Shown here: one piece after another, positions 1 through 61,174 of the stretch
Layout: each line of letters begins with the position of its first letter
Position numbering within the stretch: the stretch's first letter is position 1
NCBI GenBank assembly: GCA_001650895.1
Contig: LXYH01000060.1
Span: forward strand, 1 to 61,174
Origin: Rhodobacteraceae bacterium EhC02
GTDB lineage: Bacteria > Pseudomonadota > Alphaproteobacteria > Rhodobacterales > Rhodobacteraceae
Reading direction: 5' to 3'
DNA length: 61,174 bases
The notes under the pieces: model-generated
Seen by the model: only the letters and a program-made list of their open reading frames with translations
Told to the model about the DNA's origin: nothing
Database searches by the model: none
Made by a program: the position numbers and the translations under genes

Positions 1-833
1 CCCGCCACCGGTCCGTAAAGCCGCCCCACCCCGCCCAGGATCACGAAGATCATGATCTCGCCGCTGGTGTGCCAGCTGAACATGGTGGGGCTGATGAACC
101 GGTTGAGATCGGCAAACAGCGCCCCCGCCAGGCCCGTGATCGCGCCAGAGATCACGAAGGCCACCAGCCGCAGCCGATAGGGCGCGATGCCGACGGTTTC
201 GACCCGGTCCGCGTTCTGCCGCGCCGCCGTCAGCGCCAGCCCGAAAGGCGCCCGCGACAGCCGCGCGGAAAACAGCAGCGCAAGACCAAGGATCACGTAG
301 GACAGGATCAGGAACTGCACCGGCACCAGCGTGTTCAGCCCCGGAAAGCTGTTGCGCACATAGATCGACAGGCCATCCTCTCCGCCATAGGCGGGCCAGC
401 CGATGGTGAAATAGTAAAGCATCTGCCCGAAGGCGAGCGTGATCATGATGAAATAGACGCCCGATGTCCGCAGGCTCAGCGCCCCGATCAGAAGGGCCGC
501 CAGCGCCGAGGACACCATCGCCACAAGCCAGATCACCGGCATGGATTTCGTGCCCTCGATCAGGATCGGCCAGTCCATGATCGGATCGAAGGTCTGCGCA
601 TGGCTGGCAAGAATGCCCATCGCATAGCCACCGATCCCGAAGAACGCCGCATGACCGAAACTGACCAGCCCGCCCAGCCCCAGCGCGATATTCAGCCCCA
701 CACCGGCCAGCGCCAGGATCGCGACCTTGGTGCAAAGCGTCAGGATATAGGCCTGCCCCGTGGACCAGGCCCAGAATGGCACCAGTATCAGCAGAAAGGT
801 CAGGCCCGCATTGATATAACTTTCACGCGTCAT
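1..833 (-). CDS. Branched-chain amino acid-type ABC transporter permease (LivM family), partial
   Basis: This is an inner-membrane permease of the HAAT (Liv) family. Reading from the ATG at 831-833, the protein starts MTRESYINAGLTFLLILV and shows several hydrophobic segments. The family hallmark GLGGLVSFGHAAFFGIGGYA follows early, then the LivM-type segment ending near AITGLAGALFADLNRF. The frame is open at base 1, so the C-terminus lies outside the window. The start is one base downstream of the livH stop, so the two are translationally coupled. Position in an aromatic-acid degradation operon suggests import of an aromatic acid rather than leucine; that is inference from neighbours. Family assignment is firm, substrate is not. 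Confidence 0.9.
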   Translation of the reverse strand, partial: MTRESYINAGLTFLLILVPFWAWSTGQAYILTLCTKVAILALAGVGLNIALGLGGLVSFGHAAFFGIGGYAMGILASHAQTFDPIMDWPILIEGTKSMPVIWLVAMVSSALAALLIGALSLRTSGVYFIMITLAFGQMLYYFTIGWPAYGGEDGLSIYVRNSFPGLNTLVPVQFLILSYVILGLALLFSARLSRAPFGLALTAARQNADRVETVGIAPYRLRLVAFVISGAITGLAGALFADLNRFISPTMFSWHTSGEIMIFVILGGVGRLYGPVA

Positions 834-834
834 C

Positions 835-1752
835 TCAGGCGCTCCCGTACAGGCCCGAGGGGCGCACGATCAGCACGGCCGCCATCAGGATATAGATCAG
901 CATCGAGCCCAGCGAGGCGCCGATGGTCGTGGCGGCGGAGGGATCCATGAACAGCGCAAAGAAGCGCGGCAGCAGCACGCCGCCCATCGTATCGGTCATG
1001 CCCACCAGCAGCGCCCCCACCAGCGCGCCCTTGATGGATCCGATCCCGCCGATCACGATGACCACGAAGGCCAGGATCAGCACCGGCTCGCCCATGCCGA
1101 CCTGCACCGACTGGATCGCGCCCACCAGCGCGCCCGCCAGCCCGGCCAGCGCCGCGCCCAGCGCAAAGACCAGCGTGTAAAGCCTTGATATGTCGATCCC
1201 CAACGCTGCGATCATCTCGCGGTCCGCCTCGCCGGCACGGATCTGGATGCCGATGCGGGTGCGCGCGATCAGCGCGAACAGCCCCCCCGCCACAAGCAAT
1301 CCGGCCAGGATGATCGCCAGCCGGTAAAGCGGATACTGGATCCCGCCCGGCAGCGTGACCGGACCGGACAGATAGCTTGGCACGTCAAGGTAAAGCGGGA
1401 AGGACCCGAAAACCCAGCGCGTTCCTTCCGACAGGATCAGGATCAGCGCGAAGGTGGCCAGCACCTGGTCAAGATGGTCGCGCTTGTACAATCGCCGGAT
1501 CACCGTCAACTCGATCAGCGCGCCCGCCGCCGCCGCCGCCGCAAGGCTGGCCATCAGCGCCAGCACGAACGATCCCGTCGCACCAGCGACCGCCGCCGCC
1601 GCGAAGGCCCCGATCATGTAAAGCGATCCATGCGCCAGGTTGATCAGGCCCATGACCCCGAACACCAGCGTCAGGCCCGCAGCCATCAGGAACAGCATGA
1701 TCCCGAATTGCAGCCCGTTCAGCATCTGTTCGGCAAAAAGCAGAAAGGTCAT
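835..1752 (-). CDS. Branched-chain amino acid-type ABC transporter permease (LivH family)
   Basis: A 305-residue inner-membrane permease, normal length for LivH. It is almost entirely hydrophobic and carries the family motif FGVMGLINLAHGSLYMIGAF near residues 31-50. Further on is the cytoplasmic loop typical of this family (RAGEADREMIAALGID), which contacts the ATPase. It sits between the binding protein and the truncated LivM, with about 106 bases separating it from the binding-protein gene. No ATPase genes are visible in this operon before the window edge, so they probably lie beyond base 1. The likely role is import of the substrate of the upstream CoA-ligase pathway; this is inferred from the operon. 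Confidence 0.92.
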   Translation of the reverse strand: MTFLLFAEQMLNGLQFGIMLFLMAAGLTLVFGVMGLINLAHGSLYMIGAFAAAAVAGATGSFVLALMASLAAAAAAGALIELTVIRRLYKRDHLDQVLATFALILILSEGTRWVFGSFPLYLDVPSYLSGPVTLPGGIQYPLYRLAIILAGLLVAGGLFALIARTRIGIQIRAGEADREMIAALGIDISRLYTLVFALGAALAGLAGALVGAIQSVQVGMGEPVLILAFVVIVIGGIGSIKGALVGALLVGMTDTMGGVLLPRFFALFMDPSAATTIGASLGSMLIYILMAAVLIVRPSGLYGSA

Positions 1753-1822
1753 GTTTTCCGTCCGCTTGGGGTGAAGTTATCCCGTCCGCGCGCGATCGGC
1801 GCGGCAACGCAACAGGCAGGTT

Positions 1823-1848
1823 GGTCCCGGCGCCTGCGCGCCGGAACC
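1823..1848 (-). other. Intercistronic GC-rich hairpin between binding protein and permease genes
   Basis: Arms 1823-1833 and 1838-1848 pair over 11 positions around a 4-base loop. The one imperfect position is G-U in the minus-strand transcript but C-A in the plus strand, so the structure favours the minus-strand mRNA. It lies just after the binding-protein stop codon and has no U tract. A role in 3' protection or partial attenuation, giving more binding protein than permease, is inference. Confidence 0.5.
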
Positions 1849-1858
1849 GGATCAGTGA

Positions 1859-3001
1859 TTACATCTTGCACTCGACCGCATAGGCATCGACGTGATCTTC
1901 CAGCGCCACACCGATGATCTTGTTGGTGAAGATGTCACCTTCCTGGATCACCTCGCGGACATAGATGTCCTGAACGGGATGGTTGTTGGTGCCGAATTTG
2001 AAATCGCCACGCGTGCTGGCGAAATCGGCCTCTTTCAACGCGGCGCGGAACGCCGCCTTGTCGCCGATATCGGCCTTGCCGACAGCGGACAGAAGCAGGT
2101 TCGCCGTGTCATAGCCCTGCGATGCATAAAGCGACGGCAGGCGGCCGTATTCCTGCTGGAAGGCCGCAACGAAGGTCTTGTTCGCCTCATTGTCCAGATC
2201 CTTGCCCCACTGCGAGGTGTTGACCACGCCCAGCGCCGCAGCGCCCACGGCCTGAAGGATGCCCTGGTCAAAGCTGAAGGCAGGCCCCACCACCGGCAGA
2301 CCCACACCGCTGTCGGCATATTGCTTCATGAAGGAAATCCCCATGCCGCCCGGCAGGAAGAAGAACACCGAATCCGCCCCCGATGCGCGGATCTGCGCGA
2401 TCTCGGCGGCATAGTCGGTCTGCCCCAGCGTGGTATAGATCTCGCCGGCCAGTTCACCCTTGTAGAAGCGCTTGAACCCCGTCAGCGCATCGGTGCCCGC
2501 CGGATAGTTGGGCGCCAGGATGAAGGTCTTGGCATAGCCCGCCTTGGTCGCATGGGCGCCCGCCGCCTCGTGCAGGTTGTCGTTCTGCCATGCGACGTTG
2601 AAATAGTTCGGATGGCAGCCCTTGCCCGCCAGCGCCGAAGGGCCTGCGTTCACCGACAGGTAGATCTTGTCCTGCGCCACGGCGGACGGCACGACGGCCA
2701 TGGCCAGGTTCGACCAGATGATGCCGGTCAGCACATCGACATTCTCGGCCTGGATCATCTTGTCGGCCAGCTGGACGGCAATCTCGGGCTTTTGCTGGTC
2801 ATCCTCGATCACCACCTCGACAGCATCGCTGCCGGACAGTTTCAGCGCCAGCATGAAGCCGTCGCGCGCGTCGATGCCAAGGCCGGCACCGCCGCCCGAC
2901 AGCGTGGTGATCATGCCAACCTTCACCTTGCCCTCTGCCATGGCCGCGCCCGCGGCCAGCAGCGCGGTTGTGGCCAGCATCGCCAGTTTCGTCAGTTTCA
3001 T
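1859..3001 (-). CDS. ABC transporter periplasmic substrate-binding protein (LivK-like)
   Basis: A 380-residue Leu/Ile/Val-binding-protein-like protein. The N-terminus MKLTKLAMLATTALLAAGAA is a classic Sec signal peptide, with probable cleavage after AMA before EGKVKVGM. The mature part opens with the family pattern TTLSGGGAGLGIDARDGFMLAL. It lies 48 bases after a small Lrp-type protein gene and ahead of livH/livM in a minus-strand operon devoted to CoA-linked aromatic degradation. Related binding proteins in such operons bind benzoate-like acids, so a hydroxy- or aminobenzoate ligand is plausible but inferred. The ATG at 2999-3001 is the natural start because it begins the signal peptide. Confidence 0.92.
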   Translation of the reverse strand: MKLTKLAMLATTALLAAGAAMAEGKVKVGMITTLSGGGAGLGIDARDGFMLALKLSGSDAVEVVIEDDQQKPEIAVQLADKMIQAENVDVLTGIIWSNLAMAVVPSAVAQDKIYLSVNAGPSALAGKGCHPNYFNVAWQNDNLHEAAGAHATKAGYAKTFILAPNYPAGTDALTGFKRFYKGELAGEIYTTLGQTDYAAEIAQIRASGADSVFFFLPGGMGISFMKQYADSGVGLPVVGPAFSFDQGILQAVGAAALGVVNTSQWGKDLDNEANKTFVAAFQQEYGRLPSLYASQGYDTANLLLSAVGKADIGDKAAFRAALKEADFASTRGDFKFGTNNHPVQDIYVREVIQEGDIFTNKIIGVALEDHVDAYAVECKM

Positions 3002-3049
3002 CTTGTCTTTCCTCCGTGTTGGCCCCTTTGGGCTTTTGCTTTTTGTCGT

Positions 3050-3286
3050 TCAGAACGCCTTGAATGTCGGCGTGGTCAGGGTGCGTTCAATTCCGGGAAT
3101 GTCCAGCAGGTGATCATTGATATATTTGCCCACATCGGCCCCTTCAGGAATATACAGCTTCATCAGAAGATCAAACGCGCCGGATGTCGAGTAAAGCTCG
3201 GAATGAATCTCGCGCAGAACGATCTGTTCGGCCACGCGATAGGTCAGGCCCGGCTTCCAACGGACCTGGACGAAGACGCAGGTCAT
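3050..3286 (-). CDS. Stand-alone Lrp/AsnC-type ligand-binding (RAM) domain protein
   Basis: A 78-residue protein resembling only the C-terminal effector domain of Lrp/AsnC regulators (for example SGAFDLLMKLYIPEGADVGK and IPGIERTLTTPTF). No DNA-binding helix-turn-helix is present. The ATG at 3284-3286 overlaps the CoA ligase stop by four bases (ATGA), so it is translationally coupled to catabolic genes. Such single-domain proteins usually form dimers or octamers that bind small amino acids. Here it could sense or buffer an amino acid or aromatic amine intermediate, or act with the operon's MarR regulator; neither is shown. Length and motifs support a real gene. Confidence 0.85.
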   Translation of the reverse strand: MTCVFVQVRWKPGLTYRVAEQIVLREIHSELYSTSGAFDLLMKLYIPEGADVGKYINDHLLDIPGIERTLTTPTFKAF

Positions 3287-4911
3287 GGCCGCGCCTCCTT
3301 CAGGCGGAAACGCTGGATCTTGCCGCTTTCGGTCTTCGGCAGACCTTCGCAAAAGACGATGCGGCGCGGATATTTGTAGGGTGCGATCTGCGCCTTGACG
3401 TGATCCTGCAGCGCCTTGGCCGTGGCCTCCGACGCCGCGGCCCCGTCGCGCAGCACCACATGGGCCTGCACGATGGCGCCGCGCTCGGCGTCGGGCACGC
3501 CGATGACGGCGCATTCGGCCACATGCGGATGCGACAGCAGCGCCGCCTCGACCTCGGGGCCGGCGATGTTGTACCCGGACGAGATGATCATGTCGTCGTT
3601 GCGCGCGGCGAAATGCAGGTATCCGTCCTCGTCCATGACAAAGGCGTCGCCCGTCACGTTCCAGCCATCCTGCACATAGGCCGCCTGGCGGTCATCGGCC
3701 AGATAGCGGCACCCCGTGGGTCCGCGCACCGCCAACCGGCCGACCGTGCCGCGCGCCACCTCGGCCCCGTCCTCGCCGATCACCTTTGCCTCGTATCCCC
3801 GCACCGGCTTGCCGGTGCAGGCCGGGCGATGATCGTCAAAGCGGTTGGTGATGAAGATATGCAGCAGTTCCGTCGCCCCGATGCCGTCCAGCATGGGTTT
3901 GCCGGTCTTGGCCATCCATTCCCGGTAGACCGGCGCGGGCAATGTTTCGCCCGCCGACACGGCCGCGCGCAAGGATGACAGATCCGCCCCCTGCTCCATC
4001 GCCGCCAGCATCGCGCGATAGGCGGTTGGCGCCGTGAAGCACACGGTCGCGCGGTATTTCTGGATGATCTCGATCATGTTCGGGGGCGAGGCGTTTTCCA
4101 GAAGGGTCGCAGCCGCGCCAAAACGCAAGGGAAACACCGCAAGCCCGCCCAGCCCGAAGGTGAATGCAAGGGGTGGCGAGCCCACGAACACATCCTCGGG
4201 CGTCACGCCCAGAACCTCGCGCGCATAGCCATCCGCGATGATCAGCAGATCCCGGTGAAAATGCATCGTGGCCTTCGGCGCGCCCGTGGTCCCCGATGTG
4301 AAGCCAAGAAGTGCCACGTCATCGCGCCCCGTCGGCACGGCCTCGAACTGCACGGGCTTTTCCAAGGCCAGCCGGTCCAGTTCGGCATCATGGTTCGACG
4401 TGCCGTCGAACCCCGTCACGCGGGTCAGAAACCGCGATCCCGCCGCGCAAGCCTCCATCTCCTCCATCAGCCGCGTGTCGCACAGGGCATGGGTGATCTC
4501 GGCCTTGTCGACGATCTTGGTCAACTCGCCCGCCCGCAGCATCGGCATGGTGTTCACCACCACCGCCCCCGCCTTGGTCGCGGCCAGCCAGCAGGCCACC
4601 ATTGCGGGATTGTTGGCAGACCGGATCAGTACCCGGTTCCCGGCCTTCACCCCCAGATCATCGACCAGCGCATGCGCCAGGCGGTTGGTCCAGTCCGCCA
4701 GCTCCTTGTAGGTCCGCCTGCGCCCGTTGCCGATCAGGGCCGTGCGGTCGCCGAAACCGCGCGCCACCATGGCATCGGTCAGTTCCACCGCGGCGTTCAG
4801 CCGTTCGGGATAATCGAACCCCTCCAGCAACAGATCGGGCCATTGCGCGCGGGGCGGCAGGTTGTCCCGCGTGAAGGTATCCACATGCGCGCTTGGTCCC
4901 AGCATCTGCAT
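3283..4911 (-). CDS. Aromatic acid CoA ligase (2-aminobenzoate/benzoate-CoA ligase family)
   Basis: A 542-residue ANL-superfamily acyl/aryl-CoA ligase that activates a carboxylic acid with ATP and CoA in the cytoplasm. The P-loop TSGTTGAPK is at residues 205-213. The motif GIGATELLHIFITN follows, and the C-terminal catalytic lysine of PKTESGK is at K531. The start chosen (ATG 4909-4911) shares one base with the acyl-CoA dehydrogenase stop (TGATG) and is preceded by a GGGGGAG ribosome-binding site. A second in-frame ATG lies two codons later. Sequence style and the neighbouring monooxygenase/reductase gene point to 2-aminobenzoate as substrate. Benzoate or another substituted benzoate cannot be excluded. 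Confidence 0.9.
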   Translation of the reverse strand: MQMLGPSAHVDTFTRDNLPPRAQWPDLLLEGFDYPERLNAAVELTDAMVARGFGDRTALIGNGRRRTYKELADWTNRLAHALVDDLGVKAGNRVLIRSANNPAMVACWLAATKAGAVVVNTMPMLRAGELTKIVDKAEITHALCDTRLMEEMEACAAGSRFLTRVTGFDGTSNHDAELDRLALEKPVQFEAVPTGRDDVALLGFTSGTTGAPKATMHFHRDLLIIADGYAREVLGVTPEDVFVGSPPLAFTFGLGGLAVFPLRFGAAATLLENASPPNMIEIIQKYRATVCFTAPTAYRAMLAAMEQGADLSSLRAAVSAGETLPAPVYREWMAKTGKPMLDGIGATELLHIFITNRFDDHRPACTGKPVRGYEAKVIGEDGAEVARGTVGRLAVRGPTGCRYLADDRQAAYVQDGWNVTGDAFVMDEDGYLHFAARNDDMIISSGYNIAGPEVEAALLSHPHVAECAVIGVPDAERGAIVQAHVVLRDGAAASEATAKALQDHVKAQIAPYKYPRRIVFCEGLPKTESGKIQRFRLKEARP

Positions 4912-6065
4912 CACTCCCCCTGAAAAGCTCCCATGGCCTGCCGCGCGATGACGACGCGCTGCACATCGGACGCGCCCTCGTAGATCCTGAGCGCGCGGAT
5001 CTCGCGGTAAAGCCGTTCGACCACGGCACCCGATCGCACCCCGTCGCCGCCGTGCAACTGCACCGCCATGTCGATCACTTTCTGCGCCTCGTCCGTGGCA
5101 TAAAGCTTGGCCATGGCCGCCTCGCGCGTCACGCGCGCGGCACCTGCATCCTTGGCCCATGCCGCGCGGTAAACCAGCAGCGCCGCCGCATCGACGCGCA
5201 GCGCCATATCCGCGACATGCCCCTGAACCATCTGCAGATCGAACAGCGGCGCGCCCTGCACCTGCCGGGCCTGCACGCGGGCCAAGGCCTCGTCCAGCGC
5301 GCGCCGCGCAAAGCCCAGCGCCGCCGCGGCGACGGTGGACCGGAACACATCCAGCACCGACATGGCGATGCGGAACCCCTGCCCCCGCGCCCCGATCAGC
5401 GCAGAACCCGGCACCCGCACCCCGTCAAAGCGCAGCCTTGCCAGCGGATGCGGCGCGATTGTCTCCAACCGCTCGACCACTTCGAACCCCGGCAGGCCCG
5501 CAGGCACCACGAATGCCGACAGCCCGCGCGCGCCCGGCGCCTCGCCGCTGCGGGCAAAGACGGTATAGACATCGGCGATCCCGCCGTTGGAAATCCACGT
5601 CTTCTCGCCGTTCAGGACAAACCCGTCCCCATCTGCTTCGGCCGTCATGGTCGAACTGGCCACATCCGATCCCGATTGCGGCTCGGTCAGCGCAAAGGCG
5701 GAAATCGCGCGGCCTTCGCGCGTCCGCGCCAGCCACTCGGCTTTCTGGTGATCGGTGCCGAACAGCGACAGCGCCCCGGTGCCCAGCCCCTGCATGGCAA
5801 AGGCGAAATCCGCCAGACCGTCATGGCGCGCCAGCGTTTCACGGATCAGGCAAAGCGTACGCACATCCAGTGCGCCCTCCATGGCCCCGGAATGCATCAG
5901 CCACCCGCCCTGCCCCAGCATCGCCACCAGCGACCGGCAGGCCGCGTCCGTATCGGCATGATCCACGCCGCCCAGATGCGCCGCGCACCAGCGGTCCAGC
6001 GCCACGGCCAGAGCCCGGTGCCGATCCTCGAAGAACGGCCAGTCCAGAAACGACCGATCAGCCAT
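4911..6065 (-). CDS. Acyl-CoA dehydrogenase family protein
   Basis: A 384-residue flavoprotein dehydrogenase of normal length. It carries the FAD/substrate motif [15 protein letters not shown] and the C-terminal signature [18 protein letters not shown], in which the glutamate of YEG sits where many family members have the catalytic base. It probably oxidises an alicyclic or open-chain CoA ester formed after dearomatisation. The start ATG (6063-6065) begins [15 protein letters not shown] longer frame upstream lacks conserved sequence and was not used. The gene follows the enoyl-CoA hydratase gene by 49 bases and overlaps the ligase start by one base. Electrons would pass to ETF, which is not encoded here. 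Confidence 0.92.
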
Positions 6066-6114
6066 GACGCACCGTCCCCTGTTTCTTCTTGCTAAAAATA
6101 TCCGAATCCATCGC

Positions 6115-6921
6115 TCAATCCCCCGCGAAGACGGGCTTTTCCTTCGCAACGAAGGCCTCGTAGGCCCTTGTGAAATCCTGCGTCTGCATGCAGATCGCCT
6201 GCGCCTGCGCCTCGGCCTCTATGGCCTGGTCGATCGACATCGACCATTCCTGCGCCAGCATGGTCTTGGTCATCATATGCCCGAAGTTCGGCCCCGCCGC
6301 GATGCGCGTGGCCATCTCCTGCGCGGCCTCCGCCAGCCCGTCCCCCGGCACCAGCCGGTTGAAGAAGCCCCATCTCTCGGCCTCCTCGGCCGTCATGACG
6401 CGCCCGGTATAAAGCAGTTCCGCCGCGCGCCCCTGCCCGATGATGCGCGGCAGGATCGCACAGGCGCCCATGTCGCAGCCCGCAAGGCCGACGCGGGTGA
6501 ACAGAAACGCGGTCTTGGCCTCGGGCGTGCCGATCCGCAGGTCCGAGGCCATGGCGATGATCGCCCCCGCGCCCACGCAGATGCCATCCACCGCCGCGAT
6601 CACCGGCTTGCCGCAGTTCACGATCGCCTTGACCAGATCGCCTGTCATCCGCGTGAAGGCCAGCAGCTCCTTCATGCTCATCCCGGTCAGCGGGCCGATG
6701 ATGTCATGCACATCCCCGCCCGAACTGAAATTGCCACCGTTCGAGGCAAAGACCACCGCCTTGACGTCATCGGCATAGACAAGGTCGCGGAACCAGTCGC
6801 GCAATTCGGCATAGCTGTCAAAGGTCAGCGGGTTCTTCCGCTCGGGCCGGTCCAGCGCGATGGTGGCGATGCCGCCTTCTATCCGGCACAGGAAATGTTG
6901 CACATCGGTCCGCATCGTCAT
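6115..6921 (-). CDS. Enoyl-CoA hydratase/isomerase (crotonase) family protein
   Basis: A 268-residue crotonase-fold protein. The oxyanion-hole segments [11 protein letters not shown] and [11 protein letters not shown], and the helix [20 protein letters not shown], are recognisable. At the place where classical hydratases have their first catalytic glutamate the sequence reads [10 protein letters not shown], so that glutamate appears to be missing, while the second (in AAELL) is kept. This argues for an isomerase, hydrolase or ring-opening variant rather than a standard hydratase. The ATG overlaps the marR stop by four bases. In the operon it would act on a CoA-bound, partly reduced ring intermediate; that is inference. 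Confidence 0.88.
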
Positions 6922-7400
6922 TCAGTTGCTCCCTTGTCGTCAAGTTTCTGCGCCAGCGTTCTGAGCCGCGCGGCATAGCTGCGCGCCTCCTCGGGGCTGA
7001 GTTCGGCCAGCATCGCGTCGATCCAGGCCTCGTGCTCGGTGGCCTGGCGGGCAAAGACCTCGGCGCCCTTGGCGGTCAGCCGCACCAGCGTGGCGCGCCG
7101 GTCGCCCGCCACCGGCACGCGCATGACCAGCCCATCCTCGGCCAGCCGGTCCACGATGCCCGTGACATTGCCGTTCGACACCCGCAGCACCCCGGACAGC
7201 GCGCTCATCCGCAGGCCCTGATCATGCCGGCTCAGCGCCGCCATCACGTCGAAACGCGGCAAGGTGCTGTCGAATTCCATGCGCATGCGTTCGCGCAGCT
7301 CCGCCTCGATCTTGCGGGTGACCGCCAGCAGCCGCAGCCACAGGCGCAGGCGCTGTTTGGATCCCTGCTCGGCCAGCCTGATCTGTGGTGTGCTGCTCAT
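6918..7400 (-). CDS. MarR family transcriptional regulator
   Basis: A 160-residue winged-helix regulator. The recognition helix and wing are visible as [17 protein letters not shown] followed by [20 protein letters not shown]. It is embedded in the operon, overlapping the SDR gene before it and the hydratase gene after it by ATGA junctions, so it should rise with the enzymes it controls. MarR proteins in aromatic-CoA operons are typically repressors released by the aryl-CoA ester. The obvious target is the large dyad at 10460-10502 upstream of the operon. DNA target and effector are inferred, not shown. Confidence 0.9.
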
Positions 7401-8119
7401 ATCTCGCCCCCCGACACGCTCAATGCATGACCGTTCACCATGGATGCGCCGGGCGACGCCAGGAACATCACCGCCGCCACCACCTCGTCAGGGGCGATCA
7501 GCCGCCCCATCGGATTGTCGCTGACCACCTCGGCCAGCGCCGCCGCGCGGGTCAGGTCGAACCGTTTCTGCACCGCGCTGATGGCCGCCTCGGCCAGGTC
7601 GGTATCGACGAAACTGGGGCAGACCGCGTTGCAGGTGATGCCCTTGCCCGCCACATCCAGGGCGACGGAGCGCACCAGCCCCAGCACGCCATGCTTGGCC
7701 GCCGCATAGGCCGGAACCGTCGCACCGCCCTTGAGGCTGGCGGTCGAGGCCATGGCGATCAGCCGCCCGCCCGCCCCCATGCCGCGCAACGCCTCGCGGA
7801 ACAGCAGGAACGTGCCCGTCATGTTCACCGCAAGCGTGGCGTTCCAATCGGTCAGGCTGACACCGCGCAGCTTGCCCGCCACCCCGCCGCCCGCATTGGC
7901 GATCACCACGTCATAAGGGGCATCGAACAGGGCCTGCACCTGCGCCTCATCGGTCACATCGGCGGTGCGACAGGTCATGTCGAAACCCTGCGCCGTCTCT
8001 TCAAGCGCGGCCAGACGCCGCCCGGTGATGGTCACCCGGTCGCCCGCCACCGCAAATGCCCGCGCCACGGCGCGCCCGATACCCGACCCGCCACCGGTTA
8101 CCAGAACGCGGCGCGTCAT
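7397..8119 (-). CDS. Short-chain dehydrogenase/reductase (classical SDR)
   Basis: A 240-residue classical SDR. It has the Rossmann motif [15 protein letters not shown] near the N-terminus, NAGGG in the middle, and a standard active site with S in MASTAS and YAAAKHG (Tyr-x3-Lys). It is expected to oxidise or reduce a hydroxyl/keto group on a CoA-bound intermediate using NAD(P). The start ATG (8117-8119) overlaps the monooxygenase/reductase stop by four bases. A longer upstream frame overlaps that gene's coding sequence and was rejected. The end overlaps marR by four bases, so the gene is tightly coupled within the catabolic operon. Confidence 0.9.
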
Positions 8120-10413
8120 ACCTTGCCCACCTGTTCGGCGCCACGCTCGGCCAGCCGCATCGCCTGATCCCGCCCGGACAGGTAGGGCAATGGCCAATGC
8201 GCCTGCGTGTCGCCCAGAGCCACACCGGCATGCAGCGTCCAGTAGGGATCGGCCAGATGCGGCCGTGCAAGGCACACCAGGTCGGCCCGTCCTGCCATCA
8301 GGATCGAATTGACGTGATCGGGTTCATAGATATTGCCCACCGCCATGGTCGCCAGACCCGCCTCGTTGCGGATGCGGTCGCTGAAGGGGGTCTGGAACAT
8401 GCGCCCGTAGACCGGCCGCGCCTGCGTTGATGTCTGGCCCGCCGACACGTCGATGATGTCGGCCCCCGCCGCATGGAACATGCGCGCGATCTCGACCGCC
8501 TCGGCCGGGGTCACGCCATCGTCGCCCGCCCAGTCATTGGCGGAAATCCGGACCGACATCGGCTTGCCCGCCGGCCAGGCCGCCCGCATCGCGCCAAACA
8601 CCTCCAAGGGCCAGCGCATCCGGTTTTCCAGGCTCCCGCCGTATTCATCCACCCGACGGTTGGACAAGGGCGAGATGAAGGACGACACAAGGTACCCATG
8701 CGCCGCGTGCAGTTCGATCATGTCGAACCCCGCGCGATCCGCCATCTGCGCGGCCGCCACGAATTCCGCCGTCACCCGGTCCATGTCGGCGCGGGTCATC
8801 TCACGCGGCACGGCGTTGTCCTTGCTCCATGGAATGGCCGAGGCCGAGATCAGATCCCAATTGCCTGTCGCCAGCGGCGCATCCATCTTTTCCCAGCCAA
8901 GCTGCGTTGATCCCTTGCGCCCCGCATGGCCGATCTGGCAGCAGATCTTCGCTTGCGTCTCGGCATGGGTGAAATCCACCAACCGCCGCCAGGCAGCCTC
9001 ATGCGCGGGCGCATAGAGGCCCGGACAGCCCGGCGTGATCCGGCCATCAGCCGACACGCAGGTCATTTCCGTGTAGACCAGCCCCGCGCCGCCCTTGGCG
9101 CGTTCGGCGTAATGCACGAAATGCCAATCGGTCGGGCAGCCATCCACCGCCTTGTATTGCGCCATCGGTGACACCACGATCCGGTTGACCAAGTCCATGT
9201 CGCGCAACCGGAACGGCGCGAACATCGGCGCGCGCAGCGGTGCATCGGCGGGCACACCCGCCTGCGTCTGGAACCAGCGTTCCGCCGAGGCCAGCCATTC
9301 CGGGTCCCGCAGGCGCAGGTTCTCGTGGCTGATCCGCTGGCTGCGCGTCAGCAGCGAGTAGTTGAACTGCACCGGATCAAGATCCAGATACCGCTCCACC
9401 TCCTCGAACCATTCCAGCGAATTGCGCGCCGCCGATTGCAGGCGCAGCACGTCCAGCCGCCGCTCGTCCTGATATTTGACGAAAGCCTGTTCCAGCGTGG
9501 GTTCGGTATCCAGATAGGTCGCCAGCGCGATCGCGCTGTCCAGCGCCAACCGCGACCCCGACCCGATCGAAAAATGCGCCGTCGCGGCGGCATCCCCCAT
9601 CAGCACCACGTTCTGATGGTGCCAGTGCGCGCAATTCACGCGCGGGAAGTTGATCCAGACAGCCGATCCCCGCAGATGATTGGCATTCGACATCAGGTCA
9701 TGCCCGCCCAGATGCCCCTCGAATATCTTGCGGCATGTTTCGACCGTTTCTTCCTTGGTCATCTCGGCAAAGCCCCAGGCATCCCATGTTGCCTGCGTGC
9801 ATTCCACGATGAAGGTCGCGGTCTTGTCGTCGAACTGATAGGCATGGGCCCAGACCCAGCCATGCTGCGTCTTTTCGAAGATAAAGGTGAACGCATCGTC
9901 GAATTTCTGATGCGTGCCCAGCCAGATGAACTTGCACAGGCGGGTGTCCACATCCGGCTTGAAATGCTCCGCCCACTGGCTGCGCACGCGGCTGTTCAAC
10001 CCGTCCGCCGCCACCACCAGATCGTATCGGCTTGCGTAATCCTCGACCGGGCCCACCTCGGTTTCGAACTGCAGGTCGACACCCAGCTCCGCCGCGCGTT
10101 CCTGCATGATCGTCAGCAGCTTCATCCGCCCGATCCCGGCAAAGCCATGCCCGCCCGACACGGTGCGATGCCCGTCATGCACCACGGCGATATCGTCCCA
10201 ATAGGCGAAATTCCTGCGGATCGTGGCCGCGCTGACCGGGTCATTGGCTTCAAGGTTCTGAAGCGCATCGTCAGACAGGACCACACCCCAGCCGAAGGTA
10301 TCATTCGGGCGATTCCGTTCGAACACGGTGATCTGCGCGTCAGGCTGGCGCAGTTTCATCGAGATGGCGAAATAGAGCCCTGCCGGACCGCCCCCAAGAC
10401 ATGCAATGTTCAT
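8116..10413 (-). CDS. Two-domain 2-aminobenzoyl-CoA monooxygenase/reductase-type flavoprotein (salicylyl-CoA 5-hydroxylase/oxidoreductase family)
   Basis: A 765-residue fusion. Residues 1 to about 385 are a flavin aromatic hydroxylase: the FAD motif GGGPAG is at 7-12, and a second FAD motif [14 protein letters not shown] begins at about residue 273. Residues from about 393 to the end are an Old Yellow Enzyme barrel ([20 protein letters not shown], then [12 protein letters not shown] and [12 protein letters not shown]). This architecture is that of 2-aminobenzoyl-CoA monooxygenase/reductase, which hydroxylates and then reduces the ring of anthraniloyl-CoA. The ATG (10411-10413) follows a GGAGG site. 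It is first in the operon, downstream of the dyad at 10460-10502. Action on salicylyl-CoA is the main alternative. Confidence 0.9.
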
Positions 10414-10813
10414 GCCGCGCCTCCTTCGATGATGTCACGGGCAAAGCCTATCGGGGCTGAAATATATTTCAAGCCTAAATGTTTTAGGTTTGAAATATAT
10501 TTGCCGCAAACAGGGCAGGCATCCGATGAGCCCGCAGCCATCCGTCCTGATGGGAAAGGCACAAGCTTACGCTGCGTCAAGCATGCCACAACCGCATGAA
10601 AATCGCCGGCCAACCTATTGTTTGGTCCGGCCGGTGGCCCAAATAAGGGCCAGCGCGCATTCGATGCCAGTTTTTGAAGTGAATCTGCCGGTTTGGGGGG
10701 CTCCCTGCACCGGACAAGGCGAAACCGTGTTGCACACCGGGTTTCAACCTCTTTAAAACGGCGCAACCGCATTGCCGCCAACGGTATGACAGGTCGACCA
10801 GGGAGCCCAACAC
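10414..10813. other. Divergent intergenic region between the aromatic operon and the mrp operon
   Basis: About 400 bases with no convincing gene. The left part holds the AT-rich dyad described separately and must carry the minus-strand promoter for the aromatic operon. Around 10605-10640 there is an imperfect inverted repeat built on CCGGCC/GGCCGG. The right part ends in a GGGAG ribosome-binding site before the GTG start of mrpA. No other element was recognised. Confidence 0.6.
10460..10502. promoter_or_regulatory. Large palindromic operator candidate upstream of the aromatic-CoA operon
   Basis: Two 20-base arms (10460-10479 and 10483-10502) match in inverted orientation at 19 of 20 positions around a 3-base centre. 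Each arm contains the smaller palindrome GAAATATATTTC next to a TTTAGG(C/T)TTG half-site. It is strikingly AT-rich for its surroundings and lies 47 bases upstream of the first start codon of the operon, where it could block a promoter. The MarR protein of the same operon is the natural candidate ligand; this is inferred. Confidence 0.7.
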
Positions 10814-13672
10814 GTGTCTTTGATCCTCATCGCTGCCCTTCCGTTCCTCGGCGCGCTTCTGCCCGGCCTGATGATCCGTTCCGGGCGGACAGCCTGCGCC
10901 TGGGCCACGGCCTCGGTCACGCTGACCGCGCTGATCGGCCTGCTGGTCCACGCGCCCGCCGTGATGCGCGGCGAGGTGATCCAGTACCAGCTGGAATGGA
11001 TGCCGCTGCTGGGGCTGAACGCGAACTTCTTTCTGGACGGTCTGGGCCTGCTGTTTGCCGGGCTGATCCTTGGCATCGGGCTTCTGATCATCATCTATGC
11101 GCGGTTCTACCTGTCGCGGCAGGACCCGATGGGGCAGTTCTACACCTATCTGCTGCTGTTTCAGGGTGCGATGGTGGGCATCGTTCTGTCTGACAACGTG
11201 CTGATGTTGCTGATCTTCTGGGAACTGACCTCTCTGTCGTCCTTCCTGCTGATCGGCTACTGGAAACACCTGCCCGAAGGGCGGCAGGGGGCGCGCATGG
11301 CGCTGGCCGTGACCGGCATGGGTGGCCTGGCGCTGATCGGGGGCATGCTGATCCTGGGCAATATCGTGGGCAGCTACGACCTGACCGTGATCCTGCAAAA
11401 CAAGGAATTGATCCAGGCAAGCCCCCTTTACCTGCCCGCGCTGATCCTGATCCTGCTGGGCTGCTTTACCAAATCCGCGCAATTCCCCTTCCATTTCTGG
11501 CTGCCGCACGCGATGGCGGCCCCCACGCCCGTGTCGGCCTACCTGCATTCGGCCACGATGGTGAAGGCGGGGCTGTTCCTGATGGCGCGGCTCTGGCCGG
11601 TGCTGGCGGGCACGCCCGAATGGTTCTACATCGTGGCCACCACGGGCCTGATCACCATGGTGCTTGGCGCGGTGATTGCGCTGTTCAAGGATGACCTCAA
11701 GGCGCTTCTGGCGTTTTCCACGGTCTCGCACCTGGGTCTGATCACGATGCTGCTGGGCTTCGGCACGCCTTTCGCAGCTGTTGTCGCGGTGTTCCACATC
11801 ATCAACCATGCCACCTTCAAGGCCGCCCTTTTCATGAGCGCGGGCATCGTCGATCACGAGACCCATACCCGCGACATCAAGCGTCTTGGCGGATTGCGCC
11901 ACCTGATGCCCGTGACATTTACGATCGTGATGGTGGCGGGCCTGTCGATGGCCGGTATCCCGCTGTTCAACGGCTTCCTGTCCAAGGAAATGATGCTGGA
12001 CGCGGCCACCGAGGCGGCGTGGAACGGCAACCACTGGCTGGTGCCTGCGCTGGCGACGCTGGGCGCGCTTTTCTCGGTCGCCTATTCGTTCCGCCTGATC
12101 GTGCACACCTTCCTTGGCCCCAAGCGCGACGATTATCCGGCCAAGCCGCATGATCCCGGTTTCGGCATGTGGGCGCCGCCTGCGCTGCTGGCCGTGCTGG
12201 TCGTGCTGATCGGCATCATGCCTGCGCTGATGGTGGGCCCCCTGGTGGCCACCGCATCCGGGGCCGTGATCGGGGGCGATCTGCCCTATTACTCGCTCAA
12301 GATCTGGCACGGCGTAAACGCGGCACTCTTCATGTCCATCGCAGCCGTCGTGGGCGGCCTCGTCCTGCTGGCGATGCACCGGCCGCTGGATGCCGCCTGG
12401 ATCCGCGCGCGCCGCCCCGAGGCCAAGGCGATCTTCGACGCGCTGATGCGCGCCGTGACCGGCGCGGCCAACGCGCTGACAGATGGCCTGCACAACGGCG
12501 CGATGACACGCTATGCCGCCGTCTTCACGCTGGCCGTGATCGCTGCGGGCAGCGCGGCCTGGTTCGGCGGCACCAATCCCGCCCCCGCGCGCGAGGCTCT
12601 GGCCATCGGCCCGGTCCCCCTGATCGGGTGGATCCTGCTGATGGTGGCAACGGTCTGCATGGTGGCCTACCACCGCAACCGCCTGTTGTCGCTTGTGCTG
12701 ATGGGGATCGTGGGCCTGATCGTGTCGGTAGCCTTCGCCTACATGTCCGCCCCCGACCTTGCGCTGACGCAGATCTCGGTCGAGGTGGTGACGATCATCC
12801 TGCTGCTGCTGGCGCTGAACTTCCTGCCCAAGCATTCCCCCGTCGAAAGCAGCAACGCGCGGCGGTTCCGCGACGGCACCATCGCCGTGCTGGGCGGTCT
12901 TGCGGTGGGTGGCCTGTCGCTGGCCATGCTGCTGTCGGATTTCTCGCAGGAAAGCATCTCGGCCTTCCATCTGGCCAACTCCAAGCCCGGCGGGGGCGGC
13001 ACCAATGTGGTCAACGTGATCCTGGTGGACTTCCGCGGCTTCGATACCTTCGGCGAGATCATCGTGCTGGGCATCGCCGCCCTTGTCATCTTCGCGATGA
13101 CGGAATCGGTGCTGGGCAGCCCCGTGGGTGCCTGGCTGAAGCAGCGCCCGATCAACCCGCTGGAGGCCGGTGACCGTCACCCGCTGATGATGGTGGTGGC
13201 CACCCGCGTGATGATGCCCATCGCCCTGATGGTCGGTGTCTTCATCTTCCTGCGCGGCCATAACGAACCGGGCGGCGGGTTCATCGCCGGTCTGATCGTG
13301 GCGATCGCGCTGGTGATGCAGTACATGGCCAGCGGCTTTGACTGGGCCACGGCGCGCCAGCGCTATCCCTATCACATGATCATCGCGCTGGGGGTCTTTG
13401 CCGCCGCCTTCACCGGGATCGGTTCCTGGTTTGCGGACCGGCCATTCCTGACCAGCAACTACGGCTATTTCCAGATCCCGCCGATGGGCGAGTTCGAACT
13501 GGCAACCGCCATGGCCTTCGACGTGGGCGTGTTCCTCTGCGTCGTGGGCGCGGTGATGCTGGGGCTGGAAAGCCTGTCGCGCTTTGCCCACCGGGCCGGT
13601 GACCGGCCCAGCCCCTACCCCATGGATATCGACCCCTCGCGGGATCTGCCGCAGGAGGCGAAGGACGCGTAA
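10814..13672 (+). CDS. mrpA: Mrp-type Na+(K+)/H+ antiporter subunit A fused to subunit B (PhaAB type)
   Basis: A 952-residue polytopic membrane protein related to NuoL. The proton-translocating core motifs are present (HSATMVKAGLFLMARLWPVL, and ALLAFSTVSHLGLITMLLGF). The C-terminal part beginning around HPLMMVVATRVMMPIALMVG is the MnhB/MrpB domain with EPGGGFIAGL, so A and B are fused as in rhizobial PhaAB. It starts with GTG at 10814, nine bases after GGGAG. It is first in a six-gene operon for secondary cation/proton exchange (sodium or potassium tolerance, pH homeostasis). The next gene overlaps by one base (TAATG). Cation specificity cannot be read from sequence. Confidence 0.95.
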   Translation: MSLILIAALPFLGALLPGLMIRSGRTACAWATASVTLTALIGLLVHAPAVMRGEVIQYQLEWMPLLGLNANFFLDGLGLLFAGLILGIGLLIIIYARFYLSRQDPMGQFYTYLLLFQGAMVGIVLSDNVLMLLIFWELTSLSSFLLIGYWKHLPEGRQGARMALAVTGMGGLALIGGMLILGNIVGSYDLTVILQNKELIQASPLYLPALILILLGCFTKSAQFPFHFWLPHAMAAPTPVSAYLHSATMVKAGLFLMARLWPVLAGTPEWFYIVATTGLITMVLGAVIALFKDDLKALLAFSTVSHLGLITMLLGFGTPFAAVVAVFHIINHATFKAALFMSAGIVDHETHTRDIKRLGGLRHLMPVTFTIVMVAGLSMAGIPLFNGFLSKEMMLDAATEAAWNGNHWLVPALATLGALFSVAYSFRLIVHTFLGPKRDDYPAKPHDPGFGMWAPPALLAVLVVLIGIMPALMVGPLVATASGAVIGGDLPYYSLKIWHGVNAALFMSIAAVVGGLVLLAMHRPLDAAWIRARRPEAKAIFDALMRAVTGAANALTDGLHNGAMTRYAAVFTLAVIAAGSAAWFGGTNPAPAREALAIGPVPLIGWILLMVATVCMVAYHRNRLLSLVLMGIVGLIVSVAFAYMSAPDLALTQISVEVVTIILLLLALNFLPKHSPVESSNARRFRDGTIAVLGGLAVGGLSLAMLLSDFSQESISAFHLANSKPGGGGTNVVNVILVDFRGFDTFGEIIVLGIAALVIFAMTESVLGSPVGAWLKQRPINPLEAGDRHPLMMVVATRVMMPIALMVGVFIFLRGHNEPGGGFIAGLIVAIALVMQYMASGFDWATARQRYPYHMIIALGVFAAAFTGIGSWFADRPFLTSNYGYFQIPPMGEFELATAMAFDVGVFLCVVGAVMLGLESLSRFAHRAGDRPSPYPMDIDPSRDLPQEAKDA

Positions 13673-14025
13673 TGGAATACCTTCTTGCAAGTGCGATCGG
13701 CGCCATGACCGCCGCCGGGATCTACCTGCTGCTGCGGCAGCGCACCTTTCCGGTGATCCTTGGAATCTCGATGCTGACCTATGCGGTGAACCTGTTCCTC
13801 TTCGCCTCGGGGCGGATTGCGATCAACCTGCCGCCGGTGCTGCTGAACAAGACGCCCACCTATACGGATCCGCTGCCGCAGGCGCTGGTGCTGACCGCGA
13901 TCGTGATCTCCTTCGGGATGACGGCGGTGGTGGTGCTGATGGGCCTGGGCGCCTACCTGTCCGCCCGCACCGATCATGTGAACCTGAATGAAGGCCAGGA
14001 CGACAACGCGGAGGCGGGCAAATGA
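13672..14025 (+). CDS. mrpC: Mrp antiporter subunit C (NuoK-like)
   Basis: A 117-residue membrane protein with three hydrophobic segments, related to NuoK. It starts MEYLLASAIGAMTAAGIYLL and contains LGISMLTYAVNLFLFASGRI. The conserved ending DPLPQALVLTAIVISFGMTA is typical of MrpC. It overlaps mrpA by one base and mrpD by four bases, fitting stoichiometric synthesis of the antiporter complex in the inner membrane. The short acidic tail rich in Glu/Asp/Asn is less conserved. No oddities seen. Confidence 0.95.
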   Translation: MEYLLASAIGAMTAAGIYLLLRQRTFPVILGISMLTYAVNLFLFASGRIAINLPPVLLNKTPTYTDPLPQALVLTAIVISFGMTAVVVLMGLGAYLSARTDHVNLNEGQDDNAEAGK

Positions 14026-15590
14026 ACCACTGGATCATCGCCCCCGTCCTTCTGCCTGCGTTGATCGCGGCCGTCATCATCCTGGCCGCGCGCTACCAGG
14101 TCGCGCTGCAGCGCGTCTTTTCGGTCGCCTCGACCCTAGGACTGCTGGGCATCTCGACCGGCCTGCTGATCGAAAGCATGAGCGGCCGGATCGGTGTCTA
14201 CGAGCTGGGCAACTGGCCCGCACCCTTCGGTATCGTGCTGGTGCTGGACCGCCTATCGGCCACGATGATCACCCTGACCTCGGCCCTGGCCGTGGCGGTG
14301 GTGCTTTACGCCATCGGGTCCGGCTGGGACAAGCGCGGCCATCATTTCCATGCGCTGTTCCAGTTCCAGCTGATGGGCATCCTGGGCGCTTTCCTGACCG
14401 GCGACGCCTTCAACCTCTTTGTGTTCTTCGAAGTGCTGCTGATCGCCTCCTACGGGCTGATGATCCACGGCGGCGGCGCGGTACGGCTGCGCGCGGGCGT
14501 GCAATACGTGCTTTATAACCTGCTGGGATCGACCCTGTTCCTGTTTGCGCTTGGCACGATCTACGCGGTGACCGGCACGCTGAACATGGCGGACCTTGCG
14601 CTGCGGGTGGCAGAGCTGCCTGCGGATGACACCGCGATGATCCGCGTGGCCGCGATCCTGTTGCTGCTGGTCTTCGCGGTCAAGGCTGCGCTGATCCCGT
14701 TGCATTTCTGGCTGCCCGCCACCTATGCCGAGGCGCCGGCCCCGATTGCCGCCCTTTTCGCCGTGATGACCAAGATCGGCGCCTATGCGATCATCCGCAT
14801 GTACACGCTGGTCTTCGGGCCGGATGTGATGGTCACCGCCGATATCATCGGCCCCTGGCTGATGCCCGCGGCCATCGTGACGCTGGTCATCGGCATGGTG
14901 GGCGTACTTGGCGCCACCCATCTGGGCCGGCTGGCCGCCTTCGCCGCCGTGGGCTCCATGGGTACGCTGCTGATTGCCGTTGCGCTGTTCACGCCGCAGG
15001 CGACCACGGCAGCGCTATATTACATGATCCATTCCACCCTGGCCGGTGCAGCCCTGTTCCTTGTCGTCGACATGGTGCGCGCACGCCGCCAGTCCGAGGA
15101 TGACGCCATCGCCTCGCGCCCCGCCATCGCGCAAAACGGGCTGATCGCGGCCTATTTCTTTGCAACGGCCATCGCCATGGCGGGGATGCCGCCGCTGTCG
15201 GGCTTCCTGGGCAAGCTGCTGGTGATGGACGCGGTGCGGGCGCATGACCTGGTCTGGGTCATCTGGGCCGCGATCCTGATCGGATCGCTGATCGCGGTCG
15301 TGGGCTTTGCCCGCGCGGGCAGCATGGTGTTCTGGAAGGTGGAAACCCAGCCCGAGGACGCAACACCCGACGCCGGACCGGGCACCCCGCCTGCCGCCCT
15401 GCCCTTCGTGGCGACCGGTTCCCTTGTCGCGGGCATCGTGGCACTGACCGTCTTTGCCGGGCCCGTGACGGCCTTCCTGTCGGACACATCGGCGCAGATC
15501 TTCGACCGCCAGTCCTATATCGCGGCCGTCATGGAAACGCCCCGCGCCATCGAAGCTGAAAACCTGCCTCTGGAGGGGACGAAGAAATGA
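14022..15590 (+). CDS. mrpD: Mrp antiporter subunit D (NuoN/NuoM-like)
   Basis: A 522-residue polytopic membrane protein homologous to the proton-pumping subunits of complex I. Diagnostic segments are GDAFNLFVFFEVLLIASYGL (glutamate of the ion path) and VKAALIPLHFWLPATYAEAP (lysine of the ion path), followed by AVMTKIGAYAIIRMYTL. It has about 14 hydrophobic stretches and the usual length. The ATG lies in an ATGA overlap with mrpC, and its own stop overlaps mrpE the same way. With MrpA it forms the ion-translocating core of the antiporter. Confidence 0.95.
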   Translation: MNHWIIAPVLLPALIAAVIILAARYQVALQRVFSVASTLGLLGISTGLLIESMSGRIGVYELGNWPAPFGIVLVLDRLSATMITLTSALAVAVVLYAIGSGWDKRGHHFHALFQFQLMGILGAFLTGDAFNLFVFFEVLLIASYGLMIHGGGAVRLRAGVQYVLYNLLGSTLFLFALGTIYAVTGTLNMADLALRVAELPADDTAMIRVAAILLLLVFAVKAALIPLHFWLPATYAEAPAPIAALFAVMTKIGAYAIIRMYTLVFGPDVMVTADIIGPWLMPAAIVTLVIGMVGVLGATHLGRLAAFAAVGSMGTLLIAVALFTPQATTAALYYMIHSTLAGAALFLVVDMVRARRQSEDDAIASRPAIAQNGLIAAYFFATAIAMAGMPPLSGFLGKLLVMDAVRAHDLVWVIWAAILIGSLIAVVGFARAGSMVFWKVETQPEDATPDAGPGTPPAALPFVATGSLVAGIVALTVFAGPVTAFLSDTSAQIFDRQSYIAAVMETPRAIEAENLPLEGTKK

Positions 15591-16078
15591 TCGGACGCAT
15601 CCTTCCTCATCCTTTGCTGACCCTGACGCTGGTCGTGGTCTGGCAGATGCTAGTGAATTACGTATCGCTCGGCACGCTGGTTTTCGGCCTGATCCTTGGC
15701 ATCGTGATCCCGCTGATCACCGCGCCCTATTGGCCGGACCGCCCACGCCTGAAGAACCCCGCGATGATCGTCGAGTTCATCCTTGTCGTGCTGTGGGACA
15801 TCGTCGTGGCCAATATCGTCGTGGCCAAGACGATCCTGTTCACCCGCAACACCGCGATGCATCCCGCATGGGTCAGCATTCCGCTGGATCTGCGCACCCC
15901 CGAGGCGATCACCGTGCTGGCCGGAACCATCACCATGACCCCCGGCACCGTCAGCAGCGATGTGGCCGCCGATGGCCGCAGCCTGCTGGTGCATTGCCTT
16001 GACGCGCCCGACCCGGACGCCGTGCGCGACGAGATCAAGCAGCGCTACGAGCGTCGCCTGAAGGAGATTTTCGAATGA
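15587..16078 (+). CDS. mrpE: Mrp antiporter subunit E
   Basis: A 163-residue protein with two or three N-terminal membrane segments and a soluble C-terminal part. The conserved core includes LVLWDIVVANIVVAKTILF and the segment PEAITVLAGTITMTPGTVSS, diagnostic of MrpE/PhaE. It ends with a basic helix (EIKQRYERRLKEIFE). ATGA overlaps with both mrpD and mrpF show translational coupling. MrpE is required for full antiporter function in characterised systems, although it is not thought to carry the ion path. Confidence 0.94.
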   Translation: MIGRILPHPLLTLTLVVVWQMLVNYVSLGTLVFGLILGIVIPLITAPYWPDRPRLKNPAMIVEFILVVLWDIVVANIVVAKTILFTRNTAMHPAWVSIPLDLRTPEAITVLAGTITMTPGTVSSDVAADGRSLLVHCLDAPDPDAVRDEIKQRYERRLKEIFE

Positions 16079-16347
16079 TCCTGACCTATGCCCTGATCTT
16101 CACCACCGGCTGCTTCGCGCTGGCCCTCTTGATGAACCTCTGGCGGGTCGTCAGCGCACCCGGCGTGCCGGACCGCATCCTGGCGCTGGACACGATGGTG
16201 ATCAATTTCATCGCGATCCTTGTGCTTTACGGGATCATCGAAGGCACCGCCGTCTATTTCGAGGCCTCGATCCTGATCGCCATGGTCGGCTTCATCTCGA
16301 CCGTGGCCTATGCGCGCTTCATGCTGCGCGGCAACATCATCGAATGA
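16075..16347 (+). CDS. mrpF: Mrp antiporter subunit F
   Basis: A 90-residue small membrane protein with three predicted hydrophobic segments. It contains the MrpF signature APGVPDRILALDTMVINFIA, and ends with the membrane helix and short tail YARFMLRGNIIE. The start overlaps the mrpE stop by four bases; 13 bases separate its stop from mrpG. MrpF is a component of the inner-membrane antiporter complex and in some bacteria is linked to bile-salt or cholate efflux, which has no support here. Confidence 0.94.
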   Translation: MILTYALIFTTGCFALALLMNLWRVVSAPGVPDRILALDTMVINFIAILVLYGIIEGTAVYFEASILIAMVGFISTVAYARFMLRGNIIE

Positions 16348-16360
16348 CGGGGGATCGGAC

Positions 16361-16768
16361 ATGAGCACAGACATGGCACTCTGGCAGGAAATCGTCCTGG
16401 CGGTCTTTCTTGTGACCGCGGGCATCTTCGGGCTGGTGGGATCCTTCGGGCTGATCAAGCTGCCCGACCCGATGACGCGGCTGCATGCGCCCACCAAGGC
16501 AACCACGCTGGGTGTGGGCGGTGTGCTGATCGCATCGATGCTCTATTTCTTCTTTGCCAAGGGGCACCTGAGCTTTCACGAGCTGATGATCACGCTGTTC
16601 CTGTTCCTGACGGCGCCGATCACCGCGCATTTCCTGGCCAAGGCGAACCTACATACCAATGTCGCACGCGACGAGGTGCCACCACCCACTGGTGACCGTC
16701 CCTGGGCAGGCTTTGAAAGCGACGAGGCCCGGCGCATCGCCGAGGAACAGGCGTCGAAAGGCGCATGA
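16361..16768 (+). CDS. mrpG: Mrp antiporter subunit G
   Basis: A 135-residue protein with three membrane segments, starting MSTDMALWQEIVLAVFLVTA. The family motif GLIKLPDPMTRLHAPTKATT is present, followed by HFLAKANLHTN at the cytoplasmic end. The ATG at 16361 was preferred over an upstream in-frame codon because the latter adds 17 residues with no MrpG-like sequence and would overlap mrpF. The C-terminal tail after about residue 95 is hydrophilic and likely variable. The stop overlaps the following CbiX-like gene by four bases. Confidence 0.93.
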   Translation: MSTDMALWQEIVLAVFLVTAGIFGLVGSFGLIKLPDPMTRLHAPTKATTLGVGGVLIASMLYFFFAKGHLSFHELMITLFLFLTAPITAHFLAKANLHTNVARDEVPPPTGDRPWAGFESDEARRIAEEQASKGA

Positions 16769-17505
16769 CCGCAAAGGATCGCGCCTTGCGTCCGCGCGAC
16801 GCCCTGATCGTGGCGCATGGCGCGCCCGCCGATCCCGCACCGCAGGAGGTGGTCCTCAAGGCGCTGGCCACCGCCACGGCACATCACCTGCCAGAGGGCT
16901 GGCGCCTGCGCGGCGCGACCATGGCTGCCGAGGGGGCGCTTGAAGAGGCGCTTGCGGGGCTGTCCCAGCCGCTGATCTATCCGTTTTTCATGGCGGAAGG
17001 GTTTTTTACCGGCACCCTTCTGCCCCGACGTCTGACAGCGGCCGGGGTGACGGGCGCGGTGCAGACACCCCCTTTCGGCGTGGATCCCGCCTTGCCCGCC
17101 CTGATGGCGCGCGTCGCACTTGAGGCCGCACAGGCATCCGGGATCACCCCGGCCGACAGCGCGCTTCTGGTGGCTGCCCATGGCAGCAAGGTATCGCGCA
17201 CATCAGCCGACAGCACCCATGCGATGGTTGCGGCCTTGGGTCCGCTGACGGGTTTCGGGCGCATCCTTGCGGGGTTTGTCGAAGAGGCGCCATTCCTGGC
17301 AGATCAGGCCCGCAGCCTGGCGCACGGCATCTGCCTGCCCTTCTTCGCGCTGGAAGCCGGGCATGTGGTGGGTGACATCCCCGAGGCCATGGAAGAGGCC
17401 GGATTTGACGGCCCGATCCTGTCGCCCATCGGCCAGCACCCGGATGTTCCGGCCCTCATCGCCGCCGCATTGATGCGTGCGGCGGCGGAAAGACCCGCCG
17501 CCTGA
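16765..17505 (+). CDS. CbiX/SirB-like chelatase family protein
   Basis: A 246-residue soluble protein of the CbiX/sirohydrochlorin chelatase fold. It has two tandem half-domains: the first opens with DALIVAHGAPADPAPQEV, the second with SALLVAAHGSKVSRTSADST. Each carries an HG motif expected at the metal site. A third conserved stretch is FFALEAGHVVGDIPEAMEEA near the C-terminus. Family members insert cobalt or iron into sirohydrochlorin-type tetrapyrroles, but no tetrapyrrole genes lie nearby and the exact activity is unproven. It overlaps mrpG by four bases, an unusual association with a cation antiporter operon. Its stop faces matB convergently. Confidence 0.8.
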   Translation: MTAKDRALRPRDALIVAHGAPADPAPQEVVLKALATATAHHLPEGWRLRGATMAAEGALEEALAGLSQPLIYPFFMAEGFFTGTLLPRRLTAAGVTGAVQTPPFGVDPALPALMARVALEAAQASGITPADSALLVAAHGSKVSRTSADSTHAMVAALGPLTGFGRILAGFVEEAPFLADQARSLAHGICLPFFALEAGHVVGDIPEAMEEAGFDGPILSPIGQHPDVPALIAAALMRAAAERPAA

Positions 17506-17518
17506 GCCGGTTCAGGCG
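17499..17518. terminator. Hairpin spanning both convergent stop codons (cbiX-like and matB)
   Basis: CGCCTGA (17499-17505) and TCAGGCG (17512-17518) form a perfect 7-base stem with a 6-base loop. The stop codons of the two convergent genes are inside the stem. There is no clear T tract on either side, so intrinsic termination is uncertain. Confidence 0.35.
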
Positions 17519-19023
17519 AACAAGGTACCGAACTGGTTGCGCAATTCGTTCTTCTGGACCTTGCCCATCGTGTTGCGCGGCAGCGCCTCGACGATCTTCA
17601 GGGACTTGGGCTGCTTGAAGCGTGCAAGGCTGCCACGCAGCACCTGGTCGATGGCGTCCAGATCGGGCGACTGGCCCGGTTCGGCCACGATCACGCCCAG
17701 CACGGCCTCGCCGAAATCGGGATGCGGCACGCCCACCACGGCGCTTTCCAGCACGCCGGGCTGATCGTCGAGGATCAGCTCGACCTCCTTGGGGTAGACA
17801 TTGAAACCGCCGGTGATGATCAGGTCCTTCTGACGCCCCACGATGGACAGGTATCCATCCTCGTCGAAACGGCCCAGGTCACCGGTGATGAAGAAGCCGT
17901 TATCGCGCAGCTCTTCCTTGGTCTTTTCCGGCATCTGCCAATAGCCCTTGAAGACATTGGGCCCGCGCACCTCGATCATGCCCACCTCGCCCTGCGGCAG
18001 CACCGCGCCACTGGTCGGATCGGTGACGACCACCTCGACCCCCGGCAGCGGAAAGCCCACGGTGCCCGCGCGCCTGTCGCCGCCGTAAGGGTTCGAGGTG
18101 TTCATGTTCGTTTCGGTCATCCCGTAGCGTTCCAGGATCCGGTGCCCGGTGCGGTCTTCGAACTGCACATGGGTTTCGGCCAGAAGCGGCGCGGATCCCG
18201 ACACGAAAAGCCGCATATGCGCGGTCAGATCGGCGGTGAAGCGCGGATCGTCCAGCAAGCGGGTATAGAAGGTCGGCACCCCCATCATCGAGGTCGCGCG
18301 CGGCATCAGGCGGATCATGTCATCCATGTTCAGCCCCGGCAGAAAGATCATCGCGCCCCCCGCCAGCAACGAGATGTTCGTCGCCACGAACAGGCCATGG
18401 GTGTGGAAGATCGGCAAGGCATGCAGCAGCACGTCGTCTTCGGTAAAGCGCCACTCGCGGGTCAGAACCTCGGCATTGGACAGAAGGTTGCCATGGGTCA
18501 GCATCGCGCCCTTGGACCGGCCCGTGGTGCCCGAGGTATAGAGGAAGGCCGCCAGATCATCGGCATCCCTCTCCACCGGGGTGAACTGGTCGGATTGCGC
18601 ATTCACCAGGTCGGCAAAGCTGCCCGATCCATCGCCATTCAGCACCATCAGCCGGGCATCATGCGCCTGTGCGACGGGCGCCAGCCCTTCGGCCTTGGCG
18701 CCATCGGCCAGCAGCAGCCTAGGCGTGGCATTACCCACGAAATAATCGATCTCGGGCGCCGTATAGGCGGTGTTCAGCGGCAGAAAGATCGCACCTGCGG
18801 CCACGGCACCGCCATAGACAGCCAGCGCCATGGGCGACTTGTTGATCTGCACCGCGATACGGTCACCGGGTTGCACACCATTCGCCACAAGGGCATTCGC
18901 CACGCGGTTGACCATGGCCAGAAAGGACGCGCCGCTGATCTCGGTCCCGTCGGGCAGGATCAGAAACGGGCGCGTGCGCCCCGCCTGCGGCGCAAAGAAA
19001 GCATCGAAAAGCAGGTTAGCCAT
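17512..19023 (-). CDS. matB: Malonyl-CoA synthetase
   Basis: A 503-residue ANL-superfamily enzyme that makes malonyl-CoA from malonate, ATP and CoA. It has the P-loop YTSGTTGRSKGAM, then ALPIFHTHGLFVATNISLLA and RYGMTETNMNTSNPYGGDRR, which are typical of MatB. The C-terminal PRNTMGKVQKNELR holds the catalytic lysine. Identity is reinforced by the adjacent malonyl-CoA decarboxylase and TRAP genes. The start overlaps the matA stop by eight bases, so synthesis is coupled. It is last in the minus-strand operon matP-Q-M-A-B, and normal length suggests an intact enzyme. Confidence 0.94.
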   Translation of the reverse strand: MANLLFDAFFAPQAGRTRPFLILPDGTEISGASFLAMVNRVANALVANGVQPGDRIAVQINKSPMALAVYGGAVAAGAIFLPLNTAYTAPEIDYFVGNATPRLLLADGAKAEGLAPVAQAHDARLMVLNGDGSGSFADLVNAQSDQFTPVERDADDLAAFLYTSGTTGRSKGAMLTHGNLLSNAEVLTREWRFTEDDVLLHALPIFHTHGLFVATNISLLAGGAMIFLPGLNMDDMIRLMPRATSMMGVPTFYTRLLDDPRFTADLTAHMRLFVSGSAPLLAETHVQFEDRTGHRILERYGMTETNMNTSNPYGGDRRAGTVGFPLPGVEVVVTDPTSGAVLPQGEVGMIEVRGPNVFKGYWQMPEKTKEELRDNGFFITGDLGRFDEDGYLSIVGRQKDLIITGGFNVYPKEVELILDDQPGVLESAVVGVPHPDFGEAVLGVIVAEPGQSPDLDAIDQVLRGSLARFKQPKSLKIVEALPRNTMGKVQKNELRNQFGTLFA

Positions 19024-20326
19024 GGGTCTTCAGTCCTTTTTCCTTCCGGTCCTTCGCCGGTCCGGTCAGCGCCTTCACACCGCGCGCGGCGGCAATGGTC
19101 TGATGGGTGGCGAATGCCTCGTGGTTTTGTTCCACCCGCGCCGGATCGTAAAGATAATTCACCATTGCGCCGCAGGATTGTTGCCGCCCCTTGGGCGACA
19201 GGTCCGCGCCGGCGTGGATCTCATGCACCTCGGCGCCATTGCCCAGATGGAACCGCGCCACCGGGTCCAGCGGCGCCCCGTCCTCGGCCTTGGCCTCCAG
19301 CAGGTAGCGCGCGGCGGTGCGGCGCAACGCGTCGGCATCCGGGGCGGACGGATCATCGCCCAGGATCGCGCGTGTCTCGTCATCCTGCGCCTCGACCCAG
19401 CGGGTCAGGCCGGGGATCGGCGACAGGGTCACGAAGGTCTTCAGCCCCGCCACCTCGCGGCCCAGCACATCGACCACCTGCTTGATCAGCGAATTGCCGA
19501 AGGAAATGCCGCGCAGACCGGCCTGGCAATTCGAGATGGAATAGAACACGGCCGTGTCCACCTCGGACGGGGCCAAAGCGCTGCGATCCTCGGCCAGCAG
19601 CGGTCCGATGGCACCGGGAATGCCGCGCGTCAGCGCCACCTCGACGAAGATCAGCGGATCGTCCGGCATGGCCGGGTGAAAGAAGGCGAAACAGCGCCGA
19701 TCCGGCGGCTCCAGCCGGCGGCGCAGATCGTCCCAGCTGTGGATCTCGTGCACGGCCTCATAGGCAATGATCTTTTCCAGGATATTGGCCGGGCTTTCCC
19801 ATCCGATCCGGCGCAGCACCAGGAAACCCCGGTTGAACCAGGACGCGAAGAGATGCCGGAAATCCAGATCGACACGGCCCAGGTCCGGCTCGGCCCTGGC
19901 CTGTTTCATCAGATCGACGCGCATCGCCACAAGCTCGGCCGTGCCGCCGGGGGCCTGGTTCAGCCGGCGCAGCAATTCCTGACGAGGCGGTTCCGCGACC
20001 GCCAGAAGCGCGGACAGGTGCCGCGCATCGGGCGTATCCGCATAGGCCTGCGCAGCCAGGGTCACGGCGGCGGGATCAAGGTCCATCTCATCGGCCAGAA
20101 AGCGGAAGAACGCCGCCTTCTCCGCCGCATCGGCCTGTCGGTAGCGCATCAGCACTTCGGCGGCGCGCTTCATCCCCGAAACCTCGCCCTGCCCGGTCAG
20201 CAGGGCGCGGCACAGGGCCGGCAGCGGCTTGCCGCTGGCCGTCACATCGCCGGGGCGCTTGCGCTCGAACAGGGTCGACAGAAGATCACCCAGAGCCCAA
20301 CCGCCTAGATCCCAGCCCCGCGACAT
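19016..20326 (-). CDS. matA: Malonyl-CoA decarboxylase
   Basis: A 436-residue enzyme of the MCD family converting malonyl-CoA to acetyl-CoA and CO2. Diagnostic segments include WFNRGFLVLRRIGWESPANI, RRCFAFFHPAMPDDPLIFVE and FGNSLIKQVVDVLGREVAGL. The N-terminal helical oligomerisation domain (about residues 1-130) and the C-terminal GNAT-like catalytic domain can be distinguished. HLGNGAEVHEIHAGAD near the end carries a conserved histidine. The start (ATG 20324-20326) shares one base with the TRAP permease stop. Longer upstream frames were rejected as overlapping matM. With MatB it channels external malonate into acetyl-CoA. Confidence 0.94.
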   Translation of the reverse strand: MSRGWDLGGWALGDLLSTLFERKRPGDVTASGKPLPALCRALLTGQGEVSGMKRAAEVLMRYRQADAAEKAAFFRFLADEMDLDPAAVTLAAQAYADTPDARHLSALLAVAEPPRQELLRRLNQAPGGTAELVAMRVDLMKQARAEPDLGRVDLDFRHLFASWFNRGFLVLRRIGWESPANILEKIIAYEAVHEIHSWDDLRRRLEPPDRRCFAFFHPAMPDDPLIFVEVALTRGIPGAIGPLLAEDRSALAPSEVDTAVFYSISNCQAGLRGISFGNSLIKQVVDVLGREVAGLKTFVTLSPIPGLTRWVEAQDDETRAILGDDPSAPDADALRRTAARYLLEAKAEDGAPLDPVARFHLGNGAEVHEIHAGADLSPKGRQQSCGAMVNYLYDPARVEQNHEAFATHQTIAAARGVKALTGPAKDRKEKGLKTHG

Positions 20327-21642
20327 CAGACCGGCCCCATGACCATGTCTGGCAGCCAGGTCGCGATTCCGGGGAAGAAGCACAGGATCACGATGGCCAG
20401 CACCATGCAGCCCACGTAGGGGAGCGATCCGCGCAGGATGGTCTTGAGCGGGATATCCGGCGCGATCGAGTTGATCACATAGAGGTTCAGACCCACCGGT
20501 GGCGATATCAGACCGATCTCCATGTTGATCGTCAGGATCACGGCAAACCAGTAGGGATCGAACTCGGCCGCCAGGATGATCGGCAGCAGGATGGGGGCCG
20601 CCATCAGGATCACCGCGACGGGCGGCAGGAAGAAACCCGCGACCAGCAGGAAGACGTTGACGATCCCCATCAGCACCCAGCGGTTCACGTCCAGATCGGA
20701 AATCCAGGCCGCGATGGACTGCGTGATGTAAAGCGAGGACAGCATGTAGGAAAAGACGCCCGCCGCCCCGATGATGAACAGGATCATCACGGATTCGCGC
20801 GTGCTGTCGGACAGGATGGTCCACAGCGCCTTGGGCGACCACAGACGGTAGATGATCATCGCGATCACAAGGCACAGAAGCGCGCCGACGGCAGCGGTTT
20901 CCGACGGTGTCGCGATACCGCCATACATGGCGTAAAGCACGCCGAGGATGATGACGATGAAGGGGATCACGCGCGGCAGGATCTCAAGCTTCTGCCGCAA
21001 GGTATAGCTGCGCTGCGCCAGCACTTCGGCCGACCCGTTGCGCCAGGTGTCATAGATCGACCAGGCCATGAACAGACCGACCAGCAGCAGGCCCGGCATG
21101 ACTCCCGCCAGGAACAACCGCCCGATCGAGGTTTCGGTAGCGATCCCGTAGACGATCATGGTGACCGATGGCGGGATAAGGATGCCCAGCGTACCACCCG
21201 CCGCGATCGAGCCCGAGGCGACCTCGTCCGGATAGCCGCGCTTGCGCATCTCGGGGATGCCCATCTTGCCGATGGCGGCGCAGGTTGCGGGGCTGGACCC
21301 GGACATCGCCGAAAACAGCGCGCAGGCGCCCAGGTTCGACATCACCAGACCGCCCGGCACGCGGGTCAGCCACCGCTCCAGCGCCTCGTAGAGATCGGCA
21401 CCCGCGCGGGTCGATGAAATGGCGGCGCCCATGATGATGAACATCGGAATGGACAGCAGCGCGAAGGAATTCAGCTTGCCAAAGAAGATCTCGGGCATCA
21501 GCTCAAGCGACCGCATCCCGTCAAAGATCAGCAGGAAACCGGCGGATACGATCAGCAGCCCCGAGGCGACGGACACACCCGAGAACAGTACGACAATGGT
21601 CATGAAGGCGACCAGAAGTCCCAGCGACAAGGGATCCATCAT
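20326..21642 (-). CDS. matM: TRAP transporter large permease (DctM family), malonate
   Basis: A 438-residue inner-membrane protein with about 12 hydrophobic segments and DctM features such as GAAISSTRAGADLYEALERW, SGSSPATCAAIGKMGIPEMR and GGTLGILIPPSVTMIVYG. It uses an ion gradient to carry the substrate delivered by the periplasmic DctP protein. Two adjacent ATG codons (21640-21642, 21637-21639) follow a GGAGG site; either could initiate. The first overlaps the dctQ stop by one base. Malonate specificity is inferred from co-transcription with matA and matB, as in the matPQMAB operon of Sinorhizobium meliloti. Confidence 0.93.
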   Translation of the reverse strand: MMDPLSLGLLVAFMTIVVLFSGVSVASGLLIVSAGFLLIFDGMRSLELMPEIFFGKLNSFALLSIPMFIIMGAAISSTRAGADLYEALERWLTRVPGGLVMSNLGACALFSAMSGSSPATCAAIGKMGIPEMRKRGYPDEVASGSIAAGGTLGILIPPSVTMIVYGIATETSIGRLFLAGVMPGLLLVGLFMAWSIYDTWRNGSAEVLAQRSYTLRQKLEILPRVIPFIVIILGVLYAMYGGIATPSETAAVGALLCLVIAMIIYRLWSPKALWTILSDSTRESVMILFIIGAAGVFSYMLSSLYITQSIAAWISDLDVNRWVLMGIVNVFLLVAGFFLPPVAVILMAAPILLPIILAAEFDPYWFAVILTINMEIGLISPPVGLNLYVINSIAPDIPLKTILRGSLPYVGCMVLAIVILCFFPGIATWLPDMVMGPV

Positions 21643-22187
21643 CAATCCTCCAGACCGAAGGGGCGATCGACGCCAAGGATCAGCGCCACAAGATCAGCCA
21701 CAAGTTGCAGCAGGTAAAGGCCGAAGCCCAGCGGAAGCGCGATCAGCGGCACCCACAGTTTCGGCGCCCAGACCGTTTCACTGCGCCACCCGCGTTCCCA
21801 GGCGACGTGCCAGAACTCGAACCCGTAAAACAGCATGACCCCGATGACCGCGATGGTCAGAAGCAGGACGAAACCGGCAAGATACTTGCGCGCCGCCCCC
21901 TTCAGCAGGATCGGCATCAGATCGACATTCACATGCCCCCGCAGGCTCTGCACGTAAGGCAAGCCCAACAGCGTTGCCGCGACCATCAGATAGATCACCG
22001 CCTCGGTCTGCCAGATCGTGGACTGGCCCATGACGAAGCGGACAAAGATCATCTGGCAGGTGATCAGCACCGACGCCAGGATCATCACTGCGGAGATCCA
22101 GCCGCAGACGGTCGATAGGCCCTTTATCAGGCGCAGGATCAGGTAGCCGCCGGTGCCGGCGGCACGGGCAGAGGGCAGGGTTGCCAT
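21642..22187 (-). CDS. matQ: TRAP transporter small permease (DctQ family), malonate
   Basis: A 181-residue membrane protein with four hydrophobic segments, the usual DctQ layout. Typical segments are IFVRFVMGQSTIWQTEAVIY and LPYVQSLRGHVNVDLMPILL (the conserved G-H-V-x-V-D motif). It partners the large permease downstream, with which it overlaps by one base. A strong hairpin lies between it and the binding-protein gene upstream. The N-terminal about 20 residues before LILRLIKGLST are Ala/Gly-rich and unconserved in appearance. Confidence 0.92.
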   Translation of the reverse strand: MATLPSARAAGTGGYLILRLIKGLSTVCGWISAVMILASVLITCQMIFVRFVMGQSTIWQTEAVIYLMVAATLLGLPYVQSLRGHVNVDLMPILLKGAARKYLAGFVLLLTIAVIGVMLFYGFEFWHVAWERGWRSETVWAPKLWVPLIALPLGFGLYLLQLVADLVALILGVDRPFGLED

Positions 22188-22221
22188 GGGACAGGCTCCG
22201 ATGCTTGGGGGTGGGCTTGGG

Positions 22222-22249
22222 GTCCGGGCGGCATGCGCGCCGCCCGGAC
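22222..22249 (-). other. Intercistronic hairpin between TRAP binding protein and small permease genes
   Basis: Perfect 11-base arms (22222-22232 and 22239-22249) flank a 6-base loop in the 85-base gap. There is no U tract after it in the minus-strand direction. A likely role is 3'-end protection of the matP message or partial attenuation; this is inferred by analogy with other binding-protein operons. Confidence 0.55.
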
Positions 22250-22272
22250 AGGATCAGGTCAGGTCGTGGCGA

Positions 22273-23262
22273 TCACTCGACCGCCAGCGCCATGTCCAGC
22301 AGTGCCTGGCCATTCGGGACGCTGTCGACAAACGACTTGTACGAGCTCTGCTTGGCCAGATCGAGCCAGGCGTTGAAATCGTCCTGGGTCATCTCGGCGA
22401 TGGTCACGCCCGCCGCCTTGAACACCTCGACCGAGGCCGCGTCTTCCGCCTTGGCCTGCTCCAGGTACCAGGCTTCGGCCTTCTCTGCCGCAGCCAGAAG
22501 CGCCGTTTTCTGTGCGTCGCTCAGACCCTCGAAGGTCGATTTGTTCATCATGACCGGCTGGTACATGAACCACAGCGCGACATCGCCCGCAGGCGTGTAG
22601 CACTTCACCTGCTCCTGCAGGCGGAACGAGGCGAAGGACGAGGACGAGGTGTTGACCGCCTGAAGAACGCCGGTCTGCATCGCGTTGTAGATTTCCGACG
22701 AAGCCATGGACGAGATCGACGCACCTGCCGCCGCAAGCATTTCCTCGAAGGCCTTGCCGGCTGCGCGGGTGCTCAGGCCGTTCACATGCTCGGGACGGGT
22801 GATGCAGTCGCCCACGCTGGCGAAACCGCCTGCAAGATAGCCATGGACCAGGATCATGATGTCATCCTCGGCCATGATCTTTTCGATCTCTTCCATGAAC
22901 GGGCTTTCGTTCAGGCGTGCGGCATGGTCGTGGTTCTTCACCAGGCCCGGCATCAGGGTCAGGTTGTATTCGGGGCGCTGGCCGCCGGAATAGGACAGCG
23001 GGTAGACGATCATGTCCACCTGTCCGCGCGACAGCGGGTTGTACTGCTCGCGCGCTTTCAGCAGCGACTGCGAGGGGAAGATCTTGATGTCGAGGTCGAC
23101 ATTGGCGGCGGCAACATCGGTGGCGATCATCTCGGCGACCTTGTGGCGCACATCGCCGGTCGACCACTGATGCGACAGGCGCAGTTCGGTCGCATTGGCG
23201 GCCGACAGGCCCATTCCGAATACCGCAAGGGCCGCAGCAGCGGCGAAAGTTCTGATGGTCAT
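22273..23262 (-). CDS. matP: TRAP transporter periplasmic solute-binding protein (DctP family), malonate
   Basis: A 329-residue secreted binding protein. The signal peptide MTIRTFAAAAALAVFGMGLS ends near ANA before TELRLSHQWSTGDVRHK. Family features include the conserved ANVDLDIKIFPSQSLLKARE and the region VNTSSSSFASFRLQEQVKCY. The start (ATG 23260-23262) has a GGAGG site; the frame upstream of it lacks a signal-like sequence and was rejected. It is the first gene of the malonate operon and lies divergent from the GntR regulator, with the palindrome TTGTATACAA in between. Ligand assignment to malonate rests on matA/matB downstream. Confidence 0.93.
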   Translation of the reverse strand: MTIRTFAAAAALAVFGMGLSAANATELRLSHQWSTGDVRHKVAEMIATDVAAANVDLDIKIFPSQSLLKAREQYNPLSRGQVDMIVYPLSYSGGQRPEYNLTLMPGLVKNHDHAARLNESPFMEEIEKIMAEDDIMILVHGYLAGGFASVGDCITRPEHVNGLSTRAAGKAFEEMLAAAGASISSMASSEIYNAMQTGVLQAVNTSSSSFASFRLQEQVKCYTPAGDVALWFMYQPVMMNKSTFEGLSDAQKTALLAAAEKAEAWYLEQAKAEDAASVEVFKAAGVTIAEMTQDDFNAWLDLAKQSSYKSFVDSVPNGQALLDMALAVE

Positions 23263-23346
23263 GTTATCCTCCCAGATGGATGTGCTGCGGGCTCCCTCCC
23301 GCAATCGCGACGATCCTGCGCGGCGCTGCATCCAATGTCAAACGTT

Positions 23347-23356
23347 TTGTATACAA
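23347..23356. promoter_or_regulatory. GntR/MatR operator candidate in the malonate divergent promoter
   Basis: A perfect 10-base palindrome TTGTATACAA, within TTTTGTATACAAGAA, lies between matP (minus) and the GntR gene (plus). It resembles the TCTTGTA/TACACGA inverted repeat reported for MatR of Rhizobium and the general TTGTATACAA-type sites of FCD-class GntR proteins. Position suits control of both genes. Confidence 0.7.
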
Positions 23357-23400
23357 GAATTCGATTGCCCAATACCAAGCCGCGGGATACGATTGCACAC

Positions 23401-24090
23401 ATGAACACCCGCATGGCCGACAATGTGCGCGAAGCACTGGAACAGATGATCGTCACCGGCGAATTCGCCGATGGTGAAAGGCTGGATGAAATCCGGCTGG
23501 CCGAACGTTTCCATGTCTCGCGCACACCGCTGCGCGAGGCGTTCCAGATGCTGGCCGCCTCGGGCCTGGTGGAACTGGTGCCGCGCCGTGGCGCCTTCGT
23601 GCGCCACCCCGCCTTTCACGAGATGATCGAGATGTTCGAGGTCATGGCCGAGCTTGAAGCCGTCTGCGGCCGCCTTGCCGCCCGCCGCATCCCCCCCGAT
23701 GTGCTGGAACAGGTGCGCGCCACGGTGATCGCCTGCGAAGCGGCTGCCCATGCCGGCGATAGCGACGGCTATTACCGCGAGAACGAACATTTCCACCAGT
23801 TGATCTATACCGCCTCGGGCAATGATTTCCTGGCCCAGGAATCGCAGCGCCTGCACAAGCGGCTGCAACCCTTCCGACGGATGCAGCTGCGGGTGCGGGG
23901 GCGGATGATCCAGTCGCTGACCGAGCATCGCCAGATCCTGACCGCGCTGGAAACCGGCGACAGCGAAACCGCCGAGGCGGTGCTGCGCGATCACGTGGCG
24001 GTGCAGGGCGGCAAGTTCAACGACCTGATGGCCAGCTACAAGCAATCCAACCTGCGCGCCAACCCGCAACTGGTGGCGATGCGGGGCTGA
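23401..24090 (+). CDS. matR: GntR family (FCD class) regulator, probable malonate regulator MatR
   Basis: A 229-residue regulator. The N-terminal winged helix contains RLDEIRLAERFHVSRTPLRE and the wing LVPRRGAFVRHP. The C-terminal FCD ligand-binding domain shows the metal-site pattern ENEHFHQLIYTASGN and later LTEHRQILTALETGD and RDHVAVQGG. The ATG at 23401 was chosen because it leaves room for the operator at 23347-23356. An upstream in-frame ATG (23335) would overlap that site and has no ribosome-binding site. It probably represses or activates the divergent matPQMAB operon in response to malonate or malonyl-CoA; this is inferred from position. Confidence 0.9.
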   Translation: MNTRMADNVREALEQMIVTGEFADGERLDEIRLAERFHVSRTPLREAFQMLAASGLVELVPRRGAFVRHPAFHEMIEMFEVMAELEAVCGRLAARRIPPDVLEQVRATVIACEAAAHAGDSDGYYRENEHFHQLIYTASGNDFLAQESQRLHKRLQPFRRMQLRVRGRMIQSLTEHRQILTALETGDSETAEAVLRDHVAVQGGKFNDLMASYKQSNLRANPQLVAMRG

Positions 24091-24139
24091 TCCCGGCCCG
24101 TCCCTTCCCATGATGGGACATTTTCAGACACAGGCGAAG

Positions 24140-24367
24140 ATGCGAACGATCCTTTCATTGATCATGCTGAGCCTGTCCCTGTTTCTTGCCTATGGCTGGT
24201 ACACGCAATATTACATCCGCCGCGCCTGCTTCAACGAGATGGGTCGCTGCCTCGAGCCTGAAACGGGCGTCATCTATCTTGAGCAGTCGGGCGCCATATG
24301 GCTGTCGCTGGCCGTTCTTGCCTTTGCGATCACGGTCTGGCTGGGCTGGCGGAGCCGCCGGGCCTGA
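24140..24367 (+). CDS. Small hypothetical membrane protein
   Basis: A 75-residue predicted membrane protein not assigned to a named family. It has two hydrophobic segments (LSLIMLSLSLFLAYGWY and IWLSLAVLAFAITVWLGW) separated by a loop with two cysteines (RRACFNEMGRC) that could form a periplasmic disulfide. A basic tail WRSRRA closes it. An earlier ATG at 24110 in the same frame would add ten polar residues; the later start gives a more typical N-terminus. It lies 50 bases after matR on the same strand. G/C third-position bias matches the native neighbours. Confidence 0.6.
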   Translation: MRTILSLIMLSLSLFLAYGWYTQYYIRRACFNEMGRCLEPETGVIYLEQSGAIWLSLAVLAFAITVWLGWRSRRA

Positions 24368-24736
24368 AGGACAAGGGCGCAGGCGACGTAGAGGTTTTTT
24401 CAAACGGCAGCATGCGGGCGAAATCACGGTTCGCCCCGGAAAAATGCCCAGACTTTGACGGATTTCGAAGGAAGGACCGCTTTCGGCCCATTGCTGCCAT
24501 TCGGCCGCTGACCGACCGCTGCGGCGCGGCTACGCCAGACCGGCCATTCGTATATCGCACAGCATTTTCGGACGATGAAGGTCAGCACAGCGGGACGAAG
24601 CAGACCTTCGCGACTTAAATATTAGCGGCTGGTTTCGGTGGTTTCATGCCATTCGATTTAGAGGAGGAAACGTGTCTCCAGGTATTTGATCGAAGATGGC
24701 AACGACAAGAACGCGCCGGTAGCGCCGGGGTAGGTT
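24368..24736. other. Intergenic stretch at the left edge of the AT-richer islet
   Basis: No convincing gene. Around 24470-24540 runs a GC-rich segment (GGACCGCTTTCGGCCCATTG and on) of the kind that recurs as dispersed repeats in this bacterial group; that recall is unverified. At 24661-24674 a good ribosome-binding site (GAGGAGGAAAC) leads to a GTG followed by only four more codons, suggesting the stump of a lost gene. Base composition changes to more A/T here. Confidence 0.4.
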
Positions 24737-25519
24737 TCAGTTCTCCCCTTGCAGGCCAGACTCTTCAATAAGAAAATTGCGGATTATCGGATCAATAGCC
24801 TTATGCTCGATGGGATAAACCCCGCACCGTTTGAGCACGTCGCGCACAGATGCGGACCCTTCCGCACGCTTCCATATGATGCGCCCGGAATAGGGCATCC
24901 GTCTGGGCCGCCAGGCAAGCCCAAGTGTCATGCCGCGCAAATAGGTGCGTTGCTGGCGATGGGCCGGATAGAGAACCGTTTCGGTGATAGAGCCTTCTTG
25001 CTCGCTCTCGAACTCAACGACAAAGATGCGGCTGCCGTGATACCCCGCTTTGCCGTCATACCTTGTCCGTTGGAGAGAAACCTGATCTGGCCCGACGCCG
25101 CGTTCAATGGTGCGGACGCTCACCTGTCCGCCGAGGTCGTCCAGAAAGGACGCGCCGACCATAACGCAGCCCGGCCAGGAAGGTGTCAGAAAATGGATGT
25201 TATAGGCGCCGACATATTGGCGAAGGCGGGCCAGATCGCCGGGGAATGCGTTGGCGAACGGGTCTGTTCTCGGGGAGGGACGGTTCTTGTTCAAATGGCC
25301 GCGTTTATGCGCAAAGACACCGCTGTCAGACAGAAGGTCGCTTTCCAGCAGATCGAAATACAGACAGATCCGGCGGAGGTTGTGGGCCGAGGGCATCCCC
25401 GTGCCACTGAGGTAGCGGTTAAATTGCTGTTGGTTGATTCCGATTTCACGGCAGATCTGGGCAACCGATACACGTTCGGCGCAGACATGCCTAAGATTTA
25501 TCGCGAAGTTCTGGCTCAT
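24737..25519 (-). CDS. HTH (XRE-like) transcriptional regulator with uncharacterised C-terminal domain
   Basis: A 260-residue protein. Residues about 18-62 look like a Cro/CI-type helix-turn-helix: SVAQICREIGINQQQFNRYL followed by GTGMPSAHNLRRICLYF. Residues 90-260 match no family I recognise; they include YNIHFLTPSWPGCVMVGASF and several Arg-rich strands and may sense a ligand. It is divergent from the hydrolase/ABC/amidohydrolase operon, with inverted repeats in the 117-base gap, so it is the likely regulator of that operon. Base composition is lower in G/C than in neighbouring native genes. Confidence 0.8.
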   Translation of the reverse strand: MSQNFAINLRHVCAERVSVAQICREIGINQQQFNRYLSGTGMPSAHNLRRICLYFDLLESDLLSDSGVFAHKRGHLNKNRPSPRTDPFANAFPGDLARLRQYVGAYNIHFLTPSWPGCVMVGASFLDDLGGQVSVRTIERGVGPDQVSLQRTRYDGKAGYHGSRIFVVEFESEQEGSITETVLYPAHRQQRTYLRGMTLGLAWRPRRMPYSGRIIWKRAEGSASVRDVLKRCGVYPIEHKAIDPIIRNFLIEESGLQGEN

Positions 25520-25538
25520 ACTGTGATTCCATAAGCGA

Positions 25539-25565
25539 GTTATAGCATAACAGCGAATTCTCGCT
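25539..25565. promoter_or_regulatory. Inverted repeats in the divergent promoter of the islet operon
   Basis: Two dyads lie between the HTH gene and the hydrolase gene: GTTAT-AGC-ATAAC (25539-25551) and AGCGA-ATTC-TCGCT (25552-25565). A third, ATTGC-TTCGT-GCAAT, lies at 25588-25602. They are plausible binding sites for the adjacent HTH regulator; no promoter boxes were assigned with confidence. Confidence 0.4.
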
Positions 25566-25636
25566 AATAAAAGCTTATACTAGCACAATTGCTTCGTGCA
25601 ATCGAATCCGCTCACTTCTGTCGCGGAGGGGGGCAC

Positions 25637-27616
25637 ATGCGACACACAGATATCATCGAAAATGAATGGATCACCTTGCCGGACGGCCGCCGGTTGGCAG
25701 CCCGCATCTGGATCCCACATGGCCTTGGCCCTGTCCCCGCGATCCTCGAATATCTTCCCTACCGCAAACGCGATGGCACCGCGCCGCGCGACGAGACCAT
25801 CTATGCGGTGTTCGCCAAGGCCGGCTATGCCGGTGTGCGTGTCGATATTGCCGGTACGGGCGAGTCAGACGGTGAGTTTAATGATGAATATTCCGAGCAG
25901 GAGTTAAGCGACGGAGAGGCGGTTCTGGAGTGGATCGCGTCGCGCGATTGGTGCGACGGCAAGGTCGGAATGATCGGGATTTCATGGGGTGGCTTCAACG
26001 GTCTGCAACTGGCTTACCGCCAGCCCGCAGCGCTGAAAGCCGTTGTCAGCGTGGCCTCGACAACCGACCGCTATGCCGATGACATTCATTTCATGGGCGG
26101 TTGCCTGTTGAGCGATAATGCAAATTGGGCGGGGCAGATGTTTGCCTATCTGTCGCGCCCGCCTGACCCGGCGTTGCGGGATGACTGGCGCGCCGAATGG
26201 ATCAAGCGCATGGAAACGCTGCCGTTCATGGCGGCGGATTGGCTGGGTCACCCGACGCGAGACGCGTTTTGGCAGCACGGATCGGTCTGCGAAGACTATG
26301 AGCGGATCAAAGTGCCGGTGCTCGCGATGACAGGTTGGGCCGATGCCTATGTCAATGCGCCCTCGCAGCTGGTCGCAAACCTGCGCGGCCCTGCAAAAGC
26401 GCTGATGGGACCGTGGGAGCATCGCTATGCGCATATCTCCAAACTGGGGGCTGCGGATTTCCACTCTGAGGTTCTGGGATGGTTTGACCGCTGGCTGAAG
26501 GGCGAACAGAACGGTGCCGAAGACCTGCCGGATTACCGTGTCTTCATGCAAGAACATTTCAACCCGACGGCCCAGAACAAGCCGCGTCAGGGCCGCTGGA
26601 TTGCCGAGAAGGAATGGCCTTCTCCCAACGTGAGCCAGCAAAGATTCTATCTGGGCGATGGCTGTCTGGAGCAGGAGCCGCACGCAGGTGAATGCCTTTT
26701 GTCCACACCTGCCCATGTGGGGCTGGCAAGCGGCGTGTTCTGCGCGGGTATGCGGGTTGATAATGAACTGCCCGGCGATCAAAGCGGTGATGATGCGCTG
26801 TCGGTGTGTTTTGACCTGCCGTTGGATGCGCCGCTGGAACTGCTCGGGCGTGCGGTTCTTAATATTTCGTTCAAGTCGAATGCGCCCGTGGCACAGATCG
26901 TGGCGCGTCTTTGCGACGTCTCGCCCGATGGCGTGTCGCAACGGATCAGTTATCGGCCTTTGAACCTGACCCACCATAGCAGCCACGAAACACCACAGGC
27001 GCTGGTGCCGGGGCACCGCTACCGCGCCAGCATCGCGCTCAACGAATGCGCCCACAGGCTGCGCGCCGGCCATACCCTGCGGCTGGCTTTATCCAACAGC
27101 TATTGGCCAATCGTCTGGCCCGCACCAACAGTCACAACCCTGACGCTTGACCTGCACGAATGCACGCTAGAGTTGCCGGTTCGAACCGTTGCCACGGAGA
27201 TCGCGCCTGCCGCACCGGCAGATCCACAAGACTTTCCGACCCTAGCCGCCGATGTTCTGCGTGAACCGTCAGCCGCCGCCCGAACCGATCTCATGGAGGG
27301 CGGAGTAATCGTGCAAGAAACCTTTGACGACTACGGCGCCACCCGCAACGCGAACCATGGGCTGGAAGTCGGAAGCCATGTGACGACGCGCTACTGCATC
27401 CATCCGGAAGACCCGACCGCCGCGCGGTTTGAATCGCTCTGGGTCTTTACCTTTCAACGCGGCGATTGGTGCGTCGAAATTAAAACCGAAAATACCATGA
27501 CCTGCGATGCCGACAATTTCTATCTGCACCGCAATCTGCGTGCTGTCGAAGGCACGGCTAAAACCGAAGTCCTGACAAAAGAATGGTCGCAGACCATTCC
27601 ACGTGGACTTCTTTGA
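25637..27616 (+). CDS. CocE/NonD family alpha/beta hydrolase (X-Pro dipeptidyl-peptidase S15-like)
   Basis: A 659-residue hydrolase. The N-terminal alpha/beta domain has the nucleophile motif GISWGG with Ser at about residue 116, the acid in TGWADAY and the histidine in GPWEHRYAH. The C-terminal about 250 residues form the jelly-roll domain typical of CocE and PepX enzymes. Members cleave esters or amides, including acylated amino compounds. No signal peptide is visible, so it is likely cytoplasmic. The ATG at 25637 follows GGAGGGGGG. It begins a seven-gene operon with a dipeptide-type importer and an amidohydrolase, suggesting cleavage of an imported amide or ester. Substrate unknown. Confidence 0.88.
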   Translation: MRHTDIIENEWITLPDGRRLAARIWIPHGLGPVPAILEYLPYRKRDGTAPRDETIYAVFAKAGYAGVRVDIAGTGESDGEFNDEYSEQELSDGEAVLEWIASRDWCDGKVGMIGISWGGFNGLQLAYRQPAALKAVVSVASTTDRYADDIHFMGGCLLSDNANWAGQMFAYLSRPPDPALRDDWRAEWIKRMETLPFMAADWLGHPTRDAFWQHGSVCEDYERIKVPVLAMTGWADAYVNAPSQLVANLRGPAKALMGPWEHRYAHISKLGAADFHSEVLGWFDRWLKGEQNGAEDLPDYRVFMQEHFNPTAQNKPRQGRWIAEKEWPSPNVSQQRFYLGDGCLEQEPHAGECLLSTPAHVGLASGVFCAGMRVDNELPGDQSGDDALSVCFDLPLDAPLELLGRAVLNISFKSNAPVAQIVARLCDVSPDGVSQRISYRPLNLTHHSSHETPQALVPGHRYRASIALNECAHRLRAGHTLRLALSNSYWPIVWPAPTVTTLTLDLHECTLELPVRTVATEIAPAAPADPQDFPTLAADVLREPSAAARTDLMEGGVIVQETFDDYGATRNANHGLEVGSHVTTRYCIHPEDPTAARFESLWVFTFQRGDWCVEIKTENTMTCDADNFYLHRNLRAVEGTAKTEVLTKEWSQTIPRGLL

Positions 27617-27638
27617 CTCATCAACTGGGAGAACAGAT

Positions 27639-29201
27639 ATGAGACTTGAGTGGAAAAAGGCATCCGTCGGACGCCGCAACTTCCTGAGAGGTGCCACGGC
27701 CCTCGGGGCGGCGTCGATGCTGCCGATGGGCTGGGCCAGCCGCGCAATGGCGCAAGAAGACGGTGTGTTGCGCATCCGGTCCTACGGTGACCTGAGCACG
27801 ATGGACCCCGCACACAGTGTCGGTGTGGTCGATGAAAACATCCATGCATCGGTTTACAACAAACTGATCCAATACAAGCCGGGTACCGAATGGGGCTGGC
27901 AAATGGATGCCGCTGCGATGATCGAACAGGCGGATGCCACCCATATAAACTTCGCGCTGCGCGATGATATCGGTTTCACCAACGGTCACGGCGCGATGAC
28001 AGCCGAGGACGTAAAATTCTCGTTCGAACGGATCATTGCAGACGCGACGGAATCCCCCAACAAACCAGACATGGGCCCGTTGAGCCATGTCGAGGTCACG
28101 GGTGAGCGCGAAGGCACAATCGTACTGAACGACCCCTTCGCGCCGCTTTGGACCATCGCGCTGCCCTACATCACCGGCAACATCGTCTCCAAGGCCGCGA
28201 CCGAGGCTGCAGGTGGCCGCATCGGCACCGACCCGGTAGCAGAATCCGGCCCCTACCTACGCGCAAGCTGGGCGGCAAAGGAAAAGACAGTGCTCAAGCG
28301 CAACCCTGACTGGAAGGGTGATGCACCGGTTTGGGATACAATCGAAATCCTGCCGATTGATGATGAGAACACCGCCGAGATTGCCTTTGACGCAGGCGAG
28401 CTGGATCTGACCCGCGTTTCGCTTGGCTCGGTTGAACGCTATCGTGGTGGCGTGCCGAACGGTGGGGCGCTGATCGAAAACCCGTCGCTTTACTACGTCT
28501 GGCTTGGCATGAACCTTGACCACCCGAAACTGCAGAACATCAAGCTGCGTCAAGCCATTCAACACGCCATTGACGTGCCGTCGATCCTGCAGGCCGCCTA
28601 TTTCAGTGCAGCGGCCCCCTCGACCGGGATCATTGCGCCTGGCCTGATCGGTCATCGCCCCAGCGAATTGGTGGCACCTGCAGCTGATTTTGCAAAGGCC
28701 GCCGAACTGCTGGCGGAATCCGGCGAAACCAATGTCAGCCTGACCTTGGATGTGCTGAACAAAACTGAGTTTACGACAACGGCACAGATCATTCAGGCCA
28801 CACTTGCCCAGATCGGTATCACGGTTGAAATCAATCTCTTGGAATCCGGTGCCTTCTGGTCGAGCGGAGAAAACGAAAACCTGCAACTGGTGCTGAATCG
28901 GTTCTCGATGGCGCCCGATCCGTCCTATGCGACGGCTTGGTTCACCACCGAACAGGCCGGCATCTGGAACTGGGAGCGGTTCCGCAATGAAGAGTTCGAC
29001 ATGCTGCACAAAGCGGCATCGGCTGAATCGGACAACGCAAAGCGCGATGAGATGTATCGCCGCGCGCAAGACCTGATGGAAGAAAGCGGCGCTTACCGCT
29101 TTATCACGCACGAAGCGACGCCGGTTGTGCATTCGTCACGCGTGGCTCCGGCCCTGCGCCCCGATGGTCTGCCTTTGCTGCGCTATTTCGGCAAAGCATA
29201 A
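27639..29201 (+). CDS. Dipeptide/oligopeptide-type ABC transporter substrate-binding protein (family 5)
   Basis: A 520-residue periplasmic binding protein. The N-terminus carries a twin-arginine signal (VGRRNFLRGATALGAASMLP) with probable cleavage after AMA, so export would be via Tat. Family 5 features include YGDLSTMDPAHSVGVVDENI and DVKFSFERIIADATESPNKP. The chosen ATG (27639) starts just before the signal. It lies 22 bases after the hydrolase gene and is followed at once by two permeases and two ATPases. Ligand unknown; a small peptide or acylated amine would fit the flanking hydrolases. Confidence 0.9.
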   Translation: MRLEWKKASVGRRNFLRGATALGAASMLPMGWASRAMAQEDGVLRIRSYGDLSTMDPAHSVGVVDENIHASVYNKLIQYKPGTEWGWQMDAAAMIEQADATHINFALRDDIGFTNGHGAMTAEDVKFSFERIIADATESPNKPDMGPLSHVEVTGEREGTIVLNDPFAPLWTIALPYITGNIVSKAATEAAGGRIGTDPVAESGPYLRASWAAKEKTVLKRNPDWKGDAPVWDTIEILPIDDENTAEIAFDAGELDLTRVSLGSVERYRGGVPNGGALIENPSLYYVWLGMNLDHPKLQNIKLRQAIQHAIDVPSILQAAYFSAAAPSTGIIAPGLIGHRPSELVAPAADFAKAAELLAESGETNVSLTLDVLNKTEFTTTAQIIQATLAQIGITVEINLLESGAFWSSGENENLQLVLNRFSMAPDPSYATAWFTTEQAGIWNWERFRNEEFDMLHKAASAESDNAKRDEMYRRAQDLMEESGAYRFITHEATPVVHSSRVAPALRPDGLPLLRYFGKA

Positions 29202-29216
29202 AATAGGAGCGCCGCA

Positions 29217-30155
29217 ATGATACAATTCGCTTTCAAACGATTTGCCCTTGCGGCGCTCATTCTGGTCGTGGCCGTCACCGTCATGTTTTTGATGATCCGC
29301 GCGGTGCCTGGTGATCCGGTATCGATCATGCTGGGGCCGCGCGCGACGCCCGAACTCAAGGCGCGGCTCATCGCGGAAATGGGCCTGGATCAATCCCTTC
29401 CCAAACAACTGTTCATTTACTTCAGCGGCTTGCTGCGCGGAGATTTGGGGGTTGATGTGTTTTCGGGTCGGGACGTCACCACAATCGTATTCGAACAACT
29501 GCCCCACACATTGAAGCTGATCTTTTCCGCCATTCTCTGGTCGGCGCTGTTGGGCATCGGTCTGGGATGCTACGCAGCCGCGCACCCGAACACCTGGATC
29601 GACCGGGCCGCCGCCGCCATATCGGTCAGTTTTATCGCGGCACCGGCCTTTGTCGTCGCCTTGCTGTCGTTGTTGGTGTTTGCGGTGTATCTGCAATGGT
29701 TTCCGGCAATTGGTGTAGGCGAAGGGTTCTGGGACACGGCCTGGCATCTGGTGCTGCCCTCCCTTGCCATTGGCCTCAGCTGGGTTGGCTATATCGCCCG
29801 GCTGGTACGGGCCTCCATGCTCGAAGTGCTGGGGGAAAACCACATCCGCACCGCGCGCGCCTTTGGGCTGAGCGAGCGGCGGATCGTTGGTATCTATGCC
29901 CTGCGTATCGCCATTTTGCCGGTCGTGACCGTGATCGGCGTGGGCATGGGCTTCTTGCTGAGTTCGGCTGTCTTCACCGAAATCGTCTTTGCCCGTCCCG
30001 GACTTGGCAAACTGGTCATCGACAGTATCACCTCGCGGAATTACCCCATCGTGATGGGGGCCGTACTGGTTTCGACAGCACTTTTCGTCATCTCGACCGC
30101 CGTTGCCGATTTGATCAACGCAATTCTCGACCCGCGTGCGCGGTCGGGCACTTGA
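29217..30155 (+). CDS. Dipeptide-type ABC transporter permease (DppB family)
   Basis: A 312-residue inner-membrane permease with six hydrophobic segments. DppB hallmarks are the N-terminal FLMIRAVPGDPVSIMLGP, the loop MGLDQSLPKQLFIYFSGLLR and the ATPase-contact EAA loop RLVRASMLEVLGENHIRTAR. It is separated from the binding-protein gene by only 15 bases and from the next permease by 11. No hairpin separates binding protein and permease genes, unlike the native transporters in this window. With the DppC-like partner it forms the channel. Confidence 0.92.
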   Translation: MIQFAFKRFALAALILVVAVTVMFLMIRAVPGDPVSIMLGPRATPELKARLIAEMGLDQSLPKQLFIYFSGLLRGDLGVDVFSGRDVTTIVFEQLPHTLKLIFSAILWSALLGIGLGCYAAAHPNTWIDRAAAAISVSFIAAPAFVVALLSLLVFAVYLQWFPAIGVGEGFWDTAWHLVLPSLAIGLSWVGYIARLVRASMLEVLGENHIRTARAFGLSERRIVGIYALRIAILPVVTVIGVGMGFLLSSAVFTEIVFARPGLGKLVIDSITSRNYPIVMGAVLVSTALFVISTAVADLINAILDPRARSGT

Positions 30156-30166
30156 GAGGCGAAAAC

Positions 30167-31045
30167 ATGACAGACATCATCGCCGACACATCAAAAAGTC
30201 GCTCTGAACTTGCCATCATCATTGCAGGTGTCGCGCGCGATCCGCTGGGCCTGATCGGTTTGATCATTGTCGGCAGTATCGTGTTCTCCGCGATCTTCGC
30301 CTCTTGGATTGTTCCTTACGATCCCATCGCGATGAATATCCCCGACCGGATGCAAGGGCCATCGGGGACCCATCTGCTTGGCACTGACCAGCTGGGCCGT
30401 GACACGTTTTCGCGGGTTATTGCCGGTGGACAAGTTGCCTTGAAAGTTGCCTTGCCCGCCATTTTCGGCGCGATGACTATTGGCCTGACGCTGGGCATGA
30501 TTGCAGGTTACGGGCCGAAATGGCTTGATAATTTCCTGATGCTGCTCTTTGACACGATCCGGTCCTTTCCGACGGTGATGTTTGCGCTGGCCGTTGTCGC
30601 ACTGGTCGGCACCAGCCTGCAAACCGTGGTCTTCGTGGTCATGGCCACCTCGATCCCGACTTACGGCCGGGTGGCGCGGACCCAGACGCTGACCCTGCGC
30701 AACAGCGAGTTCATTCTGGCCGAGCGTGCGATGGGGGCCAGCATGGCGCGTATCTTGGGCGTGCATATGTTGCCCAATATCATCGGCGTGTTGGCTGTTC
30801 TGGCAGCGATGGACATTCCAACCGTGATCGCGCTGGAGGCGGGGCTGAGCTTCCTTGGCCTTGGCGTCAAACCTCCGACGCCAAGCTGGGGCGTGCTCCT
30901 AAAAGACGGCTATGCGCTGATCCGCCAGACGCCGTGGCTGGTGGTTGGGGGCGGTCTGCCGATCATTCTGGCGACACTTGGTTTCACGTTCCTTGGCGAA
31001 ATCCTGCGCGACGTTGTGGACCCGAAGCTGAGGAAGAACCGATGA
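30167..31045 (+). CDS. Dipeptide-type ABC transporter permease (DppC family)
   Basis: A 292-residue permease of usual DppC length. It shows the OppC N-terminal segment DPLGLIGLIIVGSIVFSAIF, the motif GTDQLGRDTFSRVIAGG, and the EAA loop LRNSEFILAERAMGASMARI. The start at ATG 30167 (MTDIIADTS) was chosen because the upstream frame overlaps the DppB-like gene. The end overlaps the first ATPase gene by four bases. Together with the DppB-like protein it should import a peptide-like solute. Confidence 0.92.
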   Translation: MTDIIADTSKSRSELAIIIAGVARDPLGLIGLIIVGSIVFSAIFASWIVPYDPIAMNIPDRMQGPSGTHLLGTDQLGRDTFSRVIAGGQVALKVALPAIFGAMTIGLTLGMIAGYGPKWLDNFLMLLFDTIRSFPTVMFALAVVALVGTSLQTVVFVVMATSIPTYGRVARTQTLTLRNSEFILAERAMGASMARILGVHMLPNIIGVLAVLAAMDIPTVIALEAGLSFLGLGVKPPTPSWGVLLKDGYALIRQTPWLVVGGGLPIILATLGFTFLGEILRDVVDPKLRKNR

Positions 31046-32019
31046 CCGAGACATTGCTGGAAATCGACAACCTCAGCGTCGATTACGAAACCGCGCGCGG
31101 GGATCTTAAGGCGCTGCGCGACATCAGCTTTGATGTGAACAGGGGCGAAATTGTCGGCATTGTCGGCGAAAGCGGTTGTGGGAAGTCAACGCTGATCTCT
31201 GCAATCCTGCGTCTGATCGCGCCAAACACCCGTTTTCGCAACGGTGCCATCCGCTTCAAGGGGGACGACCTGCTGACCCGCACCGAGGAACAGATGCGCG
31301 CCTTGCGTGGGGGCGACATTTCGATCGTATTCCAAGACCCGATGCAGACCCACAACCCGGTGATCACCATCGGCAAGCAAATGGTCGATATTCAGCATCG
31401 GGTAAAAATATCGAAGGCGGAAAAGCTGGCAACCGCCGCCAGGATGCTGGGCGTCGTTGGCATCCCGGACCCCGAGGCGCGGCTGAAACAATACCCGCAC
31501 GAGTTTTCCGGCGGTATGCGTCAGCGGATTGCTATCGCGATGGCGCTGATGTCAGAACCGGACCTGTTGATCGCGGATGAGCCGACAACCGCGCTGGATG
31601 CGACGCTTGAAGTGCAGATCATCGAACGGCTGAAAGACCTGCAACGTGATTTCGGCTGCGCGATCCTGTTCATCTCGCACCACCTTGGCGTCATCGCAGA
31701 ACTTTGTGACCGCGTGGTGGTGATGTATGCAGGTGCCGTGGTCGAAAGCGGCACCGTGCGCGAGATTTTCCACAACCCGAAACACCCCTACACCCGGCGA
31801 CTGATTGAATGCGATCCCGGCCATATCAAGACCCGCGCCCGTGTTTTGCCAACCATCCCCGGCGAAGTACCCGATCTGGCAAACCTGCCTGAGGGCTGCA
31901 TTTTCCGGGAACGCTGCGATCAGGCGATGGCACGCTGTGCGCAAGTGCCACCCCTGACCCGGCTCAGCGAAGGCCATAACGCCGCGTGCTGGTTGAACCA
32001 TGCGGAGGAGATCGCATGA
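31042..32019 (+). CDS. Dipeptide-type ABC transporter ATP-binding protein (DppD family)
   Basis: A 325-residue ATPase. Walker A is GESGCGKST, the signature is FSGGMRQRIAIAMAL and Walker B is LLIADEPTTALD. The C-terminal oligopeptide-transporter extension contains EVPDLANLPEGCIFRERCDQ and further cysteines, as in OppD/DppD proteins that bind an Fe-S cluster. It overlaps the permease and the second ATPase gene by four bases each. It energises import through the two permeases. Confidence 0.93.
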   Translation: MTETLLEIDNLSVDYETARGDLKALRDISFDVNRGEIVGIVGESGCGKSTLISAILRLIAPNTRFRNGAIRFKGDDLLTRTEEQMRALRGGDISIVFQDPMQTHNPVITIGKQMVDIQHRVKISKAEKLATAARMLGVVGIPDPEARLKQYPHEFSGGMRQRIAIAMALMSEPDLLIADEPTTALDATLEVQIIERLKDLQRDFGCAILFISHHLGVIAELCDRVVVMYAGAVVESGTVREIFHNPKHPYTRRLIECDPGHIKTRARVLPTIPGEVPDLANLPEGCIFRERCDQAMARCAQVPPLTRLSEGHNAACWLNHAEEIA

Positions 32020-32945
32020 GCCCGATCCTTGAGGTCAAAGACCTGCAAACCAGCTTTGGCGAGGTCAACGTTCTGGCCGGCGTCAGCTTTGCCGTCGAAC
32101 AGGGCGAAACCTATGCGATGGTCGGTGAAAGCGGCTCGGGCAAGACCACTGTCATCCGTGCGATTGCCGGTCTGGCCCCAGCGCAGGCCGGATCTGTCAA
32201 GTTCGACGGCCAGGAAATTCGCGGCATCGGCGAACGCGCCTTGCGCCCCTTGCGCAAAGACATCGCGATGATGTTTCAGGATCCGACCGGATCGCTGTCA
32301 CCACGCCTGACGATCCGCAACCTGATTACCGAACCCCACAAGATTCAAGGCATGAAAAACCGTGATCTCGATGCCGAGGCGAAGCGGCTTTTGGAGCTGG
32401 TGAACCTGCCGGCGCATTTCGCCGACCGCTATCCCTATCAACTTTCAGGCGGTCAGGCGCGCCGCGTGGGTGTGGCGCGTGCGCTGGCGTTGGAGCCCAA
32501 ACTCATCTTGGCCGATGAGCCCACGGCCGGTCTGGACGTGTCCGTGCAGGGAGAACTTCTGAACCTGCTCAACGATCTGCGCGAACGGCTGGGCCTGTCG
32601 ATGGTGATCATCACCCACAACCTGAATGTTGTGCGCCACGTCGCCGACCGGATGGGCATTCTCTACCTTGGCAGACTGGTCGAGGAAGGTACGACAGAGG
32701 CGATATTTCACGAACCACGCCACCCCTATACCAACTGCCTGCTGAGCGCCAACCCAGAGCCGGACCCCGATGCCCGGCTTGACCGCATTGCTCTGAAGGG
32801 TGAACCGCCCAGCCTGATCCGCCGCCCTTCAGGGTGCGAATTCAGGGATCGCTGCCCTATGGCAAGCGACGTTTGCTCCCAAGTTCCGCAATGGAAAGTC
32901 ACCAATGGCCATGGTGTGCGCTGTCTGACCCCAAGACACCTTTGA
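32016..32945 (+). CDS. Dipeptide-type ABC transporter ATP-binding protein (DppF family)
   Basis: A 309-residue ATPase with Walker A GESGSGKTT, signature LSGGQARRVGVARAL and Walker B LILADEPTAGLD. The C-terminal extension GCEFRDRCPMASDVCSQVPQ is typical of OppF/DppF. The ATG lies in an ATGA overlap with the preceding ATPase. It completes a full importer in this operon. The amidohydrolase gene follows after ten bases. Confidence 0.93.
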   Translation: MSPILEVKDLQTSFGEVNVLAGVSFAVEQGETYAMVGESGSGKTTVIRAIAGLAPAQAGSVKFDGQEIRGIGERALRPLRKDIAMMFQDPTGSLSPRLTIRNLITEPHKIQGMKNRDLDAEAKRLLELVNLPAHFADRYPYQLSGGQARRVGVARALALEPKLILADEPTAGLDVSVQGELLNLLNDLRERLGLSMVIITHNLNVVRHVADRMGILYLGRLVEEGTTEAIFHEPRHPYTNCLLSANPEPDPDARLDRIALKGEPPSLIRRPSGCEFRDRCPMASDVCSQVPQWKVTNGHGVRCLTPRHL

Positions 32946-32955
32946 AAGCCCCATC

Positions 32956-34599
32956 ATGAGCACATCCGCCCTTTATTTCAACGGCCCCATTCTAACGATG
33001 GACCCGCACGATACCGTTGCCGAGGCCGTGTTGACCATCGGCGAAAAGATTGCGACGGTTGGCGCACTGTCTGACCTCAGGGCGCAAATGCCCGCCGATA
33101 CCACGCTGGTTGATCTAGCGGGAAAAACAATGATCCCCGCTTTCATTGACCCGCATGGCCATTTTCCCGATCCCGGATTCATCAGGCTGTTTCGGGTTGA
33201 TTTGTCTTCGCCACCACGCGGGGATTGCGCCGATCTGGCCACAGCGCTGAAGCGGCTCGGCGAGAAGGCCAAAACCATGCCGCGTGGCGAATGGGTCATG
33301 GGCGTTTTGTTCGACAACACAGCCATTGCCGAACGGCGCATGCCGACCCGCGAAGAACTGGATGGGGTTTCGGGCGATCATCCGATCTGGGTGCTGCATG
33401 CTTCTGGTCACAACGGCGTCGCCAATTCTGCAGCCCTTGAGCAAATAGGCCTGACATCTGACACCCCGGATCCCGTCGGCGGACGCTTTGGCCGCGATCC
33501 GCAAACGGGCGACCCGACCGGTCTGATCGAAGGTATCTCGGCCATGGGAAAGTTGGGCGACACAAACTTTCTGATCGACCACGACAGATTCTGGCAGGGG
33601 TTTGCAGAGACCCGTGACGAATATCTGGCCCATGGTTTGACCTACGGACAAAACGCCTGGGCCAGCGCTGAAACACTGGCACAATTTGCGAGCTTTCCCG
33701 CCGATCAAGACCCCGGTTTTGATCTGATGATCCTGCCGGTCGGAGAATTGGAGCCCGCGCTGAGCCAGGGCCCAAATGCGATTCGTGACTTTGACAATCC
33801 CCATTTCACCCTCGGTCCGCGCAAGCTGTTTGCGGATGGGGCGTTTCAGTTGCAGACGGCTTATTTGCGGGACGATTATGCCAATCCGATCTCACCCGAT
33901 GCGCCGCGTGGTGTGCCCTATGTCTCTGCGACCGAACTCAACGCCCAGGTTAAAAAGCTGCATGAGATGGGGTTCCAAATCCATTGTCACTGTAACGGTG
34001 ATGCAGGCGCCGATCTGTTTCTGGATGCAGTTGAAGCGGCGCAAAAAGCCACACCCCGCGATGATCACCGCCACACAATCATCCATGGGCAAGTACTCCA
34101 CGATGACCAGTTCGAACGCATGGCGCGCCTTGGCGTTACGGTCAGTTTCTTTTCTGCGCATATCCATTTCTGGGGTGACCGCCACTATGATACCTTCCTT
34201 GGCCCCGAGCGCGCGGCGCGCCTTTCTGCTGCCGCATCCGCTGCACGACATGGTGTTCGCTATACCCTTCACAACGACGCGTCGGTCACGCCGACGCGCC
34301 CGATCCATCTGGCACATTGCGCGGTGAACAGGGTGACGTCGACAGGAAGGCCGCTGGATGGCGGGCAGAAGATCTCTGTGCTTGCCGCCTTGCGCGCACA
34401 GACCATTGATGCAGCTTGGCAGGTTTTTCTGGAAGACACTCGAGGATCGATTGAAGAGGGCAAGATCGCCGATTTTGCGATCCTGAACCAACTCCTTTTG
34501 GGTCAATCCCAAGACATCCTAGGAGTTCAAGTACTCAAAACAATTCGCCGCGGTAAAACAGTATTCGAAAAATCCGATGAACAGCAGGTCTCGCAATAG
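32956..34599 (+). CDS. Amidohydrolase family protein (YtcJ-like, metal-dependent)
   Basis: A 547-residue member of the amidohydrolase superfamily, YtcJ/AepA branch. The N-terminal metal motif is DPHGHFP, after a beta-sandwich start (LYFNGPILTMDPHDTVAEAV). Further metal-site candidates are HCHCNGDAG and IIHGQVLHDDQF, with the terminal aspartate in LHNDASVTP. Enzymes of this group hydrolyse N-formyl, N-acyl or cyclic amides. It is last in the islet operon behind the importer, which suggests it completes breakdown of the imported amide. Exact substrate unknown. Confidence 0.87.
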   Translation: MSTSALYFNGPILTMDPHDTVAEAVLTIGEKIATVGALSDLRAQMPADTTLVDLAGKTMIPAFIDPHGHFPDPGFIRLFRVDLSSPPRGDCADLATALKRLGEKAKTMPRGEWVMGVLFDNTAIAERRMPTREELDGVSGDHPIWVLHASGHNGVANSAALEQIGLTSDTPDPVGGRFGRDPQTGDPTGLIEGISAMGKLGDTNFLIDHDRFWQGFAETRDEYLAHGLTYGQNAWASAETLAQFASFPADQDPGFDLMILPVGELEPALSQGPNAIRDFDNPHFTLGPRKLFADGAFQLQTAYLRDDYANPISPDAPRGVPYVSATELNAQVKKLHEMGFQIHCHCNGDAGADLFLDAVEAAQKATPRDDHRHTIIHGQVLHDDQFERMARLGVTVSFFSAHIHFWGDRHYDTFLGPERAARLSAAASAARHGVRYTLHNDASVTPTRPIHLAHCAVNRVTSTGRPLDGGQKISVLAALRAQTIDAAWQVFLEDTRGSIEEGKIADFAILNQLLLGQSQDILGVQVLKTIRRGKTVFEKSDEQQVSQ

Positions 34600-34788
34600 C
34601 GGCAGCTTAAGGCGGTTTTCAGTCATTCAAACTCTGCGCAGCATCCGATGAAATGGGCTCGAAGCGGACACGCGTCGGTGCGGCACGCTTGTTCAACTTG
34701 ATCGTCTTTATGCTCGGCGAATGTGCTATGATTGGGTTTCGGCAAACTGCCGACGATGTGGTGGGAGTGGTGGATGGGAGCAATCACT

Positions 34789-35421
34789 ATGCCAACTACA
34801 AACCTACCTGCCATTCGTGCATGTCGCCCAGCTTGGAACAAGGGGCGGATCGTCGGCCAGAAGCGACCGCTTGCACCGAAAAACGTCTGGGCAATCCGCG
34901 TTCGTCTTGAGATTGCCGAGAAGATAAGAGAACTGGCGCTCTTTAATCTCGCCATCGACAGTAAGTTGCGGGGCTGCGACCTGGTAAAATTGAAGGTCTC
35001 TGATGTCTATGCTGCCGGACAGGTCAAGCACCGCGCTTCCATCGTCCAGAGCAAAACGCGTAAGCCGGTCAGCTTCGAGATCACCGAGGGCACGCGAAAG
35101 GCTGTCGCGGTTTGGCTCGAAGATCCCTTGATGATAGGCTCGAAACATTTGTGGCCGGGCCGCTTCCACGAGCGCCTTCATATTTCCACAAGGCAATACG
35201 CTCGTCTGGTGCGTGAATGGGTGACCTCAATTGGCCTAGAGCCGAGCGCATATGGCACCCACTCCATGCGGCGGACCAAGGTGGCACAGATATACCGCAA
35301 AACCGGCAACCTACGCGCGGTTCAGCTTTTGTTGGGCCATACGAAAATGGATAGCACGGTGCGCTATTTAGGCGTTGAACTCGAAGATGCGCTGACCATC
35401 GCGGAGGCGGTGGAAATCTGA
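34789..35421 (+). CDS. Orphan tyrosine recombinase/integrase-like protein
   Basis: A 210-residue protein that is essentially the catalytic domain of a tyrosine recombinase without an N-terminal core-binding domain. All expected residues are visible: Arg61 in LRGCDLVKLKV, Lys in QSKTRKP (about 89-92), His158 and Arg161 in THSMRR, His184 in LLGHTKMD, and Tyr193 in VRYLGV. The ATG at 34789 was chosen; the preceding frame is low in conservation and rich in Met/Trp. Short integrases like this are scattered through alphaproteobacterial genomes and can mark mobile DNA. It stands at the right end of the AT-richer islet and is followed by a perfect hairpin. Confidence 0.82.
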   Translation: MPTTNLPAIRACRPAWNKGRIVGQKRPLAPKNVWAIRVRLEIAEKIRELALFNLAIDSKLRGCDLVKLKVSDVYAAGQVKHRASIVQSKTRKPVSFEITEGTRKAVAVWLEDPLMIGSKHLWPGRFHERLHISTRQYARLVREWVTSIGLEPSAYGTHSMRRTKVAQIYRKTGNLRAVQLLLGHTKMDSTVRYLGVELEDALTIAEAVEI

Positions 35422-35428
35422 ATGCCTT

Positions 35429-35450
35429 GGGCCGTCTTAACAGACGGCCC
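35429..35450 (+). terminator. Perfect hairpin after the recombinase gene
   Basis: GGGCCGTCT (35429-35437) and AGACGGCCC (35442-35450) pair perfectly around loop TAAC, eight bases after the recombinase stop codon. No T tract follows, so it may be a terminator lacking its U run, an mRNA end protector, or part of an element end. Confidence 0.5.
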
Positions 35451-35534
35451 AGAGCGGACCTGCGGGTGGTTTGCATCGAACGGCGGGTTAGAGCCCAATT
35501 TCGCCCGATGCCGCACCTTTCATGCATGTCCGCT

Positions 35535-35795
35535 TTATGACGCGGGCCCGCTTGCCATGCCCACAATCATCGCACCCAGCGCGACCAGATGCACCAGCAT
35601 CAACGCCTTGTCATTCCACAGCACGCCTACAGCAAACCACCCCAATACGCCGATCAGGAACAGATAGAGGTTCCATGGCGTCCATCCGAACCCGGTCGCG
35701 GTGTAGCCCATGATCTGGATGATCGAGGCACCCCATTTGACCACGAAAACCGCGCGGTCAAAGCGGGGGCGGGCGATGATCGCATTAAACGGCAC
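35535..35795 (-). CDS. Small predicted membrane protein (DUF6552-like)
   Basis: An 86-residue protein with two or three hydrophobic segments (ASIIQIMGYTATGFGWTPWN, then LYLFLIGVLGWFAVGVLW and LMLVHLVALGAMIVGMAS). The length and the W-N-x-Y-x-F-L pattern resemble a small Rhodobacteraceae membrane family of unknown function; that recall is unverified. It starts with GTG at 35795 inside the last codons of the SDR gene (11-base overlap), so it is probably translated from the same message. No enzymatic motif is visible. Confidence 0.7.
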   Translation of the reverse strand: MPFNAIIARPRFDRAVFVVKWGASIIQIMGYTATGFGWTPWNLYLFLIGVLGWFAVGVLWNDKALMLVHLVALGAMIVGMASGPAS

Positions 35796-36489
35796 GGGTC
35801 AAACCGCCGTCGATCCGCAGGTTCTGGCCGGTCATGTAGCCGCCACCATCCGAGGCCAGAAGCGAAATCACCGAGGACACTTCCTCCGCCCGTCCATAGC
35901 GCCCCAATGGGATGCGGGCCTTTCGGTCTTCGGTTTCTGGAAGACTGTCGATGAAACCCGGCAGGACATTGTTCATGCGAACATTGTCGGCGGCGTATTT
36001 GTCGGAAAAAAGCTTGGTGAAAGCAGCAAGACCCGCCCGGAACACGCCCGATGTCGGAAAGAGTGGATCAGGCTCGAAGGCCGCAAAAGTCGAGATGTTG
36101 ATGATCGTGCCGCCGCCCTGCGCCTGCATGACAGGGGTGACCAGACGCGTCGGGCGAATGACGTTCATCAAATAGACCTCCATGCCCCGGTGCCAGTCGT
36201 CATCCGAAATCTCAAGCACCGGCCCTTTCGGGCCATGACCTGCCGAATTGATCAGCGCATCCACGCGGCCCCAACGGTCCATGGCACCTTGCACCAATGC
36301 AGACAGGTCATCCGGGTTGGTGTTGGATCCCGTGACACCAAAGCCCCCCAGTTCAACCCCAAGCGCCTCGCCTTTCCCTGACGAAGAAAGGATTCCGACC
36401 CTGAATCCATCCGCGGCCAATCGGCGGGCGGCATCCGCGCCCATTCCACTGCCGCCTGCGGTGATAAGTGCCACTTTATCTACTGACAT
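35785..36489 (-). CDS. SDR-fold protein with non-canonical active site
   Basis: A 234-residue SDR with a normal nucleotide-binding start (ALITAGGSGMGADAARRLAA), NSAGHG and a C-terminal GQNLRIDGGLTRAV. In the active-site region the serine of NISTF (about S133) is present. The usual Tyr-x3-Lys is replaced by Ser147-x3-Arg151 (TSGVFRAG). It may therefore act differently from classical dehydrogenases. The start at 36489 has GGAGAAAGAA correctly spaced; an ATG four codons earlier lies in that ribosome-binding site. It is divergent from a LysR gene that probably regulates it and overlaps a small membrane protein gene. Confidence 0.85.
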   Translation of the reverse strand: MSVDKVALITAGGSGMGADAARRLAADGFRVGILSSSGKGEALGVELGGFGVTGSNTNPDDLSALVQGAMDRWGRVDALINSAGHGPKGPVLEISDDDWHRGMEVYLMNVIRPTRLVTPVMQAQGGGTIINISTFAAFEPDPLFPTSGVFRAGLAAFTKLFSDKYAADNVRMNNVLPGFIDSLPETEDRKARIPLGRYGRAEEVSSVISLLASDGGGYMTGQNLRIDGGLTRAV

Positions 36490-36519
36490 TTCTTTCTCCA
36501 TCTCTACTTTGGCATATCA

Positions 36520-36538
36520 ATAGTCCACTCTGAACTAT
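36520..36538. promoter_or_regulatory. Dyad in the SDR/LysR divergent promoter
   Basis: ATAGT (36520-36524) and ACTAT (36534-36538) form an inverted repeat with a 9-base spacer, in the 98-base gap between the SDR gene and the LysR gene. Position and AT-rich ends suit a LysR-type binding site. The assignment is inference. Confidence 0.4.
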
Positions 36539-36587
36539 ATCTCGCCTGAGAACTGATGCGTCATGTCTGTAGAAAAGCTATCGTCAA

Positions 36588-37460
36588 ATGCCCCAACTTC
36601 CACCTCTCAACGGGTTACGCGCCTTCGACGTGGCTGGCAGGTATCTGAATTTCCGTGCTGCTGCGGACGAACTGGGCGTCACGCAAGGTGCCGTCGCCCA
36701 GCAAGTGCGCCAGCTTGAGGCGCATCTTGGCGTGACCCTGTTCGAAAGACTGCCCAAGGGGCTGGCCTTCACCTCGGCGGGGCGGAGTTATCACGCCAAT
36801 GTCGGGGCCGCGTTCGACGCACTGCGCAATGCGACCGATCAACTGAAACCGGAACCCGGCAAAGTCCTTGTCAGCGTCACGCCGACATTCGCCGCAAAAT
36901 GGTTGATCCCCAACTTGCCTGACTTCTCGGCGAGGCACCCAGAGATCGACCTGCGCATTCTGGCAACCGAAAAGGTTTCAAGTTTTCACGGCGACGGAAT
37001 TGATCTTGCCGTGAGGCAGGGAAAGCCACCCTTCGGTGCCTCGCTCGATGCGCACCTTCTGTTTCGTCAGGAGGTGATCGCTGTGGCAGCACCCGGCCTC
37101 ATGGGCGGGCACAGTCAGCCCGTTGGCCCGCAGGCCATATCGGCCATGCCCAAACTGTACGACTCGCATGATCTCTGGCCCAGATTTCTGAGACTGCTGA
37201 ACATCGAGGACAAGGGCGGTCATGGACTGCGCCTGAGCCAAACCTCGCTGGCCGTGGATGCTGCGCTTTTTGGTCAGGGCGTGGCACTGGTAAGCCGCTT
37301 TCTTGTAAGCGAGGAAATTGCGGCCGGGCGATTGATCCAGATTACGCCGAAAACCCTGTCCGGCGAACAGGATTTCTACCTGCTCGCCGCGCGAAAATCG
37401 AGGCGGAACAGCGCGGTTGACACCGTGGTGACGTGGTTTCTGTCACGCGCAGAAAAATAA
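36588..37460 (+). CDS. LysR family transcriptional regulator (GcvA-like)
   Basis: A 290-residue LysR protein. The N-terminal HTH reads LNFRAAADELGVTQGAVAQQ followed by VRQLEAHLGVTLFERLPKGL. The effector domain begins with VLVSVTPTFAAKWLIPNLPD, typical of the GcvA subgroup. It is transcribed divergently from the SDR gene with 98 bases between them, the normal arrangement for a LysR protein and its target. Its stop faces livF convergently over about 160 bases with no gene. Confidence 0.92.
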   Translation: MPQLPPLNGLRAFDVAGRYLNFRAAADELGVTQGAVAQQVRQLEAHLGVTLFERLPKGLAFTSAGRSYHANVGAAFDALRNATDQLKPEPGKVLVSVTPTFAAKWLIPNLPDFSARHPEIDLRILATEKVSSFHGDGIDLAVRQGKPPFGASLDAHLLFRQEVIAVAAPGLMGGHSQPVGPQAISAMPKLYDSHDLWPRFLRLLNIEDKGGHGLRLSQTSLAVDAALFGQGVALVSRFLVSEEIAAGRLIQITPKTLSGEQDFYLLAARKSRRNSAVDTVVTWFLSRAEK

Positions 37461-37624
37461 CTCTCTCCTAAGTGTGCCAAGGGAAAACTGCCGATTGCGA
37501 CCATTTCAGCCGCCACAGCGAGGACCCGCTTCGTCCGCTACTCCGGCCTTGGCCCACAATGCCGCGAACGACCGCTTCCCGCCGCTTGTAACGGAAGATC
37601 GACCGACGTGGCCCCCGCCCCGGG

Positions 37625-38326
37625 TCAGACCGACAGATAGGCGTCGCGGATTTCGGGCTGGGCGTTCAGCTCGGCCAGGGTGCCGTGGAATTTCTGCGCC
37701 CCACCTTCGATGATCACGGCCACATCGGCCACGGCGCGGGCGAAATGCAGGTTCTGTTCCGACAGAAGCACGGTCAGCCCTTCGGATTTCAGCTGCAGGA
37801 TCACGCGGGCCATCTGCTCGACGATCACCGGGGCGATGCCTTCGCTGGGTTCGTCCAGCAACACGAAACTGGGGTTGCCCATCAGCGTGCGCGCGATGGT
37901 CAGCATCTGCTGCTCGCCGCCCGACATTTCCTTGCCCCGGTTGTTGCGCCGCTCGGCCAGGTTGGGGAACAGATCGAACAGCATGTCGCGGGTCCAGGTG
38001 ACCGTGCCCTCGCGCGAGGGCTGGCGGCCCACCTCGAGGTTTTCCAGAACGGTAAGGTCGGTGAAGATGCGCCGATCCTCGGGCACGTAGCCAAGGCCCA
38101 TCTTGGCCACGCGATGCGGGGCAAGGCCCACCAGATCGTGCCCCATGAAGCGGACCTGCCCGCTGCGCGGCACGACAAGCTGCATGATGGATTTCATCGT
38201 CGTGGACTTGCCCGCGCCGTTGCGCCCCAAAAGGGCCGCCACCTGCCCGCGCTGCACCGTGAAGCTGAGGTCGCTCAGCACATGGGCCTTGCCGTAGAAG
38301 CTGTTGACGGATGCGATCTCAAGCAT
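37625..38326 (-). CDS. Liv-type ABC transporter ATP-binding protein (LivF family)
   Basis: A 233-residue ATPase with Walker A GRNGAGKST, signature MSGGEQQMLTIARTL and Walker B FVLLDEPSEGIAP, all typical of LivF. The ATG at 38324-38326 (MLEIASVNSFYGKAHVLSD) starts at the family's usual N-terminus and overlaps the livG-type stop by eight bases. Upstream in-frame codons read through livG and were rejected. It is the last gene of a minus-strand operon whose first gene is a Rieske oxygenase. Confidence 0.94.
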   Translation of the reverse strand: MLEIASVNSFYGKAHVLSDLSFTVQRGQVAALLGRNGAGKSTTMKSIMQLVVPRSGQVRFMGHDLVGLAPHRVAKMGLGYVPEDRRIFTDLTVLENLEVGRQPSREGTVTWTRDMLFDLFPNLAERRNNRGKEMSGGEQQMLTIARTLMGNPSFVLLDEPSEGIAPVIVEQMARVILQLKSEGLTVLLSEQNLHFARAVADVAVIIEGGAQKFHGTLAELNAQPEIRDAYLSV

Positions 38327-39098
38327 GGTGGCCCTCCTCTGCGGCGTGGAACAGGGTGCCTCCGCCGAGGTAGACCTCCTGCACGCGCGGATCGTTGCGG
38401 ATATCCTCGACCGTGCCATCGGCGATCAGCTGTCCCCGGTTCAGCACCATGACCCGGTGCGCATGGGCAAAGACCACATCCATGTCGTGTTCGGTAAACA
38501 GCACGCTGACCCCCTGGTCGCGGACGATATCGGCGGTCAGCTTCATCAGCGCGATGCGTTCGCGCGGGGCCATGCCTGCGGTGGGTTCGTCCATCAGCAA
38601 GAGACTGGGTTCATGCGCCAGCGCGATCGCCAGTTCCAACCGCTTGAGATCGCCGTAAGCCAGAACCGCGCAATGGCGGTCGGCCTGATCGGCCATGCCC
38701 ACGAGATCCAGCAATTCCATGGCCCGATCCCGATAGAGCCTGTGCGCATGGGGCAGGATCGCAAAGACCCGGTGGTGATGCGAGATCAGCGCCATCTGCA
38801 CGTTTTCGGCCACGGTCATCGAGGCATAGGTGCCGGTGATCTGGAACGTCCGCCCCACCCCCATGCGCCAGATCTGGCGCGGCCCCAGCCCGGCCAGGTT
38901 CTGCCCGTTCAGCCAGACGGTGCCGGCGGTCGGCTTGAGCTGTCCCATCAGCATGTTGAAGCAGGTGCTTTTACCCGCGCCGTTCGGGCCGATCATGGCC
39001 AGCAACTCGCCCTTGTGCAGGGTAAAGGACACATCCGACACGGCCTTGATCGCGCCAAAGGATTTCGACAGGCCCCTGGTTTCCAGAACGATGCTCAT
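38319..39098 (-). CDS. Liv-type ABC transporter ATP-binding protein (LivG family)
   Basis: A 259-residue ATPase with Walker A GPNGAGKST, the atypical LivG signature LAYGDLKRLELAIAL and Walker B LLLMDEPTAGM. The C-terminal insertion region (about residues 85-130) is longer than in LivF, as expected. It overlaps the fused permease gene by four bases (ATGA) and the second ATPase by eight. Together with it, this protein drives uptake by the fused permease and the binding protein encoded upstream. Confidence 0.94.
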   Translation of the reverse strand: MSIVLETRGLSKSFGAIKAVSDVSFTLHKGELLAMIGPNGAGKSTCFNMLMGQLKPTAGTVWLNGQNLAGLGPRQIWRMGVGRTFQITGTYASMTVAENVQMALISHHHRVFAILPHAHRLYRDRAMELLDLVGMADQADRHCAVLAYGDLKRLELAIALAHEPSLLLMDEPTAGMAPRERIALMKLTADIVRDQGVSVLFTEHDMDVVFAHAHRVMVLNRGQLIADGTVEDIRNDPRVQEVYLGGGTLFHAAEEGHHA

Positions 39099-40957
39099 TT
39101 CCCATCCTCCGCGCCGCGCAGGATGCCCCAGCGCTCTGCCAGCTTGCGGGCGGTGCCCACCAGCCCGTCGGGGGCGACGATCACCACCACGATGATCAGC
39201 ACGCCCAGCGCCAGGCGCCAGTATTCAAAGCGCGTCAGGATGTCCTTGACCCCTTCAAGGGCCACACCGCCGACCACGCCGCCCGCCAGCGTCTTGACCC
39301 CGCCCAGAAAGACCACGATCAGCGCATCGAAGCTGCGCGCGATCTCAAGCTCGTTGGGGAAGACGCTGCCCTTGGAAAAGACGAAAAGCCCACCCGCGAC
39401 GCCTGCCATTGCACCGGCCAGGGCGAAGGCCGCCCATTGCACGCGCTTGGTATCGATGCCCGTCGCCTCGGCCTGACGGGCGCTGTCGCGCGCGGCGCGC
39501 AGCGCATAGCCAAAGGGCGCATGGGCCGCGTGGCGCAGGAACAGGATACCGCCCGTGCAGATCACGAGGCTGAGGTAGAAATAGACCGTGGTCCCCGAGG
39601 CCCAGGCCGAGGGCCAGATGTTCACCAGCCCGTCATCCCCGCGCGTCACCTCGCCCCATTGGAACACCAGCGACCACAGAAGTTGCGAAAAGGCCAGCGT
39701 CAGCATGGCGAAATAGACGCCCGTCAGGCGCAGGCAGACCCAACCGATGATGATCGCCGCCATGCCCGCGCCAAGGGGCGCCAGCAATAGCGCCAGCTCC
39801 ATCGGGGTGTCGGCATAGGTCACCAGCAGGGCCGCCACATAGGCACCGCCACCGAAAAAGGCCGCATGGCCGAAACTGACCAGACCGCCCAGACCAAGAA
39901 TGAAATGCAGGCTGGCGGCGAAGAGGCAGAAGATCAGGATGTCGGTGGCCAGCACCAGCGTGAAATTCGAGCCATAGACCGGCATCAGCGCCAGCAGCGC
40001 CAGCCCTGCCGCCACGATCATGCGCGCGCGGGGCCCTGCGGGTTTGATCGGGCGCTCCGGCTCGCCGACCTGGCCATGCTCGCCCGCCACTTCGGGGCGC
40101 CCGAACAGGCCGTAGGGGCGGATCATCAGCACCAGCACCATGATCACGAACATCAGCACCAGCGTGCTTTGCGGCATGTAGGTCACGCCGAAAACGCCAA
40201 GGACCGAGATCAGCACCGCCGCCAGATAGGCGCCGGGCAGCGATCCCATGCCCCCGATCACCACGACGACGAAGACCGCCGTCAGGATGTTGAAATCCAT
40301 CAGCAGATCGGCACCGCCCTTGGGCAGTTGCAGCGCCCCGCCCAGCCCCGCCAGCGCGCAGCCCAGAAAGAAGACGCCGGTGAACAGCCACGACTGGTTG
40401 ACGCCCAGCGCGCCCACCATCTCGCGGTCCTGAGTGGCGGCGCGCACCAGCACGCCGACCCGCGTGCGCGTGATCAGATACCACAGGCCCAGCGCCACGA
40501 AGGGGGTGATGACCAGCAGGGCAAGGTCGTATTTCGGCACAGGCTCGCCCATGATCCGCACCACGCCGGTCAGGCCGGGGGCGCGCGGGCCCAGCACATC
40601 CTCGGCGCCCCATGTCATCAGGGTCAGATCCTGGATCACAAGGATCACGCCGAAGGTGGCGACCAGCTGGAACAGTTCGGGTGCCCGGTAGACCGGGCGC
40701 AGGACGCAGATTTCCACGATGACGCCGATCAGCCCCACGATGACGCCCGCCAGCAGGATCGATGTCCAGAAGCCCACGGCCCCCGGCAGCACCTGCATCA
40801 GCGAATAGCCGACATAGGCCCCCAGCATGTAGAAGGATCCATGCGCGAAATTCACGATCCGGGTCACGCCGAAGATCAGCGACAGCCCCGAGGCGACCAT
40901 GAACAGCGCGCCGGCATTGGCAAGCCCCGTCAGAAGCTGTGCGATGAAGAAACCCAT
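39095..40957 (-). CDS. Fused Liv-type ABC permease (LivH-LivM fusion)
   Basis: A 620-residue membrane protein joining both permease subunits. Residues 1 to about 288 are LivH (SGLSLIFGVTRIVNFAHGSF), residues about 289-310 a hydrophilic linker (AGEHGQVGEPERPIKPAGPR), and residues about 311-620 LivM (LGLGGLVSFGHAAFFGGGAY, then RAARDSARQAEATGIDT). Fusions of this kind occur in some proteobacteria, whereas the other Liv operon in this window keeps the two genes separate. It is followed at four-base overlap by the LivG-type gene. Substrate is probably that of the co-transcribed Rieske oxygenase. Confidence 0.93.
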   Translation of the reverse strand: MGFFIAQLLTGLANAGALFMVASGLSLIFGVTRIVNFAHGSFYMLGAYVGYSLMQVLPGAVGFWTSILLAGVIVGLIGVIVEICVLRPVYRAPELFQLVATFGVILVIQDLTLMTWGAEDVLGPRAPGLTGVVRIMGEPVPKYDLALLVITPFVALGLWYLITRTRVGVLVRAATQDREMVGALGVNQSWLFTGVFFLGCALAGLGGALQLPKGGADLLMDFNILTAVFVVVVIGGMGSLPGAYLAAVLISVLGVFGVTYMPQSTLVLMFVIMVLVLMIRPYGLFGRPEVAGEHGQVGEPERPIKPAGPRARMIVAAGLALLALMPVYGSNFTLVLATDILIFCLFAASLHFILGLGGLVSFGHAAFFGGGAYVAALLVTYADTPMELALLLAPLGAGMAAIIIGWVCLRLTGVYFAMLTLAFSQLLWSLVFQWGEVTRGDDGLVNIWPSAWASGTTVYFYLSLVICTGGILFLRHAAHAPFGYALRAARDSARQAEATGIDTKRVQWAAFALAGAMAGVAGGLFVFSKGSVFPNELEIARSFDALIVVFLGGVKTLAGGVVGGVALEGVKDILTRFEYWRLALGVLIIVVVIVAPDGLVGTARKLAERWGILRGAEDGK

Positions 40958-41039
40958 GTGATTGGTCCCGGATATCCTGGAGAAAGCTCAGGCCGGTGCC
41001 GGGCACACCCGCAGGGTGCCGCACGACCGACCGAGGAGG

Positions 41040-41068
41040 CGCGGGCGACGATCAGGCCGCCGCCCGCG
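41040..41068 (-). other. Intercistronic hairpin between binding protein and fused permease genes
   Basis: CGCGGGCG (41040-41047) and CGCCCGCG (41061-41068) pair perfectly around a 13-base loop in the 127-base gap. A smaller stem, CACCC-GCA-GGGTG, lies at about 41006-41018. Neither has a U tract. Placement right after the binding-protein stop suggests mRNA 3' protection or attenuation. Confidence 0.45.
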
Positions 41069-41084
41069 ATCACGGCACGCCGGC

Positions 41085-42290
41085 TCAGTTGGCCGGGCGC
41101 AGTTTCATGACTTCTTCGTCGCTGGGCAGGTAATCGGCACCGTTCTTGTAGGTCCAGTCAACCATGACGCCCTTGCCGTCCTTCATGGCGATGGTGCCGA
41201 CAAAGGCCCCCATGGTCGCCTGATGGTCGATCGCGCGATAGGTGATAGGGCCCACGGGCGTGTCCAGTTCCAGCCCCTTGAAGGCCATCTTCAGCGCCTC
41301 GGTCTCGGTGCTGCCTGCCTTTTCCAGCGCCGCAGCGATGGATTGCACGGTCATGTAACCCACCAGCGAACCGATGCGGGGATAGTCGTTGTAGCGTGAC
41401 TGGTAGGCATCGACGAAAGCCTTGTTGGACGCATCCGTCACATCATACCAGGGATAGCCGGTCACGACCCAGCCCACCGGTGCCTCGTCGGCCAGCGGAT
41501 CGAGGTATTCGGGTTCGCCCGTCAGCATCCCGTAGACCGTGCGCCCGTCGAACAGGCCCCGCGTCGTGCCTTCGCGGACGAATTTCGCAAGGTCGGTACC
41601 GAAGGTCACGTTGAAGACGGCATCGGGCTTGGCGCGTTCCAGCGCCTGAACCTCGGCGCCCGCATCGATCTTGAACAGGGCGGGCCACTGCTCGGTCACG
41701 AATTCCACATCGGGCTTCAACTGGGCCAGCACGGTCTTGAAGGCTGCGACCGCTTCCTTGCCATAGGCATAGTTGGGCGCGATGGTCGCATAGCGGACCG
41801 CATCCGACTTGGCGGCCTCTTCGGCCAGCATCGCGGCCTGCATGTAGGTCGATGTGCGCAGGCGGAAGGTATAATCGTTGCCGCTGGCCCAGACGATGGA
41901 ATCCGCAAGCGGCTCGGACGCGAGATAGAGGTATTTCTTTTCCGCCGCCAGCGACGAGATCGCAAGACCCACGTTGCTGAGGATGGTGCCCGTCAGCATG
42001 ACCGCGCCATCGCGCGTCATCAGTTCCTCGGCGATCTTGATCGCCTCGCCCGGATCACCCTGATCGTCGCGGAAGATGAATTCCAGCGGCTTGCCCAGCA
42101 CGCCGCCTGCGGCGTTCACCTCTTCCAGCGCCAGCTCGATCCCCATCTTGTAGGGTTCGGCAAAGGCGGCCATCCGCTTGTAATGGTTGATCTCTCCGAT
42201 CTTGATCGTGTCCTGTGCGAGGGCGGGAAGACCCGCCACGGCAAGTGCTGCCGCACCCACCAGTCCTTTCAGAAACGTCTTGCGATGCAT
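41085..42290 (-). CDS. Liv-type ABC transporter substrate-binding protein
   Basis: A 401-residue periplasmic binding protein. The signal peptide MHRKTFLKGLVGAAALAVAG ends near ALA before QDTIKIGEINHYKRM. The mature protein shows LivK-type sequence such as GIELALEEVNAAGGVLGKPL and FRDDQGDPGEAIKIAEELMT. It lies 26 bases downstream of the Rieske oxygenase gene and upstream of the fused permease, so oxygenase and importer share one transcript. The ligand is therefore probably the aromatic acid attacked by the oxygenase or a relative; this is inference. Confidence 0.92.
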   Translation of the reverse strand: MHRKTFLKGLVGAAALAVAGLPALAQDTIKIGEINHYKRMAAFAEPYKMGIELALEEVNAAGGVLGKPLEFIFRDDQGDPGEAIKIAEELMTRDGAVMLTGTILSNVGLAISSLAAEKKYLYLASEPLADSIVWASGNDYTFRLRTSTYMQAAMLAEEAAKSDAVRYATIAPNYAYGKEAVAAFKTVLAQLKPDVEFVTEQWPALFKIDAGAEVQALERAKPDAVFNVTFGTDLAKFVREGTTRGLFDGRTVYGMLTGEPEYLDPLADEAPVGWVVTGYPWYDVTDASNKAFVDAYQSRYNDYPRIGSLVGYMTVQSIAAALEKAGSTETEALKMAFKGLELDTPVGPITYRAIDHQATMGAFVGTIAMKDGKGVMVDWTYKNGADYLPSDEEVMKLRPAN

Positions 42291-42316
42291 TGGGGTATCC
42301 TCTCTGTTGGGTGTCC

Positions 42317-43384
42317 TCAGTCGTGCTGGACGAAGGTTGGTCTTACAGGTTCTCCAAGGTCTTCAGTCGCCTCGGTTTCAATCAGGTCGCGTATCCGTTT
42401 CCGGTATACGTTCGGGCCTTTGTCGATGGCAATGCGGATGGGCTTGCGCTTTTGCGGGCGTTGTTCCTCGACATGGATCGCCTCGAGGATCTCCTTGTCC
42501 TCGGCAAAGGCGATGCGGAACATCGCGTCCATCTGCGCCGAGGCCGCATCATCGCCCACCGCCGCGTTGCGGATATGCATCCAGTGGTCGATCGTGTAAT
42601 CCTCGGTCACGGGGGTCACGAAATGCAGCGCGAAGATGCGCACGCCCTTCTGGCGGTCTTCCTCGGGCAGGTTCAGACTGGCATCGGCGCTGCCGAAATC
42701 GATCACCGCCGTGCTGGGCAGATGCAGATGGTAGTAATGCCAGCGATCGACATTGCCGGAAAACCCGCCGAACTTCTGAAAGAACCCCACCGGCGGCGCG
42801 TCGCGGATCCAGCGCCAGGCCGTGATCGCCTTGCCGCGCGTGCTGACATGGACGGGGACGTTTTCGGACGCCGAACTGCCCAGCGTCGTGGGATGCACGA
42901 AGCTGACATGCGCGGGATCGACAAGGTTTTCGGCCACGTTGAGGTAATTGGCCTTCAGGTGCAGCGCGTCGCCATGGTGCACATGCCAGGCCGGATCGCT
43001 GAATTCGGGCATGTCGAAGATGGTCGCAGGATCGGCGCGGTCGGGATCGCCCATCCAGACCCAGACGATGCCGTGGCGTTCCTCGACCGGGAAGGCATCG
43101 ACATAGGCGCTGGCGGGCAGATTGTCCTGCCCCGGCACACGCACGCAGGCACCGGTGCGATCGAAGGTCATGCCATGATAGCCACACTGGATCGTATCGC
43201 CGATCCGCTTGCCCTTCGACAGCGGCAACTGGCGGTGCGGGCAGCGATCCTCGAGCGCGACCAGCGCGCCATCGCTGGCGCGGAACATCACCATGGTTTC
43301 GTTGACGATCGTCAGCGCGCGCATCTCTGCGCCGAAATCATGCGACCATCCGGCCACATACCAGGCGTTTCTGACGAAAGGCAT
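42317..43384 (-). CDS. Rieske non-heme iron oxygenase, VanA-type single-component oxygenase subunit
   Basis: A 355-residue oxygenase. The Rieske cluster ligands are C48/H50 (CPHR) and C67/H70 (CGYHG). The mononuclear iron site is D156-x2-H159-x4-H164 in NLVDPAHVSFVHP. The sequence resembles vanillate O-demethylase and related ring-modifying monooxygenases. No VanB-like reductase is adjacent, so electrons may come from the GbcB-like reductase at 57159 or another reductase. It is the first gene of the operon with the Liv importer and lies behind a dyad at 43505-43522 whose minus strand contains a perfect TTGACA. Reaction and substrate are unknown; demethylation or ring hydroxylation is likely. 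Confidence 0.9.
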   Translation of the reverse strand: MPFVRNAWYVAGWSHDFGAEMRALTIVNETMVMFRASDGALVALEDRCPHRQLPLSKGKRIGDTIQCGYHGMTFDRTGACVRVPGQDNLPASAYVDAFPVEERHGIVWVWMGDPDRADPATIFDMPEFSDPAWHVHHGDALHLKANYLNVAENLVDPAHVSFVHPTTLGSSASENVPVHVSTRGKAITAWRWIRDAPPVGFFQKFGGFSGNVDRWHYYHLHLPSTAVIDFGSADASLNLPEEDRQKGVRIFALHFVTPVTEDYTIDHWMHIRNAAVGDDAASAQMDAMFRIAFAEDKEILEAIHVEEQRPQKRKPIRIAIDKGPNVYRKRIRDLIETEATEDLGEPVRPTFVQHD

Positions 43385-43504
43385 CGTCTTTCCCTCCTGT
43401 TGCGCCGCCCGCTGAACGGACGATCCATCCGGCCCACACGGCCCGCCCGACGGATCATCCCATCGCGGCGCGGCTTGACCTTTGTTCCATTCCGCACCAA
43501 AAAC

Positions 43505-43522
43505 TTGTTAGCTGTCAAACAA
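43505..43522. promoter_or_regulatory. MarR-type operator candidate 1 (Rieske operon / marR)
   Basis: TTGTTAG-CTGT-CAAACAA, an 18-base dyad in the 253-base gap between the divergent Rieske and marR genes. On the minus strand it contains the perfect -35 hexamer TTGACA directed at the Rieske operon, so binding would block that promoter. The same half-sites recur at 51314, 52213 and 52293. Confidence 0.7.
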
Positions 43523-43637
43523 ATTTTTCACCCGAAACAGGAAATGGACCGCAGGCAGCTTTCGTGAAAGACTATAGTCTGCGGTGCAGGCACAACAGCC
43601 CGTGGCGCAAGGGTTCACCCCGCAGGAAAGACACCGG

Positions 43638-44066
43638 ATGGATATCGAGAATCGGGACAGGTCAGCCTATCGGCTGGAAGAGCAGATCGGCTTCAAGCTG
43701 CGCCTGGCCAACCAGAAGCATCTTGAGGTCTTTGCCCGCATGATGCCCGATGTCACGCCCACGCAATTCGCGGTCCTGGCCAAGCTGCTGGACGAGGACA
43801 CGATCTCGCAGAACCAGTTGGGTCGGCTTGTGGGCATGGATGCGGCCACGACCAAGGGCGTCGTGGATCGGCTGCGCGCCAAGGGGTTCGTGCGACGCAC
43901 CAAAAGCACCTCGGACATGCGGCGGCTGGATATCTCGCTGACGCCCGAGGGGCACGCCTTTGCCGCCCAGGCTGTCAGGACCGCAACCGAGATTTCCCAG
44001 GCGACGGCCGCGAACCTGACCCGGCGCGAAGTGGAACGGCTGCTGGACCTGCTGGACAAATTGTAA
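43638..44066 (+). CDS. MarR family transcriptional regulator of the heteroaromatic cluster
   Basis: A 142-residue MarR protein with HTH and wing segments SQNQLGRLVGMDAATTKGVV and RRTKSTSDMRRLDISLTPEG. The ATG at 43638 follows AGGAAAG at good spacing; an in-frame GTG at 43584 would add 18 residues and is less likely. It is transcribed divergently from the Rieske/importer operon across operator candidate 1 and convergently to the DUF1185 genes. Related dyads before the other catabolic operons suggest it controls the whole cluster, probably as a repressor released by a pathway acid or intermediate. That regulon is inferred. Confidence 0.9.
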   Translation: MDIENRDRSAYRLEEQIGFKLRLANQKHLEVFARMMPDVTPTQFAVLAKLLDEDTISQNQLGRLVGMDAATTKGVVDRLRAKGFVRRTKSTSDMRRLDISLTPEGHAFAAQAVRTATEISQATAANLTRREVERLLDLLDKL

Positions 44067-44069
44067 GGG

Positions 44070-44104
44070 GCGCAGGTGTTCCCTGCGCGCCCTGTTCATT
44101 TTGC
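44070..44104 (+). terminator. Candidate intrinsic terminator after marR
   Basis: GCGCAGG (44070-44076) and CCTGCGC (44082-44088) form a perfect stem with a 5-base loop, followed by a T-containing stretch ending ATTTT (to about 44102). It lies just after the marR stop, in the convergent gap before the DUF1185 operon end. Confidence 0.5.
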
Positions 44105-44137
44105 AAAAATACTCAAAAACCGATGGTTGCCGCAGGC

Positions 44138-44722
44138 TCAGCGCAGCCCATCCTTGCCCTCGGCCTCGGCATGGGTCAGCCCGCCGACGCGCGGCAGCGG
44201 TCGGCCGCTGTCGGTGACGGCCACGGCGACCATGATCTCGCCCGCCCTCGGCGCATCGTTCAGCCGCACCTCGACCCCGTCGAAATGGCTGCGCACATAG
44301 GCCGCATCCTTGTGGCCCAGCGGCACGTCCAGCACCTGACCCGGCCCGCCCATCTTTTTCGACGAGGGGACCAGCGCCGCCCCCTTCTCAACAGCCACGC
44401 GCAGGGGCGCGCCCAGTTTGGGGTGCAGGATGGCGGCGGCATGTTCCAGCTCTCCGCCCTCGCCGACCATGGCGGCCTTGCCATAGCTTTGCGCCTGCGC
44501 AGGCTCGATGCCCAAAGCCGCGACGCAGCGCGCGCCCAACAGCCCGCCCAGTTCTGCACCAATCTCGATCAGCTCGGACAGATCTTCGGCATAGCGGCCC
44601 GCGAAGGGGTTGGCGATCACGGCAACCGCCACGGCCTTGCGGGTGGCGGGGGTGATGGGGCGGCCCATCTCGGTATGGGTTTCCTCGACCCAGACGGCCA
44701 GTTTGCGGATATCGGCGCTCAT
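44138..44722 (-). CDS. Amino acid synthesis (AA_synth/DUF1185) family protein, copy B
   Basis: A 194-residue protein of Pfam family AA_synth (DUF1185), whose biochemical role is not established. It shares with the preceding gene the motifs NPFAG-x-Y-x-ED, YGKAAMVGEGGELEH, VPSSKKMGG, and AAYVRSHFD followed by LNDAPRAGE. The many conserved polar residues (Lys, His, Asp, Arg) suggest an enzyme active site. It is the last gene of the six-gene hydroxylase operon and overlaps its paralogue by four bases. Tandem arrangement suggests a heteromeric complex or two consecutive steps on a pathway intermediate; this is inference. Confidence 0.88.
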   Translation of the reverse strand: MSADIRKLAVWVEETHTEMGRPITPATRKAVAVAVIANPFAGRYAEDLSELIEIGAELGGLLGARCVAALGIEPAQAQSYGKAAMVGEGGELEHAAAILHPKLGAPLRVAVEKGAALVPSSKKMGGPGQVLDVPLGHKDAAYVRSHFDGVEVRLNDAPRAGEIMVAVAVTDSGRPLPRVGGLTHAEAEGKDGLR

Positions 44723-45303
44723 CTCAGCCCGTCCCTTCCGGTGATCTTGTCGGCGGCCAGCCCGCCTGCGCGGTTATGGACACGCGGGCCCGTCGTCATG
44801 ACCAGCATCAGGGCCATTTCATCGGCGCGCGGCGCGTCGTTCAGGCCCAGTTCCATCGCATCGAAATGACTGCGCACATATGAGGCGTTGATATGGGTGA
44901 TCGGCACATCCAGCCGCGTGCCGACACCGCCCACCTTCTTGGTGGAGGGCACGATCGCCATGGCGTCGCCCAGCACCTCGCGCATGGCATAGCCGCCCGG
45001 CGCATGCCAGAGCGCGCCGTGTTCCAGCTCTCCCGCGGCACCGACGATGGCCCCCTTGCCATAACCTTCGATGACCGACGGATCACCGCCCAGCAGGTCC
45101 ACCAGCCGGTTGGCCATCATCAGGCCCAGCGGCTTGAGGTCTTCCATGAAGGGCTGGATGTCTTCGACATAGGACCCCGCGAAGGGATTGCGGATCACCG
45201 CGATCACCGCGGCGCGGCGCAGCGGTGTGGTGGCGCGGGGACCGCCTTCGTGAAAGACTTCCTCTACCACGCTGGCAAATTTGCGTATCTCGACCTCAGG
45301 CAT
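44719..45303 (-). CDS. Amino acid synthesis (AA_synth/DUF1185) family protein, copy A
   Basis: A 194-residue paralogue of the next gene, same length and same motif order: NPFAGSYVED, YGKGAIVGAAGELEHGALWH, VPSTKKVGGVGTRLDVPITH and ASYVRSHFD followed by LNDAPRADE. The start at ATG 45301-45303 overlaps the UPF0280 gene by eight bases; a longer upstream frame runs back through that gene and was rejected. Structures are known for relatives from Bordetella and Silicibacter (Ruegeria) pomeroyi, but function is open. Its fixed place in an N-heteroaromatic operon suggests a step in ring catabolism. Confidence 0.88.
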   Translation of the reverse strand: MPEVEIRKFASVVEEVFHEGGPRATTPLRRAAVIAVIRNPFAGSYVEDIQPFMEDLKPLGLMMANRLVDLLGGDPSVIEGYGKGAIVGAAGELEHGALWHAPGGYAMREVLGDAMAIVPSTKKVGGVGTRLDVPITHINASYVRSHFDAMELGLNDAPRADEMALMLVMTTGPRVHNRAGGLAADKITGRDGLR

Positions 45304-46162
45304 GCTGGAGGCTCCTTTCCTTGAGGGCCGTGGCCCCGTCTGCGAATTCTCCGACCGTGACGCCCTGACCTTGCAGGACCAGCGCGGCGGCGGCAATGGC
45401 ACCGGTGGCGATCATCGCCTGTGCGCGGGTGACCCCCTGCGACAAGGCGCGGGCGATGTCGGCGGGGGGCAGTGGCGCGACATCGGTCACGACCATGCGC
45501 GCGCCCAGATCGCTGTCAGGGAAGATGTCCCGCGCAGGGCGGCGGGTAATGGCGGGATGGCCCGGCAGATCGACCGCGTTGGCAATCAGCGTGGCGGCGG
45601 CATCCGCCGTGGCGGCATCGCGCGCCAGCACCGTGACCGAGGAGGCGATGCCAAGGCTGAGGCTGCGCCCGCCCTGCCCCGATGTGGCGATGCCGCCGAT
45701 CCCCTGCCCTGCATGGAGCGTGATCCGGCCTGCCAGTTGCCCGTCCAGCCCCGCAATTGCCGCGCGGTAGTCCGCGCCGGGTGCCAGATGCAGCGCGATA
45801 TCGCCGCCGTTGTTCACATGGGCGCGGGCAAGCGGCACGGCGGCCAGCATGGCGGCCAGCACCTCATCCGCGACCGATCCGGCGACGGCGGCCATAGGGG
45901 TGATGAAATCGCCCTGCGCCACGCCCATGCAGGCGCGGTGCATGCGGCGGGCGATCAATCCCTGCGGAACCCCGCCGAGGGGCGCGCGCAGCACCGGCAG
46001 TTCGGGGACAAGTTCATCAAGCACGGTGGCGAAACGGTCGCGCGCGGCGCGATAGGCTTTGCTGCGGGCGTCATCCTGCGCCTCGACCCCGATCACAAGG
46101 TCGATGGGGCCGTGTTGCAGATGCAACCGGCCATCGGCCAGAAGGGCCGCGACCGGCACCAT
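45296..46162 (-). CDS. UPF0280 (ApbE-like) family protein
   Basis: A 288-residue protein of family UPF0280, related in fold to the flavin transferase ApbE. The ApbE-like segment is AHVNNGGDIALHL, preceded by PMAAVAGSVADEVLAAM. The C-terminal half (SLSLGIASSVTVLARDAATA, then NAVDLPGHPAIT) also follows the family pattern. No signal peptide is seen, so it is cytoplasmic, unlike most ApbE. It overlaps the 6-hydroxynicotinate reductase-like gene by one base (TGATG) and the first DUF1185 gene by eight bases. A role in flavin attachment or flavin-dependent chemistry in this pathway is a guess from fold and context. Confidence 0.86.
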   Translation of the reverse strand: MVPVAALLADGRLHLQHGPIDLVIGVEAQDDARSKAYRAARDRFATVLDELVPELPVLRAPLGGVPQGLIARRMHRACMGVAQGDFITPMAAVAGSVADEVLAAMLAAVPLARAHVNNGGDIALHLAPGADYRAAIAGLDGQLAGRITLHAGQGIGGIATSGQGGRSLSLGIASSVTVLARDAATADAAATLIANAVDLPGHPAITRRPARDIFPDSDLGARMVVTDVAPLPPADIARALSQGVTRAQAMIATGAIAAAALVLQGQGVTVGEFADGATALKERSLQHA

Positions 46163-47673
46163 CAGCGCCTGCCCTTGCGGTCAGGCCGCCAGCGGTAGTT
46201 CTGCGGATCATGCGGGTCTGGCTGGCTGATGTTGGGCAAGAGCTTGCGGATCGCGGGGGTCAGGACCTCTTGGACCGGACGGACATGATCCACATGCCCG
46301 CCAAGTGCCGCGTAATCGGTCAGCCGCAGGGTGAATTCGATCGGAGCCACAAGCGCGGGTGTCGGCACATAACCGAAGGAATTGGTCGGCATGTCCATCA
46401 CATCGGCCATCACGGTGATGCCGCCACCGGGCCAGACATAGGCCTCTGCCCCGCCGCAGGACACGTAGGTCAGCGCATCCTTGACCGACCGGGTCAGCCG
46501 CACCGGGTTCTCGGTGACGCCCGCGCGCAAGCTGCCGCCCGCGCCGCCCATGAAGAGGACCGAGCAAAGCGAAGGTTCGCAGTTTTCCGCGATCCGTTCA
46601 GCCGTGGCCAGCAGCGGCGGCGTGATGTCGGCCGGTTGCGGGACAAGGTTTTCATCAAGGATGTAATAGGCCCATTGCTCCCCGGTGGTCGAGATCATCA
46701 GCAGGCGCAGGCCAGGCCATGCCAGTTTCGGATCGGCGGGCTTGAGGATGGTCAGCGGGTCTTCGACATTGGTGCCGCCCCAGCCGGTGCCGGGATCCGC
46801 CACCTGGAAATAGCGACCGGGCGTGGATTTGCGCCCCTTCACCTTGATGCCCGAAAGGCGCATGTCGAGGCCCTTGCCGGCCTCGTGTTCGCTGAGCACG
46901 CCAGTGATATGGTCATCGACGACCACCACCTCGTCGACATGGCCGTGCCATTGCTTGGCGAACATGCCGATGGTGGCCGAGCCACAGCCCACACGCATCA
47001 GCTTTTCCGGCACACCGTTGATGATGGGCGCATGGCCCGCCTGCACCACGATGGTCACGCCCTCGTCGATCTGCATTTCCACGGCTTCGCGGTTGCACAG
47101 GCGCATCAGCGCGTCGCAGGTCACGCGGCCTTCTTTCTTCGAGCCGCCCGTCAGGTGTTCCACCCCGCCCAGCGACAGCATCTTGGAGCCGTATTCGGCG
47201 GTCATCACATGACCGATCGCCTCGCCTTCCACACGCACAATCGCGCGCTCATGCCCGATGTGGCGGTCGGTGTCGATCTTCACCTTGACGCCGCAATAGC
47301 TGAAGATGCCCTCGGTCACGACGGTGACCATGTCGACGCCCTCGACCTGCTGGCTGACGATGAAGGGGGCGGGTTTGTAATCGGGATAGGTGGTGCCCGC
47401 GCCCACGGCAGTCACGAAGGTGCGGTTGCCCTGGATCACGTCGCCATCCCAGTCCTGGGCATTCTCGCCCTGGTCCAGAAAGGCCACGGCCTGCGCACCG
47501 CCCTGGATCACGGTCAGGGGATCAAGGCGCACCAACTCGCCGCCATGGTTGGCGTAACGGTCGCAGGCGCCAGCCTTGCCATCGGCGATGTAGCACATCA
47601 CCGGGCAGGCATCGCAGCGGATTTTCTCGGCGGCCGCGCTGGCCACGGTATCGGGCGCGTTGTCGTCAGGCAT
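46162..47673 (-). CDS. 6-hydroxynicotinate reductase-like Fe-S protein
   Basis: A 503-residue protein resembling 6-hydroxynicotinate reductase, the ferredoxin-dependent enzyme that reduces 6-hydroxynicotinate to 1,4,5,6-tetrahydro-6-oxonicotinate. The N-terminus has a cluster motif C20-x2-C23-x3-C27-x9-C37 (CDACPVMC...GACDRY) expected to bind [4Fe-4S]. Later conserved segments include GIFSYCGVKVKIDTDRHIGH and QAGHAPIINGVPEKLMRVGC. The ATG (47671-47673) follows GGAGG and overlaps the hydroxylase gene by eight bases. Reduced ferredoxin could come from the Fpr-like protein at 51372. Assignment is by recalled sequence resemblance and context; the true substrate may be a different pyridine. Confidence 0.78.
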   Translation of the reverse strand: MPDDNAPDTVASAAAEKIRCDACPVMCYIADGKAGACDRYANHGGELVRLDPLTVIQGGAQAVAFLDQGENAQDWDGDVIQGNRTFVTAVGAGTTYPDYKPAPFIVSQQVEGVDMVTVVTEGIFSYCGVKVKIDTDRHIGHERAIVRVEGEAIGHVMTAEYGSKMLSLGGVEHLTGGSKKEGRVTCDALMRLCNREAVEMQIDEGVTIVVQAGHAPIINGVPEKLMRVGCGSATIGMFAKQWHGHVDEVVVVDDHITGVLSEHEAGKGLDMRLSGIKVKGRKSTPGRYFQVADPGTGWGGTNVEDPLTILKPADPKLAWPGLRLLMISTTGEQWAYYILDENLVPQPADITPPLLATAERIAENCEPSLCSVLFMGGAGGSLRAGVTENPVRLTRSVKDALTYVSCGGAEAYVWPGGGITVMADVMDMPTNSFGYVPTPALVAPIEFTLRLTDYAALGGHVDHVRPVQEVLTPAIRKLLPNISQPDPHDPQNYRWRPDRKGRR

Positions 47674-50416
47674 GTCCGGCCTCCTTCAGCGCGGCGCGCA
47701 CCCTTGCAGGGGTGGCGGGCAGGCGTGTGATCCGCGCACCGGTGGCATGCGCGATGGCGTTGAGGATCGCGGGCGCGGTGGGGATCAGCACATGTTCACC
47801 CAGGCCCTTGGCCCCGTAAGGGCCATGGGCATCGGGCACCTCGACGATCAGGGTTTCGATGGGGGGCACGTCGCCGATGGTGGGGATCAGGTAGTCGTGC
47901 AGGTTCTCTGTCCGGTGGGGGATGTATTCCTCCATCAGCGCCATGCCGAGGCCCTGTGCAATGCCACCATGGACCTGCCCCTCGACCAGGAGCGGATTGA
48001 TCGCCTGCCCCACATCATGGGCCGCGACGAAGCGCAGCGGACGCACCCGGCCAAGGGGGATATCCACCTCGACCACCACCAGATGGGCGGCATAGCCGTA
48101 TTGCGCATAGGGTTCGCCCTGCCCGTTCTTGTCGAGCGGCTTGGTGGGGGGATCGTAGGTCTCGGCCACCTCCAGCACATAGCCTGCGGGGTTCGGGGAA
48201 AGCCGCGCCAGATCGAGGGTGAAGGTCTGCGCGCCATCGGTGACGGTCAGCCCTGCGGTATCAAGGGTGATCACCGCATCGGGGCTGGCGTTGACCTGCC
48301 CAAGAACGGCCTTGCGCAGCGCCTCGCCCGCGAGGCGCGCGGCGTTGCCGGTCACGAAGGTCTGGCGGCTGGCCGAGGTCTTGCCCGCGTCGGGTGTCAG
48401 GTCGGTATCGGCCCCGATCAGCGCGATGTCATGCACCGGCACGCCGAAGGCGCGGGCGAAGATCTGCGGGATCACGGTGTTGGACCCCTGCCCGATATCC
48501 ATCGCGCCCTGGTGCAGCACGACGGTGCCATCGGCGCGCAGACCCGCCCGGATGGTCGAGGGGTTGGGCATCGAGGTATTGCCGCAGCCATACCAGCCTG
48601 CCGCGACCCCCACACCGCGCTTGCGGGTGGCATGCGCGACGTTGAAGGTGTCGCAATCGGCCTGCGCCGCAGCCCATGCGGGGCGCAGCGCCTCAAGGCA
48701 GGGTTTGACGCCGACGCCCTGCGCAAAGACCTGTCCGCAGACGGTCGGCACACCGTTGTCGAGGGCATTGAGGATGCGGAATTCCAGCGCATCCATCCCC
48801 AGACGGGCGGCCAGCATGTCGAAAAGGCTTTCCTGCGCCACCGCCGATTGAGGCACGCCAAAGCCGCGAAACGCGCCTGCGGGCACACAGTTGGTGTTCA
48901 CCGCCCGTGTTGTGGCGCGGTAATCGGCCACCCGGTAGGGACCCGAGGCATGGACCGGCACGCGGTTGGCGACGGTCGGCCCCCACGAAGCATAGGCCCC
49001 GGTGTTGAAGTCCCCGTCGAAGGTCATGCCGCAGAGCCGCCCGTCGCGGCTGGCCCCGATCCGCATGGAAATGGCGGCCGGATGGCGCTTGGTGGTGGAT
49101 TGCATGGTCTCGACGCGTTCATAGGTCATGCGCACGGCACGGCCTGTCCTGATCGCGGCCAGCGCCAGGAAGGGTTGCAGCGACACGTCGATCTTGGAGC
49201 CGAAGCCACCGCCCACCGCCGTGGGCACGATGCGGATACGCTCGCGCGGCAGGGCGAGGATCTGCATCAGCGCATCCTGGTCCATCACCGGGGCCTGGGT
49301 ACAGGCCTGCACCACGACGCGGTCACCGTCCATCATGGCGAAACCGGCCTCGGGTTCGATATAGCCATGTTCCACGAAGACGGTGGTGAACTGCCCCTCG
49401 ACCGTGACATCGGCGCGGGCCAGTGCCGCCTCGGCATCGCCGCAGGCGACATGGCCGCCGCACATGATGTTGTGCGCGCGCCCCGGATGCAGTTGCGCCG
49501 CACCGGGGGCGAGAGCGTCCTCGACCTCCATCAGCGGGGGGCGCGGCTCCCATGTCACGGGGAAATCGGCGGGATCGAAACGGGCCATGGTGGCGGCATC
49601 GCCCACGACGGCGGCCACCGCATCGCCCCGGAAAAGCACGTGATCCACGGCAAAGACGGGCTGATCGATGAAGCCGGGGATCACGCCGAAGGCATTGAGA
49701 CCCGGCACATCGGCCGCTGTCAGCACCGCGACGATACCGGGATTGGCCGCGCGGAAACCATCGAGATCGCCGAAGGTGAAACCCGCATGGGCATGGGGCG
49801 AACGGATCACCCGCAGCACCAGCGCATCGGGCGGGGCGACATCGTCGCCGAAAGCCTCAGTGCCGGTGACCTTGGGCAGACCGTCCAGCCGGCGGATCGT
49901 GGTGCCGACATCGCCCGAGCCTTCCGGCGCGGGCGCATGCCCTGCCCCGGCCTCGACCACCGCATCGATGATCTTGCGATAGCCGGTGCAGCGGCACAGC
50001 ACCCCGCCCAGCGCGTCCTGTACCTGTGCGGCATCGGGCGCGGATTGCGCGCGCAGCAGCGCCACGGCGGACACCATCATGCCCGGCGTACAGATACCGC
50101 ATTGCGCGGCCTGATGCGCCTGAAAGCTGTTCACCAGCCTGTCGGCATGCGGATCGGCCTTGACCAGACCGGTCAGCGTTTCGACCTTTGCGCCCGCGGC
50201 CTGTTGCACCGGCATCAGGCAGGCGCAGACCGGCGCACCATCGACCAGCACCGTGCAGGCCCCGCAATCGCCCGCGTTGCAGCCGATCTTGACGTCCTTG
50301 GCCCCCAGCCTTTCACGCAGGGCATGGGACAGGCGCTCGCCGGGGTCGGCTGCGACCTCGACCACCTGGCCATTCAGGTGAAAGGCGGTCAGATCCGGTG
50401 CGGTCCGCTTATCCAT
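47666..50416 (-). CDS. Molybdenum hydroxylase, fused [2Fe-2S] and Mo-binding subunits (nicotinate dehydrogenase/xanthine dehydrogenase family)
   Basis: A 916-residue fusion. Residues about 1-160 hold two [2Fe-2S] motifs (GCNAGDCGACTVLVDG and QCGICTPGMM followed by LCRCTGYRKI). The rest is the molybdopterin subunit, with VEGQFTTVFVEHGYIEPEAG, GAFRGFGVPQSAVAQESLFD and the C-terminal active-site segment GAKGLGEHVLIPTAPAI carrying the catalytic glutamate. Such enzymes hydroxylate N-heteroaromatic rings next to nitrogen using water. Together with the FAD subunit upstream (eight-base overlap) and the 6-hydroxynicotinate reductase-like gene downstream, nicotinate or a relative is the likely substrate. 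Normally the FeS and Mo subunits are separate, so the fusion is notable. Confidence 0.9.
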   Translation of the reverse strand: MDKRTAPDLTAFHLNGQVVEVAADPGERLSHALRERLGAKDVKIGCNAGDCGACTVLVDGAPVCACLMPVQQAAGAKVETLTGLVKADPHADRLVNSFQAHQAAQCGICTPGMMVSAVALLRAQSAPDAAQVQDALGGVLCRCTGYRKIIDAVVEAGAGHAPAPEGSGDVGTTIRRLDGLPKVTGTEAFGDDVAPPDALVLRVIRSPHAHAGFTFGDLDGFRAANPGIVAVLTAADVPGLNAFGVIPGFIDQPVFAVDHVLFRGDAVAAVVGDAATMARFDPADFPVTWEPRPPLMEVEDALAPGAAQLHPGRAHNIMCGGHVACGDAEAALARADVTVEGQFTTVFVEHGYIEPEAGFAMMDGDRVVVQACTQAPVMDQDALMQILALPRERIRIVPTAVGGGFGSKIDVSLQPFLALAAIRTGRAVRMTYERVETMQSTTKRHPAAISMRIGASRDGRLCGMTFDGDFNTGAYASWGPTVANRVPVHASGPYRVADYRATTRAVNTNCVPAGAFRGFGVPQSAVAQESLFDMLAARLGMDALEFRILNALDNGVPTVCGQVFAQGVGVKPCLEALRPAWAAAQADCDTFNVAHATRKRGVGVAAGWYGCGNTSMPNPSTIRAGLRADGTVVLHQGAMDIGQGSNTVIPQIFARAFGVPVHDIALIGADTDLTPDAGKTSASRQTFVTGNAARLAGEALRKAVLGQVNASPDAVITLDTAGLTVTDGAQTFTLDLARLSPNPAGYVLEVAETYDPPTKPLDKNGQGEPYAQYGYAAHLVVVEVDIPLGRVRPLRFVAAHDVGQAINPLLVEGQVHGGIAQGLGMALMEEYIPHRTENLHDYLIPTIGDVPPIETLIVEVPDAHGPYGAKGLGEHVLIPTAPAILNAIAHATGARITRLPATPARVRAALKEAGHA

Positions 50417-51269
50417 GGGATTGTCCCCCCTGCTCTATCGCCATGTGGAGCGCGCGGGCGCAAAGCGTCGACGCGGCCTCCATCCGGTAGTCGGCGCTGC
50501 CGCGCACATCGCCGATGGGCGCCAGCGGCGCAAGGTGCGCAGGCAGGATCACGCCCGCACCTGCGGCCAGCACATCTGCGGCGCTGCGACCTGTCAGGTC
50601 TGCCTCGAGCGCGGGAAGACGTTGCGCGGTGGCGGAACAGGACCCAACAGCCACCGCCGCCTGTACGATCCGCCCCCGATCCAGCGTGACAAGGGCCGCG
50701 ACCATGGCGATCGAGATGACCAGATAGTGCCGCGCCCCCAGTTTCAGGAAAGTCCCCTGCGCGCCGACAGGCAGATCGGGGATGATCAGCGCGGTCAGCA
50801 CCTCGCCCGGCATGCGCGCGGTCTGGCGCGGACCTTTCAGGAATTCGGACAGGCCCATGCGCCGGATGCCACGGGTCGAGGCCAGTTCGACCACCGCGCC
50901 CAGCGTCAGAAGTGGCGGCACGCCATCGGCGGCGGGCGAGGCATTGCAAAGGTTGCCCGCCACGGTGCCCGCGTTCTGGATCTGGATCGATCCCACCTCG
51001 CGCGCGGCCGCCTTGATCCCGTCGAAGGCCGGGGGCAGATCGGCGCGGATCAGGTCCGTCCACGTGGTGGCCCCGCCAATGCGCCAGCCGCCCGCGTCCT
51101 GCGTGATCCCGCGCAGCCCCGGCACGCGGGTGATATCGACCAGATCCCCCTTCAGAGGACGCGACCCCTGCGCGGGGAACCAGTCGGTCCCGCCCGCGAT
51201 CACCGCGGCATCAGGACGGCCCAGCGCATCCAGCGCCTCGGACAATGATGCGGCAACAAGATATCCCAT
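50409..51269 (-). CDS. Molybdenum hydroxylase FAD-binding subunit
   Basis: A 286-residue FAD subunit of the CO/xanthine dehydrogenase medium-chain family. FAD motifs are AVIAGGTDWFP near residue 25 and NAGTVAGNLCNASPAADGVP near residue 100. The ATG at 51267-51269 (MGYLVAASLSEALDALGRPD) is preceded by GGGGAAG and fits the family start. A GTG 18 codons upstream would overlap the operator candidate at 51314 and was rejected. It is the first gene of a six-gene operon (FAD subunit, FeS-Mo subunit, reductase, UPF0280, two DUF1185). It passes electrons from the Mo enzyme to an acceptor. Confidence 0.9.
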   Translation of the reverse strand: MGYLVAASLSEALDALGRPDAAVIAGGTDWFPAQGSRPLKGDLVDITRVPGLRGITQDAGGWRIGGATTWTDLIRADLPPAFDGIKAAAREVGSIQIQNAGTVAGNLCNASPAADGVPPLLTLGAVVELASTRGIRRMGLSEFLKGPRQTARMPGEVLTALIIPDLPVGAQGTFLKLGARHYLVISIAMVAALVTLDRGRIVQAAVAVGSCSATAQRLPALEADLTGRSAADVLAAGAGVILPAHLAPLAPIGDVRGSADYRMEAASTLCARALHMAIEQGGQSHG

Positions 51270-51313
51270 CGCAGCTTCCCCGTTGTCTGCCGCCTTTGCG
51301 GGCGGTCTGAATT

Positions 51314-51331
51314 TTGTTTGCACACGAATAA
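51314..51331. promoter_or_regulatory. MarR-type operator candidate 2 (hydroxylase operon)
   Basis: TTGTTTG-CACA-CGAATAA, a weaker copy of the cluster dyad, 45-62 bases upstream of the FAD-subunit start. The left half-site is near-perfect and the right is degenerate. Position suits repression of the six-gene hydroxylase operon. Confidence 0.5.
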
Positions 51332-51371
51332 GAAATCGGCACAGCCCCGGCTGTCAAATCAAATGTGAGGA

Positions 51372-52181
51372 TCAGCCCACGAAAGCACGTTCGACCACGA
51401 AGGTTGCCGGCATGCTGTTCGACCCTTCGACAAGCCCGAAGCCTTCCAGTGCCGCCTTGGTATCGCGCAGCATCGCCATCGAGCCGCAGATCATCCCGCG
51501 ATCAGTGGCCGGATCGATGGGCGGCAGGCCAAGATCGGTGAAGATCTGACCCGACGCCATCAGGTCGGTCTGCCGCCCCATCCGCGCCGTGGCCTCGCGC
51601 GTGGTCGTGGCGTAATGGATCAGGCCGCCCGCCATCTCGCCCACCAGCGGATCGGCGCGCAGGTCGCGGACCAGATCCTGCCCGTAGGTCAGCTCGGCCG
51701 CGTCCCTGCAGGTATGGCACAGGATGACCTGTTCGAATTTCTCGTAGGTCTCGGGATCGCGTATCAGGCTGGCGAAAGGTGCGATGCCGGTGCCGGTGGC
51801 GAACATGTAGACCCGCTTGCCGGGCAGCAGCGCATCCAGAACCAGCGTGCCGGTGGGCTTTTTCTTCATCAGCACCGTATCGCCCACTTTGATCTTTTGC
51901 AGATGTTCGGTCAGCGGGCCGCCGGGGACCTTGATCGAATAGAACTCGATCTCTTCATCCCAGGCGGGCGAGGCGATGGAATAGGCGCGCATCACCGGCT
52001 TGGCGGCATTGGGCAGGCCGATCATCACGAACTCGCCCGACCGGAACCGGAAGGACGCCGGGCGCGTGATGCGGAAGCGGAACAGCCGGTCGGTGTAATG
52101 CTGCACCTCGGTCACGGTTTCGGCAAACATGCCTTCGGGGACGGGAAAGGCGGCGGTCTGGGGGATTTCGGTCAGGGACAT
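51372..52181 (-). CDS. fpr: Ferredoxin-NADP reductase
   Basis: A 269-residue bacterial Fpr-type flavoprotein. FAD-binding RAYSIASPAWDEEIEFYSIK and NADP-binding GKRVYMFATGTGIAPFASLI are visible, with the C-terminal GSNSMPATFVVERAFVG typical of this class. It moves electrons between NADPH and ferredoxin. Its place beside the 6-hydroxynicotinate reductase-like operon suggests it supplies reduced ferredoxin for ring reduction. The start (ATG 52179-52181) has a GGAGG site; an in-frame GTG-type upstream start would add 15 unconserved residues. It is divergent from the enamidase gene with two operator candidates in between. Confidence 0.93.
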   Translation of the reverse strand: MSLTEIPQTAAFPVPEGMFAETVTEVQHYTDRLFRFRITRPASFRFRSGEFVMIGLPNAAKPVMRAYSIASPAWDEEIEFYSIKVPGGPLTEHLQKIKVGDTVLMKKKPTGTLVLDALLPGKRVYMFATGTGIAPFASLIRDPETYEKFEQVILCHTCRDAAELTYGQDLVRDLRADPLVGEMAGGLIHYATTTREATARMGRQTDLMASGQIFTDLGLPPIDPATDRGMICGSMAMLRDTKAALEGFGLVEGSNSMPATFVVERAFVG

Positions 52182-52212
52182 GGGGCCTCCGGCTGACGGA
52201 TCGATTTTCTTT

Positions 52213-52230
52213 TTGTTAGTATACAAACAA
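52213..52230. promoter_or_regulatory. MarR-type operator candidate 3 (fpr/enamidase)
   Basis: TTGTTAG-TATA-CAAACAA, with half-sites identical to candidate 1. It lies 32 bases upstream of the fpr start codon and contains TATACT on the minus strand, which could be the fpr -10 box. Confidence 0.7.
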
Positions 52231-52292
52231 ATAACCTGTCAACGGCCTTGGTATGGCACCTGCAAGCTGCCCTCTTGATCGGTGCAAGGTTT

Positions 52293-52310
52293 CTGTTAGC
52301 GTTCTAACAA
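52293..52310. promoter_or_regulatory. MarR-type operator candidate 4 (enamidase)
   Basis: CTGTTAG-CGTT-CTAACAA, a near-perfect dyad 20 bases upstream of the enamidase ATG and about 60 bases from candidate 3. It probably overlaps the transcription start region of the enamidase gene. Confidence 0.65.
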
Positions 52311-52329
52311 GTCAGAAGAGAGGGAACCC

Positions 52330-53529
52330 ATGGCAGACGCAACCGCCCCGACGCTTGATGCGACCCACAAGCTTGTCATCCGCAACATCGGCCTGATCCT
52401 GTCCGGCAAGATCGAACAGCCCATTCTGGACGGCGATTGCCTGATCGCGGTGGGTGGAAAGATCACCGGCTGGGGCCACGAGAAGGACATGGACACCGAG
52501 GGCGCCGACACGCTGATCGACGCCAATGGCTGTACGCTTTGCCCCGGCCTGATCGACAGCCATGTGCATCCCGTGGTGGGCGATTACACGCCACGGCAAC
52601 AGCAGTTGCACTGGATCGATTCGACGCTGCATGGCGGGGTCACGACGCTGATCTCGGCGGGTGAGGTGCATATGCCGGGACGGCCCAAGGATATCGTGGG
52701 TCTGAAGGCGATGGCGATCGCCTCGCAGCGCTGGTACGAGAATTTCCGCCCCTCGGGCGTCAAGGTACATGCAGGTGCGCCCGTGATCGAACACGGCATG
52801 GTCGAAGAGGATTTCGCCGATCTGGCAAAGGCGGGCGTCAAGCTGCTGGGCGAGGTGGGGCTGGGCACCGTCAAGGACGGCAAGACCGCGCGGCAGATGG
52901 TGGACTGGGCGCGCAAATACGGCATCCAGAGCACGATCCACACCGGCGGGCCATCGATCCCCGGATCGGGGCTGATCGACGCCGACATGGTGCTGGAGAC
53001 CGGCACCGATGTGGTGGGTCATATCAACGGCGGCCATTCCGCCCTGCCCGACGACCAGATCATCTGCCTGTGCGAAGGCTGCAAGGCGGGGCTTGAGATC
53101 GTGCACAACGGCAACGAGCGCGCGGCCCTTCTGACGCTGAACACCACACGCGAGCTGGGCAAGCTGGATCAGGTGATCCTTGGCACCGATGGACCGGCCG
53201 GGTCAGGGGTGCAGCCACTGGGCATCCTGCGGATGATCGCCATGCTGTCGAGCCTGGGCAATGTGCCCGCCGAGGTGGCCTTCTGCTTCGGGACGGGCAA
53301 CACCACGCGGATGCGCGAACTGGACACCGGCATGATCGAGGCCGGGCTTTGCGCCGATTTCGTGCTGATGGACCAGGCGCAGCACGCGCCGGGCAAGACG
53401 ATCCTGGAGTCGGTGCAACTGGGCAACCTGCCCGGCGTGGGCATGACCATCATCGACGGGCGCGTGACCAGCCAGCGCAGCCGCAACACGCCCCCGGCCG
53501 GCCGCATCCCCGAAGTCGTGAAGAGCTGA
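52330..53529 (+). CDS. Enamidase (amidohydrolase superfamily)
   Basis: A 399-residue metal-dependent amidohydrolase closely resembling enamidase, which opens 1,4,5,6-tetrahydro-6-oxonicotinate to 2-formylglutarate and ammonia. The metal motif H78-x-H80 is in DSHVHPVVGDYTPRQ. Other expected ligands are visible in GEVGLGTVKDG, TIHTGG, HINGGHSA and GTDGPAGSG. The segment GEVHMPGRPKDIVGLKAMAI is characteristic of this subgroup. It starts at ATG 52330 after GAGAGGGA. It is divergent from fpr and would act directly after the 6-hydroxynicotinate reductase-like enzyme. Context and motifs agree, though activity on a substituted ring is possible. Confidence 0.87.
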   Translation: MADATAPTLDATHKLVIRNIGLILSGKIEQPILDGDCLIAVGGKITGWGHEKDMDTEGADTLIDANGCTLCPGLIDSHVHPVVGDYTPRQQQLHWIDSTLHGGVTTLISAGEVHMPGRPKDIVGLKAMAIASQRWYENFRPSGVKVHAGAPVIEHGMVEEDFADLAKAGVKLLGEVGLGTVKDGKTARQMVDWARKYGIQSTIHTGGPSIPGSGLIDADMVLETGTDVVGHINGGHSALPDDQIICLCEGCKAGLEIVHNGNERAALLTLNTTRELGKLDQVILGTDGPAGSGVQPLGILRMIAMLSSLGNVPAEVAFCFGTGNTTRMRELDTGMIEAGLCADFVLMDQAQHAPGKTILESVQLGNLPGVGMTIIDGRVTSQRSRNTPPAGRIPEVVKS

Positions 53530-53601
53530 AAGGCGACACCCTGCGCGCCCGCTTCGCAGGACCGGAACGGAGCGTCGTTTTCGGCGGCTGATCCCTTGCA
53601 A

Positions 53602-53624
53602 ATGCGGGCTATTCTGGCCCGCAT
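53602..53624 (+). terminator. Hairpin downstream of the enamidase gene
   Basis: ATGCGGGC (53602-53609) and GCCCGCAT (53617-53624) pair perfectly around a 7-base loop, about 70 bases after the enamidase stop. No T tract follows. It may end the enamidase transcript before the demethylation genes. Confidence 0.45.
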
Positions 53625-53727
53625 GAAAACCGGGGATCGGCCATGCGGGCAGGGACAAGAACACCGACGTCGAAAAATCCGACACCACTGTCGCTTTTGT
53701 GGGTGACGGTGTATCGGCGCTCGGTCA

Positions 53728-53743
53728 GGATCATCCGTGATCC
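53728..53743. promoter_or_regulatory. Dyad upstream of the demethylation module
   Basis: GGATCA-TCCG-TGATCC is a perfect 16-base dyad 45-60 bases before the StcD-like start. A GGATCA half-site recurs just upstream of the GbcA-like gene. The nearby TetR regulator is a possible ligand; this is inference. Confidence 0.4.
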
Positions 53744-53788
53744 GCGCGGTTCGCGCGGCCCATCCACGTGATTCCGACGGAGCCCCCG

Positions 53789-55837
53789 ATGACCCAGACC
53801 GCCACCAAGGACCCCTTGCTGCAACCTTACCAGCTGGGCCATCTGACCCTGAAGAACCGGATCATGACCACCAGTCACGAACCGGCCTATCCCGAGGACG
53901 GGATGCCCAAGGACCGCTATCGCGCCTATCACGAAACCCGCGCCCGCGCGGGTGTGGCGCTGACCATGACGGCGGGTTCGGCGGCGGTGTCGCGCAACTC
54001 GCCGCCCGTGTTCAACAACGTGCTGGCCTACAAGGACGAGGTGGTGCCATGGATGCGCAACATCGCGGATGCCTGCCATGCACATGACTGCGCCGTGATG
54101 ATCCAGTTGACGCATCTGGGGCGCCGCACCCATTGGGCCAAGGGCGACTGGTTGCCCGTCGTGGCACCCGGCCCCTTCCGCGAGCCCGCGCACCGTGCCT
54201 TTCCCAAGATCATCGAGGATCACGAGATCGACCGCATCATCCAGGATTACGCCGATGCCGCCGAAAGGATGCAGGCAGCGGGCCTCGATGGGGTTGAATT
54301 CGAATGCTACGGCCACCTGATGGACCAGTTCATGTCGCCGCTGACCAATGTGCTGGATGCCCCCTGGGGTGGCGGGCTGGAGAATCGCGCACGTTTCGCG
54401 CTGGAGGTTTACCGCGCCTGCCGCAAGCGCGTGGGCAACCGTTTCCTGCTGGGAATGCGCTATGTCGCCGATGAGGCGGCAGAGGGCGGCATTGCCACCG
54501 ATGAGGGGATCGCCATTGGACATATGTTCAAGGAGGCGGGCGTCGATTTCCTGAACGTGATCCGAGGCCAGATCCATACCGATGCGGCGCTGACCGATGT
54601 GATCCCGGTGCAGGGGATGCGATCCGCGCCCCATCTGGATTTCGCGGGCCGCATCCGTGCCGAGGTGGGCCTGCCCACCTTCCATGCCGCGCGCATCCCC
54701 GATGTGGCGACGGCGCGCCATGCCGTGGCCTCGGGGCAGCTGGACATGGTGGGGATGACCCGCGCCCACATGGCCGATCCGCTGATCGTGACCAAGATCA
54801 TCGAAGGCCGCGAGGAAGACATTCGGCCTTGCGTCGGCGCGAACTACTGCCTGGACCGGATCTATCAGGCGGGGGATGCGCTGTGCACCCATAACGCCGC
54901 CACGGGCCGCGAACTGAGCATGCCGCAGGACGACATGATCGCGCCCGCGCCCGTGCAAAAGCACGTGGTCGTGGTGGGCGCCGGGCCCGCGGGGCTTGAG
55001 GCCGCGCGCGTCGCCGCCATGCGCGGTCACAGGGTCACGGTGTTCGAGGCGGCCCCCGATGCCGGCGGCCAGTTGCGTCTGGCCGCGCAATCGGCGCGGC
55101 GGCGCGAGATGATCGGGATCATCGACTGGCGCATGGCGCAATGTGCCGCGCGCGAGGTGACCTTCCACTTCAACACCTATGCCGAAGCCTCTGACATCAT
55201 GGCGCAAAGCCCGGATGTCGTGATCGTGGCAACGGGCGGCATGCCGCACACCGAGGTGCTGGAGGATGGCAATGACCTGGTGGTGTCGTCCTGGGATATC
55301 ATCGCGGGCGATGTGAAACCGGGTGCCCGCGTCCTGGTCTATGACGATGCGGGCGACCATGCGGCCCTGCAGGCCGCCGAGGTTATCGCGGGCAGCGGTG
55401 CCCATGTCGAGGTGATGACCCCCGACCGCAGCTTTGCCCCCGATGTGATGGCGATGAACCTGGTGCCCTACATGCGCAGCCTGCAGGACAAGGATGTCCG
55501 CTTTACAGTGACTTACAGGCTGAAGGCGGTGCAGAAGAATGGCAATCAGCTTAGCGCGGTCATCGGCACGGACTATTCCAGCCACCGCGAGACACGGGAT
55601 TTCGACCAGATCGTCGTCAACCACGGCACCCTGCCGCTGGACGAGCTGTATTTCGATCTGAAACCGCAATCGGCCAACAAGGGCGCGGTGGATCAGGATG
55701 CCTTGATCGCCGGGCGCGCGCAGCCCTGGCAGGCCGCGCAGGATCAGTTCGTTCTCTACCGCATCGGCGATGCGGTGGCCGCCCGCAACACCCATGCCGC
55801 GATCTACGATGCGCTGCGTCTGGTCAAGGACATCTGA
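53789..55837 (+). CDS. NADH:flavin oxidoreductase-type N-demethylase (StcD/HpbA/DgcA-like)
   Basis: A 682-residue enzyme of the trimethylamine dehydrogenase/2,4-dienoyl-CoA reductase family. The N-terminal TIM barrel (about residues 1-365) includes KNRIMTTSHEPAYPEDGMPK and MIQLTHLGRRTHW. A reduced cluster region follows (CVGANYCLDRIYQAGDALCT), with three cysteines rather than the usual four. The C-terminal FAD/NAD part starts VVVVGAGPAGLEAARVAAMR. This matches enzymes that remove N-methyl groups from N-methylproline or dimethylglycine. The ATG at 53789 follows GGAG; a GTG seven codons upstream is less likely. With the following Rieske pair it forms a betaine demethylation set. Confidence 0.86.
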   Translation: MTQTATKDPLLQPYQLGHLTLKNRIMTTSHEPAYPEDGMPKDRYRAYHETRARAGVALTMTAGSAAVSRNSPPVFNNVLAYKDEVVPWMRNIADACHAHDCAVMIQLTHLGRRTHWAKGDWLPVVAPGPFREPAHRAFPKIIEDHEIDRIIQDYADAAERMQAAGLDGVEFECYGHLMDQFMSPLTNVLDAPWGGGLENRARFALEVYRACRKRVGNRFLLGMRYVADEAAEGGIATDEGIAIGHMFKEAGVDFLNVIRGQIHTDAALTDVIPVQGMRSAPHLDFAGRIRAEVGLPTFHAARIPDVATARHAVASGQLDMVGMTRAHMADPLIVTKIIEGREEDIRPCVGANYCLDRIYQAGDALCTHNAATGRELSMPQDDMIAPAPVQKHVVVVGAGPAGLEAARVAAMRGHRVTVFEAAPDAGGQLRLAAQSARRREMIGIIDWRMAQCAAREVTFHFNTYAEASDIMAQSPDVVIVATGGMPHTEVLEDGNDLVVSSWDIIAGDVKPGARVLVYDDAGDHAALQAAEVIAGSGAHVEVMTPDRSFAPDVMAMNLVPYMRSLQDKDVRFTVTYRLKAVQKNGNQLSAVIGTDYSSHRETRDFDQIVVNHGTLPLDELYFDLKPQSANKGAVDQDALIAGRAQPWQAAQDQFVLYRIGDAVAARNTHAAIYDALRLVKDI

Positions 55838-55906
55838 CCATGCAGGGTAGAAATCACTTGCCTTTGATCAACCATAACCCTCCATCCCTCCCATAGGATC
55901 ACTGTC

Positions 55907-57154
55907 ATGCTTGACGATTCCGAACTTCAGTCCCTTCTGGCGCAGCGCAAGCCGGCGCATTCCCTGCCCCGTCCCTTCTATACCGATGCCGCGCTGTTCG
56001 CGGCGGATATGGAGAATATCTGGTATCGTGACTGGTTGTTCGCGATTGCCGCGGCCGAACTGCCCAAGACCGGATCCTATGTGACCCTGCAGGTCGGGGC
56101 CTATTCGATCATCATCGTGCGCGGGGCCGATGGCACGATCCGGTCTTTCCACAACTCCTGCCGGCATCGCGGCAGCCGGATCTGTTCAGCCGACAAGGGC
56201 GCCGCGCCCAAGCTGGTCTGCCCCTATCACCAATGGACCTACGAGCTGGACGGCAAGCTGCTGTATGCCCGCGATATGGGGCCGGATTTCAAGCCGCAGG
56301 ATCACGGGCTGCGCGGCGTGCACTGCGCCGAGGCCGGGGGGATGGTTTTTGTCTGCCTCGCCGAGGAGGCACCCGATTTCGCCCCCGTGGCGGCGCAACT
56401 GGCCCGCTATGCCGCGCCTCATGACATGCACCAGCTGAAGGTGGCGCATCAAAGCACGATCGTCGAGCAGGCCAACTGGAAGCTGGTGCTGGAGAACAAC
56501 CGCGAATGCTATCACTGCTCGGGCTCTCACCCCTCGCTGTGCAGGACGTTCAACGACGATCCCGACCTTGTGGGCGCGGATGACAGCATCTCGTCCCCCG
56601 CCGGTCTGGCACATGTGGAGCGCTGCGAGGAGGCTGGCCTGCCGTCGCGCTATGTGGCCGATCCTGACGATCAGTGGCGGCTGGTGCGCATCCCCTTCCT
56701 GGGGGCGGCGGTCAGCTATACGATGGATGGCAAGGCGGCTGTGGCGCGGCGCGTGGGCAGCGTGCCTTTCGACAACGCGGGAACCTGCCTGTTTTTCCAT
56801 TACCCCAACACCTGGAACCATTTCCTGTCGGATCAGGTGCTGCTGTTCCGCGTGATCCCCGTTTCGGTGCGCGAAACCCAGGTGACGACCACATGGCTGG
56901 TGCACAAGGATGCGGTGGAAGGCGTGGATTACGACCTGAACCGCCTGACCGAGGTCTGGATTCACACCAACGATGAAGATCGCCGGATTGTCGAGGAAAA
57001 CCAGAAGGGTATCGATTCACCCGCCTATATGCCTGGGCCCTATTCCCAAAAGCAGGAAAGCGGCGTGATCCAGTTCGTCGACTGGTATGCGAACACGATG
57101 CAGCGGCGGTTGACCGGGCCGGCGCGCCCGCATGCCGATATGGCGGCGGAGTGA
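55907..57154 (+). CDS. Rieske N-demethylating monooxygenase, GbcA/Stc2-like oxygenase subunit
   Basis: A 415-residue Rieske oxygenase of the quaternary-ammonium demethylase group. Cluster ligands are C85/H87 (CRHRG) and C105/H108 (CPYHQW). The mononuclear site is NNRECYHCSGSHP, giving E200-x2-H203-x4-H208 with glutamate at the bridging position, as in carnitine and betaine monooxygenases. It probably oxidises an N-methyl group of a carboxylated quaternary amine, releasing formaldehyde. It lies 69 bases after the StcD-like gene and four bases before its reductase. Substrate (stachydrine, glycine betaine or another betaine) cannot be decided. Confidence 0.88.
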   Translation: MLDDSELQSLLAQRKPAHSLPRPFYTDAALFAADMENIWYRDWLFAIAAAELPKTGSYVTLQVGAYSIIIVRGADGTIRSFHNSCRHRGSRICSADKGAAPKLVCPYHQWTYELDGKLLYARDMGPDFKPQDHGLRGVHCAEAGGMVFVCLAEEAPDFAPVAAQLARYAAPHDMHQLKVAHQSTIVEQANWKLVLENNRECYHCSGSHPSLCRTFNDDPDLVGADDSISSPAGLAHVERCEEAGLPSRYVADPDDQWRLVRIPFLGAAVSYTMDGKAAVARRVGSVPFDNAGTCLFFHYPNTWNHFLSDQVLLFRVIPVSVRETQVTTTWLVHKDAVEGVDYDLNRLTEVWIHTNDEDRRIVEENQKGIDSPAYMPGPYSQKQESGVIQFVDWYANTMQRRLTGPARPHADMAAE

Positions 57155-57158
57155 GCCG

Positions 57159-58232
57159 ATGATCCCGATGCCCCGCGCCGATACACCCGTCTGGCAGGAC
57201 AGCGAGCCGCTGGAATGCGTGGCCGTGGTGCCCGAGACCCCCGGTGTGCGGACCTTCGTGTTCCGCCCGCCTTCGGGGGCGACATTCGTCTATCGCGCGG
57301 GGCAGTTCCTGACGCTGGAATTGCCGCTTCCGGGCGGGGCGATCCAGCGGACCTACACGATCTCCAGCAGCCCGGTGGTGAACGCCTATGTCTCGGTCAC
57401 GGTCAAGCCGGGACCCGACAGCGTGGCGGGCCGCTGGATGATGGAGAACCTGAAACCGGGGATGCGCCTGCGCGCCTATGGCCCGGCGGGCCTGTTCCAT
57501 CTGCCGCCGCAACCCGAAGGGAAATACCTGTTCATCTCGGCAGGGTCGGGCGTGACGCCGGTGATGTCGATGGCCGCAACCCTGTTCGAGCGGGGCGAGG
57601 ACCCCGACATGACCTTCATCCAATGCGCGCGCCGCCCGTCCGAGATGATCTTTCGCAAGCGGCTGGAATACATGGCCAGCCGCGTGCAGGGGCTGAAGCT
57701 GCATTTCGTGGTCAGCCAGGAAGACCCCTACGAGGTCTGGACCGGCTATCGCGGGCGGTTCAACCAGCTGATGCTGGGCCTGATGGCGCCCGACTACCTT
57801 GAGCGGGATGTCTATTGCTGCGGGCCGGACAGCTTCATGCAATCCGTGCGCGACATGCTGAACGCGCTGGGGTTCGACATGACGCGCTATCATCAGGAAA
57901 GCTTCCATGCGCCCGCTGAAACGGTGGCCGAACTGACCGAATTCGACGACGTGATCCCGCAGGAGGATGTCGGCGCCGAGGTGATCTTTGCCGCCGCCGG
58001 CCTGTCGGCCCGCTGCGCGCAGACCGATACGGTCCTGTCCGCCGCGCGGGGCGCGGGGTTGAACATCCCCTCGGGCTGTCAGTTCGGCATCTGCGGCACC
58101 TGCAAGATCCGCAAACTGTCGGGCGAGGTGCACATGGTCCATAACGGCGGCATCAGCGACGAAGACGTGGCCGAGGGCTATATCCTGGCTTGCTGTTCGC
58201 ATCCCATCGGCAAGGTCGAGGTCGAGGCCTGA
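57159..58232 (+). CDS. Hybrid FNR-ferredoxin reductase (GbcB/Stc-like)
   Basis: A 357-residue electron-transfer protein. The FAD domain has GGAIQRTYTISSSPV, the NAD domain GKYLFISAGSGVTPVMSMAA and CCGPDSFMQSVRDML. The C-terminal plant-type [2Fe-2S] domain has GCQFGICGTCKIRKLSG with a distant fourth cysteine in LACCSHP. It passes electrons from NAD(P)H to the Rieske oxygenase encoded just upstream (stop to start four bases). The ATG at 57159 follows GGAG. It might also serve the VanA-type oxygenase at 42317, which lacks its own reductase. Its stop directly abuts that of the convergent TetR gene. Confidence 0.92.
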   Translation: MIPMPRADTPVWQDSEPLECVAVVPETPGVRTFVFRPPSGATFVYRAGQFLTLELPLPGGAIQRTYTISSSPVVNAYVSVTVKPGPDSVAGRWMMENLKPGMRLRAYGPAGLFHLPPQPEGKYLFISAGSGVTPVMSMAATLFERGEDPDMTFIQCARRPSEMIFRKRLEYMASRVQGLKLHFVVSQEDPYEVWTGYRGRFNQLMLGLMAPDYLERDVYCCGPDSFMQSVRDMLNALGFDMTRYHQESFHAPAETVAELTEFDDVIPQEDVGAEVIFAAAGLSARCAQTDTVLSAARGAGLNIPSGCQFGICGTCKIRKLSGEVHMVHNGGISDEDVAEGYILACCSHPIGKVEVEA

Positions 58233-58895
58233 TCAGGCTTTCTGCCGCTTGGCGCGGGGTCGCGCGGGGCCGGGCAGATGCCGGGCACGGAACCTTTCCA
58301 CCTCGGACGAGGTGGGGCTGTGCCCGGTGAAGACCACGATATAATTGGGCATGCGATCGATACGCACGCGCGTCTCTTCCTGCACCATCATCGAGACATA
58401 GCCGACTTGCGTGTAATAGATCGTGTAGGCGCGGATGCGCGCATCGTCCGCATCATAGCCGAAGCGTTCGAACATGCCGCGGATCGCGTCGATCCGGTCG
58501 CTGTCATTCTGTTCAAGGATCGCGCGCAGGCCGGGATCGCCCAGGGCCCAGTTGCGGATCGCATGGTCGAAACGCGCGTCGAAAAGATCGGGCCTCAGCC
58601 AGCAATCGAAGATGTTGAACACGGCCTCGGTGATGGTTTCGGCATAGGACTGCGTCTGCCGGATCAGGTTGCCGGTGTTCTTGTCGCGCCAGCGGTTGAC
58701 CAGGGCGGCCAGCAGCGCCTCGCGACTGTCGAAATGGCCATAGAAACTGGTGCGTGACAGACCCAGCGTTTCCGCCAGCGGCAGCACCTTGACCGCATCG
58801 ACCCCCTTGTCGATCAGAAGATCATAAGCTGCGTTGAGCCACAGGTCCTCGGACCCGCGCCAGCCGCTTTTCTTCTGAGGCGATTGCCGGTTCAT
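58233..58895 (-). CDS. TetR family transcriptional regulator
   Basis: A 220-residue TetR protein. The N-terminal HTH reads AVKVLPLAETLGLSRTSFYG followed by HFDSREALLAALVNRWRDK. The C-terminal ligand domain is helical (TITEAVFNIFDCWLRPDLFD, then IYYTQVGYVSMM) and ends in a basic tail PGPARPRAKRQKA. It is convergent with the demethylase reductase gene, their stops being adjacent. It probably controls the demethylation module or the M20 genes upstream of it, but no clear own-promoter dyad was found. Confidence 0.88.
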   Translation of the reverse strand: MNRQSPQKKSGWRGSEDLWLNAAYDLLIDKGVDAVKVLPLAETLGLSRTSFYGHFDSREALLAALVNRWRDKNTGNLIRQTQSYAETITEAVFNIFDCWLRPDLFDARFDHAIRNWALGDPGLRAILEQNDSDRIDAIRGMFERFGYDADDARIRAYTIYYTQVGYVSMMVQEETRVRIDRMPNYIVVFTGHSPTSSEVERFRARHLPGPARPRAKRQKA

Positions 58896-58984
58896 GCATC
58901 CTGTCTAGCAAGGGGCGGGGCCTGTCGCAATCGGGATCGGGTATCCGCGCGGGTGGGCGCCCCCCTGCCCGCGCGGTTCCTTGT

Positions 58985-60118
58985 CTACTGCAGGCGCATC
59001 AGAAGGGCCGCCGTCAGCTTGGCCCGTTCGGGCAGGCTGGAGACTTCGATATGTTCGCCCAGCGTATGCAGGCCCTTGCCGCGCACACCGATGGAATCCA
59101 GCGTCGGAATGCCCATGTAGCCGGTGAAGTTCCCGTCCGAGCCGCCGCCAGAGCTGGCACCAGTCAGTTCGAACCCCAGTTCGGCGCAGATGTCCTTGGC
59201 GATATCGAACATCGCCATTGTGCCGGGCTGGTTGGGTTCCCACACGGGGCGGGTCACGCCGCGCGTCACCTCGAAGGTCACGCCGTTTTCCTCGCCCTGA
59301 AGCGCCATCATGGCGGCAACGCCACGATCAAGATCTTCCTGGGTCTTGGCCATGGTCAGGGCCTGCGCCTCGCATGACGAGGACACGCAGTTCACCCATT
59401 GCCCGGCGTGGATCACACCCACCGAGAAGGTGCAATCGTCCGAGGTCATCGCCTCGATCTCGAGGATCTTCTTGGCCATGGCGGCAATCGCCGACCGGCC
59501 TTCGGACAGGGCCCACCCGGCATGGCTGGGGCGGCCCACCGTGCGCAGGTTGAAGCGCGCGATGGCATAGCGGCCGATCACCGCGCCGCCGTCCTGTTTG
59601 GCGGGTTCGGGGACAAGGACATACTTGTTCTTGGCGGCTTCGGCCTCGATCAGGTCGCGGGTGGATGGCGTGCCCACCTCTTCATCCGGGGTGAAAAGGA
59701 CCGTCACGGGCAGCGGTGTCTGCATGCCCGCCGCAGCCAGCGCCTTGATCGCCTCGAGGCTGATGAAATTGCCGCCCTTCATGTCCATGATGCCCGGGCC
59801 GTAGCAGATGCCGCCTTCACGCTTGAAGGGCAGTTTTTCCAGCGTGCCGATGGGGTGGACCGTATCCATGTGGCCCGCGATCAGGATGCCCGGCTTGCCG
59901 AAATCGGGATGCGGAAAGCGCGCGCGGACCGAACCGCCAAAGCCCATCCGTCCGGGGATGCGTTCGACCACGGCACCCGCGACCGTCAGGTCATAGGCGG
60001 CAAGGTCCATCATCCGGTTGACGGCATCGGCGTCATAGGTCGGGCTTTCGCATTCGATCCATGGCCTGAGCCGTTCCACCATGTCATCGGCGTCGAATGG
60101 CAGGTCGAGCGGGTTCAT
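58985..60118 (-). CDS. M20 family metallopeptidase (glutamate carboxypeptidase-like)
   Basis: A 377-residue zinc hydrolase of the M20 carboxypeptidase G2 branch. The metal motif GHMDTVHP is followed by [20 protein letters not shown] (bridging Asp) and [16 protein letters not shown] (catalytic and metal Glu). The dimerisation domain contains [20 protein letters not shown]. The C-terminal metal histidine is in [14 protein letters not shown]. Likely action is removal of a C-terminal Glu-like residue or hydrolysis of an N-acyl amino acid. The ATG at 60116-60118 overlaps the preceding M20 gene by four bases; a longer frame upstream runs through that gene. Confidence 0.9.
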
Positions 60119-61174
60119 CCGGCGGCCTCCGACAACGGCAGGCGGCGTTCCACAACGCGCGCCATGATCGAGGCACCGACCGGCAGAACCTCGGTGCCCA
60201 GCACGAAGCCGGGGTTGTGCAGCGGCACGTTGCCGGTATGGCCCACGCGGCAATAGGCACCCGGCACGACTTTGAGCATGTCGGCGAAATCCTCGGACCC
60301 GGTCGCGGGTTCGTCGGTGCGGCTGATCATCTCTTCGCCGACGATGTCGCGCGCGGCATCCATATAGGCGTCGGACAGGGCGTGATCGTTCATGAGCACG
60401 TCGAAGACATTGCGCAGGTCGAGCTTGATCTCGGCCCCGAAGGCCGCGCCGAAACCGGCGCAGATTTCCTTCATGCGGGTTTCCGCGATCTCGTAGACCG
60501 AGTCCTTGAAGTAGCGGATCGTGCCGCAGATATGGGCGGTTTCGGGGATCACGTTATAGGCACTGCCCGCGTGGATCTGGGTGACGGACAGCACGCAGGT
60601 ATCCAGCGGTGCGACGTTGCGGGCCACGATGGTCTGCAACTGGCCCACCAGCGCCGAGGCCGTGACCAGCGCATCGCGCGATTGCTGCGGCATGGCGGCA
60701 TGGCTGCCCTTGCCGGTCACGGTGATGTCGAAAAAGGCGGCCCCCGCCATGGCGGCACCCTTGCAGATACCCACGGTGCCGGGCTGGCCATTGGGCGAAT
60801 TGTGCATGCCGTAAATCTCGTCACAGGGGAAGCGGTCGAACAGCCCGTCCTTGAGCATGCCGCGCGCGCCGCCCAGGCCTTCTTCGGCCGGCTGGAAGAT
60901 CATGATCGCCGTGCCGTCGAAGTTGCGGGTGGCGGCAAGGTGCTTGGCCGCGCCCAGAAGCATCGTCGTGTGGCTGTCATGGCCGCAGGCATGCATTTTC
61001 CCTGCATTCTTCGAGGAATAGGGCAGGTTCGTCTGCTCGTGGATCGGCAGCGCATCCATGTCGGCCCGAAGGCCCACCCGCTTGCCGCCCCCATCCTTGC
61101 CGCCACGCCCGGAGATGATGCCCACGACGCCGGTGATGCCGATGCCGGCATGCACCTCATCGACGCCATAGCTG
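60115..61174 (-). CDS. M20 family amidohydrolase (hippurate hydrolase/aminoacylase-like), partial
   Basis: The C-terminal 350 or so residues of an M20D amidohydrolase; the N-terminus lies beyond the right window edge. Sequence at the edge reads [20 protein letters not shown], typical of the family. Metal motifs are [34 protein letters not shown] and [20 protein letters not shown]. The C-terminal part has [20 protein letters not shown] and [10 protein letters not shown]. Members hydrolyse N-acyl amino acids such as hippurate. It is translationally coupled to the next M20 gene by an ATGA overlap. The GTG-like codon near 61155 is internal, not the start. Confidence 0.9.

Follow-up and report, generated by a model that had tools for sequence, protein, structure and literature searches.

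Contig LXYH01000060.1 of Rhodobacteraceae bacterium EhC02 (GCA_001650895.1) carries a compact group of genes that resembles a reductive route for opening N-heteroaromatic rings, and this group includes one gene of the orphan family UPF0280 and two of the orphan family DUF1185. Which ring would such a cluster act on, and what do members of these two families do beside a ring-reducing enzyme? The window is the whole stretch of DNA analysed (positions 1 to 61,174 of the forward strand, 61,174 nt), within which the cluster under study occupies 44138-53529. We computed gene content, homology, co-occurrence and protein fold for the window and compared it with 80 relatives' loci kept from 270 for its 6-hydroxynicotinate reductase-like protein (Hnr), with 81 long loci, with a gene-order set of 57 loci from genome searches (the window being one of these), and with 385 genomes of the same class surveyed for co-occurrence.

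Gene content of the locus and of its relatives

The minus-strand operon runs in the order Fpr, FAD subunit, FeS-Mo fusion, Hnr, UPF0280 and two DUF1185 genes, with the enamidase gene divergent on the plus strand, and adjoining genes from DUF1185b up to the FAD gene overlap by 1-8 bases. A preliminary description had named these genes, and each of them lies where that description placed it. The cluster and its flanking genes are as follows.

37625-42290, minus strand: branched-chain-amino-acid-type ABC importer (two ATPases, a 620-aa permease and a binding protein, from Pfam)
42317-43384, minus strand: VanA-type Rieske oxygenase (VanA_C and Rieske domains)
43584-44066, plus strand: MarR regulator related to BpsR, a possible 6-hydroxynicotinate sensor (2nnn, E 1.5e-27; BpsR structures 6pcp/6pco, E 1.8e-18)
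44138-44722, minus strand: DUF1185 protein b, a proposed 2-formylglutarate decarboxylase (PF06684, E 1.3e-70)
44719-45303, minus strand: DUF1185 protein a (PF06684, E 1.1e-71; start from a start codon scan)
45296-46162, minus strand: UPF0280 (COG2122) protein of modelled ApbE fold, a proposed maturase or partner of Hnr (NF003322, 367 bits; cut-off 290 bits)
46162-47673, minus strand: putative 6-hydroxynicotinate reductase (Hnr) family member with 8 invariant Cys (from homologues, annotation and alignment)
47666-50416, minus strand: subunit of a probable nicotinate hydroxylase, with [2Fe-2S] and molybdopterin parts fused (Fer2, Fer2_2, Ald_Xan_dh_C, MoCoBD_1, MoCoBD_2)
50409-51323, minus strand: FAD subunit of the hydroxylase (FAD_binding_5, CO_deh_flav_C)
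51372-52226, minus strand: Fpr-type ferredoxin-NADP reductase, a possible electron supply to Hnr (NF008178, 128 bits, under the cut-off of 390 bits)
52330-53529, plus strand: probable enamidase, a ring-opening amidohydrolase (2vun, E 1.9e-107 over the whole length)

For DUF1185a we prefer the ATG at 45303, which is preceded by AGGAAAGGAGCC, over the listed GTG at 45402, which lies too early.

The cluster is far beyond chance, as relatives' loci carry the same gene set. UPF0280 and at least one DUF1185 gene stand beside Hnr in 77 of the 80 loci, and the other three are contigs that end shortly past hnr. The view that UPF0280 and DUF1185 are unexplained extras of one bacterium is not supported, since across the genomes searched they are companions of Hnr or of the enamidase. 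Hnr itself was found in 68 of the 385 genomes, indicating that ring reduction is common among bacteria of this kind. The pathway is a known one; what is new is a locus variant carrying HyuAB, together with testable assignments for the two orphan families. A literature search, which for the most part stopped short of full texts, returned no link by name of UPF0280, DUF1185 or HyuAB to Hnr.

Nicotinate as the proposed substrate

We propose that the locus is an aerobic reductive nicotinate catabolic cluster of the Azorhizobium/Bradyrhizobium type. We put this at roughly 80%, judging from gene content, homology, co-occurrence and fold, and the figure covers the pathway only, not the roles of UPF0280 and DUF1185. 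In this scheme, the Mo hydroxylase would convert nicotinate to 6-hydroxynicotinate, Hnr would reduce the latter to 1,4,5,6-tetrahydro-6-oxonicotinate with electrons probably passing from NADPH via Fpr, and the enamidase would open the ring to yield 2-formylglutarate and ammonia. UPF0280 would help install or hold the flavin of Hnr, DUF1185 would turn 2-formylglutarate into glutarate semialdehyde, with breakdown continuing via glutarate, and the MarR protein would sense 6-hydroxynicotinate. The cluster is also relevant to how electrons reach an N-heteroaromatic ring for its reduction in aerobes; Fpr is present in just 33 of the 81 long loci.

Homology to known systems argues for this route. The hydroxylase, Hnr and enamidase families are common to the window and to the nicotinate fermentation of Eubacterium barkeri, an organism that ferments 2-formylglutarate further. 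The E. barkeri Mo enzyme is split into two subunits, whereas the subunit here is a fusion; against E. barkeri nicotinate dehydrogenase its molybdopterin part scores 251 bits (3hrd_A) and 214 bits (3hrd_B), and its best single-chain match is 4-hydroxybenzoyl-CoA reductase (332 bits). By domain architecture and similarity to 3hrd_A and 3hrd_B, the FeS-Mo fusion and FAD subunit probably constitute a Mo-containing nicotinate hydroxylase. Identity of the window's Hnr to the homologues in the 80 kept loci ranges from 68 to 96%, being about 70% for those of Bradyrhizobium and Afipia, and 17 of 26 plasmid records annotate the homologue as "6-hydroxynicotinate reductase"; from the 80 homologues and these annotations, we assign Hnr to the 6-hydroxynicotinate reductase family. 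The enamidase is 71-77% identical to Bradyrhizobium, Afipia and Chelatococcus proteins.

Nicotinate clusters have been published for Azorhizobium caulinodans, Bradyrhizobium japonicum, Rhodopseudomonas palustris HaA2 and Bradyrhizobiaceae SG-6C, the last of which can use nicotinate and 6-hydroxynicotinate for growth and has an Hnr 42% identical to that of E. barkeri (PMC3511419). These clusters share with the window Hnr, the first three steps, an ABC transporter, conserved unknown genes and the route through tetrahydro-6-oxonicotinate, and the window adds a VanA-type Rieske gene. The hydroxylase also differs, being a FeS-Mo fusion plus FAD subunit here whereas the sufficiently long loci of Bradyrhizobium and Afipia carry a NicB-type gene. 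Afipia and Bradyrhizobium, represented among the 80 kept loci, are relatives of SG-6C. The preliminary description had already suggested a reductive nicotinate route, and the enamidase similarity, Hnr identity, BpsR-related regulator and published clusters all back it. It had also observed that the window holds no gene for 2-formylglutarate metabolism and that the product might therefore differ. Such an absence is to be expected, because A. caulinodans continues via glutarate (PMC3511419).

The regulator points in the same direction. Its best match is 2nnn, which has a Tyr at the position of BpsR His32. Its Y29, R40 and H46 are spaced as Y15, R26 and H32 of BpsR, with F37 replacing BpsR H23, so that three of the four BpsR contact residues for 6-hydroxynicotinate are kept when matched by spacing; a Y-[FYH]-R-H pattern recurs in 73 of 79 readable MarR homologues. 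The ABC importer, with a livK-like gene in 52 of the 80 relatives' loci, probably takes up nicotinate or a precursor, and a putative nicotinate ABC transporter is mentioned for the published clusters (PMC3511419). The VanA-type oxygenase, whose best solved relatives are DdmC (E 1e-41), 7qwt (E 1.5e-37) and NdmA (E 1.8e-22) and which has counterparts in 16 of the 80 loci, is a candidate demethylase that might channel N-methylnicotinate (trigonelline) or some comparable compound into the pathway.

A different pyridine carboxylate is very unlikely to be the ring substrate. Picolinate from demethylated homarine, for example, would yield 2-oxoadipate after reduction and enamidase action, which needs no formylglutarate genes and would explain their lack, and both the demethylase-like VanA-type oxygenase and betaine-type Rieske genes adjoin the cluster. 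This reading is disfavored by the close identity of Hnr and enamidase to the Bradyrhizobium, Afipia and Chelatococcus proteins, by the similarity of the Mo subunit to nicotinate dehydrogenase and by the BpsR-like ligand residues of the MarR protein; regulator and homology together point to nicotinate. Our literature search on homarine and picolinate breakdown found no gene-level description among the papers listed.

Beside the cluster, at 53.7-58.2 kb, lie genes for an OYE/StcD-like protein, a Stc2-like Rieske protein and a GbcB-like reductase. That they form a trigonelline demethylase module of the nicotinate pathway seems doubtful: the module recurs in the four closest relatives (L003-L006) and a GbcA/GbcB pair also adjoins the cluster in a further locus (L032), but most of the 80 loci lack it (oye in 4/80, gbcA in 5/80), and its Rieske protein is very close (E 1.3e-163) to 3vca, which we take to be stachydrine demethylase.

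UPF0280 as a candidate partner of the ring-reducing enzyme

Searches with Hnr at E up to 10 gave no match among PDB sequences and one match, at chance level only, in Pfam, and PHROGs gave none. An AlphaFold model built from 28 sequences reached a mean pLDDT of 53.8 and matched nothing in PDB structures better than E 0.19, and we therefore draw no conclusion on its fold. C19, C22, C26, C36, C126, C185, C229 and C364 are invariant in all 28 aligned proteins, and would fit two [4Fe-4S] clusters; the first four form exactly the C-x2-C-x3-C-x9-C motif reported in the preliminary description. The E. barkeri enzyme carries a covalent flavin.

UPF0280 tracks Hnr closely. All 68 Hnr genomes have it and none of the other 317 does, once six matches with E values of 4.6e-7 or worse, each scoring under the cut-off, are disregarded; of the 68, three likewise fall under the cut-off, as split or cut gene pieces. 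The gene lies directly downstream of Hnr in 67 of the 68 genomes, and every one of the 57 loci taken from the genome searches has it behind Hnr in the same orientation, once with a MarR gene between. Of the 77 relatives' loci that hold it, 71 have it immediately after hnr; in the other six it precedes hnr by about 4 kb, again in the same orientation. The model of UPF0280 (pLDDT 91.5) has the ApbE flavin-transferase fold: its best 39 PDB matches are all UPF0280 2o34 or ApbE/FmnB/Ftp proteins (E 3.4e-11 to 8.5e-3), with TM-scores on the query of 0.56 against 2o34 and 0.31-0.52 against the others.

UPF0280 thus shares its fold with ApbE, FmnB and Ftp, and we take its conserved TSG and AD-x-AAT motifs, by motif match rather than structural alignment, to correspond to the Ser and Asp of ApbE. 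It differs in other respects. Its sequence matches the ApbE profile PF02424 at E 0.09 only. No His reaches 95% conservation among 45 UPF0280 proteins (His13 stands at 90%), whereas V. cholerae ApbE has a catalytic His257 (PMC12052999), and [ST]GA[ST], the core of the ApbE target motif D-x-x-[ST]-G-A-[ST], occurs in none of the 28 Hnr proteins. With both the catalytic His and the partner's target motif lacking, we rejected canonical ApbE chemistry for UPF0280.

UPF0280 accompanies Hnr throughout, and we consider it most likely a cytosolic maturase with the ApbE fold, which would help install or hold the flavin of Hnr. In keeping with this role, the window's own genome has no PF02424 ApbE. Two other roles deserve weight. 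That UPF0280 assists sulfur or Fe-S assembly rather than handling flavin is possible, if on balance unlikely. The eight invariant Cys of Hnr would suit such a role, and in methanogens COG2122 has been proposed to act in sulfur or Fe-S assembly; it takes part in homocysteine synthesis alongside DUF39 and NIL/ferredoxin proteins, and its homology to ApbE is said to stop short of the flavin-binding region (PMC5764234); MA1715 has been termed a sulfur trafficking protein (PMC12068725). However, the non-UPF0280 folds matched are flavin transferases, and no Cys is conserved at 95% or more among the 45 UPF0280 proteins, making a persulfide carrier unlikely in this subfamily and weakening the case for a sulfur carrier. 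Less likely again is a structural subunit of Hnr, as the identical genome set and near-constant adjacency might suggest; UPF0280 folds like a modifying enzyme, and E. barkeri Hnr was reportedly purified and described as one enzyme. The COG2122/DUF39 pathway of D. vulgaris and methanogens offers a parallel in that a UPF0280 protein is likewise needed with an enzyme working with an Fe-S protein, but the enzyme partner is another one and the outcome is homocysteine rather than a reduced ring (PMC5764234). The pairing with Hnr gives COG2122 a second testable partner besides DUF39.

Ring opening and the DUF1185 proteins

The distribution of DUF1185 follows the ring-opening enzyme. It is present in all 31 genomes carrying a close enamidase, and of 15 enamidase paralogs 7 have a DUF1185 gene no more than 110 bp away, three of these in genomes without Hnr. 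Nine of the 68 Hnr genomes lack it; DUF1185 is thus not indispensable for ring reduction, which rules it out as an obligate part of that step. An unrooted tree (36 rows) places E. barkeri enamidase (2vun) between the nicotinate-cluster clade and the seven DUF1185-linked paralogs, with 41-48% identity to members of both among the rows listed.

By analogy with TgnF, DUF1185 most likely acts at or just past ring opening, decarboxylating 2-formylglutarate to glutarate semialdehyde, and its linkage to the enamidase provides a concrete candidate reaction for the family. The ring in the Acinetobacter baylyi trigonelline (tgn) pathway is cleaved oxygenolytically, and that pathway is not known to include Hnr or an enamidase. 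TgnF, a DUF1185 protein, stands at the semialdehyde-yielding end of this N-heterocycle pathway (cited in PMC7913881), and ring opening in E. barkeri yields (S)-2-formylglutarate (PMC9304392). DUF1185b is very close to R. pomeroyi SPO0826 (PDB 2qtp, E 5.2e-102), and both copies have the conserved Glu-His-Arg cavity residues at matching positions, BB2672 itself not being aligned residue by residue. Against decarboxylation stands HcdD, a DUF1185 protein of a coumarin pathway with no apparent need for such a step; attempts to see an effect of HcdD failed (PMC7913881). There is a substantial minority chance that DUF1185 instead isomerizes a lactol or an enol, or assists the semialdehyde dehydrogenase, in keeping with its chorismate-mutase-like fold (PMC2954203) and with the reported stimulation of succinate semialdehyde oxidation by TgnF (cited in PMC7913881). 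Linkage to enamidase-type enzymes also outside the nicotinate cluster agrees with action on the product of ring opening, without singling out decarboxylation.

Ring opening is not uniform across these loci, since HyuAB stands in place of the enamidase in 12 of the 81 long loci, and the two never occur together (0/81). We describe a variant locus type in which HyuAB replaces the enamidase. A bolder combination, which we think improbable as a whole, would make UPF0280 a dedicated cytosolic ApbE-fold maturase that attaches flavin covalently to Hnr by non-ApbE chemistry, DUF1185 a new 2-formyl-dicarboxylate decarboxylase for both nicotinate (2-formylglutarate) and trigonelline (2-formylsuccinate), and HyuAB an ATP-dependent hydrolase that takes over ring opening in some members of the clade.

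The number of DUF1185 genes varies among the relatives: 50 of 77 loci have two, as here, and 27 have one, including most Bradyrhizobium, and the pair is not constant even in Rhodobacterales.

A probable reductive nicotinate cluster

The 4.09 Mb genome that holds the window (contig C60, bases 1-61174) carries at this locus what we judge, with a probability of roughly 80%, to be a reductive nicotinate route, proceeding through 6-hydroxynicotinate and tetrahydro-6-oxonicotinate to 2-formylglutarate. The pathway is known, and the form it takes here is a new variant. In a genome-collection search with the 6-hydroxynicotinate reductase family protein (Hnr), the closest named relatives at the locus are Rhodobacterales, and on this basis we assign the genome to class Alphaproteobacteria.

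Genes of the cluster and its surroundings
37625-43384, - strand: VanA-type Rieske gene and branched-chain-amino-acid-type ABC importer
43584-44066, + strand: MarR gene, between the operon and the VanA-type Rieske gene
44138-52226, - strand: seven packed genes, for Fpr, FAD subunit, FeS-Mo fusion, Hnr-like protein (46162-47673), UPF0280 (45296-46162), DUF1185a (44719-45303) and DUF1185b (44138-44722)
52330-53529, + strand: enamidase-like gene, starting at 52330 and divergent from the operon
53768-58232, + strand: OYE-type flavoprotein, Rieske protein and GbcB-like reductase

Taking the ATG at 45303 as the start of DUF1185a, six of the seven operon genes overlap a neighbour by 1-8 bases, and a gap of 48 bases separates the FAD and Fpr genes. 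The Rieske protein encoded within 53768-58232 is very close to 3vca (E 1.3e-163), which we take to be stachydrine demethylase, and the module adjoining the nicotinate cluster is probably one for proline-betaine demethylation. Beyond it lie a TetR regulator (58233-58895) and two M20-family amidohydrolase/peptidase genes with overlapping ORFs (58985-61155, - strand). On the importer side, the permease (39095-40957, - strand) is one protein of 620 aa that contains two BPD_transp_2 stretches; some relatives match it as two distinct pieces.

The amidohydrolase aligns over its whole length with Eubacterium barkeri enamidase 2vun (E 1.9e-107), and DSHVH, GEVGLG, HTGG, HINGG and GTDGPAG, presumably metal-ligand motifs, are the same or nearly the same in both. 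In its molybdopterin part the fusion resembles both Mo subunits of E. barkeri nicotinate dehydrogenase, in two halves (251 and 214 bits), while the best single-chain match of this part is 4-hydroxybenzoyl-CoA reductase (332 bits). Hnr has no match by sequence in Pfam, PHROGs or PDB; a search of the genome collection gave 270 relatives, the 80 kept among them being 68-96% identical to it, and 17 of the 26 plasmid records matching it are annotated as 6-hydroxynicotinate reductase. The cysteine motif that the preliminary description had named in this protein is exact, and eight cysteines are invariant across all 28 aligned Hnr proteins. Strain SG-6C is described as growing on nicotinate and 6-hydroxynicotinate; its Hnr shares 42% identity with the E. 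barkeri enzyme, and its type of cluster, which includes a transporter and two uncharacterised proteins, is conserved in Azorhizobium caulinodans and others (PMC3511419). The window cluster is of the same kind.

The best match of the MarR protein is 2nnn (E 1.5e-27), followed by BpsR 6pcp (E 1.8e-18). BpsR binds 6-hydroxynicotinate through Tyr15, His23, Arg26 and His32, residues that P. putida NicR is said not to keep (PMC6837509). The window protein has Tyr29, Phe37, Arg40 and His46 at equal spacing, and Y-[FYH]-R-H is present in 73 of 79 readable homologues (80 hits in the fetched loci, one unreadable); in 2nnn the last ligand position, His32 of BpsR, is Tyr. As judged from sequence, these ligand residues point to nicotinate rather than picolinate as the substrate.

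The preliminary description had proposed a nicotinate-like route accompanied by three unexplained genes, two DUF1185 and one UPF0280. The enamidase, Mo subunit, Hnr and MarR evidence upholds the route; "unexplained" no longer fits the extra genes, since UPF0280 goes with Hnr and DUF1185 with enamidase. The three genes now carry two specific, testable role proposals, both with much less support than the route itself.

UPF0280 as the partner of Hnr

UPF0280 is a constant partner of Hnr. Among 385 sampled genomes of class Alphaproteobacteria, 68 have Hnr and 74 match the UPF0280 model, 65 of them over the cut-off. Six of the 74 lack Hnr, and their matches (E 4.6e-7 or worse) all fall below the cut-off; the remaining 68 are exactly the 68 Hnr genomes, three of which have UPF0280 as split or cut pieces below the cut-off. 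The gene lies directly downstream of Hnr on the same strand in 67 of the 68, and on a different contig in the last. UPF0280 is likewise present in 77 of 80 genome-collection loci, the three misses being contigs that end just after hnr. Of these 77 loci, 71 have it immediately downstream of hnr, and the other six have it some 4 kb upstream, still on the hnr strand; in L046, L049, L052, L056, L066 and L073 the operon order is rearranged, with UPF0280 and DUF1185b upstream, not downstream, of the FAD, FeS-Mo and hnr genes. The genome searches gave 57 short loci (the window included), and in every one of these UPF0280 comes after hnr in the same orientation, with a MarR gene between them in L142. 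It is also present in all three Hnr genomes found outside the class. UPF0280 does occur elsewhere without Hnr, with matches below the cut-off in two methanogens. In one genome (G028, contig C1, 2969817-2971219) Hnr matches as two pieces in differing frames, possibly through a frameshift or sequencing error, and UPF0280 still follows.

For the structure model of the window UPF0280 (mean pLDDT 91.5), every one of the best 39 PDB matches is either 2o34, itself a UPF0280 structure, or a flavin transferase (ApbE, FmnB or Ftp); the TM-scores on the query are modest, 0.31-0.56. Because the Hnr of E. barkeri is said to have been reported by Alhapel in 2006 to carry a covalent flavin, the simplest reading is that UPF0280 matures Hnr; the genome holding the window has no PF02424 ApbE. 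UPF0280 proteins retain the TSG and AD-x-AAT motifs. Counting against a strict ApbE mechanism, they have no His at the 95% level, and the ApbE target motif was not found in Hnr. Homocysteine synthesis needs COG2122, the family of UPF0280, together with DUF39 (PMC5764234), and UPF0280 may therefore have a broader role.

DUF1185 and ring opening

DUF1185 tracks ring opening. It exceeds the cut-off in 81 genomes, 59 of the 68 with Hnr and 22 others, and is therefore neither necessary for Hnr nor restricted to Hnr genomes. A close enamidase (at least 65% identity) occurs in 31 genomes, all 31 of which have DUF1185 and 30 Hnr; DUF1185 lies no more than 600 bp from nine of the 31 enamidase genes. 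One genome, G082 (L173, L174), has close enamidase and DUF1185b homologues and no match to Hnr or UPF0280. Among 15 distant enamidase paralogs (36-42% identity), seven have DUF1185 within 110 bp and eight do not; three of the seven are in genomes without Hnr (G060, G202, G306). One such locus (L162, 7525-12102) runs HpaB-type monooxygenase, DUF1185, enamidase paralog, amidase, and with L161 and L163-L167, which also pair DUF1185 with a paralog, it is a candidate for another N-heterocycle pathway.

Another DUF1185 operon, encoding an alpha/beta hydrolase, a luciferase-type monooxygenase and an aldehyde dehydrogenase, presumably resembles the trigonelline operon. TgnF, the DUF1185 member of that operon, is credited with stimulating the oxidation of succinate semialdehyde (cited in PMC7913881). 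Both window copies have many invariant Arg, Lys and His residues and retain equivalents of Glu90, His93 and Arg176, cavity residues of BB2672 (PMC2954203). The A. caulinodans nicotinate route is described as proceeding via glutarate (PMC3511419). Such a route requires 2-formylglutarate to lose CO2. Trigonelline breakdown would need the same chemistry, one carbon shorter. From this need and this parallel we propose that DUF1185 would be the decarboxylase of 2-formylglutarate. HcdD, a DUF1185 protein of the coumarin pathway described as having no effect in tests (PMC7913881), does not fit this proposal.

Exchangeable modules and electron supply

Among 81 long loci, ring-opening genes are enamidase in 52, HyuAB in 12, neither in 17 and both in none. 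DUF1185 is missing from five of the 12 HyuAB loci versus none of the 52 enamidase loci. The set of 81 was partly selected for DUF1185 absence, and its fractions are therefore not frequencies. The hydroxylase is of the FeS-Mo fusion type in 47, NicB-type in 30, neither in four and both in none.

Hnr clusters with HyuA/HyuB (oxoprolinase/hydantoinase) and without enamidase
L083, 5531-9270
L086, 15653-19446
L040, L041, L042, L145, L146, L147, L149, L150, L152, L154, L155

Five HyuAB-type genomes searched whole, with both positive controls matching, have no close enamidase: three gave no match, and two gave only 28% matches, none better than E 1e-4. A further one, G289, has a 37% enamidase paralog elsewhere in the genome.

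Fpr, present in 33 of the 81 long loci, may meet a need for low-potential electrons in the window cluster. In L149, 2-oxoacid:ferredoxin oxidoreductase-like, TPP and pyridine-nucleotide oxidoreductase genes (734-5037) lie upstream of those for the hydroxylase and Hnr, a possible alternative electron source that would fit such a need. Near the Sagittula cluster (L083, 1-4812) are CoA transferase, FAH-family, prpB (methylisocitrate lyase) and PrpF-family genes; the downstream steps in E. barkeri use PrpF- and lyase-type enzymes.
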